Of a stretch of 40,702 nt of DNA, positions 1 to 40,702 are shown piece after piece; positions within the stretch are counted from its first letter, which is position 1, and each line of letters starts with the position of its first letter. Below the pieces are notes generated by a model. The model was given only the letters and a program-made list of their open reading frames with translations. It did not search any database and had not been told where the DNA came from. The position numbers were made by a program, and so were the translations under genes. The stretch is from Candidatus Omnitrophota bacterium (lineage in GTDB: Bacteria > Omnitrophota > Omnitrophia > Omnitrophales > JACQLI01), in NCBI GenBank assembly GCA_016179745.1, contig JACPCP010000004.1, forward strand, positions 1 through 40,702, in the 5' to 3' direction.

Positions 1-210
1 TTTGTGACGCTCGACAACGGCCTCGAGGGCCTGGTCCACATCTCTGAAATTCCGGGCGTCTCCTCGCAGACCCTCGAAAAGAATTTTCAGGTCGGCGACG
101 GGATTTTGGTGCAGGTGCTCCACGTCGACAGCGAGGCCCACAAGATCGCCCTCTCCCTCAAAAACGTTTCCAATCCTGCCGGGGCTTCACCGATCCTGGA
201 ATCCGAGTAG
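1..210 (+). CDS. S1 RNA-binding domain protein, C-terminal fragment
   Basis: The frame is open from the first base and stops at 208-210, so the gene enters from outside the window and only its last 69 residues are seen. They form most of one S1 (OB-fold) RNA-binding domain: the GLEGLVHISEI strand pair, a FQVGDGILVQVLHVD strand and the closing KIALSLK strand. This is the usual end of ribosomal protein S1 or an S1-repeat relative, which bind mRNA on the ribosome. The tail after the domain is short, which fits the last repeat of a multi-S1 protein. Five bases separate its stop from the ketoacyl synthase start, so they are probably co-transcribed. Which S1 protein it is cannot be told from one domain. 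Confidence 0.8.
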   Translation, partial: FVTLDNGLEGLVHISEIPGVSSQTLEKNFQVGDGILVQVLHVDSEAHKIALSLKNVSNPAGASPILESE

Positions 211-215
211 TTTCG

Positions 216-1466
216 ATGCAGGTTTTCCTCCCCAAGAGGCGGGTGGTGATCACGGGGATCGGAGTCATCTCCTCCATCGGAATCGGCAAGGACAATTTCT
301 GGCAGGCCCTCCGGGAAGGTCGTTCCGGAATCTCCCGTATCACCAGTTTCGACCCTTCCCGCCACAGCACGCAATTTGCCGGTGAAGTCCGCAATTTTGA
401 CCCTCAGCAATTTATTGACCGGAAGAGCCTCCGGCGGATGGACCGGACGAGCCAGTTTGCGGTGGCCTGTGCCAAGATGGCGGTCCAGGACGCCGGCCTC
501 GATCCCCAGTCCAACGGCCGCCACCGGGCCGGGGTCATCATCGGGACGGCGATGGCGGGGCACGGTTACATCCTGGAACAGCACCTGGATTATCTGAATA
601 AAGGGCCGGACCGGGTCAATCCTTTCACCACGCTGGCTTCCTTTCCGGACGCCTGCGCCAGCAATATTTCCATCGAGCTCGGGATCACGGGCCCCAGCTT
701 TTCGATGGCGACGGCCTGCTCGTCCGCCTCCGACGCCGTCGGCTATGCCTTTGACGCCATCATGAGCCACACCGTGGATTTCCTCATCATGGGCGGGGCC
801 GAGGCCACAATCTTTGCCCCCATCGTGGCTGCTTTTTGCACCACCCGGGCCTTGAGCCGGCGCAATCACGAGCCCGAAAAGGCCTCCCGGCCGTTCAATC
901 TGGACCGGGATGGGTTCGTGCTGGGTGAGGGCGCCGGAATTTTTGTGGTGGAAGATTACGACCACGCCAAAAAGCGGGGCGCCAAAATCTACGCCGAGAT
1001 TTTAGGCCACGGGATGACCTGCGACGCCTACCACATGACGAGCCCCGACCCGAGCGGGAATGAAGCTGTGCGGGCGATCGAGATGGCGATGAAGAAGGCC
1101 GGTGTCAAACCCGGCCAGATCGATTACATCAACGCCCACGGCACTTCCACCCTGCTGAACGACAAGATCGAGACGATGGTGATCAAGCGGGTTTTTGGCG
1201 AGCGGGCCTACGAGATTCCGATCAGCGCCACCAAATCGATGGTGGGCCACCTGATCGGGGCGGCGGGGTCCGTGGAGCTGATTGCCACGGTCCTGGCGAT
1301 GGAAAACGAAATGATCCCTCCGACGATCAACTACGAAGTTCCCGACCCCGAATGCGATCTGGATTATGTGCCGAATCAGGCGAGGCCGGCCAAGATCAAG
1401 ATTGCGATGAAAAACTCCTTCGGCTTCGGCGGCAAAAACTCCATCCTCGTCATCGCCAAACCGTAA
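216..1466 (+). CDS. fabF: beta-ketoacyl-ACP synthase II (FabF-type)
   Basis: A condensing enzyme of type II fatty acid synthesis: it adds malonyl-ACP-derived two-carbon units to acyl-ACP in the cytoplasm. The 416-residue length is normal for FabF. The thiolase-fold start VVITGIGVISSIG is at residues 10-22. The catalytic triad is visible as Cys168 (MATACSSASDAVG), His308 (INAHGTSTLLND) and His345 (KSMVGHLIGAAG), and the C-terminal FGFGGKNS loop is intact. Cys-His-His marks an elongating KAS I/II enzyme rather than FabH (Cys-His-Asn). The ATG at 216 lies 5 bp after the S1-domain stop and has no strong Shine-Dalgarno, so coupling to the upstream gene is likely. The gene is convergent with the minus-strand genes ending at 1469. 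It could instead serve a specialised lipid or polyketide pathway, since no other fab genes are in view. Confidence 0.93.
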   Translation: MQVFLPKRRVVITGIGVISSIGIGKDNFWQALREGRSGISRITSFDPSRHSTQFAGEVRNFDPQQFIDRKSLRRMDRTSQFAVACAKMAVQDAGLDPQSNGRHRAGVIIGTAMAGHGYILEQHLDYLNKGPDRVNPFTTLASFPDACASNISIELGITGPSFSMATACSSASDAVGYAFDAIMSHTVDFLIMGGAEATIFAPIVAAFCTTRALSRRNHEPEKASRPFNLDRDGFVLGEGAGIFVVEDYDHAKKRGAKIYAEILGHGMTCDAYHMTSPDPSGNEAVRAIEMAMKKAGVKPGQIDYINAHGTSTLLNDKIETMVIKRVFGERAYEIPISATKSMVGHLIGAAGSVELIATVLAMENEMIPPTINYEVPDPECDLDYVPNQARPAKIKIAMKNSFGFGGKNSILVIAKP

Positions 1467-1468
1467 GT

Positions 1469-1696
1469 TCAGTCTTTTAACGCAAAGCGGGTCCCCACCA
1501 TTTTCCGCTTGCGGTCGTCGTGCACCTTCCCTCGATCCGGATGGAATTCGAGACAGAATTCGAGAAAATCAAGATACTCATCCATCGAAAGGTGCCGGCT
1601 GGGTGACGGCAGGGAGCCGGTAAAGACCGGAAAATTAAGCTTCCCTTCTTTTTTTCTAGCTTTAGGAGCTTTTGAGGGCCCGTCGGATTTTTTCAT
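1469..1696 (-). CDS. Small basic protein overlapping a nucleotidyltransferase gene
   Basis: A 75-residue protein read on the minus strand. The N-terminus is Lys-rich (MKKSDGPSKAPKARKKEGK), followed by a compact part with FPVFTGSLPSP, a SMDEYLDFLEFCLEF helix and a KMVGTRFALKD end. Its start lies inside the last 35 bp of the nucleotidyltransferase gene in another frame, which suggests translational coupling. I do not recognise a named family. The position directly behind an AbiEii-like nucleotidyltransferase makes it a candidate partner (antitoxin or accessory subunit), but that is inference only. A chance ORF is possible, although the hydrophobic pattern and the overlap argue for a real gene. 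Confidence 0.55.
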   Translation of the reverse strand: MKKSDGPSKAPKARKKEGKLNFPVFTGSLPSPSRHLSMDEYLDFLEFCLEFHPDRGKVHDDRKRKMVGTRFALKD

Positions 1697-2207
1697 ACAC
1701 TTCCTCGTTGGCGTACTTCATACACAATGCTCGAAAGCGGTCCGAATCCACATCCATTCCATTTTTTTCCATGAGGTCCAGAACATCTCCCAAGTCCTTC
1801 GGTTCACGGCGTTCCTTTCCCTGCTTGAGCGCGTGCAGCTTCATTGCCAGAAGATGATCCAGTGACGGGACGAGCACTTTCTCGCCCCGGACACTTGCTT
1901 CCGCTGAAGCTTCAATCATCTCCTTGAGAGTCTTTTCGTCGGTAAAGATAATATCGACATCGATAAAAAAAGGTTCATCGTGTGAAAATCGAGCCACGAG
2001 ATCCTGCTTATCGGTCAATTGATAACCTGCGCTTTCCAGAATCGTACGAACTTTTTCGTAATCCCTGTCGGCGACTAAAAAGTCGGCATCCCCCGTGTTT
2101 CGCTGGACTCGATGATAATTGACTGCGAATCCACCGACAATCATACAAGGGACTCCCGCCCTTCGGAATTCATTGGCAATGAGCTTGAAGGCGTTCGAAT
2201 ACCTCAC
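1662..2207 (-). CDS. Nucleotidyltransferase, AbiEii/MNT-like
   Basis: A 181-residue protein of the DNA polymerase beta-like nucleotidyltransferase fold. The signature is IVGGFAVNYHRVQRNTGDADFLV: the GG turn, then the DxD metal pair, with a third acidic strand at FFIDVDIIF. The C-terminal half has the LDHLLAMKLHALKQGKERR helix followed by KDLGDVLDL, seen in AbiEii-type and related stand-alone transferases. Such enzymes move a nucleotide onto RNA, protein or another acceptor; AbiEii is the toxin of a type IV toxin-antitoxin pair. The GTG start overlaps the lpxA stop (GTGA), so it is translationally coupled to lpxA, and its own 3' end overlaps the 75-residue ORF. The substrate cannot be predicted. 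It may be a housekeeping tailoring enzyme rather than a toxin. Confidence 0.72.
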   Translation of the reverse strand: MRYSNAFKLIANEFRRAGVPCMIVGGFAVNYHRVQRNTGDADFLVADRDYEKVRTILESAGYQLTDKQDLVARFSHDEPFFIDVDIIFTDEKTLKEMIEASAEASVRGEKVLVPSLDHLLAMKLHALKQGKERREPKDLGDVLDLMEKNGMDVDSDRFRALCMKYANEEVYEKIRRALKSS

Positions 2208-3040
2208 CGTCTCATCCTCCCTGGCTTTTTCCGAGACAAAAGGAGCTCTCCGTCCTCGATTTCTTCACCGCCGGCCAGGATGCCGCGCTCGGAGGATTCG
2301 ATGAAGGAGACGAGGTGCTGGACTTCTCGGGAGCCGCACTCGGCCTTGATTTTTTTGAGGGCGCTTGGAACCGTCAGTCTCGAACGGTAGAGGAGTTTGT
2401 AGGCCTTTTTGATTTCGCTTCGGGCCGGCTCCGCAATGCCCGCCCGTCTCAACCCCACAACATTGATCCCCAAGACGACCGCCGGCCGGCCGCCCGCGAT
2501 CATAAAAGGCGGCACGTCCTTGTTCGAGGCCGAAAGGGCGCTCACAAGGGCGAGGCGTCCGATCTTTGTGAACTGGTGAAACCCCGTCATCCCGGAAAGA
2601 AACGCCTGGTCCTCCACCTTGCAGTAGCCCGAGAGGGAGGCCTGGTTCACCATAATGACTTTGTTTCCGATTTCACAATTATGCGCCACGTGGCAGTAGG
2701 CCATCAGATAATTTTCATCGCCGATCACCGTGGCCGATTCGGGTTTCGTCCCCCGGTGGATCGTGACGTATTCCCGGATCTGATTGTGGTCGCCGATCCG
2801 GGTGTAGCTTGGGGCGTCCCGGTAGGCGAGGTCCTGGGGCCGGTGGCCGATCACGGCCCCCATATGAATTTCATTGTGGCTGCCGATCTCGGTTCCCCGG
2901 CAGAGGTAGGCTCCGGCGTGGATCACGTTGTGGGAGCCCATCTTGACCCCGTCTTCGATCACGGCATGTGGGCCAATTTGGTTCCCGATCTCAAGCTGAA
3001 CGTCTTTTCCAATGATCGCCGTCGGGTGAATCTCAGACAT
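2204..3040 (-). CDS. lpxA: Acyl-ACP--UDP-N-acetylglucosamine O-acyltransferase (LpxA)
   Basis: First step of lipid A synthesis: transfers a 3-hydroxyacyl chain from ACP to UDP-GlcNAc in the cytoplasm. The protein (278 residues from this start) begins MSEIHPTAIIG and shows left-handed beta-helix hexapeptides through about residue 185. The HVAHNC motif carries the catalytic His (His120 by this count). The specificity segment GMTGFHQFTKIGRLALVSA and the helical C-terminus VVGLRRAGI are those of LpxA rather than LpxD or plain hexapeptide transferases. The C-terminal tail is slightly longer than in E. coli. An in-frame GTG at 3058 exists, but MSEIHPTA is the normal LpxA N-terminus and a -10-like TACAAT lies 8 nt upstream of this ATG. 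No other lipid A genes are adjacent. The presence of lpxA implies an outer membrane with lipid A. Confidence 0.93.
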   Translation of the reverse strand: MSEIHPTAIIGKDVQLEIGNQIGPHAVIEDGVKMGSHNVIHAGAYLCRGTEIGSHNEIHMGAVIGHRPQDLAYRDAPSYTRIGDHNQIREYVTIHRGTKPESATVIGDENYLMAYCHVAHNCEIGNKVIMVNQASLSGYCKVEDQAFLSGMTGFHQFTKIGRLALVSALSASNKDVPPFMIAGGRPAVVLGINVVGLRRAGIAEPARSEIKKAYKLLYRSRLTVPSALKKIKAECGSREVQHLVSFIESSERGILAGGEEIEDGELLLSRKKPGRMRR

Positions 3041-3048
3041 AGGGCGGA

Positions 3049-3054
3049 ATTGTA
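3049..3054 (-). promoter_or_regulatory. Putative -10 element of lpxA
   Basis: Read on the minus strand this is TACAAT, followed by 8 nt and the lpxA ATG. No convincing -35 hexamer sits 16-18 bp upstream. If used, transcription would begin at or within a few bases of the start codon, giving a leaderless mRNA. Confidence 0.4.
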
Positions 3055-3115
3055 GCACAAAGCTTGGCTCGATTGCGAGGTCTTGACATGGGTTGCCCTT
3101 ATCAGCGGCCTGGGG

Positions 3116-3151
3116 TAGAGTGACTCTAACCTATTCAGGATTAATAGGTTA
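3116..3151. promoter_or_regulatory. Two overlapping palindromes in a divergent intergenic region
   Basis: The first dyad is TAGAGT-G-ACTCTA at 3116-3128, perfect over 6+6 bases. The second is TAACCTATT-N7-AATAGGTTA, with arms at 3127-3135 and 3143-3151, perfect over 9+9 bases. They share two bases and lie between lpxA (minus) and the giant secreted-protein gene (plus). No U-run follows the second stem directly, so it is not a standard terminator. Operator sites for a dimeric regulator, or an RNA hairpin if transcribed, are the two readings. Confidence 0.45.
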
Positions 3152-3180
3152 CGACAAAGTAAATTTTTTTAATAAGGCCC

Positions 3181-3209
3181 TTGCATTCCGGCGGATCGTG
3201 TGGTAGTTT
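3181..3209 (+). promoter_or_regulatory. Putative sigma-70-type promoter of the RSEAR protein gene
   Basis: TTGCAT (3181-3186), a 17-bp spacer and TAGTTT (3204-3209). It would give a 5' leader of about 80 nt before the ATG at 3298. The leader holds T-runs but no riboswitch I recognise, and the Shine-Dalgarno before 3298 is weak and A-rich. Confidence 0.4.
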
Positions 3210-3297
3210 TTTGTTACCGTTGGTTAGGCATGAGGGACGGGCAAGCCGGGTCGGGCGCAATTTTTTTTAGGCCTATCTTAAACGGATTAAAAAAGAA

Positions 3298-6200
3298 ATG
3301 CATAAAAGAGCCCAATCAATAGTCTCACTCGTCACGGCGCTGGCCTTTGCCTTCACGCAGGGGATCACTCCCTCGGTGGTGTGGGCGGTGGAGGGCAGCG
3401 CTCCCCGGGAAGTCAGAGTCGAATCCCGTTTTGATCTGGCTCTCCCGCCCGAGCTCGGAACCATTCAGACCATCACCTCCGGCAGCGGCCCCACGCTGAT
3501 TCACATCCAAACCGCCCACGGCAACTACGAAGCCCAGAAGAAAATCCAGGCCCTCCTTCATTATCTGAAAGATCATTACGGCATCAAAACTGTCCTCGTC
3601 GAGGGCAGCGCCTCCGAGCTCGATCCGAACCGCCTCCGATTCTTCGCAAAGAAGATGGATCTCACGATGAAGATCCTGGACGACCTCACAAAGCAGGCGC
3701 TTGTGAAGGGCGCCGAGCTTTTCCTCGTGGAAGATTCCGAAGCCAGGGCATACGGGATTGAGGATATCGATGCCTATGTCGCCAATGGGGAGGCCTTCAA
3801 GGCCGTTCTCACCCAGCAGGAAAAAACCGAGGGCTTCATCCGCGATATGGATATGCAGATCGAGCGCCTCACAAGCCCTTACCTCAATAAGGACTTGAGG
3901 GCCTTCCTCAAAACCCTCGAGCGTTTCGACGCCAAGACCCTTCCTTTAATGGAGTGGCTAACCTACTTAAAAGGGGAGGCCAAAAAGACCCTCGGGATCG
4001 ACCTCTCCGACCCCGCCTGGCAGATCGATTGGCCGATGCTTCTTCGGGTCTTCAAGCTGAAGGAGTTTGAGGTCCGGCTCGATCCGAAGGCCTTCGAAAA
4101 AGAACGTGCGGAATTCTTGTCCGTCATTCAGAAGGCGCCGGGCGCCCAAAGCGATTTAGTTTCTGAGATTGAAAAGCTTCTTTCCTCACCCCTTGCCGGC
4201 CGTCAGTTGCCCGATCCCGAGACCGGGCTTCTCTTTGAGAAAATGGTCTCGGCCCTCCCCAAAGATTTCAATTACGACGCCACTCCCAATGTCAAAGTTT
4301 TCATCGGCCATTTGATCCTGCAAAGCGAAGTGAAGGGCGGCCGCCTGATGGAAGAGATGAACCGGCTCACTGAAGAGGTCTCGGCCCGGCTCGCCCGGAC
4401 CGAAGTCGAAAAGAAAATCCTCGCCCTCCTCAAAGACCACCGTCTCCTCAAAAGATTATTTGCATTGGAATTGACCCCCGAAGATTACGCTGCTATTACG
4501 GCGGCCTCGTCACTTGGTCCCTCTGAAGTCATCAAACGTTTTCAGGAGCTCAACGCCTCCGGCCGCGTCCGCGATGTTCAGTTTTCTCACCTGGAGGAGA
4601 TCGATTCCCTTTTTGAGAAGGCCCTCGAGTTTTACCGGGGTGTCAAGGCCCGTGACGGTTTTATGCTGGAAAATATCGAATCCCGCCTCAAAGAAACCGG
4701 CGTTGACAAGGCGGTCGTCATCACGGGCGGTTTCCACGCTGGCCCCTTTAGCGATTATTTCCAAAAGCGCGGCTTCAATTACGCCCTCGTCGCCCCCAAG
4801 ATCACCACCCTCGAAGGCCGTGACCTTTATGTGAAGGCAACTCTTCTGGCAGGTTGGAACTTTATCCGCAGTTCGACCATCGAAGGCGCCTTTCTCGAGG
4901 ATACTACGTTGCGCACAGAAACCGTGATTCCTTCTGTCGCAACCACGCTTGGCAAGTGGGTTGTAGCCGAGGGAAATTTTGTGATTAAGGACAATGTCAG
5001 CGTTCATCGGGCCAACGACTACCTCGTAGTCGAGGCGCTCCTTGGCCACAACGCCCAAGTTCCCATCACAACCTCCGGAACATCGACAACCCTTACTGTA
5101 ACGGAGATAAAGAAACCCGTAATAGCCATTAATCAGAGCTTGCCAGTTGTCGTCACAGCCATCCCTTCCGCCGCCTCCGACACCCCCCGCTCCGAGGCGC
5201 GGATGAAACTGACACCCGACTTAGCGGAAGAGTTGGCTTCTTCTTTGGAGCAGCAGGTGAAACCAGTTTTGTCCCATGCGTATGACGTGGCATCAATGCA
5301 GGGGGAGATTTCAAAAACTACTGTGTTAGGTCAAGCGGGAAGGGCTACCGATGCCGTGGCTCTGACATTACGCAAGCTTGCGTCGATCATTCGTGAGCGT
5401 AAGGAAGCAACTTCGTCTGTTCCGGTAGGGGATATTGCGTCGATTATAGAGCATCTAGGGGAAGTTCAAAGTGTGTTGACGCAATACGCCGGCACTACCC
5501 CGAATAGGGGGAAAGCGTTTGAGGCAGTTAATGGAGCCCTTGTGTCACTAAGGGATCTGGAAGTAGTTGTTCAATCATCAAAAGGGGGGGCTATACGATT
5601 ACCTGGGGTCGTCGTGGATAAAAAGCTAGCCGATCTTCCTACCCGCTCCGAGGCGCGGAAAGAACCGTATCTCGTGAAGCGTATCTCGTCGCCCGCCGAG
5701 GAGGCCGGCGCTTCACGCTTCACGGGGGACGCTTCACGGGTTTTCCCCCGCTCCGAGGCGCGGAACAATGAGGTTTTGTATGAACGAACCCAGCTCATCG
5801 CCCGGTCTACGTCGGGCAGTTCTTATGGGGTTCAGGTGAGATTGGTGAAGAAGTGGCAAGAAGAGACCGAACTAGCAGGATATAAGATTACTGCCGAGTT
5901 GATGAGGAGCGCAGTGGGGAGTCATGACGAATTTCCAGAAGGAGTTTCTGGTTATCAGGAACGATGGGACCTGTCACGCATTCCAACTAGTAAAGAAACT
6001 GCCCTAACACGTTTAGTTAATGAGATCATCATAGTTGCGATTAAGTCCGGTCCAGGAGTCGATCAGCCTCCTGACTATCGCTTCGAACCGAATCAGATTT
6101 TCGAATGGTTTCGAGGACCACAAGGGGCCGTGCAGGATTCGTTTCAGGCGGCACAGCCACGCGCGCCTTCCTTTATCCATAATGCAGGAAAACTCATTGA

Positions 6201-9200
6201 AAAATTTGAGCGTGATAACCAACTTCCCCATGCTGACTTGGGTAACAGACCTTCCATCTTAGAATCCTTCAAACGTGCCCTCACCCTCCGCTCCGAGGCG
6301 CGGAGTAAAGTCAAGAAATCGAGGCTAGTTGTCACGATCAATACCAAGGATGTCAAAGCTATCGAGATAGATCGACCCATAAAAACGTCCGTTGCGTTAC
6401 ATTCCATTGTTCAAGGGGCTGAAGGAATTCAAAATTTTCTCCAAGCAGCGGGCGTCTATACAACGCTCACCGAACCCACAAAAGTTGTTATCCTAACTCA
6501 GGCTGGTTTAGGCTCGGCGGTTGTCGGTTTCATCGACGCTATCCCTTCAGGGAGCTTAAATAGAAGAATGATATACCTCGGACCACCTGAAGATAAGGAT
6601 ACCCTTGTTTCTAATGTCTTCGGTCTCTTAAACGCGGGGCAGGATATTGACACAGCTCAAGACGAGCAAGTACGGCGAAGCACAAGTAACGTTATTGGAG
6701 AGATACCCTCTTTTTTTAAGCTAAAGAATAATGCTGACGGCTCTCAAACTATTACTATCACACCCCGCGCCGCCCGCTCCGAGGCGCGGAGTCAGGGGGA
6801 ACGGGAATTGTTCGTGGGCGGAAATTGGAAGATGGCGGTCAATGATCCCAGGGAGGCTGCTGAGTTATTATACAGGGTTGCCAAGGAGATACGAGGGGTA
6901 GAGGAGCAGGGCAAGGTTGCGGTGATGCTGGCTCCCTCAAATGTTCATATTGGGGGCATCAATGCCCTTCTTGTTGAAGATAGAAGTCGTCAAACGGGTA
7001 GCCGGCTGTTCGGAAAAATTCTTCTCGGCGCCCAAGATGTGTCGGAGAAGCCACCCGGGGCAGCCACGGGTCAAACATCAGCAGAACAGCTTAACGCGTT
7101 AGGTGTCACGTCTGTAATCATAGGCCATTCAGAGAGGCGGCGGGGTGTTATGGCCGAGACAAGCGAACTCGTGAACAAAAAGGTGAAGCGGGCTCTGGAG
7201 GTGGGATTAGACGTTGTAGTCGCAGTCGGTGAAAGCTCGGAGGAGCGGGTAGCAGATAAGACTGTCCCGATCATACTAGATCAGACTACGAAGAGCTTGG
7301 CGGGACTTACAGCGGACCAGATGCTGCATGTTGTGGTCGCCTACGAGCCGGTTTGGGCGATCGGAACGGGGAAAACAGCGACCCCTCAAGAGGCGAACGA
7401 CATCCATCTGATCATTCGAAAAATTCTTGACAAACTGTTCGACACAAAGACCGCTCAGGAGACAAGGATCATCTATGGAGGGAGTGTCACGCCCGAAAAC
7501 ATAGCTGAGCTCATCGCACAGCCCGACATCGACGGAGCGCTGGTTGGAGGCGCTTCGCTGAAGAGTGATAAATTTGTCAGTATTGTCCGTTCTGTCCGTG
7601 CCGCCCGCTCCGAGGCGCGGATGACTACGATGACGTTTTCGGTGGATGTGGAAGACGTTCCCGTTCTGGGTGAGAGTCCGCATCAATTCACGCTTGGCGG
7701 GAGGGAAAGGGATTATAGGTTTAATGTTGCAATGTCCCGTTTTGACAATGACGAAGCGGCGAAGTTAGAGCTGGAAAATTTACGAAGGGCCATCGCAGGA
7801 ATTCTGAGAGATAAAAAGGGCTCCTTAGACTTGCTCCTCACGAATCCTGACAGACACCTTCTGAACACCTTTGATATAGAGGTGCCCGATGCATCCCTTG
7901 CTTCCTATGGCTTGTCGCTTCAAGGTAACGGCAAAGACGGGTTTGTGGGAATAATCCGTTCTCCACAGGACGGGAAAAGGATAGTTGCCAATGTCACCAT
8001 CGATTTTTCTGAAATTTCCGCGCCGGCGACCGAACCAGCCAAATTACGTCGCTCCGAGGCGAGGAGTGCGAATGCGCTCAACCAGCCGGAACCGGCGTCG
8101 CCGCAGGAACTTCGAAAACAGATTGCCGTTCTTTCCGTTGAAATAGGAAATGCGGAAGGTAACATGAATACAGAAGAAGCACGACGCAGAGCGCCGGATG
8201 GCATGGAGGAGGAGGCCGAAGAGGGAATCGCGGCAGGAGAGGGATTTCTTACGAATAAAATCGCGGCCTTGGTAGCACAAAGGAAACTGCTTGAAAAGCA
8301 ACTTGCCGAACTTACGGCAAAAACCCCTCCGACTGCTTCTACTTCGGTCAATCCTCAGGCCGCTGTCGCTTCTGAGGCATCGGTTGCCTCGATTGAAAGG
8401 AAAGAGACGCTGCCTCCAGGAACGAACCGCGCTGAGGTGCGGATGACGGAGGGGGAAAAAGGCATTGTCAGGGATTTGAGCCAGGCCATCACCGAGCTTG
8501 CGGTGAATCCGTCGCTTTTTACGCAGCAAAAAGAGGCCGAGAGAATTTTTAACGCCCTCACGAAGAAGGACCAAGTTCCGGAAAAGAGAGACGAAGCCTT
8601 GGCTGAAGCGGCCCGGCTTCTTTCCAGCTTTCAACGTCAAGGTTTTTTCCATCCGAAACCCGTTACTCTTGAGTTTATTGCTGCTCTTACTCAAGCGACA
8701 GCGCCGGTTGTTGAAGCGCCGGCGGCTGCTACTCAAGGACGTTCGGAAGCGAGGGCGGCGGCAACGGTGACAGTCGCTCTCCCCAACGGAACAGAAACAG
8801 CCGTTTCATTTACAAGCAAGGAGACTTTTGTCAAGGAGGTTAAGAAAATTTTTCCAAGAGGGCAGAAAACCGTGGTCGTCACCTTACTGCCAAGTGAATT
8901 GGTCGAGATTTCTGGTCGTGTGACCTTGGAAAAGGTTAGCGGGCCCGAAATCTTGATTACACAACTTCTGGCATTGCCAGAAATTGGCCCTGAACTTCTG
9001 AAAAAAATTCAAAGGGATAACCCAAGCCTTGGAACAAATAAAGATGCTCTAACCGCATTGGAGGAGGAGGTTTTGCTCCTGATCCTAATTGAGCGGATCG
9101 AGATCTTAGAGCCGGTGGCAGCAGAGGATACCGTTGAGCTGCTGCCATTGACGCCCGTTGTCGGGGAAGCGCTGGTGAGTGACGTAAAGGAGGAGCGGTC

Positions 9201-10335
9201 CGAAGTGCGTGAGCCGGCGACGGCTGAGGTGACGCCTGTCGTCGGAACAGTTCGTCCTGAGACTGGGGCATTGACGAGCCCACCGTCTTCGGTACGGAAG
9301 ACCTCGCCGCCCTCGCCTGAAGCTATCGCAAACACCCCCCGTCCTCCCGAAGATATTTTGAAACCCGTAAATGAAGGGCCTCTTCCTCAGACTCCGGTTT
9401 CCGTTGCTCCCGGCTTGGATCGCTTTCCGAGATTTGATGTAACCCACGTGGCGCCGGGCCAAGCCGAATTGACTCCAATTCAGATTTCCACAGAAAAGCT
9501 TCGGGAATTAATTTTGTCCTTGTTCCGATTTCCAACCGCTGCTGCCCAGGAGGAGGCACTGATCGTTTTCGGTATTCCGAAGTCTCACCCAGCCTTCGGC
9601 GGCGTTTCTGTTTCGAAAGAACCCAGCGTGTTTCAGGCGGCAAGCGGCGAGCCGGGGCCGGTTGAGGTTGAGTTCACGCCGGCTTACTTCGAAACTATTC
9701 GGGCGCGATTTGCCACACTTTCTCCCGACCATTTGGGCATCGGCTTCATCGATTCTTCGCTTGCTGAAGCAATGATCCGGAAACCGAGTGTTCTTTTGGC
9801 GGCGCTTTCCGTGGGAGATGTCATTCGGAAGGGGAAGAAGCCGGTCCTTGTTTTGGAAGGAGATCCCGCCACTCTCCAAAGAGAATTGAAAAATGCATTG
9901 ACGAACCCTGTAAACGGACTCACCGGCGAATCCCGGGTGAAGGCTTTGGATCTTGCGAGCCGCCTGAATGAAGTGGTCAAGATTGTGGAACCCGGCGTGA
10001 CGGCCCTCAATAGTTACGCACAGGCGAATCCGGGCGTGGTCGTCACTTTTCTCTCAAAGGTTCTTGACGGCCTGACGGATAAAGAGGCCCTGAATCTGGT
10101 CATTGGGAAGAAGCTCGAGAAGGACATCGCGATCCTTCCGGCTCTTATTGCGGAAATTCTTTTGGCGGCTGCCTCAAAGCCGGCCGAACTTCAGCAGGCT
10201 GAGCTCATTCGGGAGATCGGCATTGTCGTGAATATCGTTAAGAACGGGAACCAGTCTTTCTTTGTCGTCCAGACCTTTGCGCAGTTTGCCGAAAGGCTCC
10301 TACGAAGCGAGCTGCGCGTTCGCATCTCCGCCTAA
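3298..10335 (+). CDS. Giant exported multidomain protein with RSEAR linkers and an embedded triosephosphate isomerase
   Basis: A 2345-residue protein. Residues 1-30 form a Sec signal peptide: MHKR, a hydrophobic core, then a likely cleavage at VWA. Residues about 35-525 are one domain that recalls the erythromycin-esterase/ChaN/TraB type fold (IHIQTAHGNYEAQKK, TVLVEGSASEL, and late FMLENIESRLKE with VITGGFHAG). From residue 631 the chain is divided by RSEAR pentapeptides at 631, 783, 818, 998, 1160, 1437, 1585 and 1815, with RAEVR at 1711 and RSEVR at 1967, separating modules of 30 to 272 residues. The module at 1165-1436 is a full triosephosphate isomerase. The others are not recognised; one (about 1590-1710) is helical and Glu/Ala-rich, and the part after 1967 starts Pro-rich and ends in a helical domain. 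RSELR follows at 2336, just before the stop. Codons such as ATA, CTA, TTA and AGG appear more common at 5200-7600 than in the flanks, by eye. The frame continues after TAA. The function is unknown; a processed polyprotein is one reading. Confidence 0.85.
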   Translation: MHKRAQSIVSLVTALAFAFTQGITPSVVWAVEGSAPREVRVESRFDLALPPELGTIQTITSGSGPTLIHIQTAHGNYEAQKKIQALLHYLKDHYGIKTVLVEGSASELDPNRLRFFAKKMDLTMKILDDLTKQALVKGAELFLVEDSEARAYGIEDIDAYVANGEAFKAVLTQQEKTEGFIRDMDMQIERLTSPYLNKDLRAFLKTLERFDAKTLPLMEWLTYLKGEAKKTLGIDLSDPAWQIDWPMLLRVFKLKEFEVRLDPKAFEKERAEFLSVIQKAPGAQSDLVSEIEKLLSSPLAGRQLPDPETGLLFEKMVSALPKDFNYDATPNVKVFIGHLILQSEVKGGRLMEEMNRLTEEVSARLARTEVEKKILALLKDHRLLKRLFALELTPEDYAAITAASSLGPSEVIKRFQELNASGRVRDVQFSHLEEIDSLFEKALEFYRGVKARDGFMLENIESRLKETGVDKAVVITGGFHAGPFSDYFQKRGFNYALVAPKITTLEGRDLYVKATLLAGWNFIRSSTIEGAFLEDTTLRTETVIPSVATTLGKWVVAEGNFVIKDNVSVHRANDYLVVEALLGHNAQVPITTSGTSTTLTVTEIKKPVIAINQSLPVVVTAIPSAASDTPRSEARMKLTPDLAEELASSLEQQVKPVLSHAYDVASMQGEISKTTVLGQAGRATDAVALTLRKLASIIRERKEATSSVPVGDIASIIEHLGEVQSVLTQYAGTTPNRGKAFEAVNGALVSLRDLEVVVQSSKGGAIRLPGVVVDKKLADLPTRSEARKEPYLVKRISSPAEEAGASRFTGDASRVFPRSEARNNEVLYERTQLIARSTSGSSYGVQVRLVKKWQEETELAGYKITAELMRSAVGSHDEFPEGVSGYQERWDLSRIPTSKETALTRLVNEIIIVAIKSGPGVDQPPDYRFEPNQIFEWFRGPQGAVQDSFQAAQPRAPSFIHNAGKLIEKFERDNQLPHADLGNRPSILESFKRALTLRSEARSKVKKSRLVVTINTKDVKAIEIDRPIKTSVALHSIVQGAEGIQNFLQAAGVYTTLTEPTKVVILTQAGLGSAVVGFIDAIPSGSLNRRMIYLGPPEDKDTLVSNVFGLLNAGQDIDTAQDEQVRRSTSNVIGEIPSFFKLKNNADGSQTITITPRAARSEARSQGERELFVGGNWKMAVNDPREAAELLYRVAKEIRGVEEQGKVAVMLAPSNVHIGGINALLVEDRSRQTGSRLFGKILLGAQDVSEKPPGAATGQTSAEQLNALGVTSVIIGHSERRRGVMAETSELVNKKVKRALEVGLDVVVAVGESSEERVADKTVPIILDQTTKSLAGLTADQMLHVVVAYEPVWAIGTGKTATPQEANDIHLIIRKILDKLFDTKTAQETRIIYGGSVTPENIAELIAQPDIDGALVGGASLKSDKFVSIVRSVRAARSEARMTTMTFSVDVEDVPVLGESPHQFTLGGRERDYRFNVAMSRFDNDEAAKLELENLRRAIAGILRDKKGSLDLLLTNPDRHLLNTFDIEVPDASLASYGLSLQGNGKDGFVGIIRSPQDGKRIVANVTIDFSEISAPATEPAKLRRSEARSANALNQPEPASPQELRKQIAVLSVEIGNAEGNMNTEEARRRAPDGMEEEAEEGIAAGEGFLTNKIAALVAQRKLLEKQLAELTAKTPPTASTSVNPQAAVASEASVASIERKETLPPGTNRAEVRMTEGEKGIVRDLSQAITELAVNPSLFTQQKEAERIFNALTKKDQVPEKRDEALAEAARLLSSFQRQGFFHPKPVTLEFIAALTQATAPVVEAPAAATQGRSEARAAATVTVALPNGTETAVSFTSKETFVKEVKKIFPRGQKTVVVTLLPSELVEISGRVTLEKVSGPEILITQLLALPEIGPELLKKIQRDNPSLGTNKDALTALEEEVLLLILIERIEILEPVAAEDTVELLPLTPVVGEALVSDVKEERSEVREPATAEVTPVVGTVRPETGALTSPPSSVRKTSPPSPEAIANTPRPPEDILKPVNEGPLPQTPVSVAPGLDRFPRFDVTHVAPGQAELTPIQISTEKLRELILSLFRFPTAAAQEEALIVFGIPKSHPAFGGVSVSKEPSVFQAASGEPGPVEVEFTPAYFETIRARFATLSPDHLGIGFIDSSLAEAMIRKPSVLLAALSVGDVIRKGKKPVLVLEGDPATLQRELKNALTNPVNGLTGESRVKALDLASRLNEVVKIVEPGVTALNSYAQANPGVVVTFLSKVLDGLTDKEALNLVIGKKLEKDIAILPALIAEILLAAASKPAELQQAELIREIGIVVNIVKNGNQSFFVVQTFAQFAERLLRSELRVRISA
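5666..5740 (+). repeat. Short direct and inverted repeats with 7/14-nt spacing inside the smallest module
   Basis: CGTATCTCGT occurs at 5666-5675 and 5680-5689, 14 nt apart. CGCTTCAC starts at 5709, 5716 and 5730, spaced 7 and 14 nt, and its reverse complement GTGAAGCG is present at 5674-5681. This fills most of the 30-residue module between RSEAR copies 2 and 3. The translated stretch looks unlike a folded domain, so it may be a repeat element read through in frame. Confidence 0.7.
6791..7605 (+). other. Embedded triosephosphate isomerase module (residues about 1165-1436)
   Basis: The module sits between RSEAR copies 5 and 6 and has the normal length of a whole TIM subunit (about 250 residues). 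Key residues are present: Asn1176 and Lys1178 in GGNWKM, His1277 in IIGHSERR, the catalytic Glu1350 in AYEPVWAIGTGKTA, the IYGGSVTPENI phosphate loop and the closing DGALVGGASLK. Nothing essential is missing, so it should be catalytically competent: dihydroxyacetone phosphate to glyceraldehyde 3-phosphate in glycolysis. That is a cytoplasmic reaction, so finding it downstream of a signal peptide is odd. Either it is released as a separate product, or it has been recruited as a structural module. Confidence 0.93.
8049..9210 (+). repeat. Diverged copies of the RSEAR repeat
   Basis: Four further joints lie downstream. 8049-8065 differs from the 17-mer at two bases and still reads RSEAR. 8428-8442 reads RAEVR and is followed by ATG. 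8740-8754 reads RSEAR with different codons (CGT TCG GAA GCG AGG). 9196-9210 reads RSEVR. The peptide is kept while the codons change, so at least here the conserved unit is the peptide rather than the DNA. RSELR at 10303-10317, near the protein's end, may be a last relic. Confidence 0.75.
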
Positions 10336-10524
10336 TCCGTCTCGCCGCCCGGCCTCAAGACCCTCCGCCAACCTTCGGGCCCAGTCCGCGTCACGATTCC
10401 GAAGGAGATTGTCGAATTAGAAAGGTTCCAGGCGTGGGCCGTCCGGCAGGAAAAGGGCGACCTCCGTTTCGATTCCCCGGCCGGGGGAATTGAATATTTC
10501 AAAAAGAGACTGAAGAAGCGTTGA
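10336..10524 (+). other. In-frame coding continuation after the TAA of the RSEAR protein
   Basis: Immediately after the TAA at 10333-10335 the same frame stays open for 62 codons to a TGA at 10522-10524. The translation looks like genuine protein: it includes GPVRVTIPKEIVELERFQAW and ends FKKRLKKR. Codon choice (GTC, CTC, GAG, CGG) resembles the host genes. Possible causes are a recent nonsense mutation, a sequencing error, or stop-codon readthrough of TAA-TCC. No ribosome binding site or start codon precedes it, so an independent gene is unlikely. It also accounts for most of the 10336-10562 interval; I see nothing else there apart from a weak imperfect hairpin. Confidence 0.6.
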
Positions 10525-10562
10525 TCCGCGGTGGAGAGATTTCTGAAACGGCTTTAAACCGC

Positions 10563-10688
10563 CTAAGCTTGGCTTGCAGGATGGGATTTTTTCCAACGCT
10601 GGTAAAGCGTGGGGACAATCACGTACCCAATCACGGCATAAGCCAATATGCCCAAGAGTAGGATGCTCGCTCCGTCGGATCCGGTCAT
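10563..10688 (-). CDS. Small single-span membrane protein (41 aa)
   Basis: The minus-strand ATG at 10688-10686 overlaps the stop of the neighbouring small gene (ATGA). The 41-residue product begins MTGSDGASI, has one hydrophobic segment at about residues 9-28 (ILLLGILAYAVIGYVIVPTL) and ends in a basic, polar tail (YQRWKKSHPASQA). The layout predicts a short outside or periplasmic N-terminus and a cytoplasmic positive C-terminus. The family is not recognised. The precise ATGA coupling and the clean transmembrane design support a real gene despite its size. It may be a small subunit of a two-protein membrane complex. Confidence 0.55.
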   Translation of the reverse strand: MTGSDGASILLLGILAYAVIGYVIVPTLYQRWKKSHPASQA

Positions 10689-10867
10689 TTAAATTTTTTC
10701 CTCAGAAAATAAGATACCACCGGCAACACAATAAGCAAAGAAAATCCTAAAACCAGCGGAAATATTTTCATTTGTTCTGCCAAAAGCTGGCCAAATACGA
10801 GGGCGGTGACCCCAAAATTGGCCAAGTCCATTAACTTATCAGCGAAGAATTTACCATTCGTTTCCAT
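10685..10867 (-). CDS. Small membrane protein (60 aa)
   Basis: A minus-strand frame starting METNGKFFADK. It is open further upstream to 10903, but the extra residues look non-native. Two hydrophobic stretches are visible: a moderate one (FGVTALVFGQLLA, residues about 18-30) and a strong one (IFPLVLGFSLLIVLPVVSYFL, about 35-55), ending in RKKFK. It is coupled by ATGA to the 41-residue membrane protein. Both diverge from tyrS, with their 5' end close to the tyrS promoter. No named family is recognised; a small integral membrane subunit or membrane-associated toxin are both possible. Confidence 0.6.
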   Translation of the reverse strand: METNGKFFADKLMDLANFGVTALVFGQLLAEQMKIFPLVLGFSLLIVLPVVSYFLRKKFK

Positions 10868-10949
10868 TGCCGGCATTCTACCCGCCTTGTCTGAGCAGGT
10901 CAAGTTAAAAATGAAACTAAATTATGACTTATTAGAAAACTTCGGCGGT

Positions 10950-10978
10950 TTGACCCGGCAGGGGGCGAGTGGTAGAAT
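10950..10978 (+). promoter_or_regulatory. Promoter of tyrS
   Basis: TTGACC (10950-10955), an exact 17-bp spacer and TAGAAT (10973-10978). The -10 overlaps the ATG at 10977, so transcripts from it should start near 10984-10988. That favours the in-frame GTG at 10989 as a leaderless or near-leaderless start. Confidence 0.6.
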
Positions 10979-10988
10979 GCGCCCTCCT

Positions 10989-12197
10989 GTGGACGTCCAA
11001 AAACAAATCTTGAATCTCCGTGACGGCGCCGTCGAACTGATCAGCGAGCGTGAGCTCGAGGCGAAGCTCGAGCGCTCGGCCCGGGAAAAGAAACCCCTCC
11101 GGATCAAATACGGGGCCGACCCCTCAGCCGCCGGACTTCACCTCGGCCACACCGTTCCTTTAAGAAAGCTCCGCCAGTTTCAGGATTTTGGGCATACCGT
11201 GGTCTTCATCATCGGGGATTTCACCGCCCGGATCGGCGACCCCTCATTTCAATCCGAAACCCGAAAGATGCTGACCCGGGAAGAAGTTTTGCAAAATGCC
11301 GGGACCTATCAAAAGCAGGTCTTTCGGATCCTTGATCCGAAAAGGACAGAGACCCGTTTTAATTCCGAGTGGCTGGAAAAGCTGGACGCCGCCCAGTTTC
11401 TCGAACTGACTTCCAAATACACCGTGGCCCGGCTCCTCGAACGGGACGATTTCCAGAAGCGTTACCGTGCCGGGGAGTCGATTGCGCTCGTGGAATTTCT
11501 CTACCCCTTGCTCCAGGGTTACGATTCGGTGGCGGTCAAGGCTGACGTTGAAATCGGCGGGACGGACCAGAAATTCAACCTCCTCGTGGGCCGGGAGCTC
11601 CAGCGGGAATGGAACCAGGAGCCCCAGGCGGTTCTCACCCTCCCTTTGATTGAGGGGACCGACGGCCGCCAGAAGATGTCCAAGTCGCTCGCCAATCACA
11701 TTGCCCTCACGGATTCTCCGAAGGAAATGTACGGCAAGCTGATGTCGATTCCCGATGAGTTGATGGAAAGATATTTCCGTTACGTGGCGCCGATGAAATC
11801 GGAGGACATGGAAAAAGCGGTGAAGGACCTCGCCTCCGGAACGCTCCACCCCCGCCAGGCCAAGGCCCGCCTCGCCTTTGAAGTGGTCAAGGGTTACCAC
11901 TCCGAAAAAGCGGCCCGGGAGGCGAGTGAGGAATTTGACCGGATCTTCAAGGGAAAGGGGCTCCCGGATGAAATTGATTCGGTCCGGGTGAAATCCAAAG
12001 AGATGGATTTGGCCGGTCTTCTCAAGGAGGTGAGGCTTGTTTCCTCCAAGATGGAGGCGAGACGGCTCATTCAACAGGGCGGCGTCAAACTGGATTCCGA
12101 AAAAGTGACGGACGCCAATTTCAAAGTGCGCCTCGAGAAGCCGGTCCTGGTCCAGTGCGGCAAGCGGAAGTTTGTCCGGGTTTTTTTTGGAGTGTGA
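10989..12197 (+). CDS. tyrS: Tyrosyl-tRNA synthetase
   Basis: Class I aminoacyl-tRNA synthetase that charges tRNA-Tyr. The nucleotide-binding motif KYGADPSAAGLHLGHTVPL carries the HIGH equivalent HLGH. The tyrosine and tRNA pocket motif VEIGGTDQKFN and KMSKSLANHIAL follow, and the last 60 residues form an S4 RNA-binding domain (VSSKMEARRLIQQGGVKLD). The length, about 402 residues, is normal. The frame is open back to 10806, but the upstream part does not resemble TyrS and overlaps the promoter. ATG 10977 (MRPPVDVQKQ) is the conventional alternative start. The promoter position favours GTG 10989. Its stop lies just before the ABC transporter ATPase start at 12205. Confidence 0.93.
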   Translation: MDVQKQILNLRDGAVELISERELEAKLERSAREKKPLRIKYGADPSAAGLHLGHTVPLRKLRQFQDFGHTVVFIIGDFTARIGDPSFQSETRKMLTREEVLQNAGTYQKQVFRILDPKRTETRFNSEWLEKLDAAQFLELTSKYTVARLLERDDFQKRYRAGESIALVEFLYPLLQGYDSVAVKADVEIGGTDQKFNLLVGRELQREWNQEPQAVLTLPLIEGTDGRQKMSKSLANHIALTDSPKEMYGKLMSIPDELMERYFRYVAPMKSEDMEKAVKDLASGTLHPRQAKARLAFEVVKGYHSEKAAREASEEFDRIFKGKGLPDEIDSVRVKSKEMDLAGLLKEVRLVSSKMEARRLIQQGGVKLDSEKVTDANFKVRLEKPVLVQCGKRKFVRVFFGV

Positions 12198-12204
12198 ATG
12201 TCTG

Positions 12205-13205
12205 ATGATTTCAGTCCAGAATATCTCCAAAGATTTCGGCTCCTTCCGGGCGCTTCACAATCTTTCCTTTGACGTCACGGCCGGCGAGGTCCTGGGTCTG
12301 TCCTGGGTCTCCTGGGTCCCAACGGCGCCGGCAAAACCACGATCCTTCGAATTCTCACCGGTTTTTTCCCGCCCACGGAGGGAAGAGTTTCCTTAAACGG
12401 GGTTTTGATGGCGGACGATCCTGTGGCGGTCAAGCGGCGAATCGGCTACCTCCCGGAACAAGTTTCGCTTTACCCCGATCTTCGAGTCGAAGAATTGCTG
12501 AGGTTCGTGGCCGAAATCAAGGGTGTGGCCCGGAGACAAATCAAGGACGAGATCGAAAACAAAATGTCCCTGACGGGCGTCCTCGGGGTGCGGAGGCGCC
12601 TCGTGGGCGAGCTTTCCAAGGGCTTTCGCCAGCGGCTGGGGCTGGCCCAGGCCCTCGTGGGGGACCCGGACGTTCTGATTCTGGATGAACCCACCAACGG
12701 CCTCGACCCGCACCAAATCATTGAAATCCGGGGGCTCATTCGGGAGCTGGGCCGGGAGCGGACGCTGATTCTTTCGACGCACATTTTGCCGGAGGCGAGC
12801 CTCCTTTGCGGCCGGGTTTTGATTTTGAATCAGGGGCGGATTGCGGCCGAGGGGAGGCCGTCGGACTTGGAGCGGGGACTCGGCGAGCGGCAGGAAATTT
12901 TGCTCCGGGTGGGCGAACGGGTCTCCCGTCAAGAGGGAGAAGCAGACACGGGGTCCAGCCGGCGCACTTTGGAAGAAATCCTAGGGGCCCTTCCCGGCGT
13001 GGAGTGGGTGGAGAAGACGGGCGAAGAAAACCGGACAGCGCACTACACGCTCCAGACCACGCCCTTTGAGGATCTCCGCGCCGAAATCTCAAGGCGGGTG
13101 GTGGAGGCGGGCTTTCCCCTCCTGGAACTTTCAACCAAGCGCCTCAGTCTCGAGGACATTTTTCTAAGGCTGGTCACCACGGAAAAAGAGGCGGCTTCTT
13201 CGTGA
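12205..13205 (+). pseudogene. ABC-2 type export ATPase (GldA-like), frameshifted by an 11-bp duplication
   Basis: The first frame reads MISVQNISKDFGSFRALHNL as far as GEVLGL, then fails at residue about 32. The second frame (from about 12310; first internal ATG at 12405) continues with GPNGAGKTT (Walker A), the Q-loop YLPEQVSLYPDL, the signature LSKGFRQRLGLAQAL, Walker B VLILDEPTNGLDP and the H-loop STHILPE. The break coincides with an exact 11-bp tandem duplication at 12289-12310. Removing one copy restores a continuous frame through Walker A. The rest of the gene shows no decay and its end is GTGA-coupled to the permease gene, so the lesion is recent, a sequencing error, or a reversible switch. 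The role would be ATP-driven export with the next three genes; the substrate is unknown. Confidence 0.82.
12289..12310 (+). repeat. 11-bp tandem duplication causing a frameshift
   Basis: GTCCTGGGTCT at 12289-12299 is repeated exactly at 12300-12310 and followed by a further partial copy, CCTGGGTC. Eleven is not a multiple of three, so the second copy shifts the frame just before the Walker A codons of the ABC ATPase gene. Confidence 0.92.
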
Positions 13206-13987
13206 AGGGTTTCACGGGCGCCTGGGTCCTTTTAAAGAAGGACTTTTTTTCCTTCTACCGTTCGTGGGTCGGGGTCCTCGTCCTCTTTGCCTTCCTTCTC
13301 GTGGCCGGAATTTTTTTCACGCTCTTTGTCCTGGGTTACAGCTCCCTTTCGATGGAGGCCGCCCGCCAGGGTTATGAAGGCGTGGGACGGATGAATTTGA
13401 CGGGGTTTGTGATCGGGGCCTTTCTTTTGAATCTGGGCGTCCTTTTTCTTTTTTTGGCGCCTTTGATGTCAATGCGCTCGCTTGCCGAGGAGAAGCGGAC
13501 CGGGACGCTCGAACTTCTCTACACCTACCCGGTGAGCGATTTTGAAATCGTGATGGGAAAATACGGGGCGCTCCTCGCCCAATTGGCGGCCCTTTTCCTG
13601 CCGACCCTGGCCTACCTCGGGGCGCTTCGTCTCTTGGGCGGCCAAATCGATTTCGGGATTGTTTTTTCAGGCACCCTCGGTTTTTTTCTCCTCGGCGCCG
13701 CCTACCTGGCAATGGGGCTTTTCTTTTCGGCGGTGACCGAGAACCAAATGCTGGCCGGGGGCCTCAGCTTTTCCCTGTTGATGGTTTTTTGGGTCCTCGA
13801 ATGGCTGGCGGGCCTGGCGCCCCGGCCGTGGGGGAATGGGCTCAGCGCCTTCTCACCCTTTGTCCACTACCGTGATTTTGCCCTGGGCATTGTTGATCTC
13901 CAGGCGGTCGTCTTCTTTTTGTCAGCCGCCGCCTTTTTTCTCTTCCTGGCGCTGCGGACGGTCGAGACCCGGAATTGGAAGGGATGA
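13202..13987 (+). CDS. ABC-2 type permease (GldF-like)
   Basis: A 261-residue integral membrane protein with about six hydrophobic segments. After the first span comes a large loop, then the conserved MSMRSLAEEKRTGTLELLYTYPVSDFEIVMGKY stretch that marks ABC-2 permeases of the GldF/NosY kind. The GTG start overlaps the ATPase stop (GTGA), and its own stop overlaps the next ATG (ATGA). In Bacteroidetes, GldF pairs with GldA and GldG for gliding. In other phyla the same set occurs without gliding genes, so a general export or envelope role is safer. If the ATPase is truly broken, this permease would lack its motor unless another ATPase serves it. Confidence 0.85.
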   Translation: MKGFTGAWVLLKKDFFSFYRSWVGVLVLFAFLLVAGIFFTLFVLGYSSLSMEAARQGYEGVGRMNLTGFVIGAFLLNLGVLFLFLAPLMSMRSLAEEKRTGTLELLYTYPVSDFEIVMGKYGALLAQLAALFLPTLAYLGALRLLGGQIDFGIVFSGTLGFFLLGAAYLAMGLFFSAVTENQMLAGGLSFSLLMVFWVLEWLAGLAPRPWGNGLSAFSPFVHYRDFALGIVDLQAVVFFLSAAAFFLFLALRTVETRNWKG

Positions 13988-15453
13988 AGAAGAATCTGCT
14001 GCAAGGGGGGCACCTCGTGGCGGCAGCGGGGATTTTTTTTGCGATCCTCCTCCTGGTTTACCAGATTGCCGGGCGCGAAAACCACCGCTTGGACCTGTCC
14101 CGGGAAAAAATCCACTCCCTTTCCCCCGAGGGCCGGGAGGTCCTGAAGCGCCTTTCCGGGGAACGGATTACGGTCCGGGCCTTTTTTGCCGACGGCGACC
14201 CGGCACGGAAAGAGTTTGAAATGATGCTCCGGGAGGCGGCCACGCACCACCGCCGTTTTCATTTTGAATTTCTGGACCCCGACCGGTTCCCTTCCGAGGC
14301 GAAGCAATTCCGGATCGACAGTTACCGGACGACCGTGATCGATGGCGGGGGCCGTGAGGAAAGGATCCAGGGAACGGCGGAGGAGGCGGTGGTGAATGCC
14401 CTGATCCGTCTTGCCCACCCGGAGGTCCGGACGATTTGTTTCACCACGGGCCACGGCGAGCTTTCCTTTTCCGACACGGAACGGAACGGGATCTCGGAAT
14501 GGAAACAGGTCCTTGAAGACCATCAGTTTCAGGTCCGGGAGATCGATCTGGGGGGCGGTGATCTTTCTGAGTGCCGGGCGGTTGTCGTGGCCGGGCCCCA
14601 TTATGAAATGTTTCCCAAGGAAACGGAGGCGCTCCAAAAGATTGCAAAAGACGGGAAAGGGGTCCTGCTTCTGATCGATCCGATGGACCCCGGAGAGGGG
14701 AAAAGTTTTCAAGCGCTCCTCAAACCCTTCGGGATCGAGCTCGGCTCGGACGTGGTGGTCGACAAGATGAGCAAATTGGTCGGAGGGGATTATCTGATCC
14801 CCCTCGTCAGCCGGTATGCCTCTCACCCCGTGACCGCCCGTTTTAATGCCGCCACCTTTCTCCCCGTCGCCCGCACGGTGAACAAGGCCAAGGAAATTCG
14901 GCACGGGGTCTCGGTCACGGAGCTCGCCTTCACGACGCCGGGGAGCTGGGCCGAGACAGACCTGAAAAAATTGGAAAAGGGGGAAGCGGAAATTGATCCG
15001 GACTCGGACCGGCCGGGGCCCCTCCCCTTGGCGGCGGTTTCAGAAGGGAGGAAGGCCCGTGTCGCCGTGGTGGGCGACAGTGATTTTATTGCGAATGCCC
15101 ACCTCCGCCTCGCCGGGAACAAGGACCTGGCCCTCAATCTGCTGCAGTGGCTTGTCCGGGACGACCGTTGGATTTCGATCCGTCCCCCCGAGACCCGCTT
15201 TGAGCCGCTTTTCCTGAAACAGAATCAATCCGCCTGGGTGGCGGTTTTTTCAATCGGCGTCCTTCCCTTGACGGCCCTGGTCACCGGCTCTCTCGGGATC
15301 GTTCTCCGCCGCCGGGCCAATCGCCCGCCGGGCCAACCGCCCGGCACCGGGAGACCGGGCGGCCAGTCGCCGCTCGACCAACCGGCGGTGCCGGACGACC
15401 GAGCGGCCAATCGCCGCTTGACCAACCGGCGCCGGAAAAGCGTCCCGCTGTGA
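13984..15453 (+). CDS. GldG-like ABC transporter auxiliary protein
   Basis: About 489 residues from the ATG at 13984; a TTG at 13975 is in frame but upstream of the permease stop. The order is an N-terminal transmembrane helix (LVAAAGIFFAILLLVYQIAG), then the ABC_transp_aux-type extracytoplasmic region (LDLSREKIHSLSPEGREVLKRL, ICFTTGHGELSFSDTERNGIS, VVVAGPHYEMFPKETEAL, VAVVGDSDFIAN), then a second helix near residue 420 (VAVFSIGVLPLTALVTGSLG). This matches the GldG topology. The last 45 residues are an unusual Arg/Pro/Gly tail encoded by degenerate repeats (15310-15440). It is coupled on both sides by ATGA and GTGA overlaps. It probably works with the permease; no enzymatic role is assigned. 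Confidence 0.82.
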   Translation: MKKNLLQGGHLVAAAGIFFAILLLVYQIAGRENHRLDLSREKIHSLSPEGREVLKRLSGERITVRAFFADGDPARKEFEMMLREAATHHRRFHFEFLDPDRFPSEAKQFRIDSYRTTVIDGGGREERIQGTAEEAVVNALIRLAHPEVRTICFTTGHGELSFSDTERNGISEWKQVLEDHQFQVREIDLGGGDLSECRAVVVAGPHYEMFPKETEALQKIAKDGKGVLLLIDPMDPGEGKSFQALLKPFGIELGSDVVVDKMSKLVGGDYLIPLVSRYASHPVTARFNAATFLPVARTVNKAKEIRHGVSVTELAFTTPGSWAETDLKKLEKGEAEIDPDSDRPGPLPLAAVSEGRKARVAVVGDSDFIANAHLRLAGNKDLALNLLQWLVRDDRWISIRPPETRFEPLFLKQNQSAWVAVFSIGVLPLTALVTGSLGIVLRRRANRPPGQPPGTGRPGGQSPLDQPAVPDDRAANRRLTNRRRKSVPL

Positions 15454-16481
15454 AACTTTCGAAGACCCTTTTTCTCATCTTCCTCCTGGCCGGGCTGCTC
15501 GCTTACCATTTTTGGACCGGCAAATCCTCACGGGAGGCCGGGGCGGGCCTGGCGCCTGTGAAGCTCCTGGCCCTGCCCCCGGGCGATTTTGTCACGGCGC
15601 TTGAAATCGAAAATGAAGTCTCGAAGGAAAATATGTCGCTTGTCCGGGACGAGTCCGGTTGGCGGCTGGAATCACCCATCAGCTCCCCGGCTGAAAATTT
15701 TTTGGCGGAGGGGATGGCGAGCGCTCTCACGATGAGCCAGACCGCCAAGCGCTTCACGGTCGAAGATGAGAAATGGAAGGAATTCGGCTTCGACGAGGCC
15801 CAGCTCCGAATTGGGATCGAAACAAGAGACAACCCCGCCCGGCGCACCCTCCTTTTGGGAGGAGAATCGCCTGTTAGCCGGCTGGTTTACGCCCGCTGGG
15901 AGGGGGAGAAGGAATGTTTCCTCGTTGCCTCCGAGATCAAGGCGGCTTTTGACCGGACTGTTTACTCTCTCCGCCAGAAAAAGATTTTTCCGCTGAATTG
16001 GGACCAGGTGACCTGGCTCGAGGCCCAGATGGAAGGTCGGCGTTACCGGCTCGCCCGGGAAGGCGAAACGTGGCGTTGGCTCGAACCTCCCCTCGGGGCG
16101 GAAATTTCAGCTGAAAAGATCCTCGATTTGATCTATGCTTTCCGTTCCCTTTACGTGAAGGAGTTCCTGGACGGTGTGGACCCGGCGAAAAGGAAATTAG
16201 GGCTGGGAAAAGGTGAAAATTACCTGGCCCTGGGCGAGAAGTCGGGCGGGAGCGAAAAATTGATTCTGGGTTCGGCCGTCAGGGAAAAGGACGCCTTTTA
16301 CGCCCGCCGGGCAAGCGAAGACCTGGCGGTTCTTGTCTCCCGGGAAAATCTTCGTTCCCTTCTGGAAGCGCTCGACGTTACCTTTCACGAGGTCCAAACG
16401 AATGTCGATTCGGGAAAATCTGAGGCAGGTTCAGGAAAGAATCCAAAGGGCGGCCCAAAAGGCGGGAAGAGACCCGGCTGA
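15450..16481 (+). CDS. DUF4340-type exported protein
   Basis: A 343-residue protein: a signal or anchor helix (LFLIFLLAGLLAYHFW), then a repeated beta-rich domain with the DUF4340 flavour (MSLVRDESGWRLESPISSPAE, FGFDEAQLRIGIET, LLLGGESPVSRLVYAR, DRTVYSLRQKKIFPLNWDQV). DUF4340 genes regularly follow GldG-like genes, and here the GTG start overlaps the GldG stop (GTGA). The last 26 residues are Gly/Lys-rich and come from reading through the first 80 bp of the next gene in another frame. This suggests the original stop was lost, giving an artificial tail. The function in the transporter is unknown. Confidence 0.75.
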   Translation: MKLSKTLFLIFLLAGLLAYHFWTGKSSREAGAGLAPVKLLALPPGDFVTALEIENEVSKENMSLVRDESGWRLESPISSPAENFLAEGMASALTMSQTAKRFTVEDEKWKEFGFDEAQLRIGIETRDNPARRTLLLGGESPVSRLVYARWEGEKECFLVASEIKAAFDRTVYSLRQKKIFPLNWDQVTWLEAQMEGRRYRLAREGETWRWLEPPLGAEISAEKILDLIYAFRSLYVKEFLDGVDPAKRKLGLGKGENYLALGEKSGGSEKLILGSAVREKDAFYARRASEDLAVLVSRENLRSLLEALDVTFHEVQTNVDSGKSEAGSGKNPKGGPKGGKRPG

Positions 16482-17118
16482 GGTCCAACTGGTGCTGGTG
16501 ACGAAGACGGTTTCTGTGGAAAGGATTCGGGAGGCCTTCGAGGCGGGCCACCGGGATTTCGGGGAAAACCGGGTCCAGGAGCTCCTGGAAAAAAAGCCCC
16601 AGCTTCCCGCTGAAATTCGCTGGCATTTTATCGGCCATCTTCAGACCAACAAGGTGAAGTCCCTTTTGAATGGGTCGGGCGGGGCATCCTTCCTCGTGCA
16701 TTCGCTTGACCGGATTCCGTTGGCTGAGGAAATCGAAAAGCAGGCCGAAAAAAAAGGAATCGAAGTCGATGCGCTCCTGGAGGTGAATACCTCGGGCGAG
16801 GCGACGAAATCCGGATTTTCGCCCGAGGAATTCCCGGCCGCCCTTGAAAAAATCAAGGCGCTGAATCGAATTCGGGTCCGGGGTCTGATGACGATCGCCC
16901 CCCTGACCGAGGAGGAGCAAAAAATCCGCTCCAGTTTTCGAACGCTTCGAGAGCTCCGAGACCGGCTTTTTCCGAATTCGTCAGCAGGCCGACGAATTGG
17001 GGAGGGGGAGGCTCCCCTGGAGCTTTCGATGGGAATGAGTTCAGACTTTGAAATTGCGATCGAAGAAGGCGCCACGATCGTTCGAATCGGCTCAGCCGTT
17101 TTCGGCGAAAGAGAATAA
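16402..17118 (+). CDS. yggS: YggS/PROSC family PLP homeostasis protein
   Basis: About 238 residues from the ATG at 16402 (MSIRENLRQVQERI). It is a TIM-barrel PLP-binding protein. The PLP lysine is Lys35 in LVTKTVSVERI. The diagnostic GHRDFGENRVQELLEKK, WHFIGHLQTNKVKSL, LLEVNTSGEATKSGF, RGLMTIAPL and LSMGMSSDFEIAIEEGATIVRIGSAVFG are all present. The family buffers pyridoxal phosphate and affects amino-acid metabolism without a known catalytic reaction. The frame is open back to 16333, but MSIRENL is the usual start. The gene overlaps the DUF4340 gene by 80 bp and its TAA directly abuts the proC ATG. The yggS-proC-yggT order is a common bacterial arrangement. Confidence 0.93.
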   Translation: MSIRENLRQVQERIQRAAQKAGRDPAEVQLVLVTKTVSVERIREAFEAGHRDFGENRVQELLEKKPQLPAEIRWHFIGHLQTNKVKSLLNGSGGASFLVHSLDRIPLAEEIEKQAEKKGIEVDALLEVNTSGEATKSGFSPEEFPAALEKIKALNRIRVRGLMTIAPLTEEEQKIRSSFRTLRELRDRLFPNSSAGRRIGEGEAPLELSMGMSSDFEIAIEEGATIVRIGSAVFGERE

Positions 17119-17925
17119 ATGAAACTGAAAAAACGGATTGGGATCATTGGCTGCGGGAACATGGGCGGGGCCATCTTGGCCGGGCTCCTCCAGAACCGGA
17201 TTGTGTCCGCTTCTCAAATCTCGGTTTACGACAAGGTCCTTTCGAAGGCAAAAACCTTTGCCCGGCAGTGGAAGACGAGGCCTGGAAAGGGAAACGCCGA
17301 TGTCGTTCGTCGGTCGGACATTATCCTCCTGGCTGTGAAACCGCAGGACCTTTTCGAGGCGGCAAAGGAATTTCAAGGCGCCTTCGACTCCCGTCACGTC
17401 GTGATCAGCATTCTGGCGGGGACGCCCATTGCCAAAGTTCGCCGGGCCGTCGGTCCCCGGCCGGCGATTATTCGGGCGATGCCCAACCTGGGGGCCCAAG
17501 TGGGGTCAGCCATCACGGCGATTACGGGAAATCAGACACGAGCAATCCAAGAAGCCGAGGCCATTTTTTCCGGCTGTGGCGCCACCGTCCGGCTTTCGGA
17601 AAAATATTTTGATCTCGTCACCGCCATTTCGGGAAGCGGCCCGGCCTATTTTTTCCTTTTGATGGAACTTTTGGCGAAAGAGGCGAAGGCCCACGGACTT
17701 TCGGAATCCGTGGCCCGGGAGCTCGCCGTTCAAACGGCGGTGGGCGCCGGGCTTTTGGCCCGCCGGTCCAAACTTTCGCCGGCCGAACTTCGCCGGCAAG
17801 TCACCTCCAGGGGCGGGACGACGCCAGCGGCTCTCGCAGTTTTTGAGAAAGAAGGTTTGGAAAAAATTGTCTCCAAAGGTCTCAAGGCGGCCCTCCGCCG
17901 GGGCCGTCAATTGGCGAGGAGGTAA
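17119..17925 (+). CDS. proC: Pyrroline-5-carboxylate reductase
   Basis: Last step of proline synthesis: NAD(P)H-dependent reduction of 1-pyrroline-5-carboxylate in the cytoplasm. The 268-residue protein has the Rossmann start RIGIIGCGNMGGAILAGLL, ILLAVKPQDL, VISILAGTPIAKVRR, RAMPNLGAQVGSAI, and the C-terminal dimer/active-site helix ISGSGPAYFFLLMELLAKEA, followed by VTSRGGTTPAAL in place of the common SPGGTT. It starts at the base after the yggS stop and ends 2 bp before yggT. All core motifs are intact. Confidence 0.95.
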   Translation: MKLKKRIGIIGCGNMGGAILAGLLQNRIVSASQISVYDKVLSKAKTFARQWKTRPGKGNADVVRRSDIILLAVKPQDLFEAAKEFQGAFDSRHVVISILAGTPIAKVRRAVGPRPAIIRAMPNLGAQVGSAITAITGNQTRAIQEAEAIFSGCGATVRLSEKYFDLVTAISGSGPAYFFLLMELLAKEAKAHGLSESVARELAVQTAVGAGLLARRSKLSPAELRRQVTSRGGTTPAALAVFEKEGLEKIVSKGLKAALRRGRQLARR

Positions 17926-17927
17926 AA

Positions 17928-18233
17928 ATGTTTGTCCTGGCTCAGCTTTTTTCCAGTCTGGCGCTTCTGGCCAGTATGATTTTCAAATTTCTTTATTTTC
18001 TTCTCGTCCTCCGGATTCTCCTCTCGTGGTTTCAGGTGGATCCTTACAACGCCGTGGTGAGCGCCCTTTATCAAATCACCGACCCCCTGCTGATTCCCTT
18101 TCGAAAAATCCCGCTCCGGGTGGGGATGATTGATTTCACGCCGCTTCTGGCCTTCCTGGCCCTGAGCTTCCTCGATCATTTTGTGGTCGGCACGTTGTCG
18201 CAGATGGCCTTTCGGCTGGCCGGTGGGTCATGA
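17928..18233 (+). CDS. yggT: YggT family membrane protein
   Basis: A 101-residue protein with two hydrophobic regions flanking the family signature VLRILLSWFQVDPYNAVVSALYQITDPLLIPFRKI. This is a YggT/CcmB3-type protein found behind proC or yggS in many bacteria and plastids. It is linked to membrane or cell-division site organisation and ion homeostasis, but the biochemical role is unclear. Its stop overlaps the next ATG (ATGA), so it is coupled to the phosphorylase gene. Confidence 0.9.
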   Translation: MFVLAQLFSSLALLASMIFKFLYFLLVLRILLSWFQVDPYNAVVSALYQITDPLLIPFRKIPLRVGMIDFTPLLAFLALSFLDHFVVGTLSQMAFRLAGGS

Positions 18234-19057
18234 AACCCGGTTCCCTTCGGCAAAGGCTTGAAGAGTCGCTCGGGGCGGTTCGAAAAATCACGTCCTGGAC
18301 GCCCGAGGTGGCCATCATTTTAGGGACCGGCCTCGGAAATTTGGCCCGGCGGATCAAAACCGAGGTGGAAGTCACTTACTCCGGGATCCCTCATTTTCCC
18401 AGGGTAACGGTCGAGTCCCACGCCGGGAAACTGGTCCTGGGGACCTTGAGCGGGAAGAAGGTGGCGGCCCTGGAAGGGCGCTTCCACGCCTATGAAGGCT
18501 ATTCGATGGAGGAGGTGACCTTTCCGGTCCGGCTGATTCACGAGCTGGGGGCGAAAATTTTGGTGGTCTCCAACGCCGCCGGGGGAATCAATCTGAATTA
18601 CAAGAAAGGCGACCTTGTCCTGATCGAAGACCACATCAATTTGATGGGTGTGAACCCTCTGATCGGCCCCAACGACGACCGCCTCGGCCCGAGGTTTCCC
18701 GATTTGTCCCAGCCTTACTCCAAAAGATTGATCCAATTGACGGAGGCGGCGGCCGGGGCGTTGAAGCTTCAGGTCCGCCGTGGGGTTTATTTGGCGGTCA
18801 CGGGTCCCAACCTGGAAACCCGGGCCGAATACCGGATGATTCAACGTCTCGGCGCCGATTTGGTGGGGATGTCCACCGTGCCCGAGGTCCTGGCCGGCGT
18901 CCACATGGGAATGGAAATTCTGGGCGTGAGCGTAGTGACCGACGTTTGCGACCCCGACCACCTCGAGCCCGTCGATATCAAGGAAATCATCGCGACGGCG
19001 AACGAGGCCGGCCCGAAACTTGACCGGTTGATCGAAGCCGCCCTTCAGAAATTCTAA
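18230..19057 (+). CDS. Purine nucleoside phosphorylase (PNP/MTAP family)
   Basis: A 275-residue NP-II family enzyme of purine salvage: phosphorolysis of a purine nucleoside to base plus ribose 1-phosphate. Seen are IILGTGLGNLARRI, VESHAGKLVLG, the phosphate/ribose loop EGRFHAYEGYSMEEVTFPVRL, SNAAGGINLNYKKGDLVLIEDHINL, GPNLETRAEYRMIQRLGADLVGMSTVPE and the base-pocket strand GVSVVTDVCDPDHLEP. The last has Asp where trimeric guanosine/inosine PNPs usually have Asn (the VTN/ITN position); Asp there is associated with 6-aminopurine recognition in MTA phosphorylase. So adenosine-type or MTA-like substrates are possible. It overlaps yggT by 4 bp and precedes ileS by 3 bp. Confidence 0.88.
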   Translation: MKPGSLRQRLEESLGAVRKITSWTPEVAIILGTGLGNLARRIKTEVEVTYSGIPHFPRVTVESHAGKLVLGTLSGKKVAALEGRFHAYEGYSMEEVTFPVRLIHELGAKILVVSNAAGGINLNYKKGDLVLIEDHINLMGVNPLIGPNDDRLGPRFPDLSQPYSKRLIQLTEAAAGALKLQVRRGVYLAVTGPNLETRAEYRMIQRLGADLVGMSTVPEVLAGVHMGMEILGVSVVTDVCDPDHLEPVDIKEIIATANEAGPKLDRLIEAALQKF

Positions 19058-19060
19058 TCG

Positions 19061-21862
19061 ATGACCCAGGAAACCCATTACAAAGAAACACTCAATCTGC
19101 CCAAAACCGCCTTCCCGATGAAAGGGGAGCTCCCGAAGCGGGAGCCGGAGCAGCTCAAGCGTTGGGCCGAGGAAGGGCTTTATGAACGGATTCATAAGAA
19201 AGGGGTCCCGGGACCACCATTCATTCTTCACGACGGGCCGCCCTACGCCAACGGTCCCATTCACATGGGCCACGCCCTGAATAAAATCCTGAAGGACCTC
19301 ATCGTCAAATACAAAACCATGCGGGGCTTCAGCGTGCCCTACGTCCCCGGCTGGGATTGCCACGGACTCCCCATCGAGCATTCGCTCCTGAAGGAGATGA
19401 AGAAACGGAAGGATGAAATCCCGCAGGTCGAATTCCGGAAAAAGGCGAGGGCCTATGCTGAGAAATATGTCGGGATTCAACGGGAGGAATTCATCCGCCT
19501 CGGTGTCTTCGGCGATTGGCAGCGGCCGTATTTGACCATGGATTACGGTTACCAGGCGGCCATTGCGGAAAGTTTCCTGACGCTTTTTCGGCGGGGGTTT
19601 ATCGACGAGCGCCGCAAACCGGTTCCCTGGTGCTTTGAATGTGAGACGGCCCTGGCCGATGCCGAGCTCGAATATGAAGACAAAACCTCTTCCTCGGTGA
19701 CGGTGGCGTTTCCGGTCCAGCCGAAGGGGAAGTGGGCCCCGGGGCCGGTCTTTGTTTTGGTTTGGACCACAACGCCCTGGACGCTTCCTGCCAATGTGGC
19801 TCTGGCCTTTCACCCGGACCTTACCTACGTGGCGGCGAAGACCGAGAACGGGACTTTTATTTTTGCCGAGACGCTCCAGGAAGGCCTTCGGGCCAAACTC
19901 GGCTGGAAGCAATTTGAGATCGTCAGCCGATTTTCCAAATCGGATTTTCCCTTTACGGAGGCGGCGCACCCTTTTCTCGACCGTCCCTCCAAACGGATTT
20001 TCGCCGATTTTGTTTCGCAGTCCGAGGGCACGGGGATCGTTCACATTGCCCCGGGGCACGGCGAGGAGGATTACCAGGCCGGCCATTTAAAGGAAGGGCT
20101 GCCGGTCCTCTCGCCCGTGGATGAGAGGGGGAGGTTCACGAAGGAGTTTCCGCCCTGTCAGGGGGTCCCTGTCTTCAAGGCCAATGAGATGATCGCAGCC
20201 CTCCTTCGGGAAAAGGGGAGGCTCCTTCACGAGGAGAAAGTCCGGCATTCTTATCCCCATTGCTGGCGGTGCAAGAACCCGGTGATTTTCCGGGCGGCGC
20301 TGCAATGGTTCCTCAAGGTGGACCACGAGTCGCTCCGCCGGAAATCCAGCGAGGCGATCCAAAATAAAATCCAGTTTTTTCCCTCGTGGGGGAAGAATCG
20401 AATCGGTTCGATGGTTGAGACCCGGCCCGACTGGTGCCTTTCGAGGCAGCGTTCCTGGGGCGTCCCGGTCCCGATTATCCGCTGCCGGGGCTGCGGGAAG
20501 ATTTTCGCCGAGGAGACGAGGGAAAAAATTGTGGAGGCGTTTCGCCGGGACGGGGCCGATGCCTGGTTCGAAAGGCCGGCCGAGGACTTCCTGGAGGGAA
20601 AACCTTCCTGCTGCCCTCGGCCGAAACTTGAAAAGGAAACGGACATTCTCGATGTGTGGTTCGATTCGGGCGTCAGCCACCAAGCCGTCCTGAAAAAAAA
20701 TCCTGAGCTCCGTTTCCCGGCGGATCTTTATCTGGAGGGCTCGGACCAGCACCGGGGGTGGTTTCAGGTCTCGCTCCTGACCGGAATGGCCCTGGAGGGC
20801 CGGCCGCCTTTTGAGGCTGTCCTGACGCACGGGTTTGTGGTGGACGGGGAGGGACGGAAGATGTCGAAATCCTTCGGTAACGTGATTTCCCCCCAGGAGG
20901 TGACTCAGGAGTTCGGGGCGGACGTGCTCCGGCTGTGGGTGGGGGCCTGCGATTACGAATCCGATATCCGCCTCTCGAAGGAAATTTTAAAACAGCTGGT
21001 CGAGTCCTACCGGAAGATTCGCAACACCTTTCGGTATCTCTTGGGAAATTTGGCCGACTTTAACCCCCAAAAAGACCGGGTCCCTTTCGAAAAGATGGAA
21101 CCCCTGGACCGGTGGGCGCTCGCCAAATGCCTCAAGCTGGCCGCCGAAGTCACCGGGCATTACGAACGGTTTGAATTTCACCCGGTCTCCCGGAAGGTCT
21201 ACGAGTTTGCGACCGTGGATTTGAGCGCCTTTTATTTCGACGTCCTGAAGGACCGGCTCTACACCGCCCGGAAGGATTCGCCGAAACGCCGCTCGGCCCA
21301 GACGGCGCTTTTCCTCATTTTAAGAAATCTGGTCAAACTCCTGGCGCCCATCCTTCCCTTCACGATGGAGGAGGTGTGGCAGAGTTATCAGATCGAGGAG
21401 GGGGTCCGGAGCGTTCACGAGGCTGACTGGCCGAAGGAACATTCGGAACTTGTGGACGAAGCGTCCCTCCGGGACTGGCAGGACTTCCTTTCGATTCGGG
21501 ACCTCGTGAACCGGGAACTGGAGCGGAAACGGGAGGCGAAACTGATCGGAAGCCCGCTCGAGGCCCAAGTGGAGCTTGCGGCCGGCGATTCAGAACTGGC
21601 GGGCTTCCTCAAACGGCTCGAACCCCACCTCGCCTTCGCCCTGGTGGTTTCCCAGGTCAAAATTTTACAGGAACCCGGGCCCGGGGACTGGACGGCGGGC
21701 TCTGTGACGACGCCCTCCGACGGAAAGACCCGGCCGCTCAGCCTCCGGGTTTCAAAAGCGGACGGCGAAAAGTGCGTCCGCTGCTGGAATTATTCCCGCT
21801 CTGTCGGAAAAAACGCCCGTCACCCAAAAATTTGTGACAAATGTGTTGAAGCTCTAGAGTAA
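19061..21862 (+). CDS. ileS: Isoleucyl-tRNA synthetase
   Basis: A 933-residue class Ia synthetase that charges tRNA-Ile and edits valine. The HIGH motif is HMGH at residues 68-71 (GPPYANGPIHMGHALNKILKD), followed by the YVPGWDCHGLPIE segment. The editing domain includes WTTTPWTLPANVA and the GTGIVHIAPGHGEEDY loop. KMSKS is at residues 600-604 (GRKMSKSFGNVISP). A C-terminal zinc site of two Cys pairs (CVRCW and CDKC) closes the chain, as in the bacterial type. All parts are complete. The ATG lies 3 bp after the phosphorylase stop. The C-terminal zinc finger indicates the ileS1 form, which tends to be mupirocin-sensitive; that is family knowledge. Confidence 0.97.
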   Translation: MTQETHYKETLNLPKTAFPMKGELPKREPEQLKRWAEEGLYERIHKKGVPGPPFILHDGPPYANGPIHMGHALNKILKDLIVKYKTMRGFSVPYVPGWDCHGLPIEHSLLKEMKKRKDEIPQVEFRKKARAYAEKYVGIQREEFIRLGVFGDWQRPYLTMDYGYQAAIAESFLTLFRRGFIDERRKPVPWCFECETALADAELEYEDKTSSSVTVAFPVQPKGKWAPGPVFVLVWTTTPWTLPANVALAFHPDLTYVAAKTENGTFIFAETLQEGLRAKLGWKQFEIVSRFSKSDFPFTEAAHPFLDRPSKRIFADFVSQSEGTGIVHIAPGHGEEDYQAGHLKEGLPVLSPVDERGRFTKEFPPCQGVPVFKANEMIAALLREKGRLLHEEKVRHSYPHCWRCKNPVIFRAALQWFLKVDHESLRRKSSEAIQNKIQFFPSWGKNRIGSMVETRPDWCLSRQRSWGVPVPIIRCRGCGKIFAEETREKIVEAFRRDGADAWFERPAEDFLEGKPSCCPRPKLEKETDILDVWFDSGVSHQAVLKKNPELRFPADLYLEGSDQHRGWFQVSLLTGMALEGRPPFEAVLTHGFVVDGEGRKMSKSFGNVISPQEVTQEFGADVLRLWVGACDYESDIRLSKEILKQLVESYRKIRNTFRYLLGNLADFNPQKDRVPFEKMEPLDRWALAKCLKLAAEVTGHYERFEFHPVSRKVYEFATVDLSAFYFDVLKDRLYTARKDSPKRRSAQTALFLILRNLVKLLAPILPFTMEEVWQSYQIEEGVRSVHEADWPKEHSELVDEASLRDWQDFLSIRDLVNRELERKREAKLIGSPLEAQVELAAGDSELAGFLKRLEPHLAFALVVSQVKILQEPGPGDWTAGSVTTPSDGKTRPLSLRVSKADGEKCVRCWNYSRSVGKNARHPKICDKCVEALE

Positions 21863-21874
21863 ATCTCCGATAAT
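21846..21874 (+). promoter_or_regulatory. Promoter upstream of the histidine kinase
   Basis: TTGAAG (21846-21851), a 17-bp spacer and GATAAT (21869-21874), partly inside the 3' end of ileS. An AAAGGAGAG Shine-Dalgarno at 21923-21931 precedes the GTG at 21942. The palindrome CTCTAGAG occurs in the promoter spacer (21852-21859) and again just before the start codon (21933-21940), a possible regulator site. Confidence 0.5.
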
Positions 21875-21941
21875 ACAATACCGAATTAGACGTCATCATC
21901 CTTCGAGCGTTAAAGACGTAACAAAGGAGAGACTCTAGAGA

Positions 21942-23498
21942 GTGATTCCGTCCGAGAGAAGACCGAAGCGGATCCTCGAAACGTTACTTCCTTTCTTTAC
22001 ACTCTTTGTTTTAAGTTTTACCGTCCTCTCACTCGCTATTTATCTTGTCGATACCCGTTTTCCCAATCTGGTGAATTGGCACCCGCTCGTCTGGATCGCC
22101 CTGATTGCCGCCTTTACGGCCGGCAGTTACCCGTCGATCGATCAATTCTACGGCTGGCTTCTCCGGCGGGTCCTTTTTCCCGAAAGGAGCCAGGTCCCGC
22201 ACTTTCTCAAGCATCTTTCCGAGGAGATTCGGGCGACCACGGACCTTTCCGAACTGGCCAATCTTCTGGTGAATTCCCTGGGGGAAGTCTGCCAGTTTAA
22301 AACTGTTTCCCTCTCGGCCCGGGAACCAAGAGGGGAACGGTATGTCGTAATTTCCGCCCACGGCTGGAACGTTTCTGATTACCGCAAGGTCCGGCTCGAG
22401 GCCACCAGCCCGCTGGTGGAGCTGATGAAGGCGGCCCAGCCCAAGTCCCTGCTCCGGGAAAAAGTCATTCAGTCGCTCTCCTGGCAGGAGTCGAATCAAA
22501 TCACCGTCCACTTTGAGGCCCTCCGGGCGACCTGTGTGGTCCCGCTTTGGGTCAAATCAAAACTGGTGGGGTCAATCAACCTTTTGGCCTCTTCTTCCGA
22601 ACAGGCCCTTAACGAAGAGGACCTTTTGATGCTGGAAGAATTCGGCCGTGAGGTGGCGCCCAGCGTTTGGAAGGCCCTCCTAATCGACGAGATCCAAAAA
22701 ATAAACCGGGAACTCCAGGACAGCCGGTCTCGGATCCTCCAAAACGCCAAGCTGACGGCCATCGAACAACTGGCCACGGGGATCGCCCACGAGATCCACA
22801 ACCCGCTGACCATCATTTCCGGCAAGGCGCAGGTGCTTTTGCTTCAGAAAGACCGGAAGATCTACGACGAGAAGGTGGAGGAGGTCTTGAAGACCGTGGT
22901 CAAGCAGACCCGGCGGGCAGCCGATATTACCAAGAAGTTGCTCATGTTCTCCCGGGCTTCTGCCTCTCCCCGGGAAAAGCTCAAGCTCGAGACGGTCCTG
23001 GAAGACACGTTTTCATTGATCGCCTATCAGATGTCCCTCGAGGGAGTGGAGATCGAGCGCCTCGTCGCCCAGGACCTGCCGGATTTTTTTGGGAACACTC
23101 AGGAGCTCCGGGAGGTTTTTCTCAATCTGATTTTGAACGCCGTCCAGGCGACGGGCCCCGGCGGGCGGGTTCAGATTGAAATTACGTTTCACAAGGCGGA
23201 CAAGGTGTTCCTGCTTCGGGTGCGGGACAACGGCCCGGGGATTTCGGGCGAAAATTTGGAGAGGATTTTTAACCCGTTCTTTACCACCCGGACGGACGGG
23301 CTGGGGCTGGGGCTATTTGTGACCCAGCAGATTGTCCACCGTTACGGGGGTTCGATTCGGCTGGAGAGCGAGCCGGGAGAGGGGACCCTGGTGGTGATTG
23401 AGCTGCCTCTCGAACCGGAGGCCGCTCCAAACGCAGTTTCGGTGATTCCCGAGAAAGGAGGGAAAGAGTTCCATGACACGGCTTCTGGTCGTCGATGA
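21942..23498 (+). CDS. Membrane-anchored sensor histidine kinase with GAF domain
   Basis: A 518-residue kinase. Two N-terminal transmembrane helices (LLPFFTLFVLSFTVLSLAIYLV and LVWIALIAAFTAG) are followed by a GAF-like sensor domain (about 90-240), a short coiled coil, the HisKA H-box with His283 in GIAHEIHNPLTIISGKAQVLL, the N-box FLNLILNAVQA, G1 VRDNGPGIS, and G2 GLGLGLFVTQQIVHRYGG. All ATPase boxes are present, so it is active by sequence. The GTG start has a purine-rich Shine-Dalgarno. The response-regulator gene begins inside its last 26 bp. The signal sensed is unknown, since GAF domains bind varied ligands. Confidence 0.93.
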   Translation: MIPSERRPKRILETLLPFFTLFVLSFTVLSLAIYLVDTRFPNLVNWHPLVWIALIAAFTAGSYPSIDQFYGWLLRRVLFPERSQVPHFLKHLSEEIRATTDLSELANLLVNSLGEVCQFKTVSLSAREPRGERYVVISAHGWNVSDYRKVRLEATSPLVELMKAAQPKSLLREKVIQSLSWQESNQITVHFEALRATCVVPLWVKSKLVGSINLLASSSEQALNEEDLLMLEEFGREVAPSVWKALLIDEIQKINRELQDSRSRILQNAKLTAIEQLATGIAHEIHNPLTIISGKAQVLLLQKDRKIYDEKVEEVLKTVVKQTRRAADITKKLLMFSRASASPREKLKLETVLEDTFSLIAYQMSLEGVEIERLVAQDLPDFFGNTQELREVFLNLILNAVQATGPGGRVQIEITFHKADKVFLLRVRDNGPGISGENLERIFNPFFTTRTDGLGLGLFVTQQIVHRYGGSIRLESEPGEGTLVVIELPLEPEAAPNAVSVIPEKGGKEFHDTASGRR

Positions 23499-23847
23499 TG
23501 AGCCTGAGATCTGCGAATTCCTGAAAACATTCTTCGAGGACCGGGACTTTCAAGTGGAGACCGCCGGGTCCGGAGAGGCGGCGCTCAAGTCGGCCGAGAC
23601 CTTCTGTCCGCAGGTGATCCTTCTCGATATCAAAATGGGCGACGTGGACGGGCTCGAGGTGCTGAAGAAGGTGAAACAGGCGAATCCGAAGGTCAAAGTC
23701 ATTATGGTGACGGCCCTGGAGACAACCGATAAGATTGAGGCGGCGATGCGTCTGGGGGCGGATAATTACATCACAAAGCCCCTCAGCCTCGAATATCTGG
23801 AGAACGACGTCCGGGAAAAAATCTCGAGTCTCGCCGCCAAGCCTTGA
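23473..23847 (+). CDS. Single-domain response regulator
   Basis: A 124-residue stand-alone receiver (CheY-like). The acidic pocket is Asp8-Asp9, the phosphoacceptor is Asp52 (VILLDIKMGDVDG), the switch Thr is in VIMVTALET, and the Lys is in YITKPLS. There is no output domain, so the signal probably passes by protein contact, plausibly to the HD-GYP protein made from the next gene. An unusually good Shine-Dalgarno, AAAGGAGGG, sits about 10 nt before the ATG inside the kinase gene. The stop overlaps the next TTG start (TTGA). Confidence 0.93.
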   Translation: MTRLLVVDDEPEICEFLKTFFEDRDFQVETAGSGEAALKSAETFCPQVILLDIKMGDVDGLEVLKKVKQANPKVKVIMVTALETTDKIEAAMRLGADNYITKPLSLEYLENDVREKISSLAAKP

Positions 23848-25100
23848 AGGTCATCCCCCGCCGCAACCGGTTCGGCCGGAAGGCCCAGCCGGTCGATTAT
23901 CACGAAGCGCTCCGGGAAATCGCCAAAAGCATGGTCCGCCTGAAACGGCCGGAGCGGCTCCTCAAGATGATCACCCGGTTCATTACCCGGGAACTGGGTC
24001 TCACCCACGCCGCCATTCTTGTGTTGGAGCCGGAGAAATCCCGTTACACCATTTTTGACTCCAAGGGAGTGAAGAAACTTCCGAGGAGTCTGATTCGGCT
24101 CGACCTCGACCACCCGATCATCCGGTGGTTTCGGATGACCGACAAGGAAACCGAGGCGGACCGGGCCTACATTTCAAAGAACCGGATTCAGGCCCTTCTT
24201 CGAAACCCCCAGATTTACAAGAACCGGCCGGAGGTCCACGAAAGCCTGGTCCGGCTCCAGCGGGCCATGGGCGATTACCGGGTCGACATTGCCATTCCGG
24301 GGCACTTCAAGGAGGCGCTTGTAGGGATCCTCCTCCTGGGTGAGAAACTGAGCCGCCGGCTCTTCACCCAGACCGAGATCAGCTTTTTCCAGACGCTGGT
24401 CCACGACGCCGCCATTGCGGTGAAGACCTCGGAATATCACGAAAGGCTGATCGAACGGAATCTGGAGCTGGAAGAGCGGCTGAAGGAGATTGAGAGGCTC
24501 CGGAAGAAGGAACAGGAAACCTACTATGAAATCATGAAGTCGCTCGCCCAGGAGGTTCACGCCAAAGACCCCTACACCTTCGGTCACATCCATCAGGTGG
24601 AGCGTCTCGGGGTCATGACGGCGGAAGAAATGGGGCTCGACCTCAGCGGGAGAAAAAAGGCGGTCCTTTCGGCCGGGCTCCTCCTGCACGACGTCGGGAA
24701 GATCGGGATTCCCGACAACATCTTGAAAAAACCAAGCGCTCTCGATACCGAGGAATGGAAGGTCATGCGGACCCACGTCGAAAAGGGCGTCAAGATCCTT
24801 GAGCCCCTGACGGATTTTAAAGAGGTGACCGAAATTGTCCGCTGTCACCATGAGTGTTACGACGGTTCCGGTTATCCCCGGGGCCTCCGGGGAGACCAGA
24901 TCCCCATCGAGGCGAGGATTGTTTCGGTGGTTGATGCCTTTCATGCGATCGTTTCGACACGCTGCTACCGGGAAGGCCGCTCCATCGAAACGGCCCTCCA
25001 GGAACTCCAGCGGAACGCCGGGACCCAGTTTGACCCCCAGGTGGTGGGGGCCTTCCTCCGGGCCTTCAAGAAGAACGGCCGCTCCCGCAAGGCCGCCTAA
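23844..25100 (+). CDS. GAF-HD-GYP domain protein, likely cyclic-di-GMP phosphodiesterase
   Basis: A 418-residue cytoplasmic protein with no signal peptide. A GAF-like domain (about 20-200) is followed by a charged coiled coil (residues 205-230, ERNLELEERLKEIERLRKKEQ), then HD-GYP. The metal site His282-Asp283 is in LLLHDVGKIGIPDNIL, with His335-His336-Glu337, and GYP is at 343-345 in DGSGYPRGLRGDQIPIEARI. The HD-GYP family hydrolyses c-di-GMP or related dinucleotides. The TTG start overlaps the receiver stop, which puts kinase, receiver and HD-GYP in one coupled unit. No GGDEF protein is in the window. Confidence 0.92.
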   Translation: MKVIPRRNRFGRKAQPVDYHEALREIAKSMVRLKRPERLLKMITRFITRELGLTHAAILVLEPEKSRYTIFDSKGVKKLPRSLIRLDLDHPIIRWFRMTDKETEADRAYISKNRIQALLRNPQIYKNRPEVHESLVRLQRAMGDYRVDIAIPGHFKEALVGILLLGEKLSRRLFTQTEISFFQTLVHDAAIAVKTSEYHERLIERNLELEERLKEIERLRKKEQETYYEIMKSLAQEVHAKDPYTFGHIHQVERLGVMTAEEMGLDLSGRKKAVLSAGLLLHDVGKIGIPDNILKKPSALDTEEWKVMRTHVEKGVKILEPLTDFKEVTEIVRCHHECYDGSGYPRGLRGDQIPIEARIVSVVDAFHAIVSTRCYREGRSIETALQELQRNAGTQFDPQVVGAFLRAFKKNGRSRKAA

Positions 25101-25107
25101 ATACCGT

Positions 25108-25136
25108 TTGCAATTGCCCTTGGGCTTCCCTAAAAT
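25108..25136 (+). promoter_or_regulatory. Promoter P1 upstream of the DksA/TraR-like gene
   Basis: TTGCAA (25108-25113), a 17-bp spacer and TAAAAT (25131-25136), just after the HD-GYP stop. It would give a leader of roughly 95 nt. Confidence 0.5.
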
Positions 25137-25181
25137 ACGCTGCCCTCAAGCCGGTGAAACGATTCTGACGCCGGGGCCCAT

Positions 25182-25210
25182 TTGGGTTTTTCACCGGGGT
25201 CGGGTAAGAT
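25182..25210 (+). promoter_or_regulatory. Promoter P2 upstream of the DksA/TraR-like gene
   Basis: TTGGGT (25182-25187), a 17-bp spacer and TAAGAT (25205-25210). An AAAAGGAAA Shine-Dalgarno lies shortly before the ATG at 25239. Tandem with P1, it may allow dual control. Confidence 0.4.
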
Positions 25211-25238
25211 TGATACGGTTCTCAAAAGGAAATTGGCG

Positions 25239-25625
25239 ATGATCAAAAAACAGGACGCCGAAAGGTTTCGGAAACTCTTGCAGGAGTTCCGCAAGAAAAC
25301 AGCGGGGAGTCTGGGCCATCTCGAGAAGGACTCTCTGAACCTGAGCCAGCGGGACGCCTCCGGGGACCTTTCCGGCTATTCCTTCCACATGGCCGATATG
25401 GCCACGGACAATTTTGACCGGGAATTCAATCTGGACCTGGCCTCGAGCGAACAGCAAATCCTCAATTTGATCGACGACGCCCTCCGGAAGATTAACGAAG
25501 GCACCTACGGGATTTGCGAGACCTGCTCCAAGCCCATTTCCCAGAAACGGCTGCTAGCCGTTCCCTACACCCCTCTTTGCATCAAGTGTCAGGAAGAAGA
25601 GGAGAAGAAAAAACGCCGGCCCTGA
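25239..25625 (+). CDS. DksA/TraR family zinc-finger regulator
   Basis: A 128-residue protein starting MIKKQDAERFRKLLQEFRKK. An N-terminal helical hairpin (two long helices, residues 1-85) is followed by the C4 zinc finger: CETC in YGICETCSKPI and CIKC in YTPLCIKCQEE. Family members insert the coiled coil into the RNA polymerase secondary channel and modulate rRNA and stress promoters. The hairpin tip is poorer in acidic pairs than in E. coli DksA, so the closer match is the short DksA-like proteins that often precede lspA. The frame is open back to 25182, but the ribosome binding site and the start MIKKQD favour 25239. Its 3' end overlaps the lspA start region. Confidence 0.88.
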   Translation: MIKKQDAERFRKLLQEFRKKTAGSLGHLEKDSLNLSQRDASGDLSGYSFHMADMATDNFDREFNLDLASSEQQILNLIDDALRKINEGTYGICETCSKPISQKRLLAVPYTPLCIKCQEEEEKKKRRP

Positions 25626-26068
25626 ATCGGAGAATTTTTCTTCCCCTGGCCGGCCTCGTGGTGCTTTTCGACCAATTCACCAAAGCCCTCGCCCAAAACC
25701 TTTTGTCCCCCGGCCTCGCCCAGCCCGTCCTGCCGCCCCTTTTTTTTCTGACGCTCGTTGAGAACCGGGGGATTGCCTTCGGGCTTTTTCAGAACGGGGA
25801 GAAAATTTTACTCCTTGTCATTACCTTGAGCATTGCCGTGCTGGCCGTCCTGGGTCTGCGGGACCGGAGCGGCCGGTTCCGGGTCCAGGGGGGGATCGGT
25901 CTCATCCTGGGTGGTGCGGCGGGGAACCTGATCGACCGCCTCCGGGTCGGGGCGGTCATCGATTTTCTCGATTTTCGGATCTGGCCCGTTTTTAATTTTG
26001 CGGACACGGCGATAACGATCGGCGTGGGTTTGTTTCTCCTCGAATCCTTCAGGCCCCGGAAGGCCTGA
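25586..26068 (+). CDS. lspA: Lipoprotein signal peptidase
   Basis: Aspartyl membrane protease that cleaves lipoprotein signal peptides after diacylglyceryl transfer. About 160 residues with four hydrophobic spans. The catalytic Asp pair is in GGAAGNLIDRLRVG and FPVFNFADTAI-type context (here PVFNFADTAITIG), and the LVENRGIAFGLF signature is present. The start is uncertain: no ATG is available, GTG 25586 lies inside the dksA-like gene, and CTG 25622 overlaps its stop (CTGA), in the pattern of the other coupled genes here. It sits with lgt, so the two lipoprotein-maturation enzymes are adjacent. Confidence 0.9.
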   Translation: MSGRRGEEKTPALNRRIFLPLAGLVVLFDQFTKALAQNLLSPGLAQPVLPPLFFLTLVENRGIAFGLFQNGEKILLLVITLSIAVLAVLGLRDRSGRFRVQGGIGLILGGAAGNLIDRLRVGAVIDFLDFRIWPVFNFADTAITIGVGLFLLESFRPRKA

Positions 26069-26079
26069 CCCTCGAAAAA

Positions 26080-26817
26080 ATGTTTCCTGAAATCGTTTCT
26101 TTGGGCCCCTTGACCCTCCATAGTTACGGCTTGGCGATTGCCGCCGGCGTTTCTCTGGCGCTTGTCCTCATGAGCGCTCGAGCCCGGGAGGCCGGTTTCC
26201 CGATTCCCGAGAAAGTCTTTGACCTTGTCTTTGTAATACTCATCTCCGGGTTCCTCGGGGCCCGATTTTTTTATGTCGTCCAGGAATGGAATTGGTATGG
26301 GCCGCACCCCTGGGACATTTTTAAGATTTGGGAAGGCGGCCTTGTTTATTACGGCGGGGTGATTGCCGCCTTCGCCGGGTTCTTCCTTTATGTCCGCTCG
26401 AACGGCCTTTCTTTTTTTCAGGCGAGTGACTTTGTCATTCCCTATATTGCCCTCGTTCACGCCTTTGGCCGGGTCGGCTGTTTTCTCAAGGGGTGTTGCT
26501 ATGGAAAGGCCTCGTCCGGGCCCTGGGCCGTCCAGTTTCCTTTTCTGCCGGCGCCCGTTCACCCGGTCCAAATTTATGAGGCGATTTTTAACCTGGCGCT
26601 GTTCGGCTTTCTTGCGGCCCTGGCCCGAAGGAAACCTTTTTGCGGCGCCGTCACCGGCCTTTATCTGATTCTTTATTCGGCGGGCCGGTTTGTCCTGGAA
26701 TTTTTCCGGGGCGACCAGACGCCGTTCGTTGCTTCCTTGACCCTCCAGCAAGTCCTGAGTTTTGTCTTTCTTCTGGCCGGCGCCGGCCTTTATGGAATTT
26801 GTCGCCGCTCCCGCTGA
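26080..26817 (+). CDS. lgt: Prolipoprotein diacylglyceryl transferase
   Basis: A 245-residue, seven-span inner-membrane enzyme that moves diacylglycerol from phosphatidylglycerol to the lipobox cysteine. Motifs are LHSYGLAIAAG, ISGFLGARFFYVV, IWEGGLVYYGGVIAA, the family signature HAFGRVGCFLKGCCYG, PVHPVQIYEA and AGRFVLEFFRGD. It begins 11 bp after lspA and overlaps the pseudouridine synthase start by 26 bp. The lipoprotein amidohydrolase at 35897 is a likely client. Confidence 0.95.
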   Translation: MFPEIVSLGPLTLHSYGLAIAAGVSLALVLMSARAREAGFPIPEKVFDLVFVILISGFLGARFFYVVQEWNWYGPHPWDIFKIWEGGLVYYGGVIAAFAGFFLYVRSNGLSFFQASDFVIPYIALVHAFGRVGCFLKGCCYGKASSGPWAVQFPFLPAPVHPVQIYEAIFNLALFGFLAALARRKPFCGAVTGLYLILYSAGRFVLEFFRGDQTPFVASLTLQQVLSFVFLLAGAGLYGICRRSR

Positions 26818-27697
26818 CAACGGCCTGAGGCTGGACCAGTTTCTGGCGGCCAAACTCACGCTGCAGTTTTCCCGTTCGCAGATCAAAAGATTGATTGAGG
26901 CCGGACAAATTGAGGTGGCCGGGGCGCCGGCCTTTTCGGCGCATCAGAGGGTGCGGGCCGGCCAGACGGTCCGGGTGGAATCTTACGTGCGCCGGGGAGA
27001 GGAGACCCGGGCCGAGGCGATTCCGATTGAGATCGTTTACGAAGACCCGGAGCTCCTTGTGGTGAATAAACCCGCCGGCATGGTGGTTCACCCCGCTCAC
27101 GGCAATCCGTCCCACACCCTGGTGAATGCCCTCCTTTATCACATCCAAAGTCTTTCCCGGGCGGGAGGGCCCTTGAGACCGGGCATTGTCCACCGTTTGG
27201 ATAAAGACACGTCCGGGCTTCTCGTTGTGGCCAAGAGCGATTCGGTCCACGCCGCCCTCGCTGATCAATTTCGGGACCACCGGATTGACCGCACCTACGA
27301 AGCCTTCGTGCGGGGAGTGGTCCAGCACGAGGAGGGAGAAATCGATGAGCCGGTCGGCCGGGCCTTCTTGAACCGGAAGCGGGTGGTGGTCCGGCCCGCC
27401 GGGGGAAAATCCGCTGTGACCTACTACCGGGTCCGGCGCAGGTTTCCCCGGGCGAGCTGGCTTGAAATCAGACCCCGGACCGGGAGGACGCATCAGATTC
27501 GGGTCCACTTGGCGCATTTGGGCTATCCCTTGCTGGGCGATTCCCTCTATGGGATTCAATCGCCGGGGATCGACCGTCAGGCCCTTCACGCCTCCAAGCT
27601 GGGATTTGTCCACCCCCGCACCCGGGAAAAATTGGTTTTTGAGGCCCCGCTCCCGGCCGATTTGCGGTCCCTCGTTTCCTTTCTCGAAAAAAACTAA
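26792..27697 (+). CDS. rluD: RluD-type 23S rRNA pseudouridine synthase
   Basis: About 301 residues from ATG 26792 (MEFVAAPADNGLRLDQFL). An N-terminal S4 domain (SRSQIKRLIEAGQIEV) is followed by the RluA-family catalytic domain: VVNKPAGMVVHPAHGN, then HRLDKDTSGLLVVAK with catalytic Asp137, and RPRTGRTHQIRVHLAHLGYPLLGD. Family members make pseudouridines in 23S rRNA; RluD targets helix 69 near the subunit interface. The RluD assignment against RluC rests on length and the long N-terminal S4, so some doubt remains. It overlaps lgt by 26 bp. Confidence 0.88.
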   Translation: MEFVAAPADNGLRLDQFLAAKLTLQFSRSQIKRLIEAGQIEVAGAPAFSAHQRVRAGQTVRVESYVRRGEETRAEAIPIEIVYEDPELLVVNKPAGMVVHPAHGNPSHTLVNALLYHIQSLSRAGGPLRPGIVHRLDKDTSGLLVVAKSDSVHAALADQFRDHRIDRTYEAFVRGVVQHEEGEIDEPVGRAFLNRKRVVVRPAGGKSAVTYYRVRRRFPRASWLEIRPRTGRTHQIRVHLAHLGYPLLGDSLYGIQSPGIDRQALHASKLGFVHPRTREKLVFEAPLPADLRSLVSFLEKN

Positions 27698-27704
27698 AAT
27701 CCGG

Positions 27705-27710
27705 TATAAT
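27705..27710 (+). promoter_or_regulatory. Perfect -10 element before the metallopeptidase gene
   Basis: Consensus TATAAT followed by 8 nt and the ATG at 27719. No good -35 is visible. As with lpxA, a transcript from here would be leaderless or nearly so. Confidence 0.5.
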
Positions 27711-27718
27711 ACGGGCCT

Positions 27719-28405
27719 ATGCAGCAGGGTTTTTTTGTCCTTTGGTGTTTCTCGGTGGTGGCCTCGGCGGTGTCGTGGTTTTATCTCAAGGTTTTTCTGA
27801 CACGTTTCGGCTCTGCGGAAAGCCGCCGCAGAATGACGGGCTCGGAACTGGCCCGTCAGGTCTTGGACCGTCACGGCGCCGGCCGAAGGTCCATTCATTC
27901 TTACTCGGGAGCGGGCAGGGCCCACTTCCCTTCCCGCCCGGACGGCCTTCTCCTCAGCGAAGCCGTTTACGACGGCACAAAATTAAGTGACTTGAGCCTT
28001 GCCTTGCATGAAGCAAGTCACTTCTTTGCCGGGACTCCGTCGCCTGTGCCCGGGAATCTTCGGGCCGGAGCGGGCCATTCCTTCGGGGTGACGATCCTTG
28101 TCAGCTGGGGCCTGGTCCTCCTCGGGACCCTTTTTCCTGCCCTGAAAGGGCTGGCCGGGGCAGGGGAGTTCCTCTTCCTCGCTATTTTCCTTTTCACGTT
28201 TTCAGGCCTCCGGGAGGAATGGGAGGTCACGGAAGGCGCCGCCGGGGCCTTGACGAAGCTGGAAGGGTTCGAAGTGGATGAACGGGTGGCAATCCGTCGG
28301 ATCCTGGCCGCCCTTCCGTTTCTTCCGTTTGCCGAACTTTTCGCCACGCCGTTTTCATTTTTGAAAACCCGGAAGAAAATCCCGGTCAAATCCTTCGCCG
28401 CCTGA
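27719..28405 (+). CDS. YugP-like zinc metallopeptidase
   Basis: A 228-residue membrane protease. An N-terminal helix (FFVLWCFSVVASAVSWFYLKVF) is followed by the YugP-type core: MTGSELARQVLDRHGAG, LLLSEAVYDGTKLSDLSLALHEASHFF with the HExxH zinc motif (HEASH), then two further hydrophobic segments and a EEWEVTEGAAGALTKLEGF part corresponding to the family's C-terminal conserved region. It is shorter in the second membrane part than typical YugP. The family's substrate is unknown, and membrane-protein quality control is a guess. A 10-bp perfect inverted repeat overlaps the HExxH codons. Confidence 0.8.
   Translation: MQQGFFVLWCFSVVASAVSWFYLKVFLTRFGSAESRRRMTGSELARQVLDRHGAGRRSIHSYSGAGRAHFPSRPDGLLLSEAVYDGTKLSDLSLALHEASHFFAGTPSPVPGNLRAGAGHSFGVTILVSWGLVLLGTLFPALKGLAGAGEFLFLAIFLFTFSGLREEWEVTEGAAGALTKLEGFEVDERVAIRRILAALPFLPFAELFATPFSFLKTRKKIPVKSFAA
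27985..28023. repeat. 10-bp perfect inverted repeat within the metallopeptidase gene
   Basis: AAGTGACTTG (27985-27994) and CAAGTCACTT (28014-28023) with a 19-nt loop. The right arm encodes part of the HExxH zinc motif. It could fold in the mRNA; chance is possible. Confidence 0.55.
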
Positions 28406-28423
28406 AAGAAAAGAGCGATTGCC

Positions 28424-29878
28424 ATGCCCGATCAAAATTTGAGCGATTTCGTGAAACGCCTCCGCAGGGAAAAAGAGCTGGTCGAAATCCAGGCCGAGGT
28501 CGATCCGGTCTTGGAGATTACCGAGATCAATGACCGGATCGTCAAACGGGAGGGCCCGGCGCTCCTTTTCCACAAGGTGAGAGGCTCCTTCTTCCCGCTG
28601 GCGATCAATCTTTTTGGATCCACTCGGAGGATGAATCTGGCCCTCGGCGTGGATGATTTAAGTGAAGTTTCGAAGAAGATTGAAAGCTTTCTCGAAGTCA
28701 AAGTGCCGGAGAAAATGACGGACAAGCTGAAACTCCTTCCGAAGCTCCACCTCCTCAGCAAGATTCCGCCGAAAAGGGTCCGGGAGGCGCCCTGTCAGGA
28801 AGTGGTGCGGCAGGAGGGGAACCTTCTTGACGAACTTCCCATCCTTCAGTGCTGGCCGGGGGACGCCGGGCGTTACATTACTTTTCCCCTGGTGATTACG
28901 AAGGACCCTGAGACGGGGAGTCGCAATGTCGGAACCTATCGAATGCAGGTCTATGACGGCCGGACCACCGGGATGCACTGGCAGATCCACAAGGACGGGC
29001 GGGGCCATTACAACCGCTGCCGGGAGAAGGGAATTCGGCGGATGGAAGTGGCCGTGGCGTTGGGTGCGGACCCGGTCTCCATGTTTTCTGCCGTTTCACC
29101 GCTTCCGCCCGGGATTGACGAATTTCTTTTCGCCGGGTTTCTCCGGGGAGAGCCGGTGGAGCTGGTGAAGTGCAAGACCGTGGATTTGGAAGTGCCGGCC
29201 CAAAGTGAGATTGTCCTGGAAGGGTATGTCGATGTGGAGGAGAAGCGGGTGGAAGGCCCCTTCGGCGACCACACCGGCTATTACTCCCTCGCCAAGGAAT
29301 TTCCGGTTTTTCACGTGGAGTGCCTCACAAGACGCCACTCGCCGATTTATCCCACGACCGTGGTGGGACGTCCGCCCATGGAAGACGCCTACCTGGCGAA
29401 GGCGATCGAACGGATTTTCCTCCCGCTCATCCGTTCCCAATTTCCTGAAATTGTCGATATGAATTTGCCGATGGAAGGGGTCTTCACGAATGCCGTTCTT
29501 GTTTCGATCAAAAAAAGTTACCCGCAGCACGCCAAAAAGGTGATGCACCTCCTTTGGGGCTTCGGCCAATTGATGTTTGAAAAAATTGTTTTGGTTTTTG
29601 ATCACGACGTCAATATCCACGACTCCCGGGAAACGGCGTGGCGGGCCTTCAACAATGTGGACCCCCAGCGGGACATCCTCTTTACCGAGGGCCCATTGGA
29701 TGAGCTGGACATCGCCGCCTCGCAGGACCTCTTTGGTTCCAAGATGGGCGTGGACTGCACCCGCAAATGGCCGGAGGAGGGGATGCGACGTCCCTGGCCG
29801 CCGGACATTGTGATGAGCGAAGAAATTCAACAGCAGGTGACGAAGCGCTGGCGGGAATACGGACTCGAACACCCGTAA
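28424..29878 (+). CDS. UbiD family decarboxylase (MqnL-like)
   Basis: A 484-residue prenylated-FMN-dependent decarboxylase of the UbiD family. Recognisable segments are FVKRLRREKELVEI, GPALLFHKVRG, FPLAINLFGSTRRM, the NVGTYRMQVYDGRTTGMHWQ active-site region, EGPFGDHTGYYSL, VVGRPPMEDAYLAKA, and the C-terminal ASQDLFGSKMGVDCT. The cofactor would be supplied by the UbiX protein encoded at 30741. Because it is clustered with mqnA and mqnC and no chorismate lyase or ubiquinone genes are seen, the likely job is decarboxylation of the prenylated dihydroxynaphthoate in futalosine-dependent menaquinone synthesis (the MqnL role). That is inferred from context. Confidence 0.9.
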   Translation: MPDQNLSDFVKRLRREKELVEIQAEVDPVLEITEINDRIVKREGPALLFHKVRGSFFPLAINLFGSTRRMNLALGVDDLSEVSKKIESFLEVKVPEKMTDKLKLLPKLHLLSKIPPKRVREAPCQEVVRQEGNLLDELPILQCWPGDAGRYITFPLVITKDPETGSRNVGTYRMQVYDGRTTGMHWQIHKDGRGHYNRCREKGIRRMEVAVALGADPVSMFSAVSPLPPGIDEFLFAGFLRGEPVELVKCKTVDLEVPAQSEIVLEGYVDVEEKRVEGPFGDHTGYYSLAKEFPVFHVECLTRRHSPIYPTTVVGRPPMEDAYLAKAIERIFLPLIRSQFPEIVDMNLPMEGVFTNAVLVSIKKSYPQHAKKVMHLLWGFGQLMFEKIVLVFDHDVNIHDSRETAWRAFNNVDPQRDILFTEGPLDELDIAASQDLFGSKMGVDCTRKWPEEGMRRPWPPDIVMSEEIQQQVTKRWREYGLEHP

Positions 29879-29883
29879 CGCTC

Positions 29884-30741
29884 ATGAAATCACTCAGGAT
29901 GTTTCTCGAGATGATCAAGTTCGAGCACTCCCTTTTTGCCCTCCCGTTCGCCTATTTGGGACTTTTTCTGGCCGAGGGGGGATGGCCCCGGGGGCCGGTT
30001 CTTTTCTGGGTGACCGTGGCCATGGTGAGCTTCCGCACCTTTGCGATGGCGATGAATCGCCTGATTGACTGCCAAATCGACGGCCAAAATCCAAGGACCC
30101 AAATGCGGGCCCTCCCGCAGAAAAAATTGACGCCCCGCTTTGTCGTTGGGATTTCCTTCTTTTCTCTTGCCGTTTTTGAGGCCAGTGCCTGGATTTTGGG
30201 GCCGCTTTGTTTTTCTTTGAGTCCGATTCCGGTCTTTCTGGCCGGGATTTATCCCACGCTTAAAAGATTCACTTGGCTTTCGCACGCCGTGCTCGGTATC
30301 ATACTGGGCATTGCGCCTTACGGGGCGTGGGTGGCGAGCCGGGGAGAATTTTCCTGGGTTCCCGGACTTCTCCTCATCGGCGTAGCAAACTGGGTGGCGG
30401 GCTTCGATATCCTTTACTCTCTGCAGGACTTGGAGTTTGATCAAAAATCGAAACTCCATTCGGTCCCGGTCCGTTTCGGGAGAGAGCAGGGGTTGGGGAC
30501 GGCGGCTTTCCTTCATTTCATCGCATTACTTGCCTGGAGCGGAGCTGGCCGGTTGGCGGATTTAGGCTGGATTTACGCCCTGGGAATCGGTCTGGTGGGT
30601 ATTTTTCTCATTCGGGAACACTTTCTGATCCGCCGGTTCGGTCTTGCCAGGATTGAGGAGGCGTTTTTTTCGATGAATGTGGGTGTCAGCTTTGCGGTTT
30701 TTTTGGCCACGGTGCTTGACCTTCAATGGAGGAAATTTTGA
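29884..30741 (+). CDS. UbiA family prenyltransferase (MqnP-like)
   Basis: A 285-residue polytopic membrane enzyme with about eight spans. The two Asp-rich prenyl-diphosphate motifs are visible: NRLIDCQIDGQNPRTQMRALPQKKL and DILYSLQDLEFDQKSKLHSVPVRFGREQG. The start MKSLRMFLEMIKFEHSLFALPFAYLG is typical. The frame is open further upstream, but the ATG at 29884 is 5 bp after the UbiD-like stop. In this cluster it should attach the polyprenyl tail to 1,4-dihydroxy-6-naphthoate (the MqnP role) before the UbiD-like decarboxylation. 4-hydroxybenzoate is the alternative substrate. Its TGA overlaps the next ATG (TGATG). Confidence 0.9.
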   Translation: MKSLRMFLEMIKFEHSLFALPFAYLGLFLAEGGWPRGPVLFWVTVAMVSFRTFAMAMNRLIDCQIDGQNPRTQMRALPQKKLTPRFVVGISFFSLAVFEASAWILGPLCFSLSPIPVFLAGIYPTLKRFTWLSHAVLGIILGIAPYGAWVASRGEFSWVPGLLLIGVANWVAGFDILYSLQDLEFDQKSKLHSVPVRFGREQGLGTAAFLHFIALLAWSGAGRLADLGWIYALGIGLVGIFLIREHFLIRRFGLARIEEAFFSMNVGVSFAVFLATVLDLQWRKF

Positions 30742-31370
30742 TGAAGCCTTACGTGGTGGGGATCACCGGGGCGAGCGGGGCCGTTTACGGGATCCGTTTT
30801 GTCCAGATTCTGGCCGAGCTTGGGCACGACTTGGCGCTGGTCGTTTCCGATGCCGCCCGTCTTGTGATTCAAGAAGAACTCCAGGTGACCCTGGGAAACC
30901 TCACCGATAAAGAATCCTTCCGGACTTTTTTCGAGCCGCACATTTTGGAACGCCTCACCCTTTACTCCTCAAAGGATTTCACGGCGCCGATCGCAAGCGG
31001 TTCCTACCCCACGCAAGGAATGGTGATTATTCCGTGCAGCACGGGAACGCTCGGCCACGTGGCGTCTGGGGCGATCGTCAATTTGGTTCACCGGGCCGCC
31101 GAGTGCCACTTAAAAGAAGGGAGGCGACTCGTGGTGGTTCCGAGGGAAACCCCCCTGAGCGTGATTCAGCTTGAAAACATGCTGAAGCTCGCCCGGGCCG
31201 GCGTGCGGGTGATTCCGGCAAGCCCGGCTTTTTATTCCGGCGCCCGGACCCTTCAGGACCTGGTGGATTTCGTGGTCGGAAAGGTTTTGGATTCTCTTGA
31301 AATTCTTCACGCTGTCTACCCCCGTTGGACGGGAAAGACGTGGAAATCTTCCGAGGCGGTGTCCTCATGA
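30741..31370 (+). CDS. ubiX: Flavin prenyltransferase, UbiX family (MqnM-like)
   Basis: A 209-residue enzyme that joins dimethylallyl phosphate to FMN, making the prenyl-FMN cofactor of UbiD. Motifs are VVGITGASGAVYGIRFVQIL, VIIPCSTGTLGHVASGAIVNLVHRAAE and RRLVVVPRETPLSVIQLENMLKLARAGVRVIPASPAFY. A GGAGG Shine-Dalgarno lies 8 nt upstream of the ATG, within the UbiA-like gene end. The stop overlaps the mqnA start (ATGA). Placement beside the UbiD-like gene is as expected. Confidence 0.94.
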   Translation: MKPYVVGITGASGAVYGIRFVQILAELGHDLALVVSDAARLVIQEELQVTLGNLTDKESFRTFFEPHILERLTLYSSKDFTAPIASGSYPTQGMVIIPCSTGTLGHVASGAIVNLVHRAAECHLKEGRRLVVVPRETPLSVIQLENMLKLARAGVRVIPASPAFYSGARTLQDLVDFVVGKVLDSLEILHAVYPRWTGKTWKSSEAVSS

Positions 31371-32224
31371 AGTCCAAAACAGCGGTCCGTCTCCGGGTGG
31401 GCCGGATTCGCTACACAAACGTCCTGCCTTTTTACCACCCGAATCTTTCCGGAAGCGAATCGCACGGCTTTGAGACGGTTGAAGTCAACGGCTCACCGAC
31501 GGAATTGAACCGGAAAATGAGGGAAGGCGAAATCGACCTGGCCCCCATTTCCTCCCTTGAGTATCTCAATCACCCAAACGATTATTTTCTGCTTCCCGGC
31601 CTTTGCATCGGCTCCCGGGATTTTTCGGCCAGCGTGCTCCTCTTTTCCCGGGAAAGGATCGAGGGCCTGAACGGCACCGAGATTTCGCTTTCCGAAGAAA
31701 GCCTAAGTGCTGCGGCGCTCCTCAAAATCCTTCTCAAGTTTAAATTTCAATTTGAGAATTCATTTCGAGTTGAGAAGTCAGATCCCCTGACCATGCTGTC
31801 CCATTCGAAGGCGTGCCTTGTCATCGGAGACGACGCCTTACTTTTCCGTCCCGAGGAATTCATTTACAAGACGGACCTGAGCCAGCTCTGGTGGGATTGG
31901 ACGGGAAAACCCTTTTGCTTTTCGGTGTGGGCGGTCCGGAGACCTTATTACGAGGCGCATCGGCCGGAGGTGCTCGGGTTTTACGAAAACCTCAAAAACA
32001 ACCTGGAACGGAATCTTGGCGACCTTGAGAAACTTCTCAAGGAAGCGCTGGGCTTGACGCCGGCCGACGAAAGATTTCCGGCGCTCTTTAGTTACCTTTT
32101 CAATCTGAGTTACGGGCTGGACCCTGCCATGCGGGAGGGGCTCGAACATTTTTACAAACTGGCGCACCGGCTTGGGATTTCGCCCGAGGCGGATCAATTG
32201 GAGTTTATCGATGGATCGGTTTGA
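31367..32224 (+). CDS. mqnA: Menaquinone biosynthesis protein MqnA
   Basis: A 285-residue MqnA/MqnD-family protein with a periplasmic-binding-protein-like fold but no signal peptide. The N-terminus MKSKTAVRLRVGRIRYTNVLPFYHP is the MqnA signature (G-I-x-Y-x-N-x-x-P). EGEIDLAPISSLEYL follows, with VIGDDALLF and DLSQLWWDWTGKPFCFSVWAVRR in the second lobe. MqnA is chorismate dehydratase, making 3-enolpyruvylbenzoate at the entry of the futalosine route. ATGA-coupled to ubiX, and its end overlaps mqnC by 14 bp. Confidence 0.92.
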   Translation: MKSKTAVRLRVGRIRYTNVLPFYHPNLSGSESHGFETVEVNGSPTELNRKMREGEIDLAPISSLEYLNHPNDYFLLPGLCIGSRDFSASVLLFSRERIEGLNGTEISLSEESLSAAALLKILLKFKFQFENSFRVEKSDPLTMLSHSKACLVIGDDALLFRPEEFIYKTDLSQLWWDWTGKPFCFSVWAVRRPYYEAHRPEVLGFYENLKNNLERNLGDLEKLLKEALGLTPADERFPALFSYLFNLSYGLDPAMREGLEHFYKLAHRLGISPEADQLEFIDGSV

Positions 32225-33296
32225 CGAAATTCTGGCAAAGCGGCTGGAAGGCGAAAGGCTTTCCGTGGAGGAGACGGTCGAGCTATTTTCCTGCGATTTG
32301 CTGAGGCTTGGCAGGGCGGCCGATCAGCTCACCCGCCGGCTTCACCCGGGTCCGGTCCGCACCTTTATCGTGGACCGCAACGTGAGTTATACGAATGCCT
32401 GCATCGTGGATTGCGATTTCTGCGCCTTCTACCGCCGCCCGGGTGACGTCGAGGCCTATACCCTTTCGATGGAGGAGATCCTCGGAAAAATCAGGGAGCT
32501 CGCAGAAATCGGCGGCACGCAAGTTTTGATCCAGGGCGGGGTCAATCCCAAGCTGCCGCTCGGCTTTTATCTCGACATGATCCGTTCGATCCGGAGAGAG
32601 TTCCCGCAAATTATGATCCATTCCTTTTCGGTCGTGGAGCTGGATTTCCTCGCCAAGAAAGAGCGGATGCCGCTCAAAGAATTACTCCTCCAATTGAAGG
32701 AAGCCGGCCTGAATTCGATTCCGGGCGGCGGGGCGGAGATCTTGGTGGAACGGGTCCGGGACAAGATCAGCGCCAAGAAGATTGATTCCGACGGCTGGAT
32801 CAACTTTATGCGGACGGCCCACGAGGCGGGCCTCCGTTCCACGGGCACGATGGTTTTTGGCCATGTTGAAACCCTCGAAGAAAGGGTTCTGCACCTGGCA
32901 AGATTGCGGGAGCTTCAGGATGAGACGCACGGTTTTCGTGCCTTTATTGGCTGGACGCTATCTCCGAGCGGAACCCCCCGGATGAGCCAGTTCCGTCAGG
33001 CGGGCGGGGAGGATTATCTCAGGACACTGGCCGTGAGCAGGCTCTTTCTCGACAATTTCGAAAATATTCAGTCCGGGTGGCTCACGGAAGGAGTCAAACT
33101 GGGGCAGATTGCGCTGGCTTTCGGCGCCAATGATATGGGCGGCACCCTTCTCGAAGACAAGGTTTTGGAGCCGACCGGGATCAACGCCTCGGGCACCCGG
33201 AAGGACGATTTGATCCGATTGATCCGGGAAGCGGGCTATGTCCCGGCCCAGCGCAACACCAATTACGAAATTCTCAAAGTTTATCATCCCAATTGA
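32211..33296 (+). CDS. mqnC: Cyclic dehypoxanthinyl futalosine synthase (radical SAM)
   Basis: A 361-residue radical SAM enzyme that cyclises dehypoxanthinyl futalosine in the futalosine pathway. The [4Fe-4S] site is Cys64-x3-Cys68-x2-Cys71 in ACIVDCDFCAFYRRPGD, the Tyr-containing form typical of MqnC. TQVLIQGGVNPKLPLGFYLDM, NSIPGGGAEIL, STGTMVFGHVET and NDMGGTLLEDKVL follow, and the C-terminal QRNTNYEIL is characteristic. The ATG at 32211 lies inside mqnA; the frame is open further up but without family similarity. Aminofutalosine synthase (mqnE), the hydrolase (mqnB) and mqnD are not in the window. Confidence 0.94.
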   Translation: MDRFDEILAKRLEGERLSVEETVELFSCDLLRLGRAADQLTRRLHPGPVRTFIVDRNVSYTNACIVDCDFCAFYRRPGDVEAYTLSMEEILGKIRELAEIGGTQVLIQGGVNPKLPLGFYLDMIRSIRREFPQIMIHSFSVVELDFLAKKERMPLKELLLQLKEAGLNSIPGGGAEILVERVRDKISAKKIDSDGWINFMRTAHEAGLRSTGTMVFGHVETLEERVLHLARLRELQDETHGFRAFIGWTLSPSGTPRMSQFRQAGGEDYLRTLAVSRLFLDNFENIQSGWLTEGVKLGQIALAFGANDMGGTLLEDKVLEPTGINASGTRKDDLIRLIREAGYVPAQRNTNYEILKVYHPN

Positions 33297-33970
33297 TGGA
33301 GCTCACCCTGGCCCCGTCCCGTGACAATCTTGCCTCGCCGGCGAAGGAAACGATCCGTGAAATTTTTGATGCCGTGGCCCCCCGTTATGACGGGATCAAC
33401 CGCCTCCTCAGTTTCCATCTGGATGAAGGGTGGCGCTCCCGGGCGGGGGTGGGGACGGGAAAATTTCTGGGCCAGTTCCTCAAAAAACAAACCTGGCGCC
33501 TCGCCGCCGGCATTGATTTTTCCGGTCCGATGCTGGGCCGGGCCCGCCAAAGTCTTCCGGGAGATTGCCGGCTCGTCCAGGCGGATATCCACGACATTCC
33601 CTTCGAAAGCGAAGCCTTCGATCTGGTGGTTTCGAGTTTCACCTTGAGAAGCGTCAAAGACCGCCCTCGTTTCTTCAAGGAAGTTAGGCGGGCCCTCCGA
33701 CCCAGCGGGAAGGCGGCGTTTCTTTGCTTGACCCGTCCCACGTCCGTGCTCGGCCGAATGCTTTACGCCCCCTACTTGAAATTTTATCTTCCTTTCATCG
33801 GCGGACTCATTTCCGAAAACCGGACAGCCTACCAATTTCTTTCCCAGTCGATTCAAAATTTCCCCGCCCCCCCTGAAATCGGGAGAGAGCTCGAATCGGC
33901 CGGGTTTCACACGATTCAAATCCGTCCTTTGACCTTTGGAATTTCTACCCTGATTCAGGCCCGAAAATGA
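33296..33970 (+). CDS. UbiE/MenG-like quinone methyltransferase with shortened motif I
   Basis: A 224-residue SAM methyltransferase of the UbiE/MenG kind, expected to methylate demethylmenaquinone. The conserved start IFDAVAPRYDGINRLLSFHLDEGWRSR is followed almost at once by VGTGKFL and GIDFSGPMLGRARQ. In the family about 15 more residues, with the strand VLDLACG, lie between the WR and GTG. Later motifs (DIPFESEAFDLVVSSFTLRSVKDR, LRPSGKAAFLCLTRP) are normal. The gap is in frame and removes the first beta strand of the SAM site, so activity is doubtful. The ATG overlaps the mqnC stop (TGATG), and its own TGA overlaps ridA (ATGA). A TTG at 33293 is a possible alternative start. Confidence 0.85.
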   Translation: MELTLAPSRDNLASPAKETIREIFDAVAPRYDGINRLLSFHLDEGWRSRAGVGTGKFLGQFLKKQTWRLAAGIDFSGPMLGRARQSLPGDCRLVQADIHDIPFESEAFDLVVSSFTLRSVKDRPRFFKEVRRALRPSGKAAFLCLTRPTSVLGRMLYAPYLKFYLPFIGGLISENRTAYQFLSQSIQNFPAPPEIGRELESAGFHTIQIRPLTFGISTLIQARK

Positions 33971-34428
33971 GCCTGGCGCTTCCGGAAACGCTTCGTCGAT
34001 GGGGGTTGGAACTGCCGCCCATCCCCAAACCCGTTGGCGTCTATCAGCCGGTTGTCCGGGCCGGCGGATTTGTTTTCCTGAGCGGACAAATCTCAAGAGA
34101 TTCAAAAGGAAAGGTTCTGGCCGGGAAAGTGGGAAGCGAATTGACGGTGGAAGAGGGAAAACAAGCCGCCCGGTGGGCGGCGCTTCAAGCCGTCAGCTTG
34201 ATTGACTCCGAGGTGGGTCCGGACCGGCTGGAACAGATTGTCCGGATGGCCGGCTTTGTCCAGTCTGCCCCGGATTTTATTGGACAGAGTGACGTGATGA
34301 ATGCCGCCTCGGAACTTTTAATCGAACTTTTTGGCGAAAAGGGCCGCCACGTTCGGACGTCGGTGGGGGTCCCGAGCCTTCCCTTGAACGCCGCCGTCGA
34401 AATTGAGCTGACTTTGAAAGTCCAATGA
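33967..34428 (+). CDS. RidA family (YjgF/YER057c/UK114) protein
   Basis: A 153-residue protein of the RidA family, longer N-terminal form. Motifs are YQPVVRAGGFVFLSGQISRDSKGKVL, EEGKQAARWAALQAVSLI and RHVRTSVGVPSLPLNAAVEIELTLKV, ending with the usual trimer strand. RidA hydrolyses reactive enamine/imine intermediates from PLP enzymes; not all subfamilies have this activity. The family's key Arg is in the HVRTSVGV segment. Coupled by ATGA on both sides, between the methyltransferase and the CPBP protease. Confidence 0.9.
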   Translation: MSLALPETLRRWGLELPPIPKPVGVYQPVVRAGGFVFLSGQISRDSKGKVLAGKVGSELTVEEGKQAARWAALQAVSLIDSEVGPDRLEQIVRMAGFVQSAPDFIGQSDVMNAASELLIELFGEKGRHVRTSVGVPSLPLNAAVEIELTLKVQ

Positions 34429-35900
34429 GACCCATTACCAAGACGGTTCTCCAGTTTGCGGCCGGGTTTTTGGTGGTTTTGGCGGTGAGCGCCGTCCTGG
34501 CGCCCTGGCTTTACACCTTTCTTCCCTTTAAATTTGATCGCATCTTGCGCCGATTAATTATGATTGGAACGATTGCGCTTTCCCTCTGGCTTTTAAGGGT
34601 CCGTCGGGAGAGCCTGGGCCGAATGGGGCTCGGGTGGGGCCCTTCGGCGAAGCGGCTCTTTGGGACGGGATTTCTTGTGGGGACTTTCCTTGTCGTGCTG
34701 ATCACTCTGGTGCAGTGGGGGCTCGGGGCCCGAATCTGGAGGGTCCACGAGACCGACGGGTGGCATTGGATCGGGCTTTTCTTTAAGGGGTTTGGGGCAG
34801 GGGTTCTCATTGGAACGGTTGAGGAATTTTTCTTTAGGGGTTTTTTGTTTCTCACCCTGAAGGATCTTTGGAATACGAAAGGAAGCCTGGTGGTGACGAG
34901 TTTGATTTACGCCCTGGTCCATTTTTTTCCGAAGCAAAAACCGGTGGTTGGGGCAGAGCCGACCGTCGTGGACAGCCTCCGGATTTTGGGATCGTTCGGG
35001 TCCTCCTTCCGGGGACACCCTGAAATTTGGGCGCCGGTCGCAGGGCTTTTTTTATTCGGTCTTCTGCTTTCTTTCGCTTTTCTTCGGACCCGGTCGCTTT
35101 TCCTTCCGATCGGAATCCACAGCGGCTGTATTTTTGGGTTAAAGATGAACCGGCGGTTTTTCCCGGACTTTTCGGAGAAGATGGGATTTCTGAGCGGCAC
35201 GAAGAATCTCTATGACGGGATGGCGGGCCTGACCGTGCTGGCGCTTTTTGCCGGGATCCTGGGATGGACCCTCCGAGGTCGGTCTGTGGAAAAATCCAAC
35301 CGGCCTGGGAAAAAATGGGGGACGGCCTGCTTTGTTTTCCTCTTCTCTATTTTTTTGCTGTGCCCGCCGCCGGTCTGGGCCAAAAAGCAGGATGCCGGTA
35401 AAAAATTTGTCTATTCCTTTGCGGAAAATCTGGGGACGGCGGAGGCGCTCAGGGTTTCCAAAGAACAAATGTTTCCGGGCGTGTGGAAGGACGAACGATT
35501 TCATTTTGAGGGGCTGCCGGACTCTGCGGATATTCTCGTGGACCGGAAGGCCCTGGTGGAGCGCAAGCCCGAGACCGTGGTGTGGTTTCCGGTGGGGCCG
35601 GAGCAAGATGCCTCGCTGACCTACACCGGGGTCCCGATTGGACGACGGCTTCGCTTCCTGTTTATCCTTTCAGGGGATTGGGATCTCACGAAGAAGGAGA
35701 AGCCTTTGCCGCTCTTGCTGGAGATCTGGATCGGAAAAAAGAAATTGTTTGAAACGCAAATCAGCACTCCGGGCTGGAAGGAAAAGACCCTCGATCTGAC
35801 GCTGCCTTATCTCCTCCAAAGAAGATTCCGGTTTACCGTGAAGGCGAGGACGCTGGGGCCCGAGTGGGACAATCTGATCTTCTTCGGTTATCTGGAGTGA
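34425..35900 (+). CDS. CPBP family intramembrane metalloprotease with extra C-terminal domain
   Basis: A 491-residue protein. The first about 300 residues are a polytopic CPBP (Abi/Rce1-like) protease: the EExxxR motif at Glu133-Glu134 to Arg138 (VEEFFFRGFLFLTL), a second His motif in SLIYALVHFFPK, and a third in PIGIHSGCIFG. After a last membrane span at about residues 305-325 comes a soluble domain of some 165 residues beginning KKQDAGKKFVYSF, rich in beta strands (LRFLFILSGDWDL, LLLEIWIGKKKLF, FRFTVKARTLG). I do not recognise it. The membrane topology would place it outside the cytoplasm. The ATG overlaps the ridA stop. The function may be membrane-protein cleavage. Confidence 0.82.
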   Translation: MRPITKTVLQFAAGFLVVLAVSAVLAPWLYTFLPFKFDRILRRLIMIGTIALSLWLLRVRRESLGRMGLGWGPSAKRLFGTGFLVGTFLVVLITLVQWGLGARIWRVHETDGWHWIGLFFKGFGAGVLIGTVEEFFFRGFLFLTLKDLWNTKGSLVVTSLIYALVHFFPKQKPVVGAEPTVVDSLRILGSFGSSFRGHPEIWAPVAGLFLFGLLLSFAFLRTRSLFLPIGIHSGCIFGLKMNRRFFPDFSEKMGFLSGTKNLYDGMAGLTVLALFAGILGWTLRGRSVEKSNRPGKKWGTACFVFLFSIFLLCPPPVWAKKQDAGKKFVYSFAENLGTAEALRVSKEQMFPGVWKDERFHFEGLPDSADILVDRKALVERKPETVVWFPVGPEQDASLTYTGVPIGRRLRFLFILSGDWDLTKKEKPLPLLLEIWIGKKKLFETQISTPGWKEKTLDLTLPYLLQRRFRFTVKARTLGPEWDNLIFFGYLE

Positions 35901-36844
35901 GGCGATACAAAAATCTTCGTCCCCTGGTCGTGCTCCCGATTCTCTTCTCTTTTTTAAGCGCCTGCCCCGGTCCTCGGAAAAATTTCCCGATCATCGACGC
36001 TCATGTCCACATTCAATCTCTTCGGGAAGCCCCGCCGCTTCTGGGGGCGATGGACCGGCTCGGGATTGAAAAAACCATTCTCCTTGCAAGTCCCGCTGCC
36101 ACCTTCGACCCCCGGTCCGGGGGGTTCCGGGATTATGAGGCCAATAACCGGGCAGTGCTGGAAATCGCAAGGCGATACCCCGATCGCTTTCTCCCCTTCG
36201 TCACCCTCGATCCTCAGGACCCGCTGAAACTGGAGAAATTCAAACAGGATTTGGCCAACGGAGCGCAAGGGTTGAAACTTTACTCCGGCCATCGAATTTT
36301 TCACGAGCGGTCCCTCGACGACCCCGGCATGGAGGAGATCTACGCCTTTTGCGAGAGTTACAAAATCCCGGTCATTTTTCACGTCAACGCCGGATTTTTT
36401 GAGGAGGAATTTCACGCGGTCCTGAGAAAATTTCCACGAATGAAGGTTGTCTGCCCTCATTTTTGTCTCTCCACAATTGCCACGGACCGTTTTGAGCGCC
36501 TGATGGAGAACCATCCGAATCTTTATACCGATTTGAGCTTCGGACCCCGGAAAAACCTGGAGACGGCCCTGGAACGGTTTTCCCGTAATCCGGAGAAATA
36601 TCGGCGGCTCGTCCTGAAGTATCAGGACCGGATTTTGTTCGGCACAGATGCCGTGGTGACCTCTCAGCCGGGAAGAGGCGAGGAGTGGCTCATGGAACTG
36701 GGGCGAATCTACCGAAGCCTTTTAGAAGAAAAGGATTATGACGATATACGTTATGCTCGAGGACGGCGGAAAGGACTGTATCTTCCAGCTCAAATCCTGA
36801 GGAAAATTTACTATAGCAATATATATCAATTTATAGCAAAATGA
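35897..36844 (+). CDS. Amidohydrolase-family lipoprotein
   Basis: A 315-residue amidohydrolase-2 type protein. The GTG start overlaps the CPBP stop (GTGA). The N-terminus is a lipoprotein signal: basic VRRYKNLR, a hydrophobic core, and the lipobox LSAC with Cys23. The metal motif DAHVHIQ is at about residue 36, the second His is in VIFHVNAGF, the third in VVCPHFC, and the catalytic Asp in LFGTDAV. These match metal-dependent hydrolases of the amidohydrolase-2 (ACMSD-like) clan, which are usually cytoplasmic, so membrane anchoring is notable. The substrate is unknown. It ends about 100 bp before the cysteine-rich protein gene. Confidence 0.85.
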   Translation: MRRYKNLRPLVVLPILFSFLSACPGPRKNFPIIDAHVHIQSLREAPPLLGAMDRLGIEKTILLASPAATFDPRSGGFRDYEANNRAVLEIARRYPDRFLPFVTLDPQDPLKLEKFKQDLANGAQGLKLYSGHRIFHERSLDDPGMEEIYAFCESYKIPVIFHVNAGFFEEEFHAVLRKFPRMKVVCPHFCLSTIATDRFERLMENHPNLYTDLSFGPRKNLETALERFSRNPEKYRRLVLKYQDRILFGTDAVVTSQPGRGEEWLMELGRIYRSLLEEKDYDDIRYARGRRKGLYLPAQILRKIYYSNIYQFIAK

Positions 36845-36878
36845 CTTTCACGATTATTTTTTGGACTTCTTTGCGTTT

Positions 36879-36906
36879 TTGACAATCACGGGCTAGACTT
36901 TAGTTT
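36879..36906 (+). promoter_or_regulatory. Promoter of the cysteine-rich protein gene
   Basis: TTGACA (36879-36884), a 16-bp spacer and TAGTTT (36901-36906), the same -10 variant as proposed before 3298. The start site would fall in the hairpin at 36908-36938. Confidence 0.45.
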
Positions 36907-36907
36907 A

Positions 36908-36938
36908 GCCTCAGCAGATAAGCTTTATGTGCTGAGGC
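36908..36938 (+). promoter_or_regulatory. Long hairpin before the cysteine-rich protein gene
   Basis: Outer arms GCCTCAGCA (36908-36916) and TGCTGAGGC (36930-36938) are perfectly complementary. After one G-G mismatch, ATAA and TTAT pair again around a 3-nt GCT loop, for 13 base pairs in all. It is followed by AAAAAGC, not a T-run, on the coding strand, so it is not a typical terminator. It lies 14 nt before the ATG at 36953. It may be an operator next to the -10 or a translational control hairpin. Confidence 0.6.
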
Positions 36939-36952
36939 AAAAAGCGATTTAG

Positions 36953-39900
36953 ATGCCAACGCAACGGAAAATGGAAGAGCCGTTTTGCAAAGGAGCAACC
37001 CTTTTTCTCTTTTTCTGTGCGTTTCTAATAAGTTGGCCTGCCGTAAGTTCTGCCGAGGAAAAAAGTCCCACCGATAAGCGTCAGGCAAAGACTTCCGATG
37101 CGCTGTTTCCCCTCCCTGCTGCCTTGACGACTGATATTGCCGAGGAGGACCTGCTTTCCGCTTTGAAGGCGCTGGAGGCCGAGGAAGTGGAGTGCACCCT
37201 GAGCTCGGATTGCAAGGACAACAACCTTTGCGATGGTGAGGAGATCTGTTCGGGCGGGAAATGCGTTGAAGGCCCACTACTGGATTGTGATGACCGGGAG
37301 CTTTGCACGACCGATAGCTGCAATCCCCTCACGGGCTGCCTCCATCAGAATAACTCCCTCTCCTGTGACGACCAAAATACCTGTTCCTCTGGAGACACCT
37401 GTAGCGGCGGGAAATGCAAGGGAACGAGCACGAAGATTTGTAATGACGGCAATGTCTGCACGACCGACAGCTGCGACGCCCAATCGGGCAACTGCCAGTT
37501 CGTGAATAACAGCCTCAGCTGCGATGACAAAAATTCGTGCACGAGCGCTGATGTATGCGTCAACGGGAAGTGCTCGGGAGCAGGCGTGCAGTGCGTGGAA
37601 GATCAAGTGTGCGACCCTGCGTCCGGCGTCTGCCAGTGCCCCGCCGGTGAATTTTTCTGCGCTCCCCTTGAGAGCTGCGTCCCGAACGGGAGCGCCTGCA
37701 GCTGCAAAAGCGATCTGGCCTGCAGCGATCAGGATGTTTGCAACGGAACGGAGCGATGCGTGTCGGGGCAGTGTGCGAAAGGCACGGCCTTAAGCTGTAA
37801 CGACGGGAATGACTGCACGACCGATAGCTGCAACCCGGCGGCCGGTTGTTCCAATACGGCCCACAGCGAAGTGTGCGATGACCAGAACGCCTGCACGACC
37901 GGTGACGTTTGTTCAGGGAAGGCCTGTTCCGGGACGGCCGTAGTGTGCGCCGGGGGACAGCAGTGCAATACGGGTGATGGAAGCTGCCAGTGTCCCTCGG
38001 GAGAAACCTTCTGCAACGCCCTTAATCGCTGCGTCAAGAATCCCTCAGAGTGTGTCTGTTCTTCAAATAGCGACTGCAATGACGGCGATGTCTGCAATGG
38101 AAACGAGACTTGTGTCAATGCTCAATGCGTAAAAGGAACGGCCTTGAGTTGTGGTGACGGCAATGGCTGCACTACTGATTCCTGTCACCCGACTGCCGGC
38201 TGTCTTCACGAGAATAACAGTTTGTCCTGCAATGATCAGAATACCTGCACTTCCAATGATGTCTGCTCCGGGGGCCAATGCACGGGCAGTGCCACACTGG
38301 ACTGTAGCGACGGCAACGTCTGCACGACCGATGGCTGCGACCCGTCCGGCGGTTGCACCCACACTTCCAACAGCAGCTCTTGCGAGGATGGAAACTACTG
38401 CACGGTGGACGACGCTTGTTCGGGCGGAAGCTGTCAAGCCGGGAGCGCAAGAGATTGCTCGGACAGCGTGGCTTGCACCGACGATTCCTGCGACGAATCA
38501 GCCGATGAGTGCGTCCACGAAGGGGACAATTCGAAGTGCGAAGACGGCAATGCCTGCACGTCCAATCTTTGCACCGCCAGCGGCTGTGGTTTTGAGAGCA
38601 TCGCCAATTGCTGTGAAACCGACAATGACTGTACGGGCGGTCTTTATTGTATTTCCAGTCAGTGCCAAACCTGCCCGAATCCGGTGGTGACCGTGACTGG
38701 CGGGGGATCGGCAAAAGTCGGAGAGTCCGTGACCACCACGGCGACAACCACCTGCCCGAGCGGGACCCCTTCCGGGGAAGAAGAGCGGGAAGCGGCGGCC
38801 GAGCGTTCCTGGATCAATCAGGCCTTTGGATTGAAAACGGCCTGGGCAGAAACAGAGAAAGAGGAAAATTTTAAGATTCAGAACGTTACAGTCCAAAAGG
38901 CAGAGACGAGCCAACGAGGGAATCGGGAAACCATTCAACGGGTCATTCAGAGAACGGATCGGTTTGTTGAAGACCGGGGAAAAAGAGAAGTCATCACGTC
39001 ATCTTCATCGGCCGGCAGGCCCCAGACATCCAGGATCCGGGAGGGTTACGATTTTGACCGTTGCGATATTGCCGATGTGAATATTTCCGGAGACGTCGCA
39101 ACTTACACCTGCCGTCGAGTAGGCACCTGTCAAATCGGAGCCAAGGGTCAGAAGTCGGGCAAGGGTAGCTCGACCCCGGTCACGATCGAGTGCCGGCAGG
39201 GCTGTTCGACCGATGCGGATTGCGATGACGGCAAGTTTTGCACGGAGGGTGACGCCTGCTCCAACGGCGTCTGCGGGCTTCCAACCGATCGTGACTGTGA
39301 CGACAGCGACAATTGCACAGCCGATTCTTGCAACGAAAATTCAGATCAATGTGATCATGCGCCCGTGCAGTGCGATCTGGGGCGGGTCTGTCTTCCTTCA
39401 GAGGGCATCTGCGGTTGCCCTGATGGGACCGGGTTCTGCGTGGCGACGCAAGACTGCCGGCCTTCTCAGGAGTGCGCAGGCGTGCCCGTGTCTTGCGAGA
39501 ACAACAGGGATTGCTTTGATGGAAATGACTGCACGGATGATAAGTGCGAGGATGACCGCTGTGTCCACTCCTTCAACACGGCTTCGTGCAGCGACGGAAA
39601 ATTTTGCACGGAGGGGGATCGATGTGACAAAGGTCAATGCCAATCGGGCGCTGACCGGGATTGCTCGGACCGTGTTGTTTGCACCGAGGATTCTTGCGAT
39701 GAAACGGCGAATCAATGTCTGCACCGCCAGGAGGACAAACTTTGCCTCGCCGGACAGCGTTGTGATCAAGACCGGGGCTGTGTGTGCGAGCCGGGACAGG
39801 TTTTATGCGAAAAGATAGGACGTTGCCAAAAACCGAACGTTCCCTGTGAATGCGCAAGTGAGGCGGACTGCAGCGATGGGAATGCGTGCACCGACGACCG

Positions 39901-40702
39901 GTGCGATGACGGGGAGTGTAAATACACGTTTAATACGGATCCCTGCGATGACGGCAAGTTTTGCACGGTCGGCGAACAACAATGCCGGGAGGGTCAGTGC
40001 AGAGGCGGCCGTGACCGGGATTGTTCCGATTCCATTGACTGCACTAGAGATTCCTGCAAGGAGTCGAACGACAGCTGTCTTCATACCGAAGAGGACGAAC
40101 TCTGTCTCACCGGTCTGGCCTGCAGCGCTTCGAAAGGATGCGTCTGCCCCGACGGAAAGGAATTCTGCTCTACCCGGGATCGGTGTCAGACGATCGGCAA
40201 ACCCTGTTCCTGCGAAAGCGACTCGGAGTGCAATGATCAAGATTCCTGCACGGACGACCGGTGTGTGGAGGGGGAGTGCGTCCGGCAGGCAAACACCGCC
40301 GTCTGTGATGACGGTGACCCCTGCACGGTCAACGACGCTTGCCGGGACCGGAAATGCCAGCAGGGCGTGAAGAAGCAATGCGATCAAGGAAAAATCTGCC
40401 GCTCGTCCGACGGCGAATGTGTCTGCCCCAGCGGCCAGGAATTTTGCGAAACCACCGGCGATTGCCGCCCCCCGGCGCTCTGCATCGAGAAACCTCCTGT
40501 CGAATGTCTGACCCCAGCCCAATGTAATGATGAAAACCTTTGCACCGATGACCAGTGTGTTGAAGGCCGGTGCCGCCACGAGAATAACTCCGCCTCCTGC
40601 AGTGACCAGAATCTCTGCAACGGAGAAGAGAAATGCCAGGACGGTGAATGTCTGAAGGGGGACCCCCTCCAGTGCGCCGATGACAAGCCCGGCACCCGGG
40701 AC
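36953..40702 (+). CDS. Giant secreted cysteine-rich repeat protein, 3' end beyond the window
   Basis: An uninterrupted frame of 1250 codons from ATG 36953 to the last base; the stop is outside the window. Residues 1-34 form a signal peptide: MPTQRK, a hydrophobic core GATLFLFFCAFLISW, and a cleavage site SSA-EEK. A Glu/Ala-rich segment is followed by dozens of short cysteine repeats of the form CxDGNxCTxDxC...GxC, with CxCPxGExFC variants. They resemble Myxococcus-type Cys-rich or Dickkopf/EB-like modules. Residues about 574-746 are a repeat-poor, Ser/Thr/Glu-rich interruption (VTVTGGGSAKVGESVTTTATT). A 25-bp stretch at 39221-39245 recurs exactly at 39944-39968, a sign of internal duplication. 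Numerous disulphides and Asp/Asn loops suggest a calcium-binding or adhesive surface protein. The partner is unknown. A second ATG at 36971 is possible. Confidence 0.88.
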   Translation, partial: MPTQRKMEEPFCKGATLFLFFCAFLISWPAVSSAEEKSPTDKRQAKTSDALFPLPAALTTDIAEEDLLSALKALEAEEVECTLSSDCKDNNLCDGEEICSGGKCVEGPLLDCDDRELCTTDSCNPLTGCLHQNNSLSCDDQNTCSSGDTCSGGKCKGTSTKICNDGNVCTTDSCDAQSGNCQFVNNSLSCDDKNSCTSADVCVNGKCSGAGVQCVEDQVCDPASGVCQCPAGEFFCAPLESCVPNGSACSCKSDLACSDQDVCNGTERCVSGQCAKGTALSCNDGNDCTTDSCNPAAGCSNTAHSEVCDDQNACTTGDVCSGKACSGTAVVCAGGQQCNTGDGSCQCPSGETFCNALNRCVKNPSECVCSSNSDCNDGDVCNGNETCVNAQCVKGTALSCGDGNGCTTDSCHPTAGCLHENNSLSCNDQNTCTSNDVCSGGQCTGSATLDCSDGNVCTTDGCDPSGGCTHTSNSSSCEDGNYCTVDDACSGGSCQAGSARDCSDSVACTDDSCDESADECVHEGDNSKCEDGNACTSNLCTASGCGFESIANCCETDNDCTGGLYCISSQCQTCPNPVVTVTGGGSAKVGESVTTTATTTCPSGTPSGEEEREAAAERSWINQAFGLKTAWAETEKEENFKIQNVTVQKAETSQRGNRETIQRVIQRTDRFVEDRGKREVITSSSSAGRPQTSRIREGYDFDRCDIADVNISGDVATYTCRRVGTCQIGAKGQKSGKGSSTPVTIECRQGCSTDADCDDGKFCTEGDACSNGVCGLPTDRDCDDSDNCTADSCNENSDQCDHAPVQCDLGRVCLPSEGICGCPDGTGFCVATQDCRPSQECAGVPVSCENNRDCFDGNDCTDDKCEDDRCVHSFNTASCSDGKFCTEGDRCDKGQCQSGADRDCSDRVVCTEDSCDETANQCLHRQEDKLCLAGQRCDQDRGCVCEPGQVLCEKIGRCQKPNVPCECASEADCSDGNACTDDRCDDGECKYTFNTDPCDDGKFCTVGEQQCREGQCRGGRDRDCSDSIDCTRDSCKESNDSCLHTEEDELCLTGLACSASKGCVCPDGKEFCSTRDRCQTIGKPCSCESDSECNDQDSCTDDRCVEGECVRQANTAVCDDGDPCTVNDACRDRKCQQGVKKQCDQGKICRSSDGECVCPSGQEFCETTGDCRPPALCIEKPPVECLTPAQCNDENLCTDDQCVEGRCRHENNSASCSDQNLCNGEEKCQDGECLKGDPLQCADDKPGTRD

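Follow-up and report, generated by a model that had tools for sequence, protein, structure and literature searches.

At the edge of a contig from an Omnitrophota genome lies the 5' part of a gene for a giant protein built of cysteine-rich repeats, and on balance we consider this protein to be secreted and to play a structural or adhesive part in an exopolysaccharide (EPS) coat or matrix. The reading draws on the repeats and the neighbouring genes, because related repeats are extracellular and an EPS-export cluster would lie downstream. An uncultured phylum thereby gains a concrete candidate coat or matrix protein with likely partner genes, and repeats that Pfam names for Dictyostelium (CTDC) are seen to form the bulk of a giant protein in a bacterium. 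The gene occupies a conserved slot in which large repeat proteins grow, shrink and swap repeat type while their neighbours stay constant.

An open frame of cysteine-rich modules

The window analysed here, 40,702 bases of DNA, is the entire contig C1 of an Omnitrophota MAG (1.5 Mb, 25 contigs, 79% complete). The named relatives of its MqnC-type gene were Candidatus Omnitrophota MAGs. The host is an uncultured, groundwater-type bacterium of this phylum. The frame opens at ATG 36953, directly 3' of an in-frame TAG (36950–36952), and runs stop-free on the plus strand to 40702 (1250 codons). Since the window is the whole contig, the frame was cut by the assembly and its 3' part was lost at the contig end; the earlier note, which had reported a 1250-codon frame at the window edge, was right on both counts, the window edge being also the contig edge. 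In dinucleotide-matched random sequence (300 trials), stop-free runs averaged 160 codons and did not exceed 302, which ruled out a chance ORF. Foreign or eukaryotic contamination was likewise ruled out by bacterial synteny, relatives' genes at the same place and matching GC content (57% in the gene, 52–60% in its neighbours). A hairpin with a 9-bp perfect stem and no T-run (36908–36938, plus strand; fold z −2.97) lies just 5' of the start codon, and no terminator match was found for it.

Cysteine makes up 172 of the 1250 residues (13.8%), versus 0.2–1.8% in seven other genes of the window. Twenty-six modules in the frame fit the pattern C-x-[DN]-x3-C-[TNSA], and PF00526 (Dicty_CTDC) matched in 8 stretches (E 6.8e-13; 48.6 bits versus a curated cut-off of 27); the cut-off of TIGR02232 (myxo_disulf_rpt; 20.8) was not reached by the C1 part alone. 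The N-terminus plausibly carries a Sec signal peptide (aa 1–34, 36953–37054, plus strand, ending ...FLFFCAFLISWPAVSSA/EE), with a hydrophobic core (1.79 over 19 aa) and a cleavage site predicted between VSSA and EE from sequence and hydropathy. It is followed by FPLP (aa 52–55, 37106–37117, plus strand), an instance of an [ILVF]P-x-P motif that recurs in relatives.

Two repeat blocks on the plus strand make up the rest. In block 1 (37193–38662), four-Cys modules of 25–27 aa (C-x-D-G-N-x-C-T-T-D-S-C...) alternate with modules of ~42 aa (CQCPxGxxFC...), giving a super-repeat of ~119 aa with a spacing of 354–357 nt. A Cys-poor insert (aa ~571–750, 38663–39202, plus strand), distantly related to inserts described below in the C20 part and in locus L081, separates it from block 2 (39203–40702), which runs past the contig end. 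The longest exact duplication within the frame is 25 bp, with copies at 39221–39245 and 39944–39968 (both plus strand). Cysteine codons switch between TGC and TGT among repeat copies (16/10 at module position 1), which indicates that the cysteines are kept at the protein level. The earlier description of a secreted, cysteine-rich repeat protein with a repeat-poor insert and an exact 25-bp internal duplication is thus borne out, secretion so far as the signal-peptide-like start goes.

An AF2 model of a 177-aa super-repeat (aa 250–426) had a pLDDT of 92 and a pTM of 0.56, which points to a local fold of small ordered hairpins in an uncertain overall arrangement. No PDB relative was found by sequence, and a Foldseek search of the model against the PDB returned nothing significant (best E 0.39). 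The Cys-poor insert gave no usable model (pLDDT 32, from a two-row alignment). We suggest that the modules form a chain of small beta-hairpin units, with the local fold predicted, and that this chain may be disulphide-bonded and rod-shaped.

How such disulphides would form raises a question of its own. DsbB was not found in 46 genomes of the order, VKOR was found in 8 of the 46, and neither VKOR nor a PF13462 DsbA-like protein was present in the host's own 79%-complete genome; disulphide formation here would therefore proceed without a known enzyme. The same absences could instead mean that the cysteines bind metal or do redox chemistry, an explanation that we regard as very improbable given that the families to which the modules belong by match are described as extracellular repeats rich in disulphides, that VKOR does occur in some relatives, that the genome is incomplete and that the oxidase search left out PF01323 DsbA. 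With structural disulphides preferred, the question becomes how proteins with hundreds of cysteines mature in bacteria in which no DsbB, and mostly no VKOR, could be found.

Probable continuation on a second contig and a shared chromosomal slot

PF00526 matches occur at only two places in the genome, namely the frame on C1 and the end of a 59.1-kb contig, C20. There the repeats, which lie on the minus strand, begin at the contig edge itself with a 327-codon frame, followed by an 1,827-codon frame that reaches a stop; the Cys-rich part spans ~2,036 codons from contig edge to stop. The change of frame sits close to the contig edge, where the repeats are almost identical (exact copies of 99 bp), and an assembly error is its probable cause. 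The C20 part matched PF00526 in 8 stretches (71.4 bits), TIGR02232 (89.1 bits versus the cut-off of 20.8) and also DUF4215.

The end of C1 corresponds to the left part of the relatives' gene order and the start of C20 to the right part, in matching orientations. Because three related loci (L082, L086 and L196) carry the whole order on single contigs, the two can be bridged, and C1 and C20 are very probably adjacent in the genome, as judged by synteny and not by reads. That the two frames encode one polypeptide is somewhat less secure, though still probable. Together they would encode at least ~3,290 aa, or else there would be two tandem Cys-rich genes, the one on C1 ending within the assembly gap and the next beginning there. 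The two-gene arrangement stays alive because L196 has two tandem Cys-rich ORFs in its slot (446 and 564 aa), and the gap is of unknown size, with C20 beginning within repeats and a frame change; we nevertheless consider it rather unlikely, since a single continuous frame of 3,209 codons occupies the same slot in L081/G027 and no signal peptide was seen in the C20 part after its contig edge. A single giant protein remains our preferred reading, and the size suggested in the earlier note stands, with a continuation that reaches a stop and a relative's frame of comparable length.

Extension of the contig had been proposed as a way to find the stop and any C-terminal anchor. By way of C20 the probable stop was found; the anchor was not, as the C20 C-terminus (...CKCHACECGDVGTTCYSVS, then the stop) has no membrane or sorting anchor, with a maximum 19-aa hydropathy of 0.18 in the last 100 aa. 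No transmembrane segment beyond the signal peptide was detected in the C1 part or at the C20 C-terminus. It had also been held that a stop immediately after the window, with no homologous repeats elsewhere, would weaken the giant-protein reading; this does not apply, because homologous repeats occur elsewhere, on C20 and in relatives.

Relatives' loci were gathered with the MqnC neighbour as query; a search with the Cys-rich protein itself found nothing. L082, L086 and L196 each carry, on one contig, menaquinone genes, UbiE, a YjgF-like gene, a CPBP protease gene, the Cys-rich gene, Wzy_C, an opposite-strand GGDEF gene and a TPR gene, with an alpha/beta hydrolase between Wzy_C and GGDEF in L082 and L086. 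The Cys-rich gene was also found in the CPBP/GGDEF slot of L084, L087, L088 and L207, and L205 has the same right flank with a Cys-rich frame of at least 1,542 codons. Measured as stop-to-stop frames, the slot genes encode 486 aa in L082, 498 in L084, 251 in L086, 324 in L087, 269 in L088 and 328 in L207. Those cut by contig ends include L073 (at least 826), L085 (at least 1,082), L206 and L081, whose 3,209 codons form a continuous frame in the full contig L043; L073, L081 and L085 are identical with G001, G027 and G006 and were counted once. In L077 the slot holds a single TIGR02232-like repeat behind a FecR domain, in L200 and L203 it holds low-Cys proteins, and in other families of the order it is rearranged.

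Slot proteins thus span 251 to >3,200 aa and differ in repeat type, with CTDC, TIGR02232/DUF4215 (TIGR02232 repeats being present in L082 and L084) or other Cys-rich repeats. Exact internal duplications reach 562 bp in L081/G027, in addition to the 99-bp copies on C20, and suggest that expansion is recent or ongoing, or is partly an assembly effect. Tandem duplication may therefore quickly alter length and repeat type while the chromosomal slot stays constant, in keeping with the fast evolution that had been predicted. The Cys-rich relatives that the earlier note had expected in Omnitrophota exist, and for Myxococcota the repeats match a family named after that group, TIGR02232. Of 13 slot proteins, 10 have the [ILVF]P-x-P motif after the signal peptide, where shuffles expect 2.3; as the pattern was picked with the sequences in view and the proteins compared are related, we treat its recurrence as a lead.

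Neighbouring genes and probable function

The left flank on C1 is syntenic with that of the relatives. It consists, all on the plus strand, of menaquinone-type genes (UbiD, UbiA, a UbiX-like flavoprotein, a CofH/MqnC-type radical SAM protein and UbiE; 28424–33970) and a CPBP/Rce1-like intramembrane protease (34425–35900) with EEFFFRG, an EExxxR-type motif, and LVHF, in which the protease is fused to a secreted-type C-terminal domain. An amidohydrolase-like gene (35864–36844, plus strand) separates the protease gene from the Cys-rich one and was not seen at the corresponding place in the relatives compared.

On C20, Wzy_C and an alpha/beta hydrolase come after the Cys-rich stop, then a HAMP-GGDEF gene on the opposite strand, and beyond it genes for a TPR protein, an outer-membrane barrel and a fused Poly_export/Wzz/tyrosine kinase. 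Matches in this flank include PF02563, PF02706, PF04932, PF13505 and TIGR01007 (193 bits versus a cut-off of 108), together with weak PrsT-like and TIGR03016/EpsL-like matches; the XrtA-specific models were below cut-off. From these gene contents, the slot appears to head an EPS-export cluster that looks much like the EPS clusters of PEP-CTERM/exosortase systems, except that a CPBP protease takes the place of the exosortase; the exosortase model (PF09721) had no match in the host's own genome (79% complete), whereas 11 of the 46 genomes searched in the order had one. The conservation of the slot with EPS genes is a positional association.

The explanation that we favour is as follows. A giant protein of Dicty_CTDC and myxo_disulf_rpt Cys modules, broken up by Cys-poor inserts, would leave the cytoplasm by the Sec route, directed by its N-terminal signal, and would come to rest outside the cell, within an exopolysaccharide matrix or coat, as a matrix protein or a surface adhesin linked to the EPS. 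The products of the downstream genes (Wzy_C, TPR, outer-membrane barrel and Poly_export/Wzz/tyrosine kinase) would make and export the polysaccharide, with a putative c-di-GMP cyclase gene among them.

Of the surface adhesin or predation/attachment protein first suggested, the host-contact or predation form fares less well. In this form the protein would be a long Cys-rich stalk with a binding tip, similar to TraA of Myxococcus, by which an epibiotic cell holds its prey or host. Omnitrophota have been described with giant ORFs and with traits of predators or parasites (PMC10066038), the surface receptor TraA likewise carries Cys-rich repeats (PMC3325183), and repeat turnover at the slot is rapid. 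We judge this unlikely, as no ligand-binding Pfam domain was found in the C1 or C20 part, the C-terminal anchor is absent, PF00526 turns up in few genomes of the phylum (7 of 384, with six in the present order), and the neighbours point to a polysaccharide or matrix role more than to predation in particular. PA14, the N-terminal domain of TraA, was matched by neither the C1 part (E up to 1) nor the C20 part (E up to 0.01), and the gap between C1 and C20 could hide one.

Equally doubtful is a role for the protein as a dedicated substrate that Wzy_C glycosylates in the manner of PglL, or that the CPBP protease processes or sorts, with [ILVF]PxP as the signal. Every Wzy_C gene found at the slot adjoins a Cys-rich gene (L082, L086, L196, L205 and C20), and PglL-type enzymes are described as often adjoining their target proteins (PMC3643930). 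However, this Wzy_C protein has only a general PF04932 match, with no match to a PglL-specific model or other NCBIfam model, and a polymerase or ligase role suffices in an EPS cluster. The sorting of surface proteins, TraA among them, is a described task of CPBP proteases (PMC11980579), and the recurrent motif and a weak similarity of the neighbour to MrtS and MrtC are in line with this, but its scores (37.3 of 130 bits for MrtS and 23.4 of 195 for MrtC) fall far below the NCBIfam Mrt equivalog cut-offs that define a myxosortase, the CPBP gene is also present in the order where the Cys-rich gene is absent, and a C-terminal tripartite tag is lacking. A broader proposal, that the order has an undescribed surface-matrix system in which a secreted, rapidly remodelled Cys-rich protein, marked by [ILVF]PxP near its N-terminus in place of a C-terminal sorting tag, is handled by CPBP and/or Wzy_C, assembled with the EPS of its own locus and disulphide-bonded without DsbB or VKOR, is more speculative still.

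Comparison with known systems

A secreted component of an EPS coat or matrix has parallels in several described systems. The Dictyostelium proteins ecmA, ecmB, psiA and psiF, which contain Dicty_CTDC repeats, are listed as matrix proteins (PMC4931340). They share with the present protein many copies of a 24-aa repeat family and are extracellular or matrix-located, where ours has a signal-peptide-like N-terminus; unlike them, it is bacterial, has TIGR02232/DUF4215 repeats and Cys-poor inserts mixed in, gave no PA14 match, and lies in an EPS neighbourhood. Myxococcota surface proteins with myxo_disulf_rpt resemble it through the TIGR02232 repeats of the C20 part, L082 and L084. The Cys-rich repeats of Myxococcus TraA have been proposed to form a rigid cell-surface stalk, and its authors noted that the PF00526 repeats of Dictyostelium resemble them (PMC3325183); a CPBP protease is the enzyme that processes this surface protein (PMC11980579). 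TraA combines a signal peptide with Cys-rich tandem repeats, as the present protein probably does too; the repeats of TraA are TIGR04201, whereas here CTDC repeats dominate, PA14 gave no match and the signature motif, TM helix and Arg-rich tail of MYXO-CTERM proteins are missing. Judged by the known signals, a protein with no C-terminal TM helix or tag is a substrate of neither the MYXO-CTERM nor the PEP-CTERM kind.

The giant ORFs of Omnitrophota (PMC10066038) come from the same phylum, are large and probably extracellular, and have a proposed adhesion or coat role; they exceed 20 kb and often have TM helices, in contrast to the ~10 kb, Cys-rich gene described here. XrtA/PEP-CTERM EPS clusters differ from this locus in that here no exosortase was found, CPBP is present, equivalog cut-offs are mostly not reached and a PEP-CTERM-type tail is lacking, yet they share with it a PrsT-like TPR protein, a TIGR03016/EpsL-like outer-membrane protein, Poly_export/Wzz/tyrosine kinase and Wzy_C. 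The repeats themselves are of kinds already known; what is new is the giant bacterial CTDC architecture and the conserved, EPS-linked and fast-remodelled slot in which it resides.

Cysteine-poor inserts and the upstream hairpin

Cysteine-poor inserts were located within the truncated, putatively secreted Cys-rich protein of the window (38663-39202) and in L007 (∼3700-3950, minus strand) and L081 (∼14299-14742). These inserts have a similar segment in common ('GLKTAWAETEKEE' / 'EKAAWAAVQDD' / 'GVKNAYAADEEE'), which resembles a signal-peptidase-type site lying mid-protein. Directly 5' of the start of the Cys-rich gene lies a perfect 9-bp hairpin (window 36908-36938; folding z −2.97), which lacks a T-run.

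Variant slot proteins and the CPBP protease terminus

Two variants were found among proteins encoded in the slot, the place between the CPBP protease gene and the GGDEF block. In the Cys-rich protein of L205 (9300-13925, minus strand), the Cys modules are spaced by long (GD)n runs of >100 residues, possibly an acidic or metal-binding linker or an assembly artefact. The L077 protein (14002-15996) has a FecR domain, a coiled coil, a VPLP motif and just one TIGR02232-like repeat; among slot members it looks intermediate or degenerate.

The CPBP protease (window 34425-35900), considered together with slot genes of L073, L087, L196 and L207, carries a C-terminal secreted-type domain. Its counterpart in L073 (8768-9349) is a stand-alone gene, and similar protein ends occur in L196 (3097-4203) and L087 (7638-8879); Pfam returned no match for the L073 or L196 protein.

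A secreted-type protein with a triosephosphate isomerase domain

Elsewhere in the window, a secreted-type protein of 2,345 aa (3298-10335, plus strand) contains a triosephosphate isomerase domain (aa 1172-1432) flanked by other segments, between which an RSEAR-like motif (RSEAR, RSEVR, RAEVR, RSELR) occurs 11 times. It looks like a polyprotein or a fusion with recurrent linkers. The motif occurs four times in a 1,411-codon frame of L079 (2-4234).

Disulphide-forming enzymes in the order

DsbB was found in none of the 46 genomes of the order and VKOR in only eight; despite this scarcity, several of these genomes code for secreted proteins whose cysteines number from dozens to hundreds.
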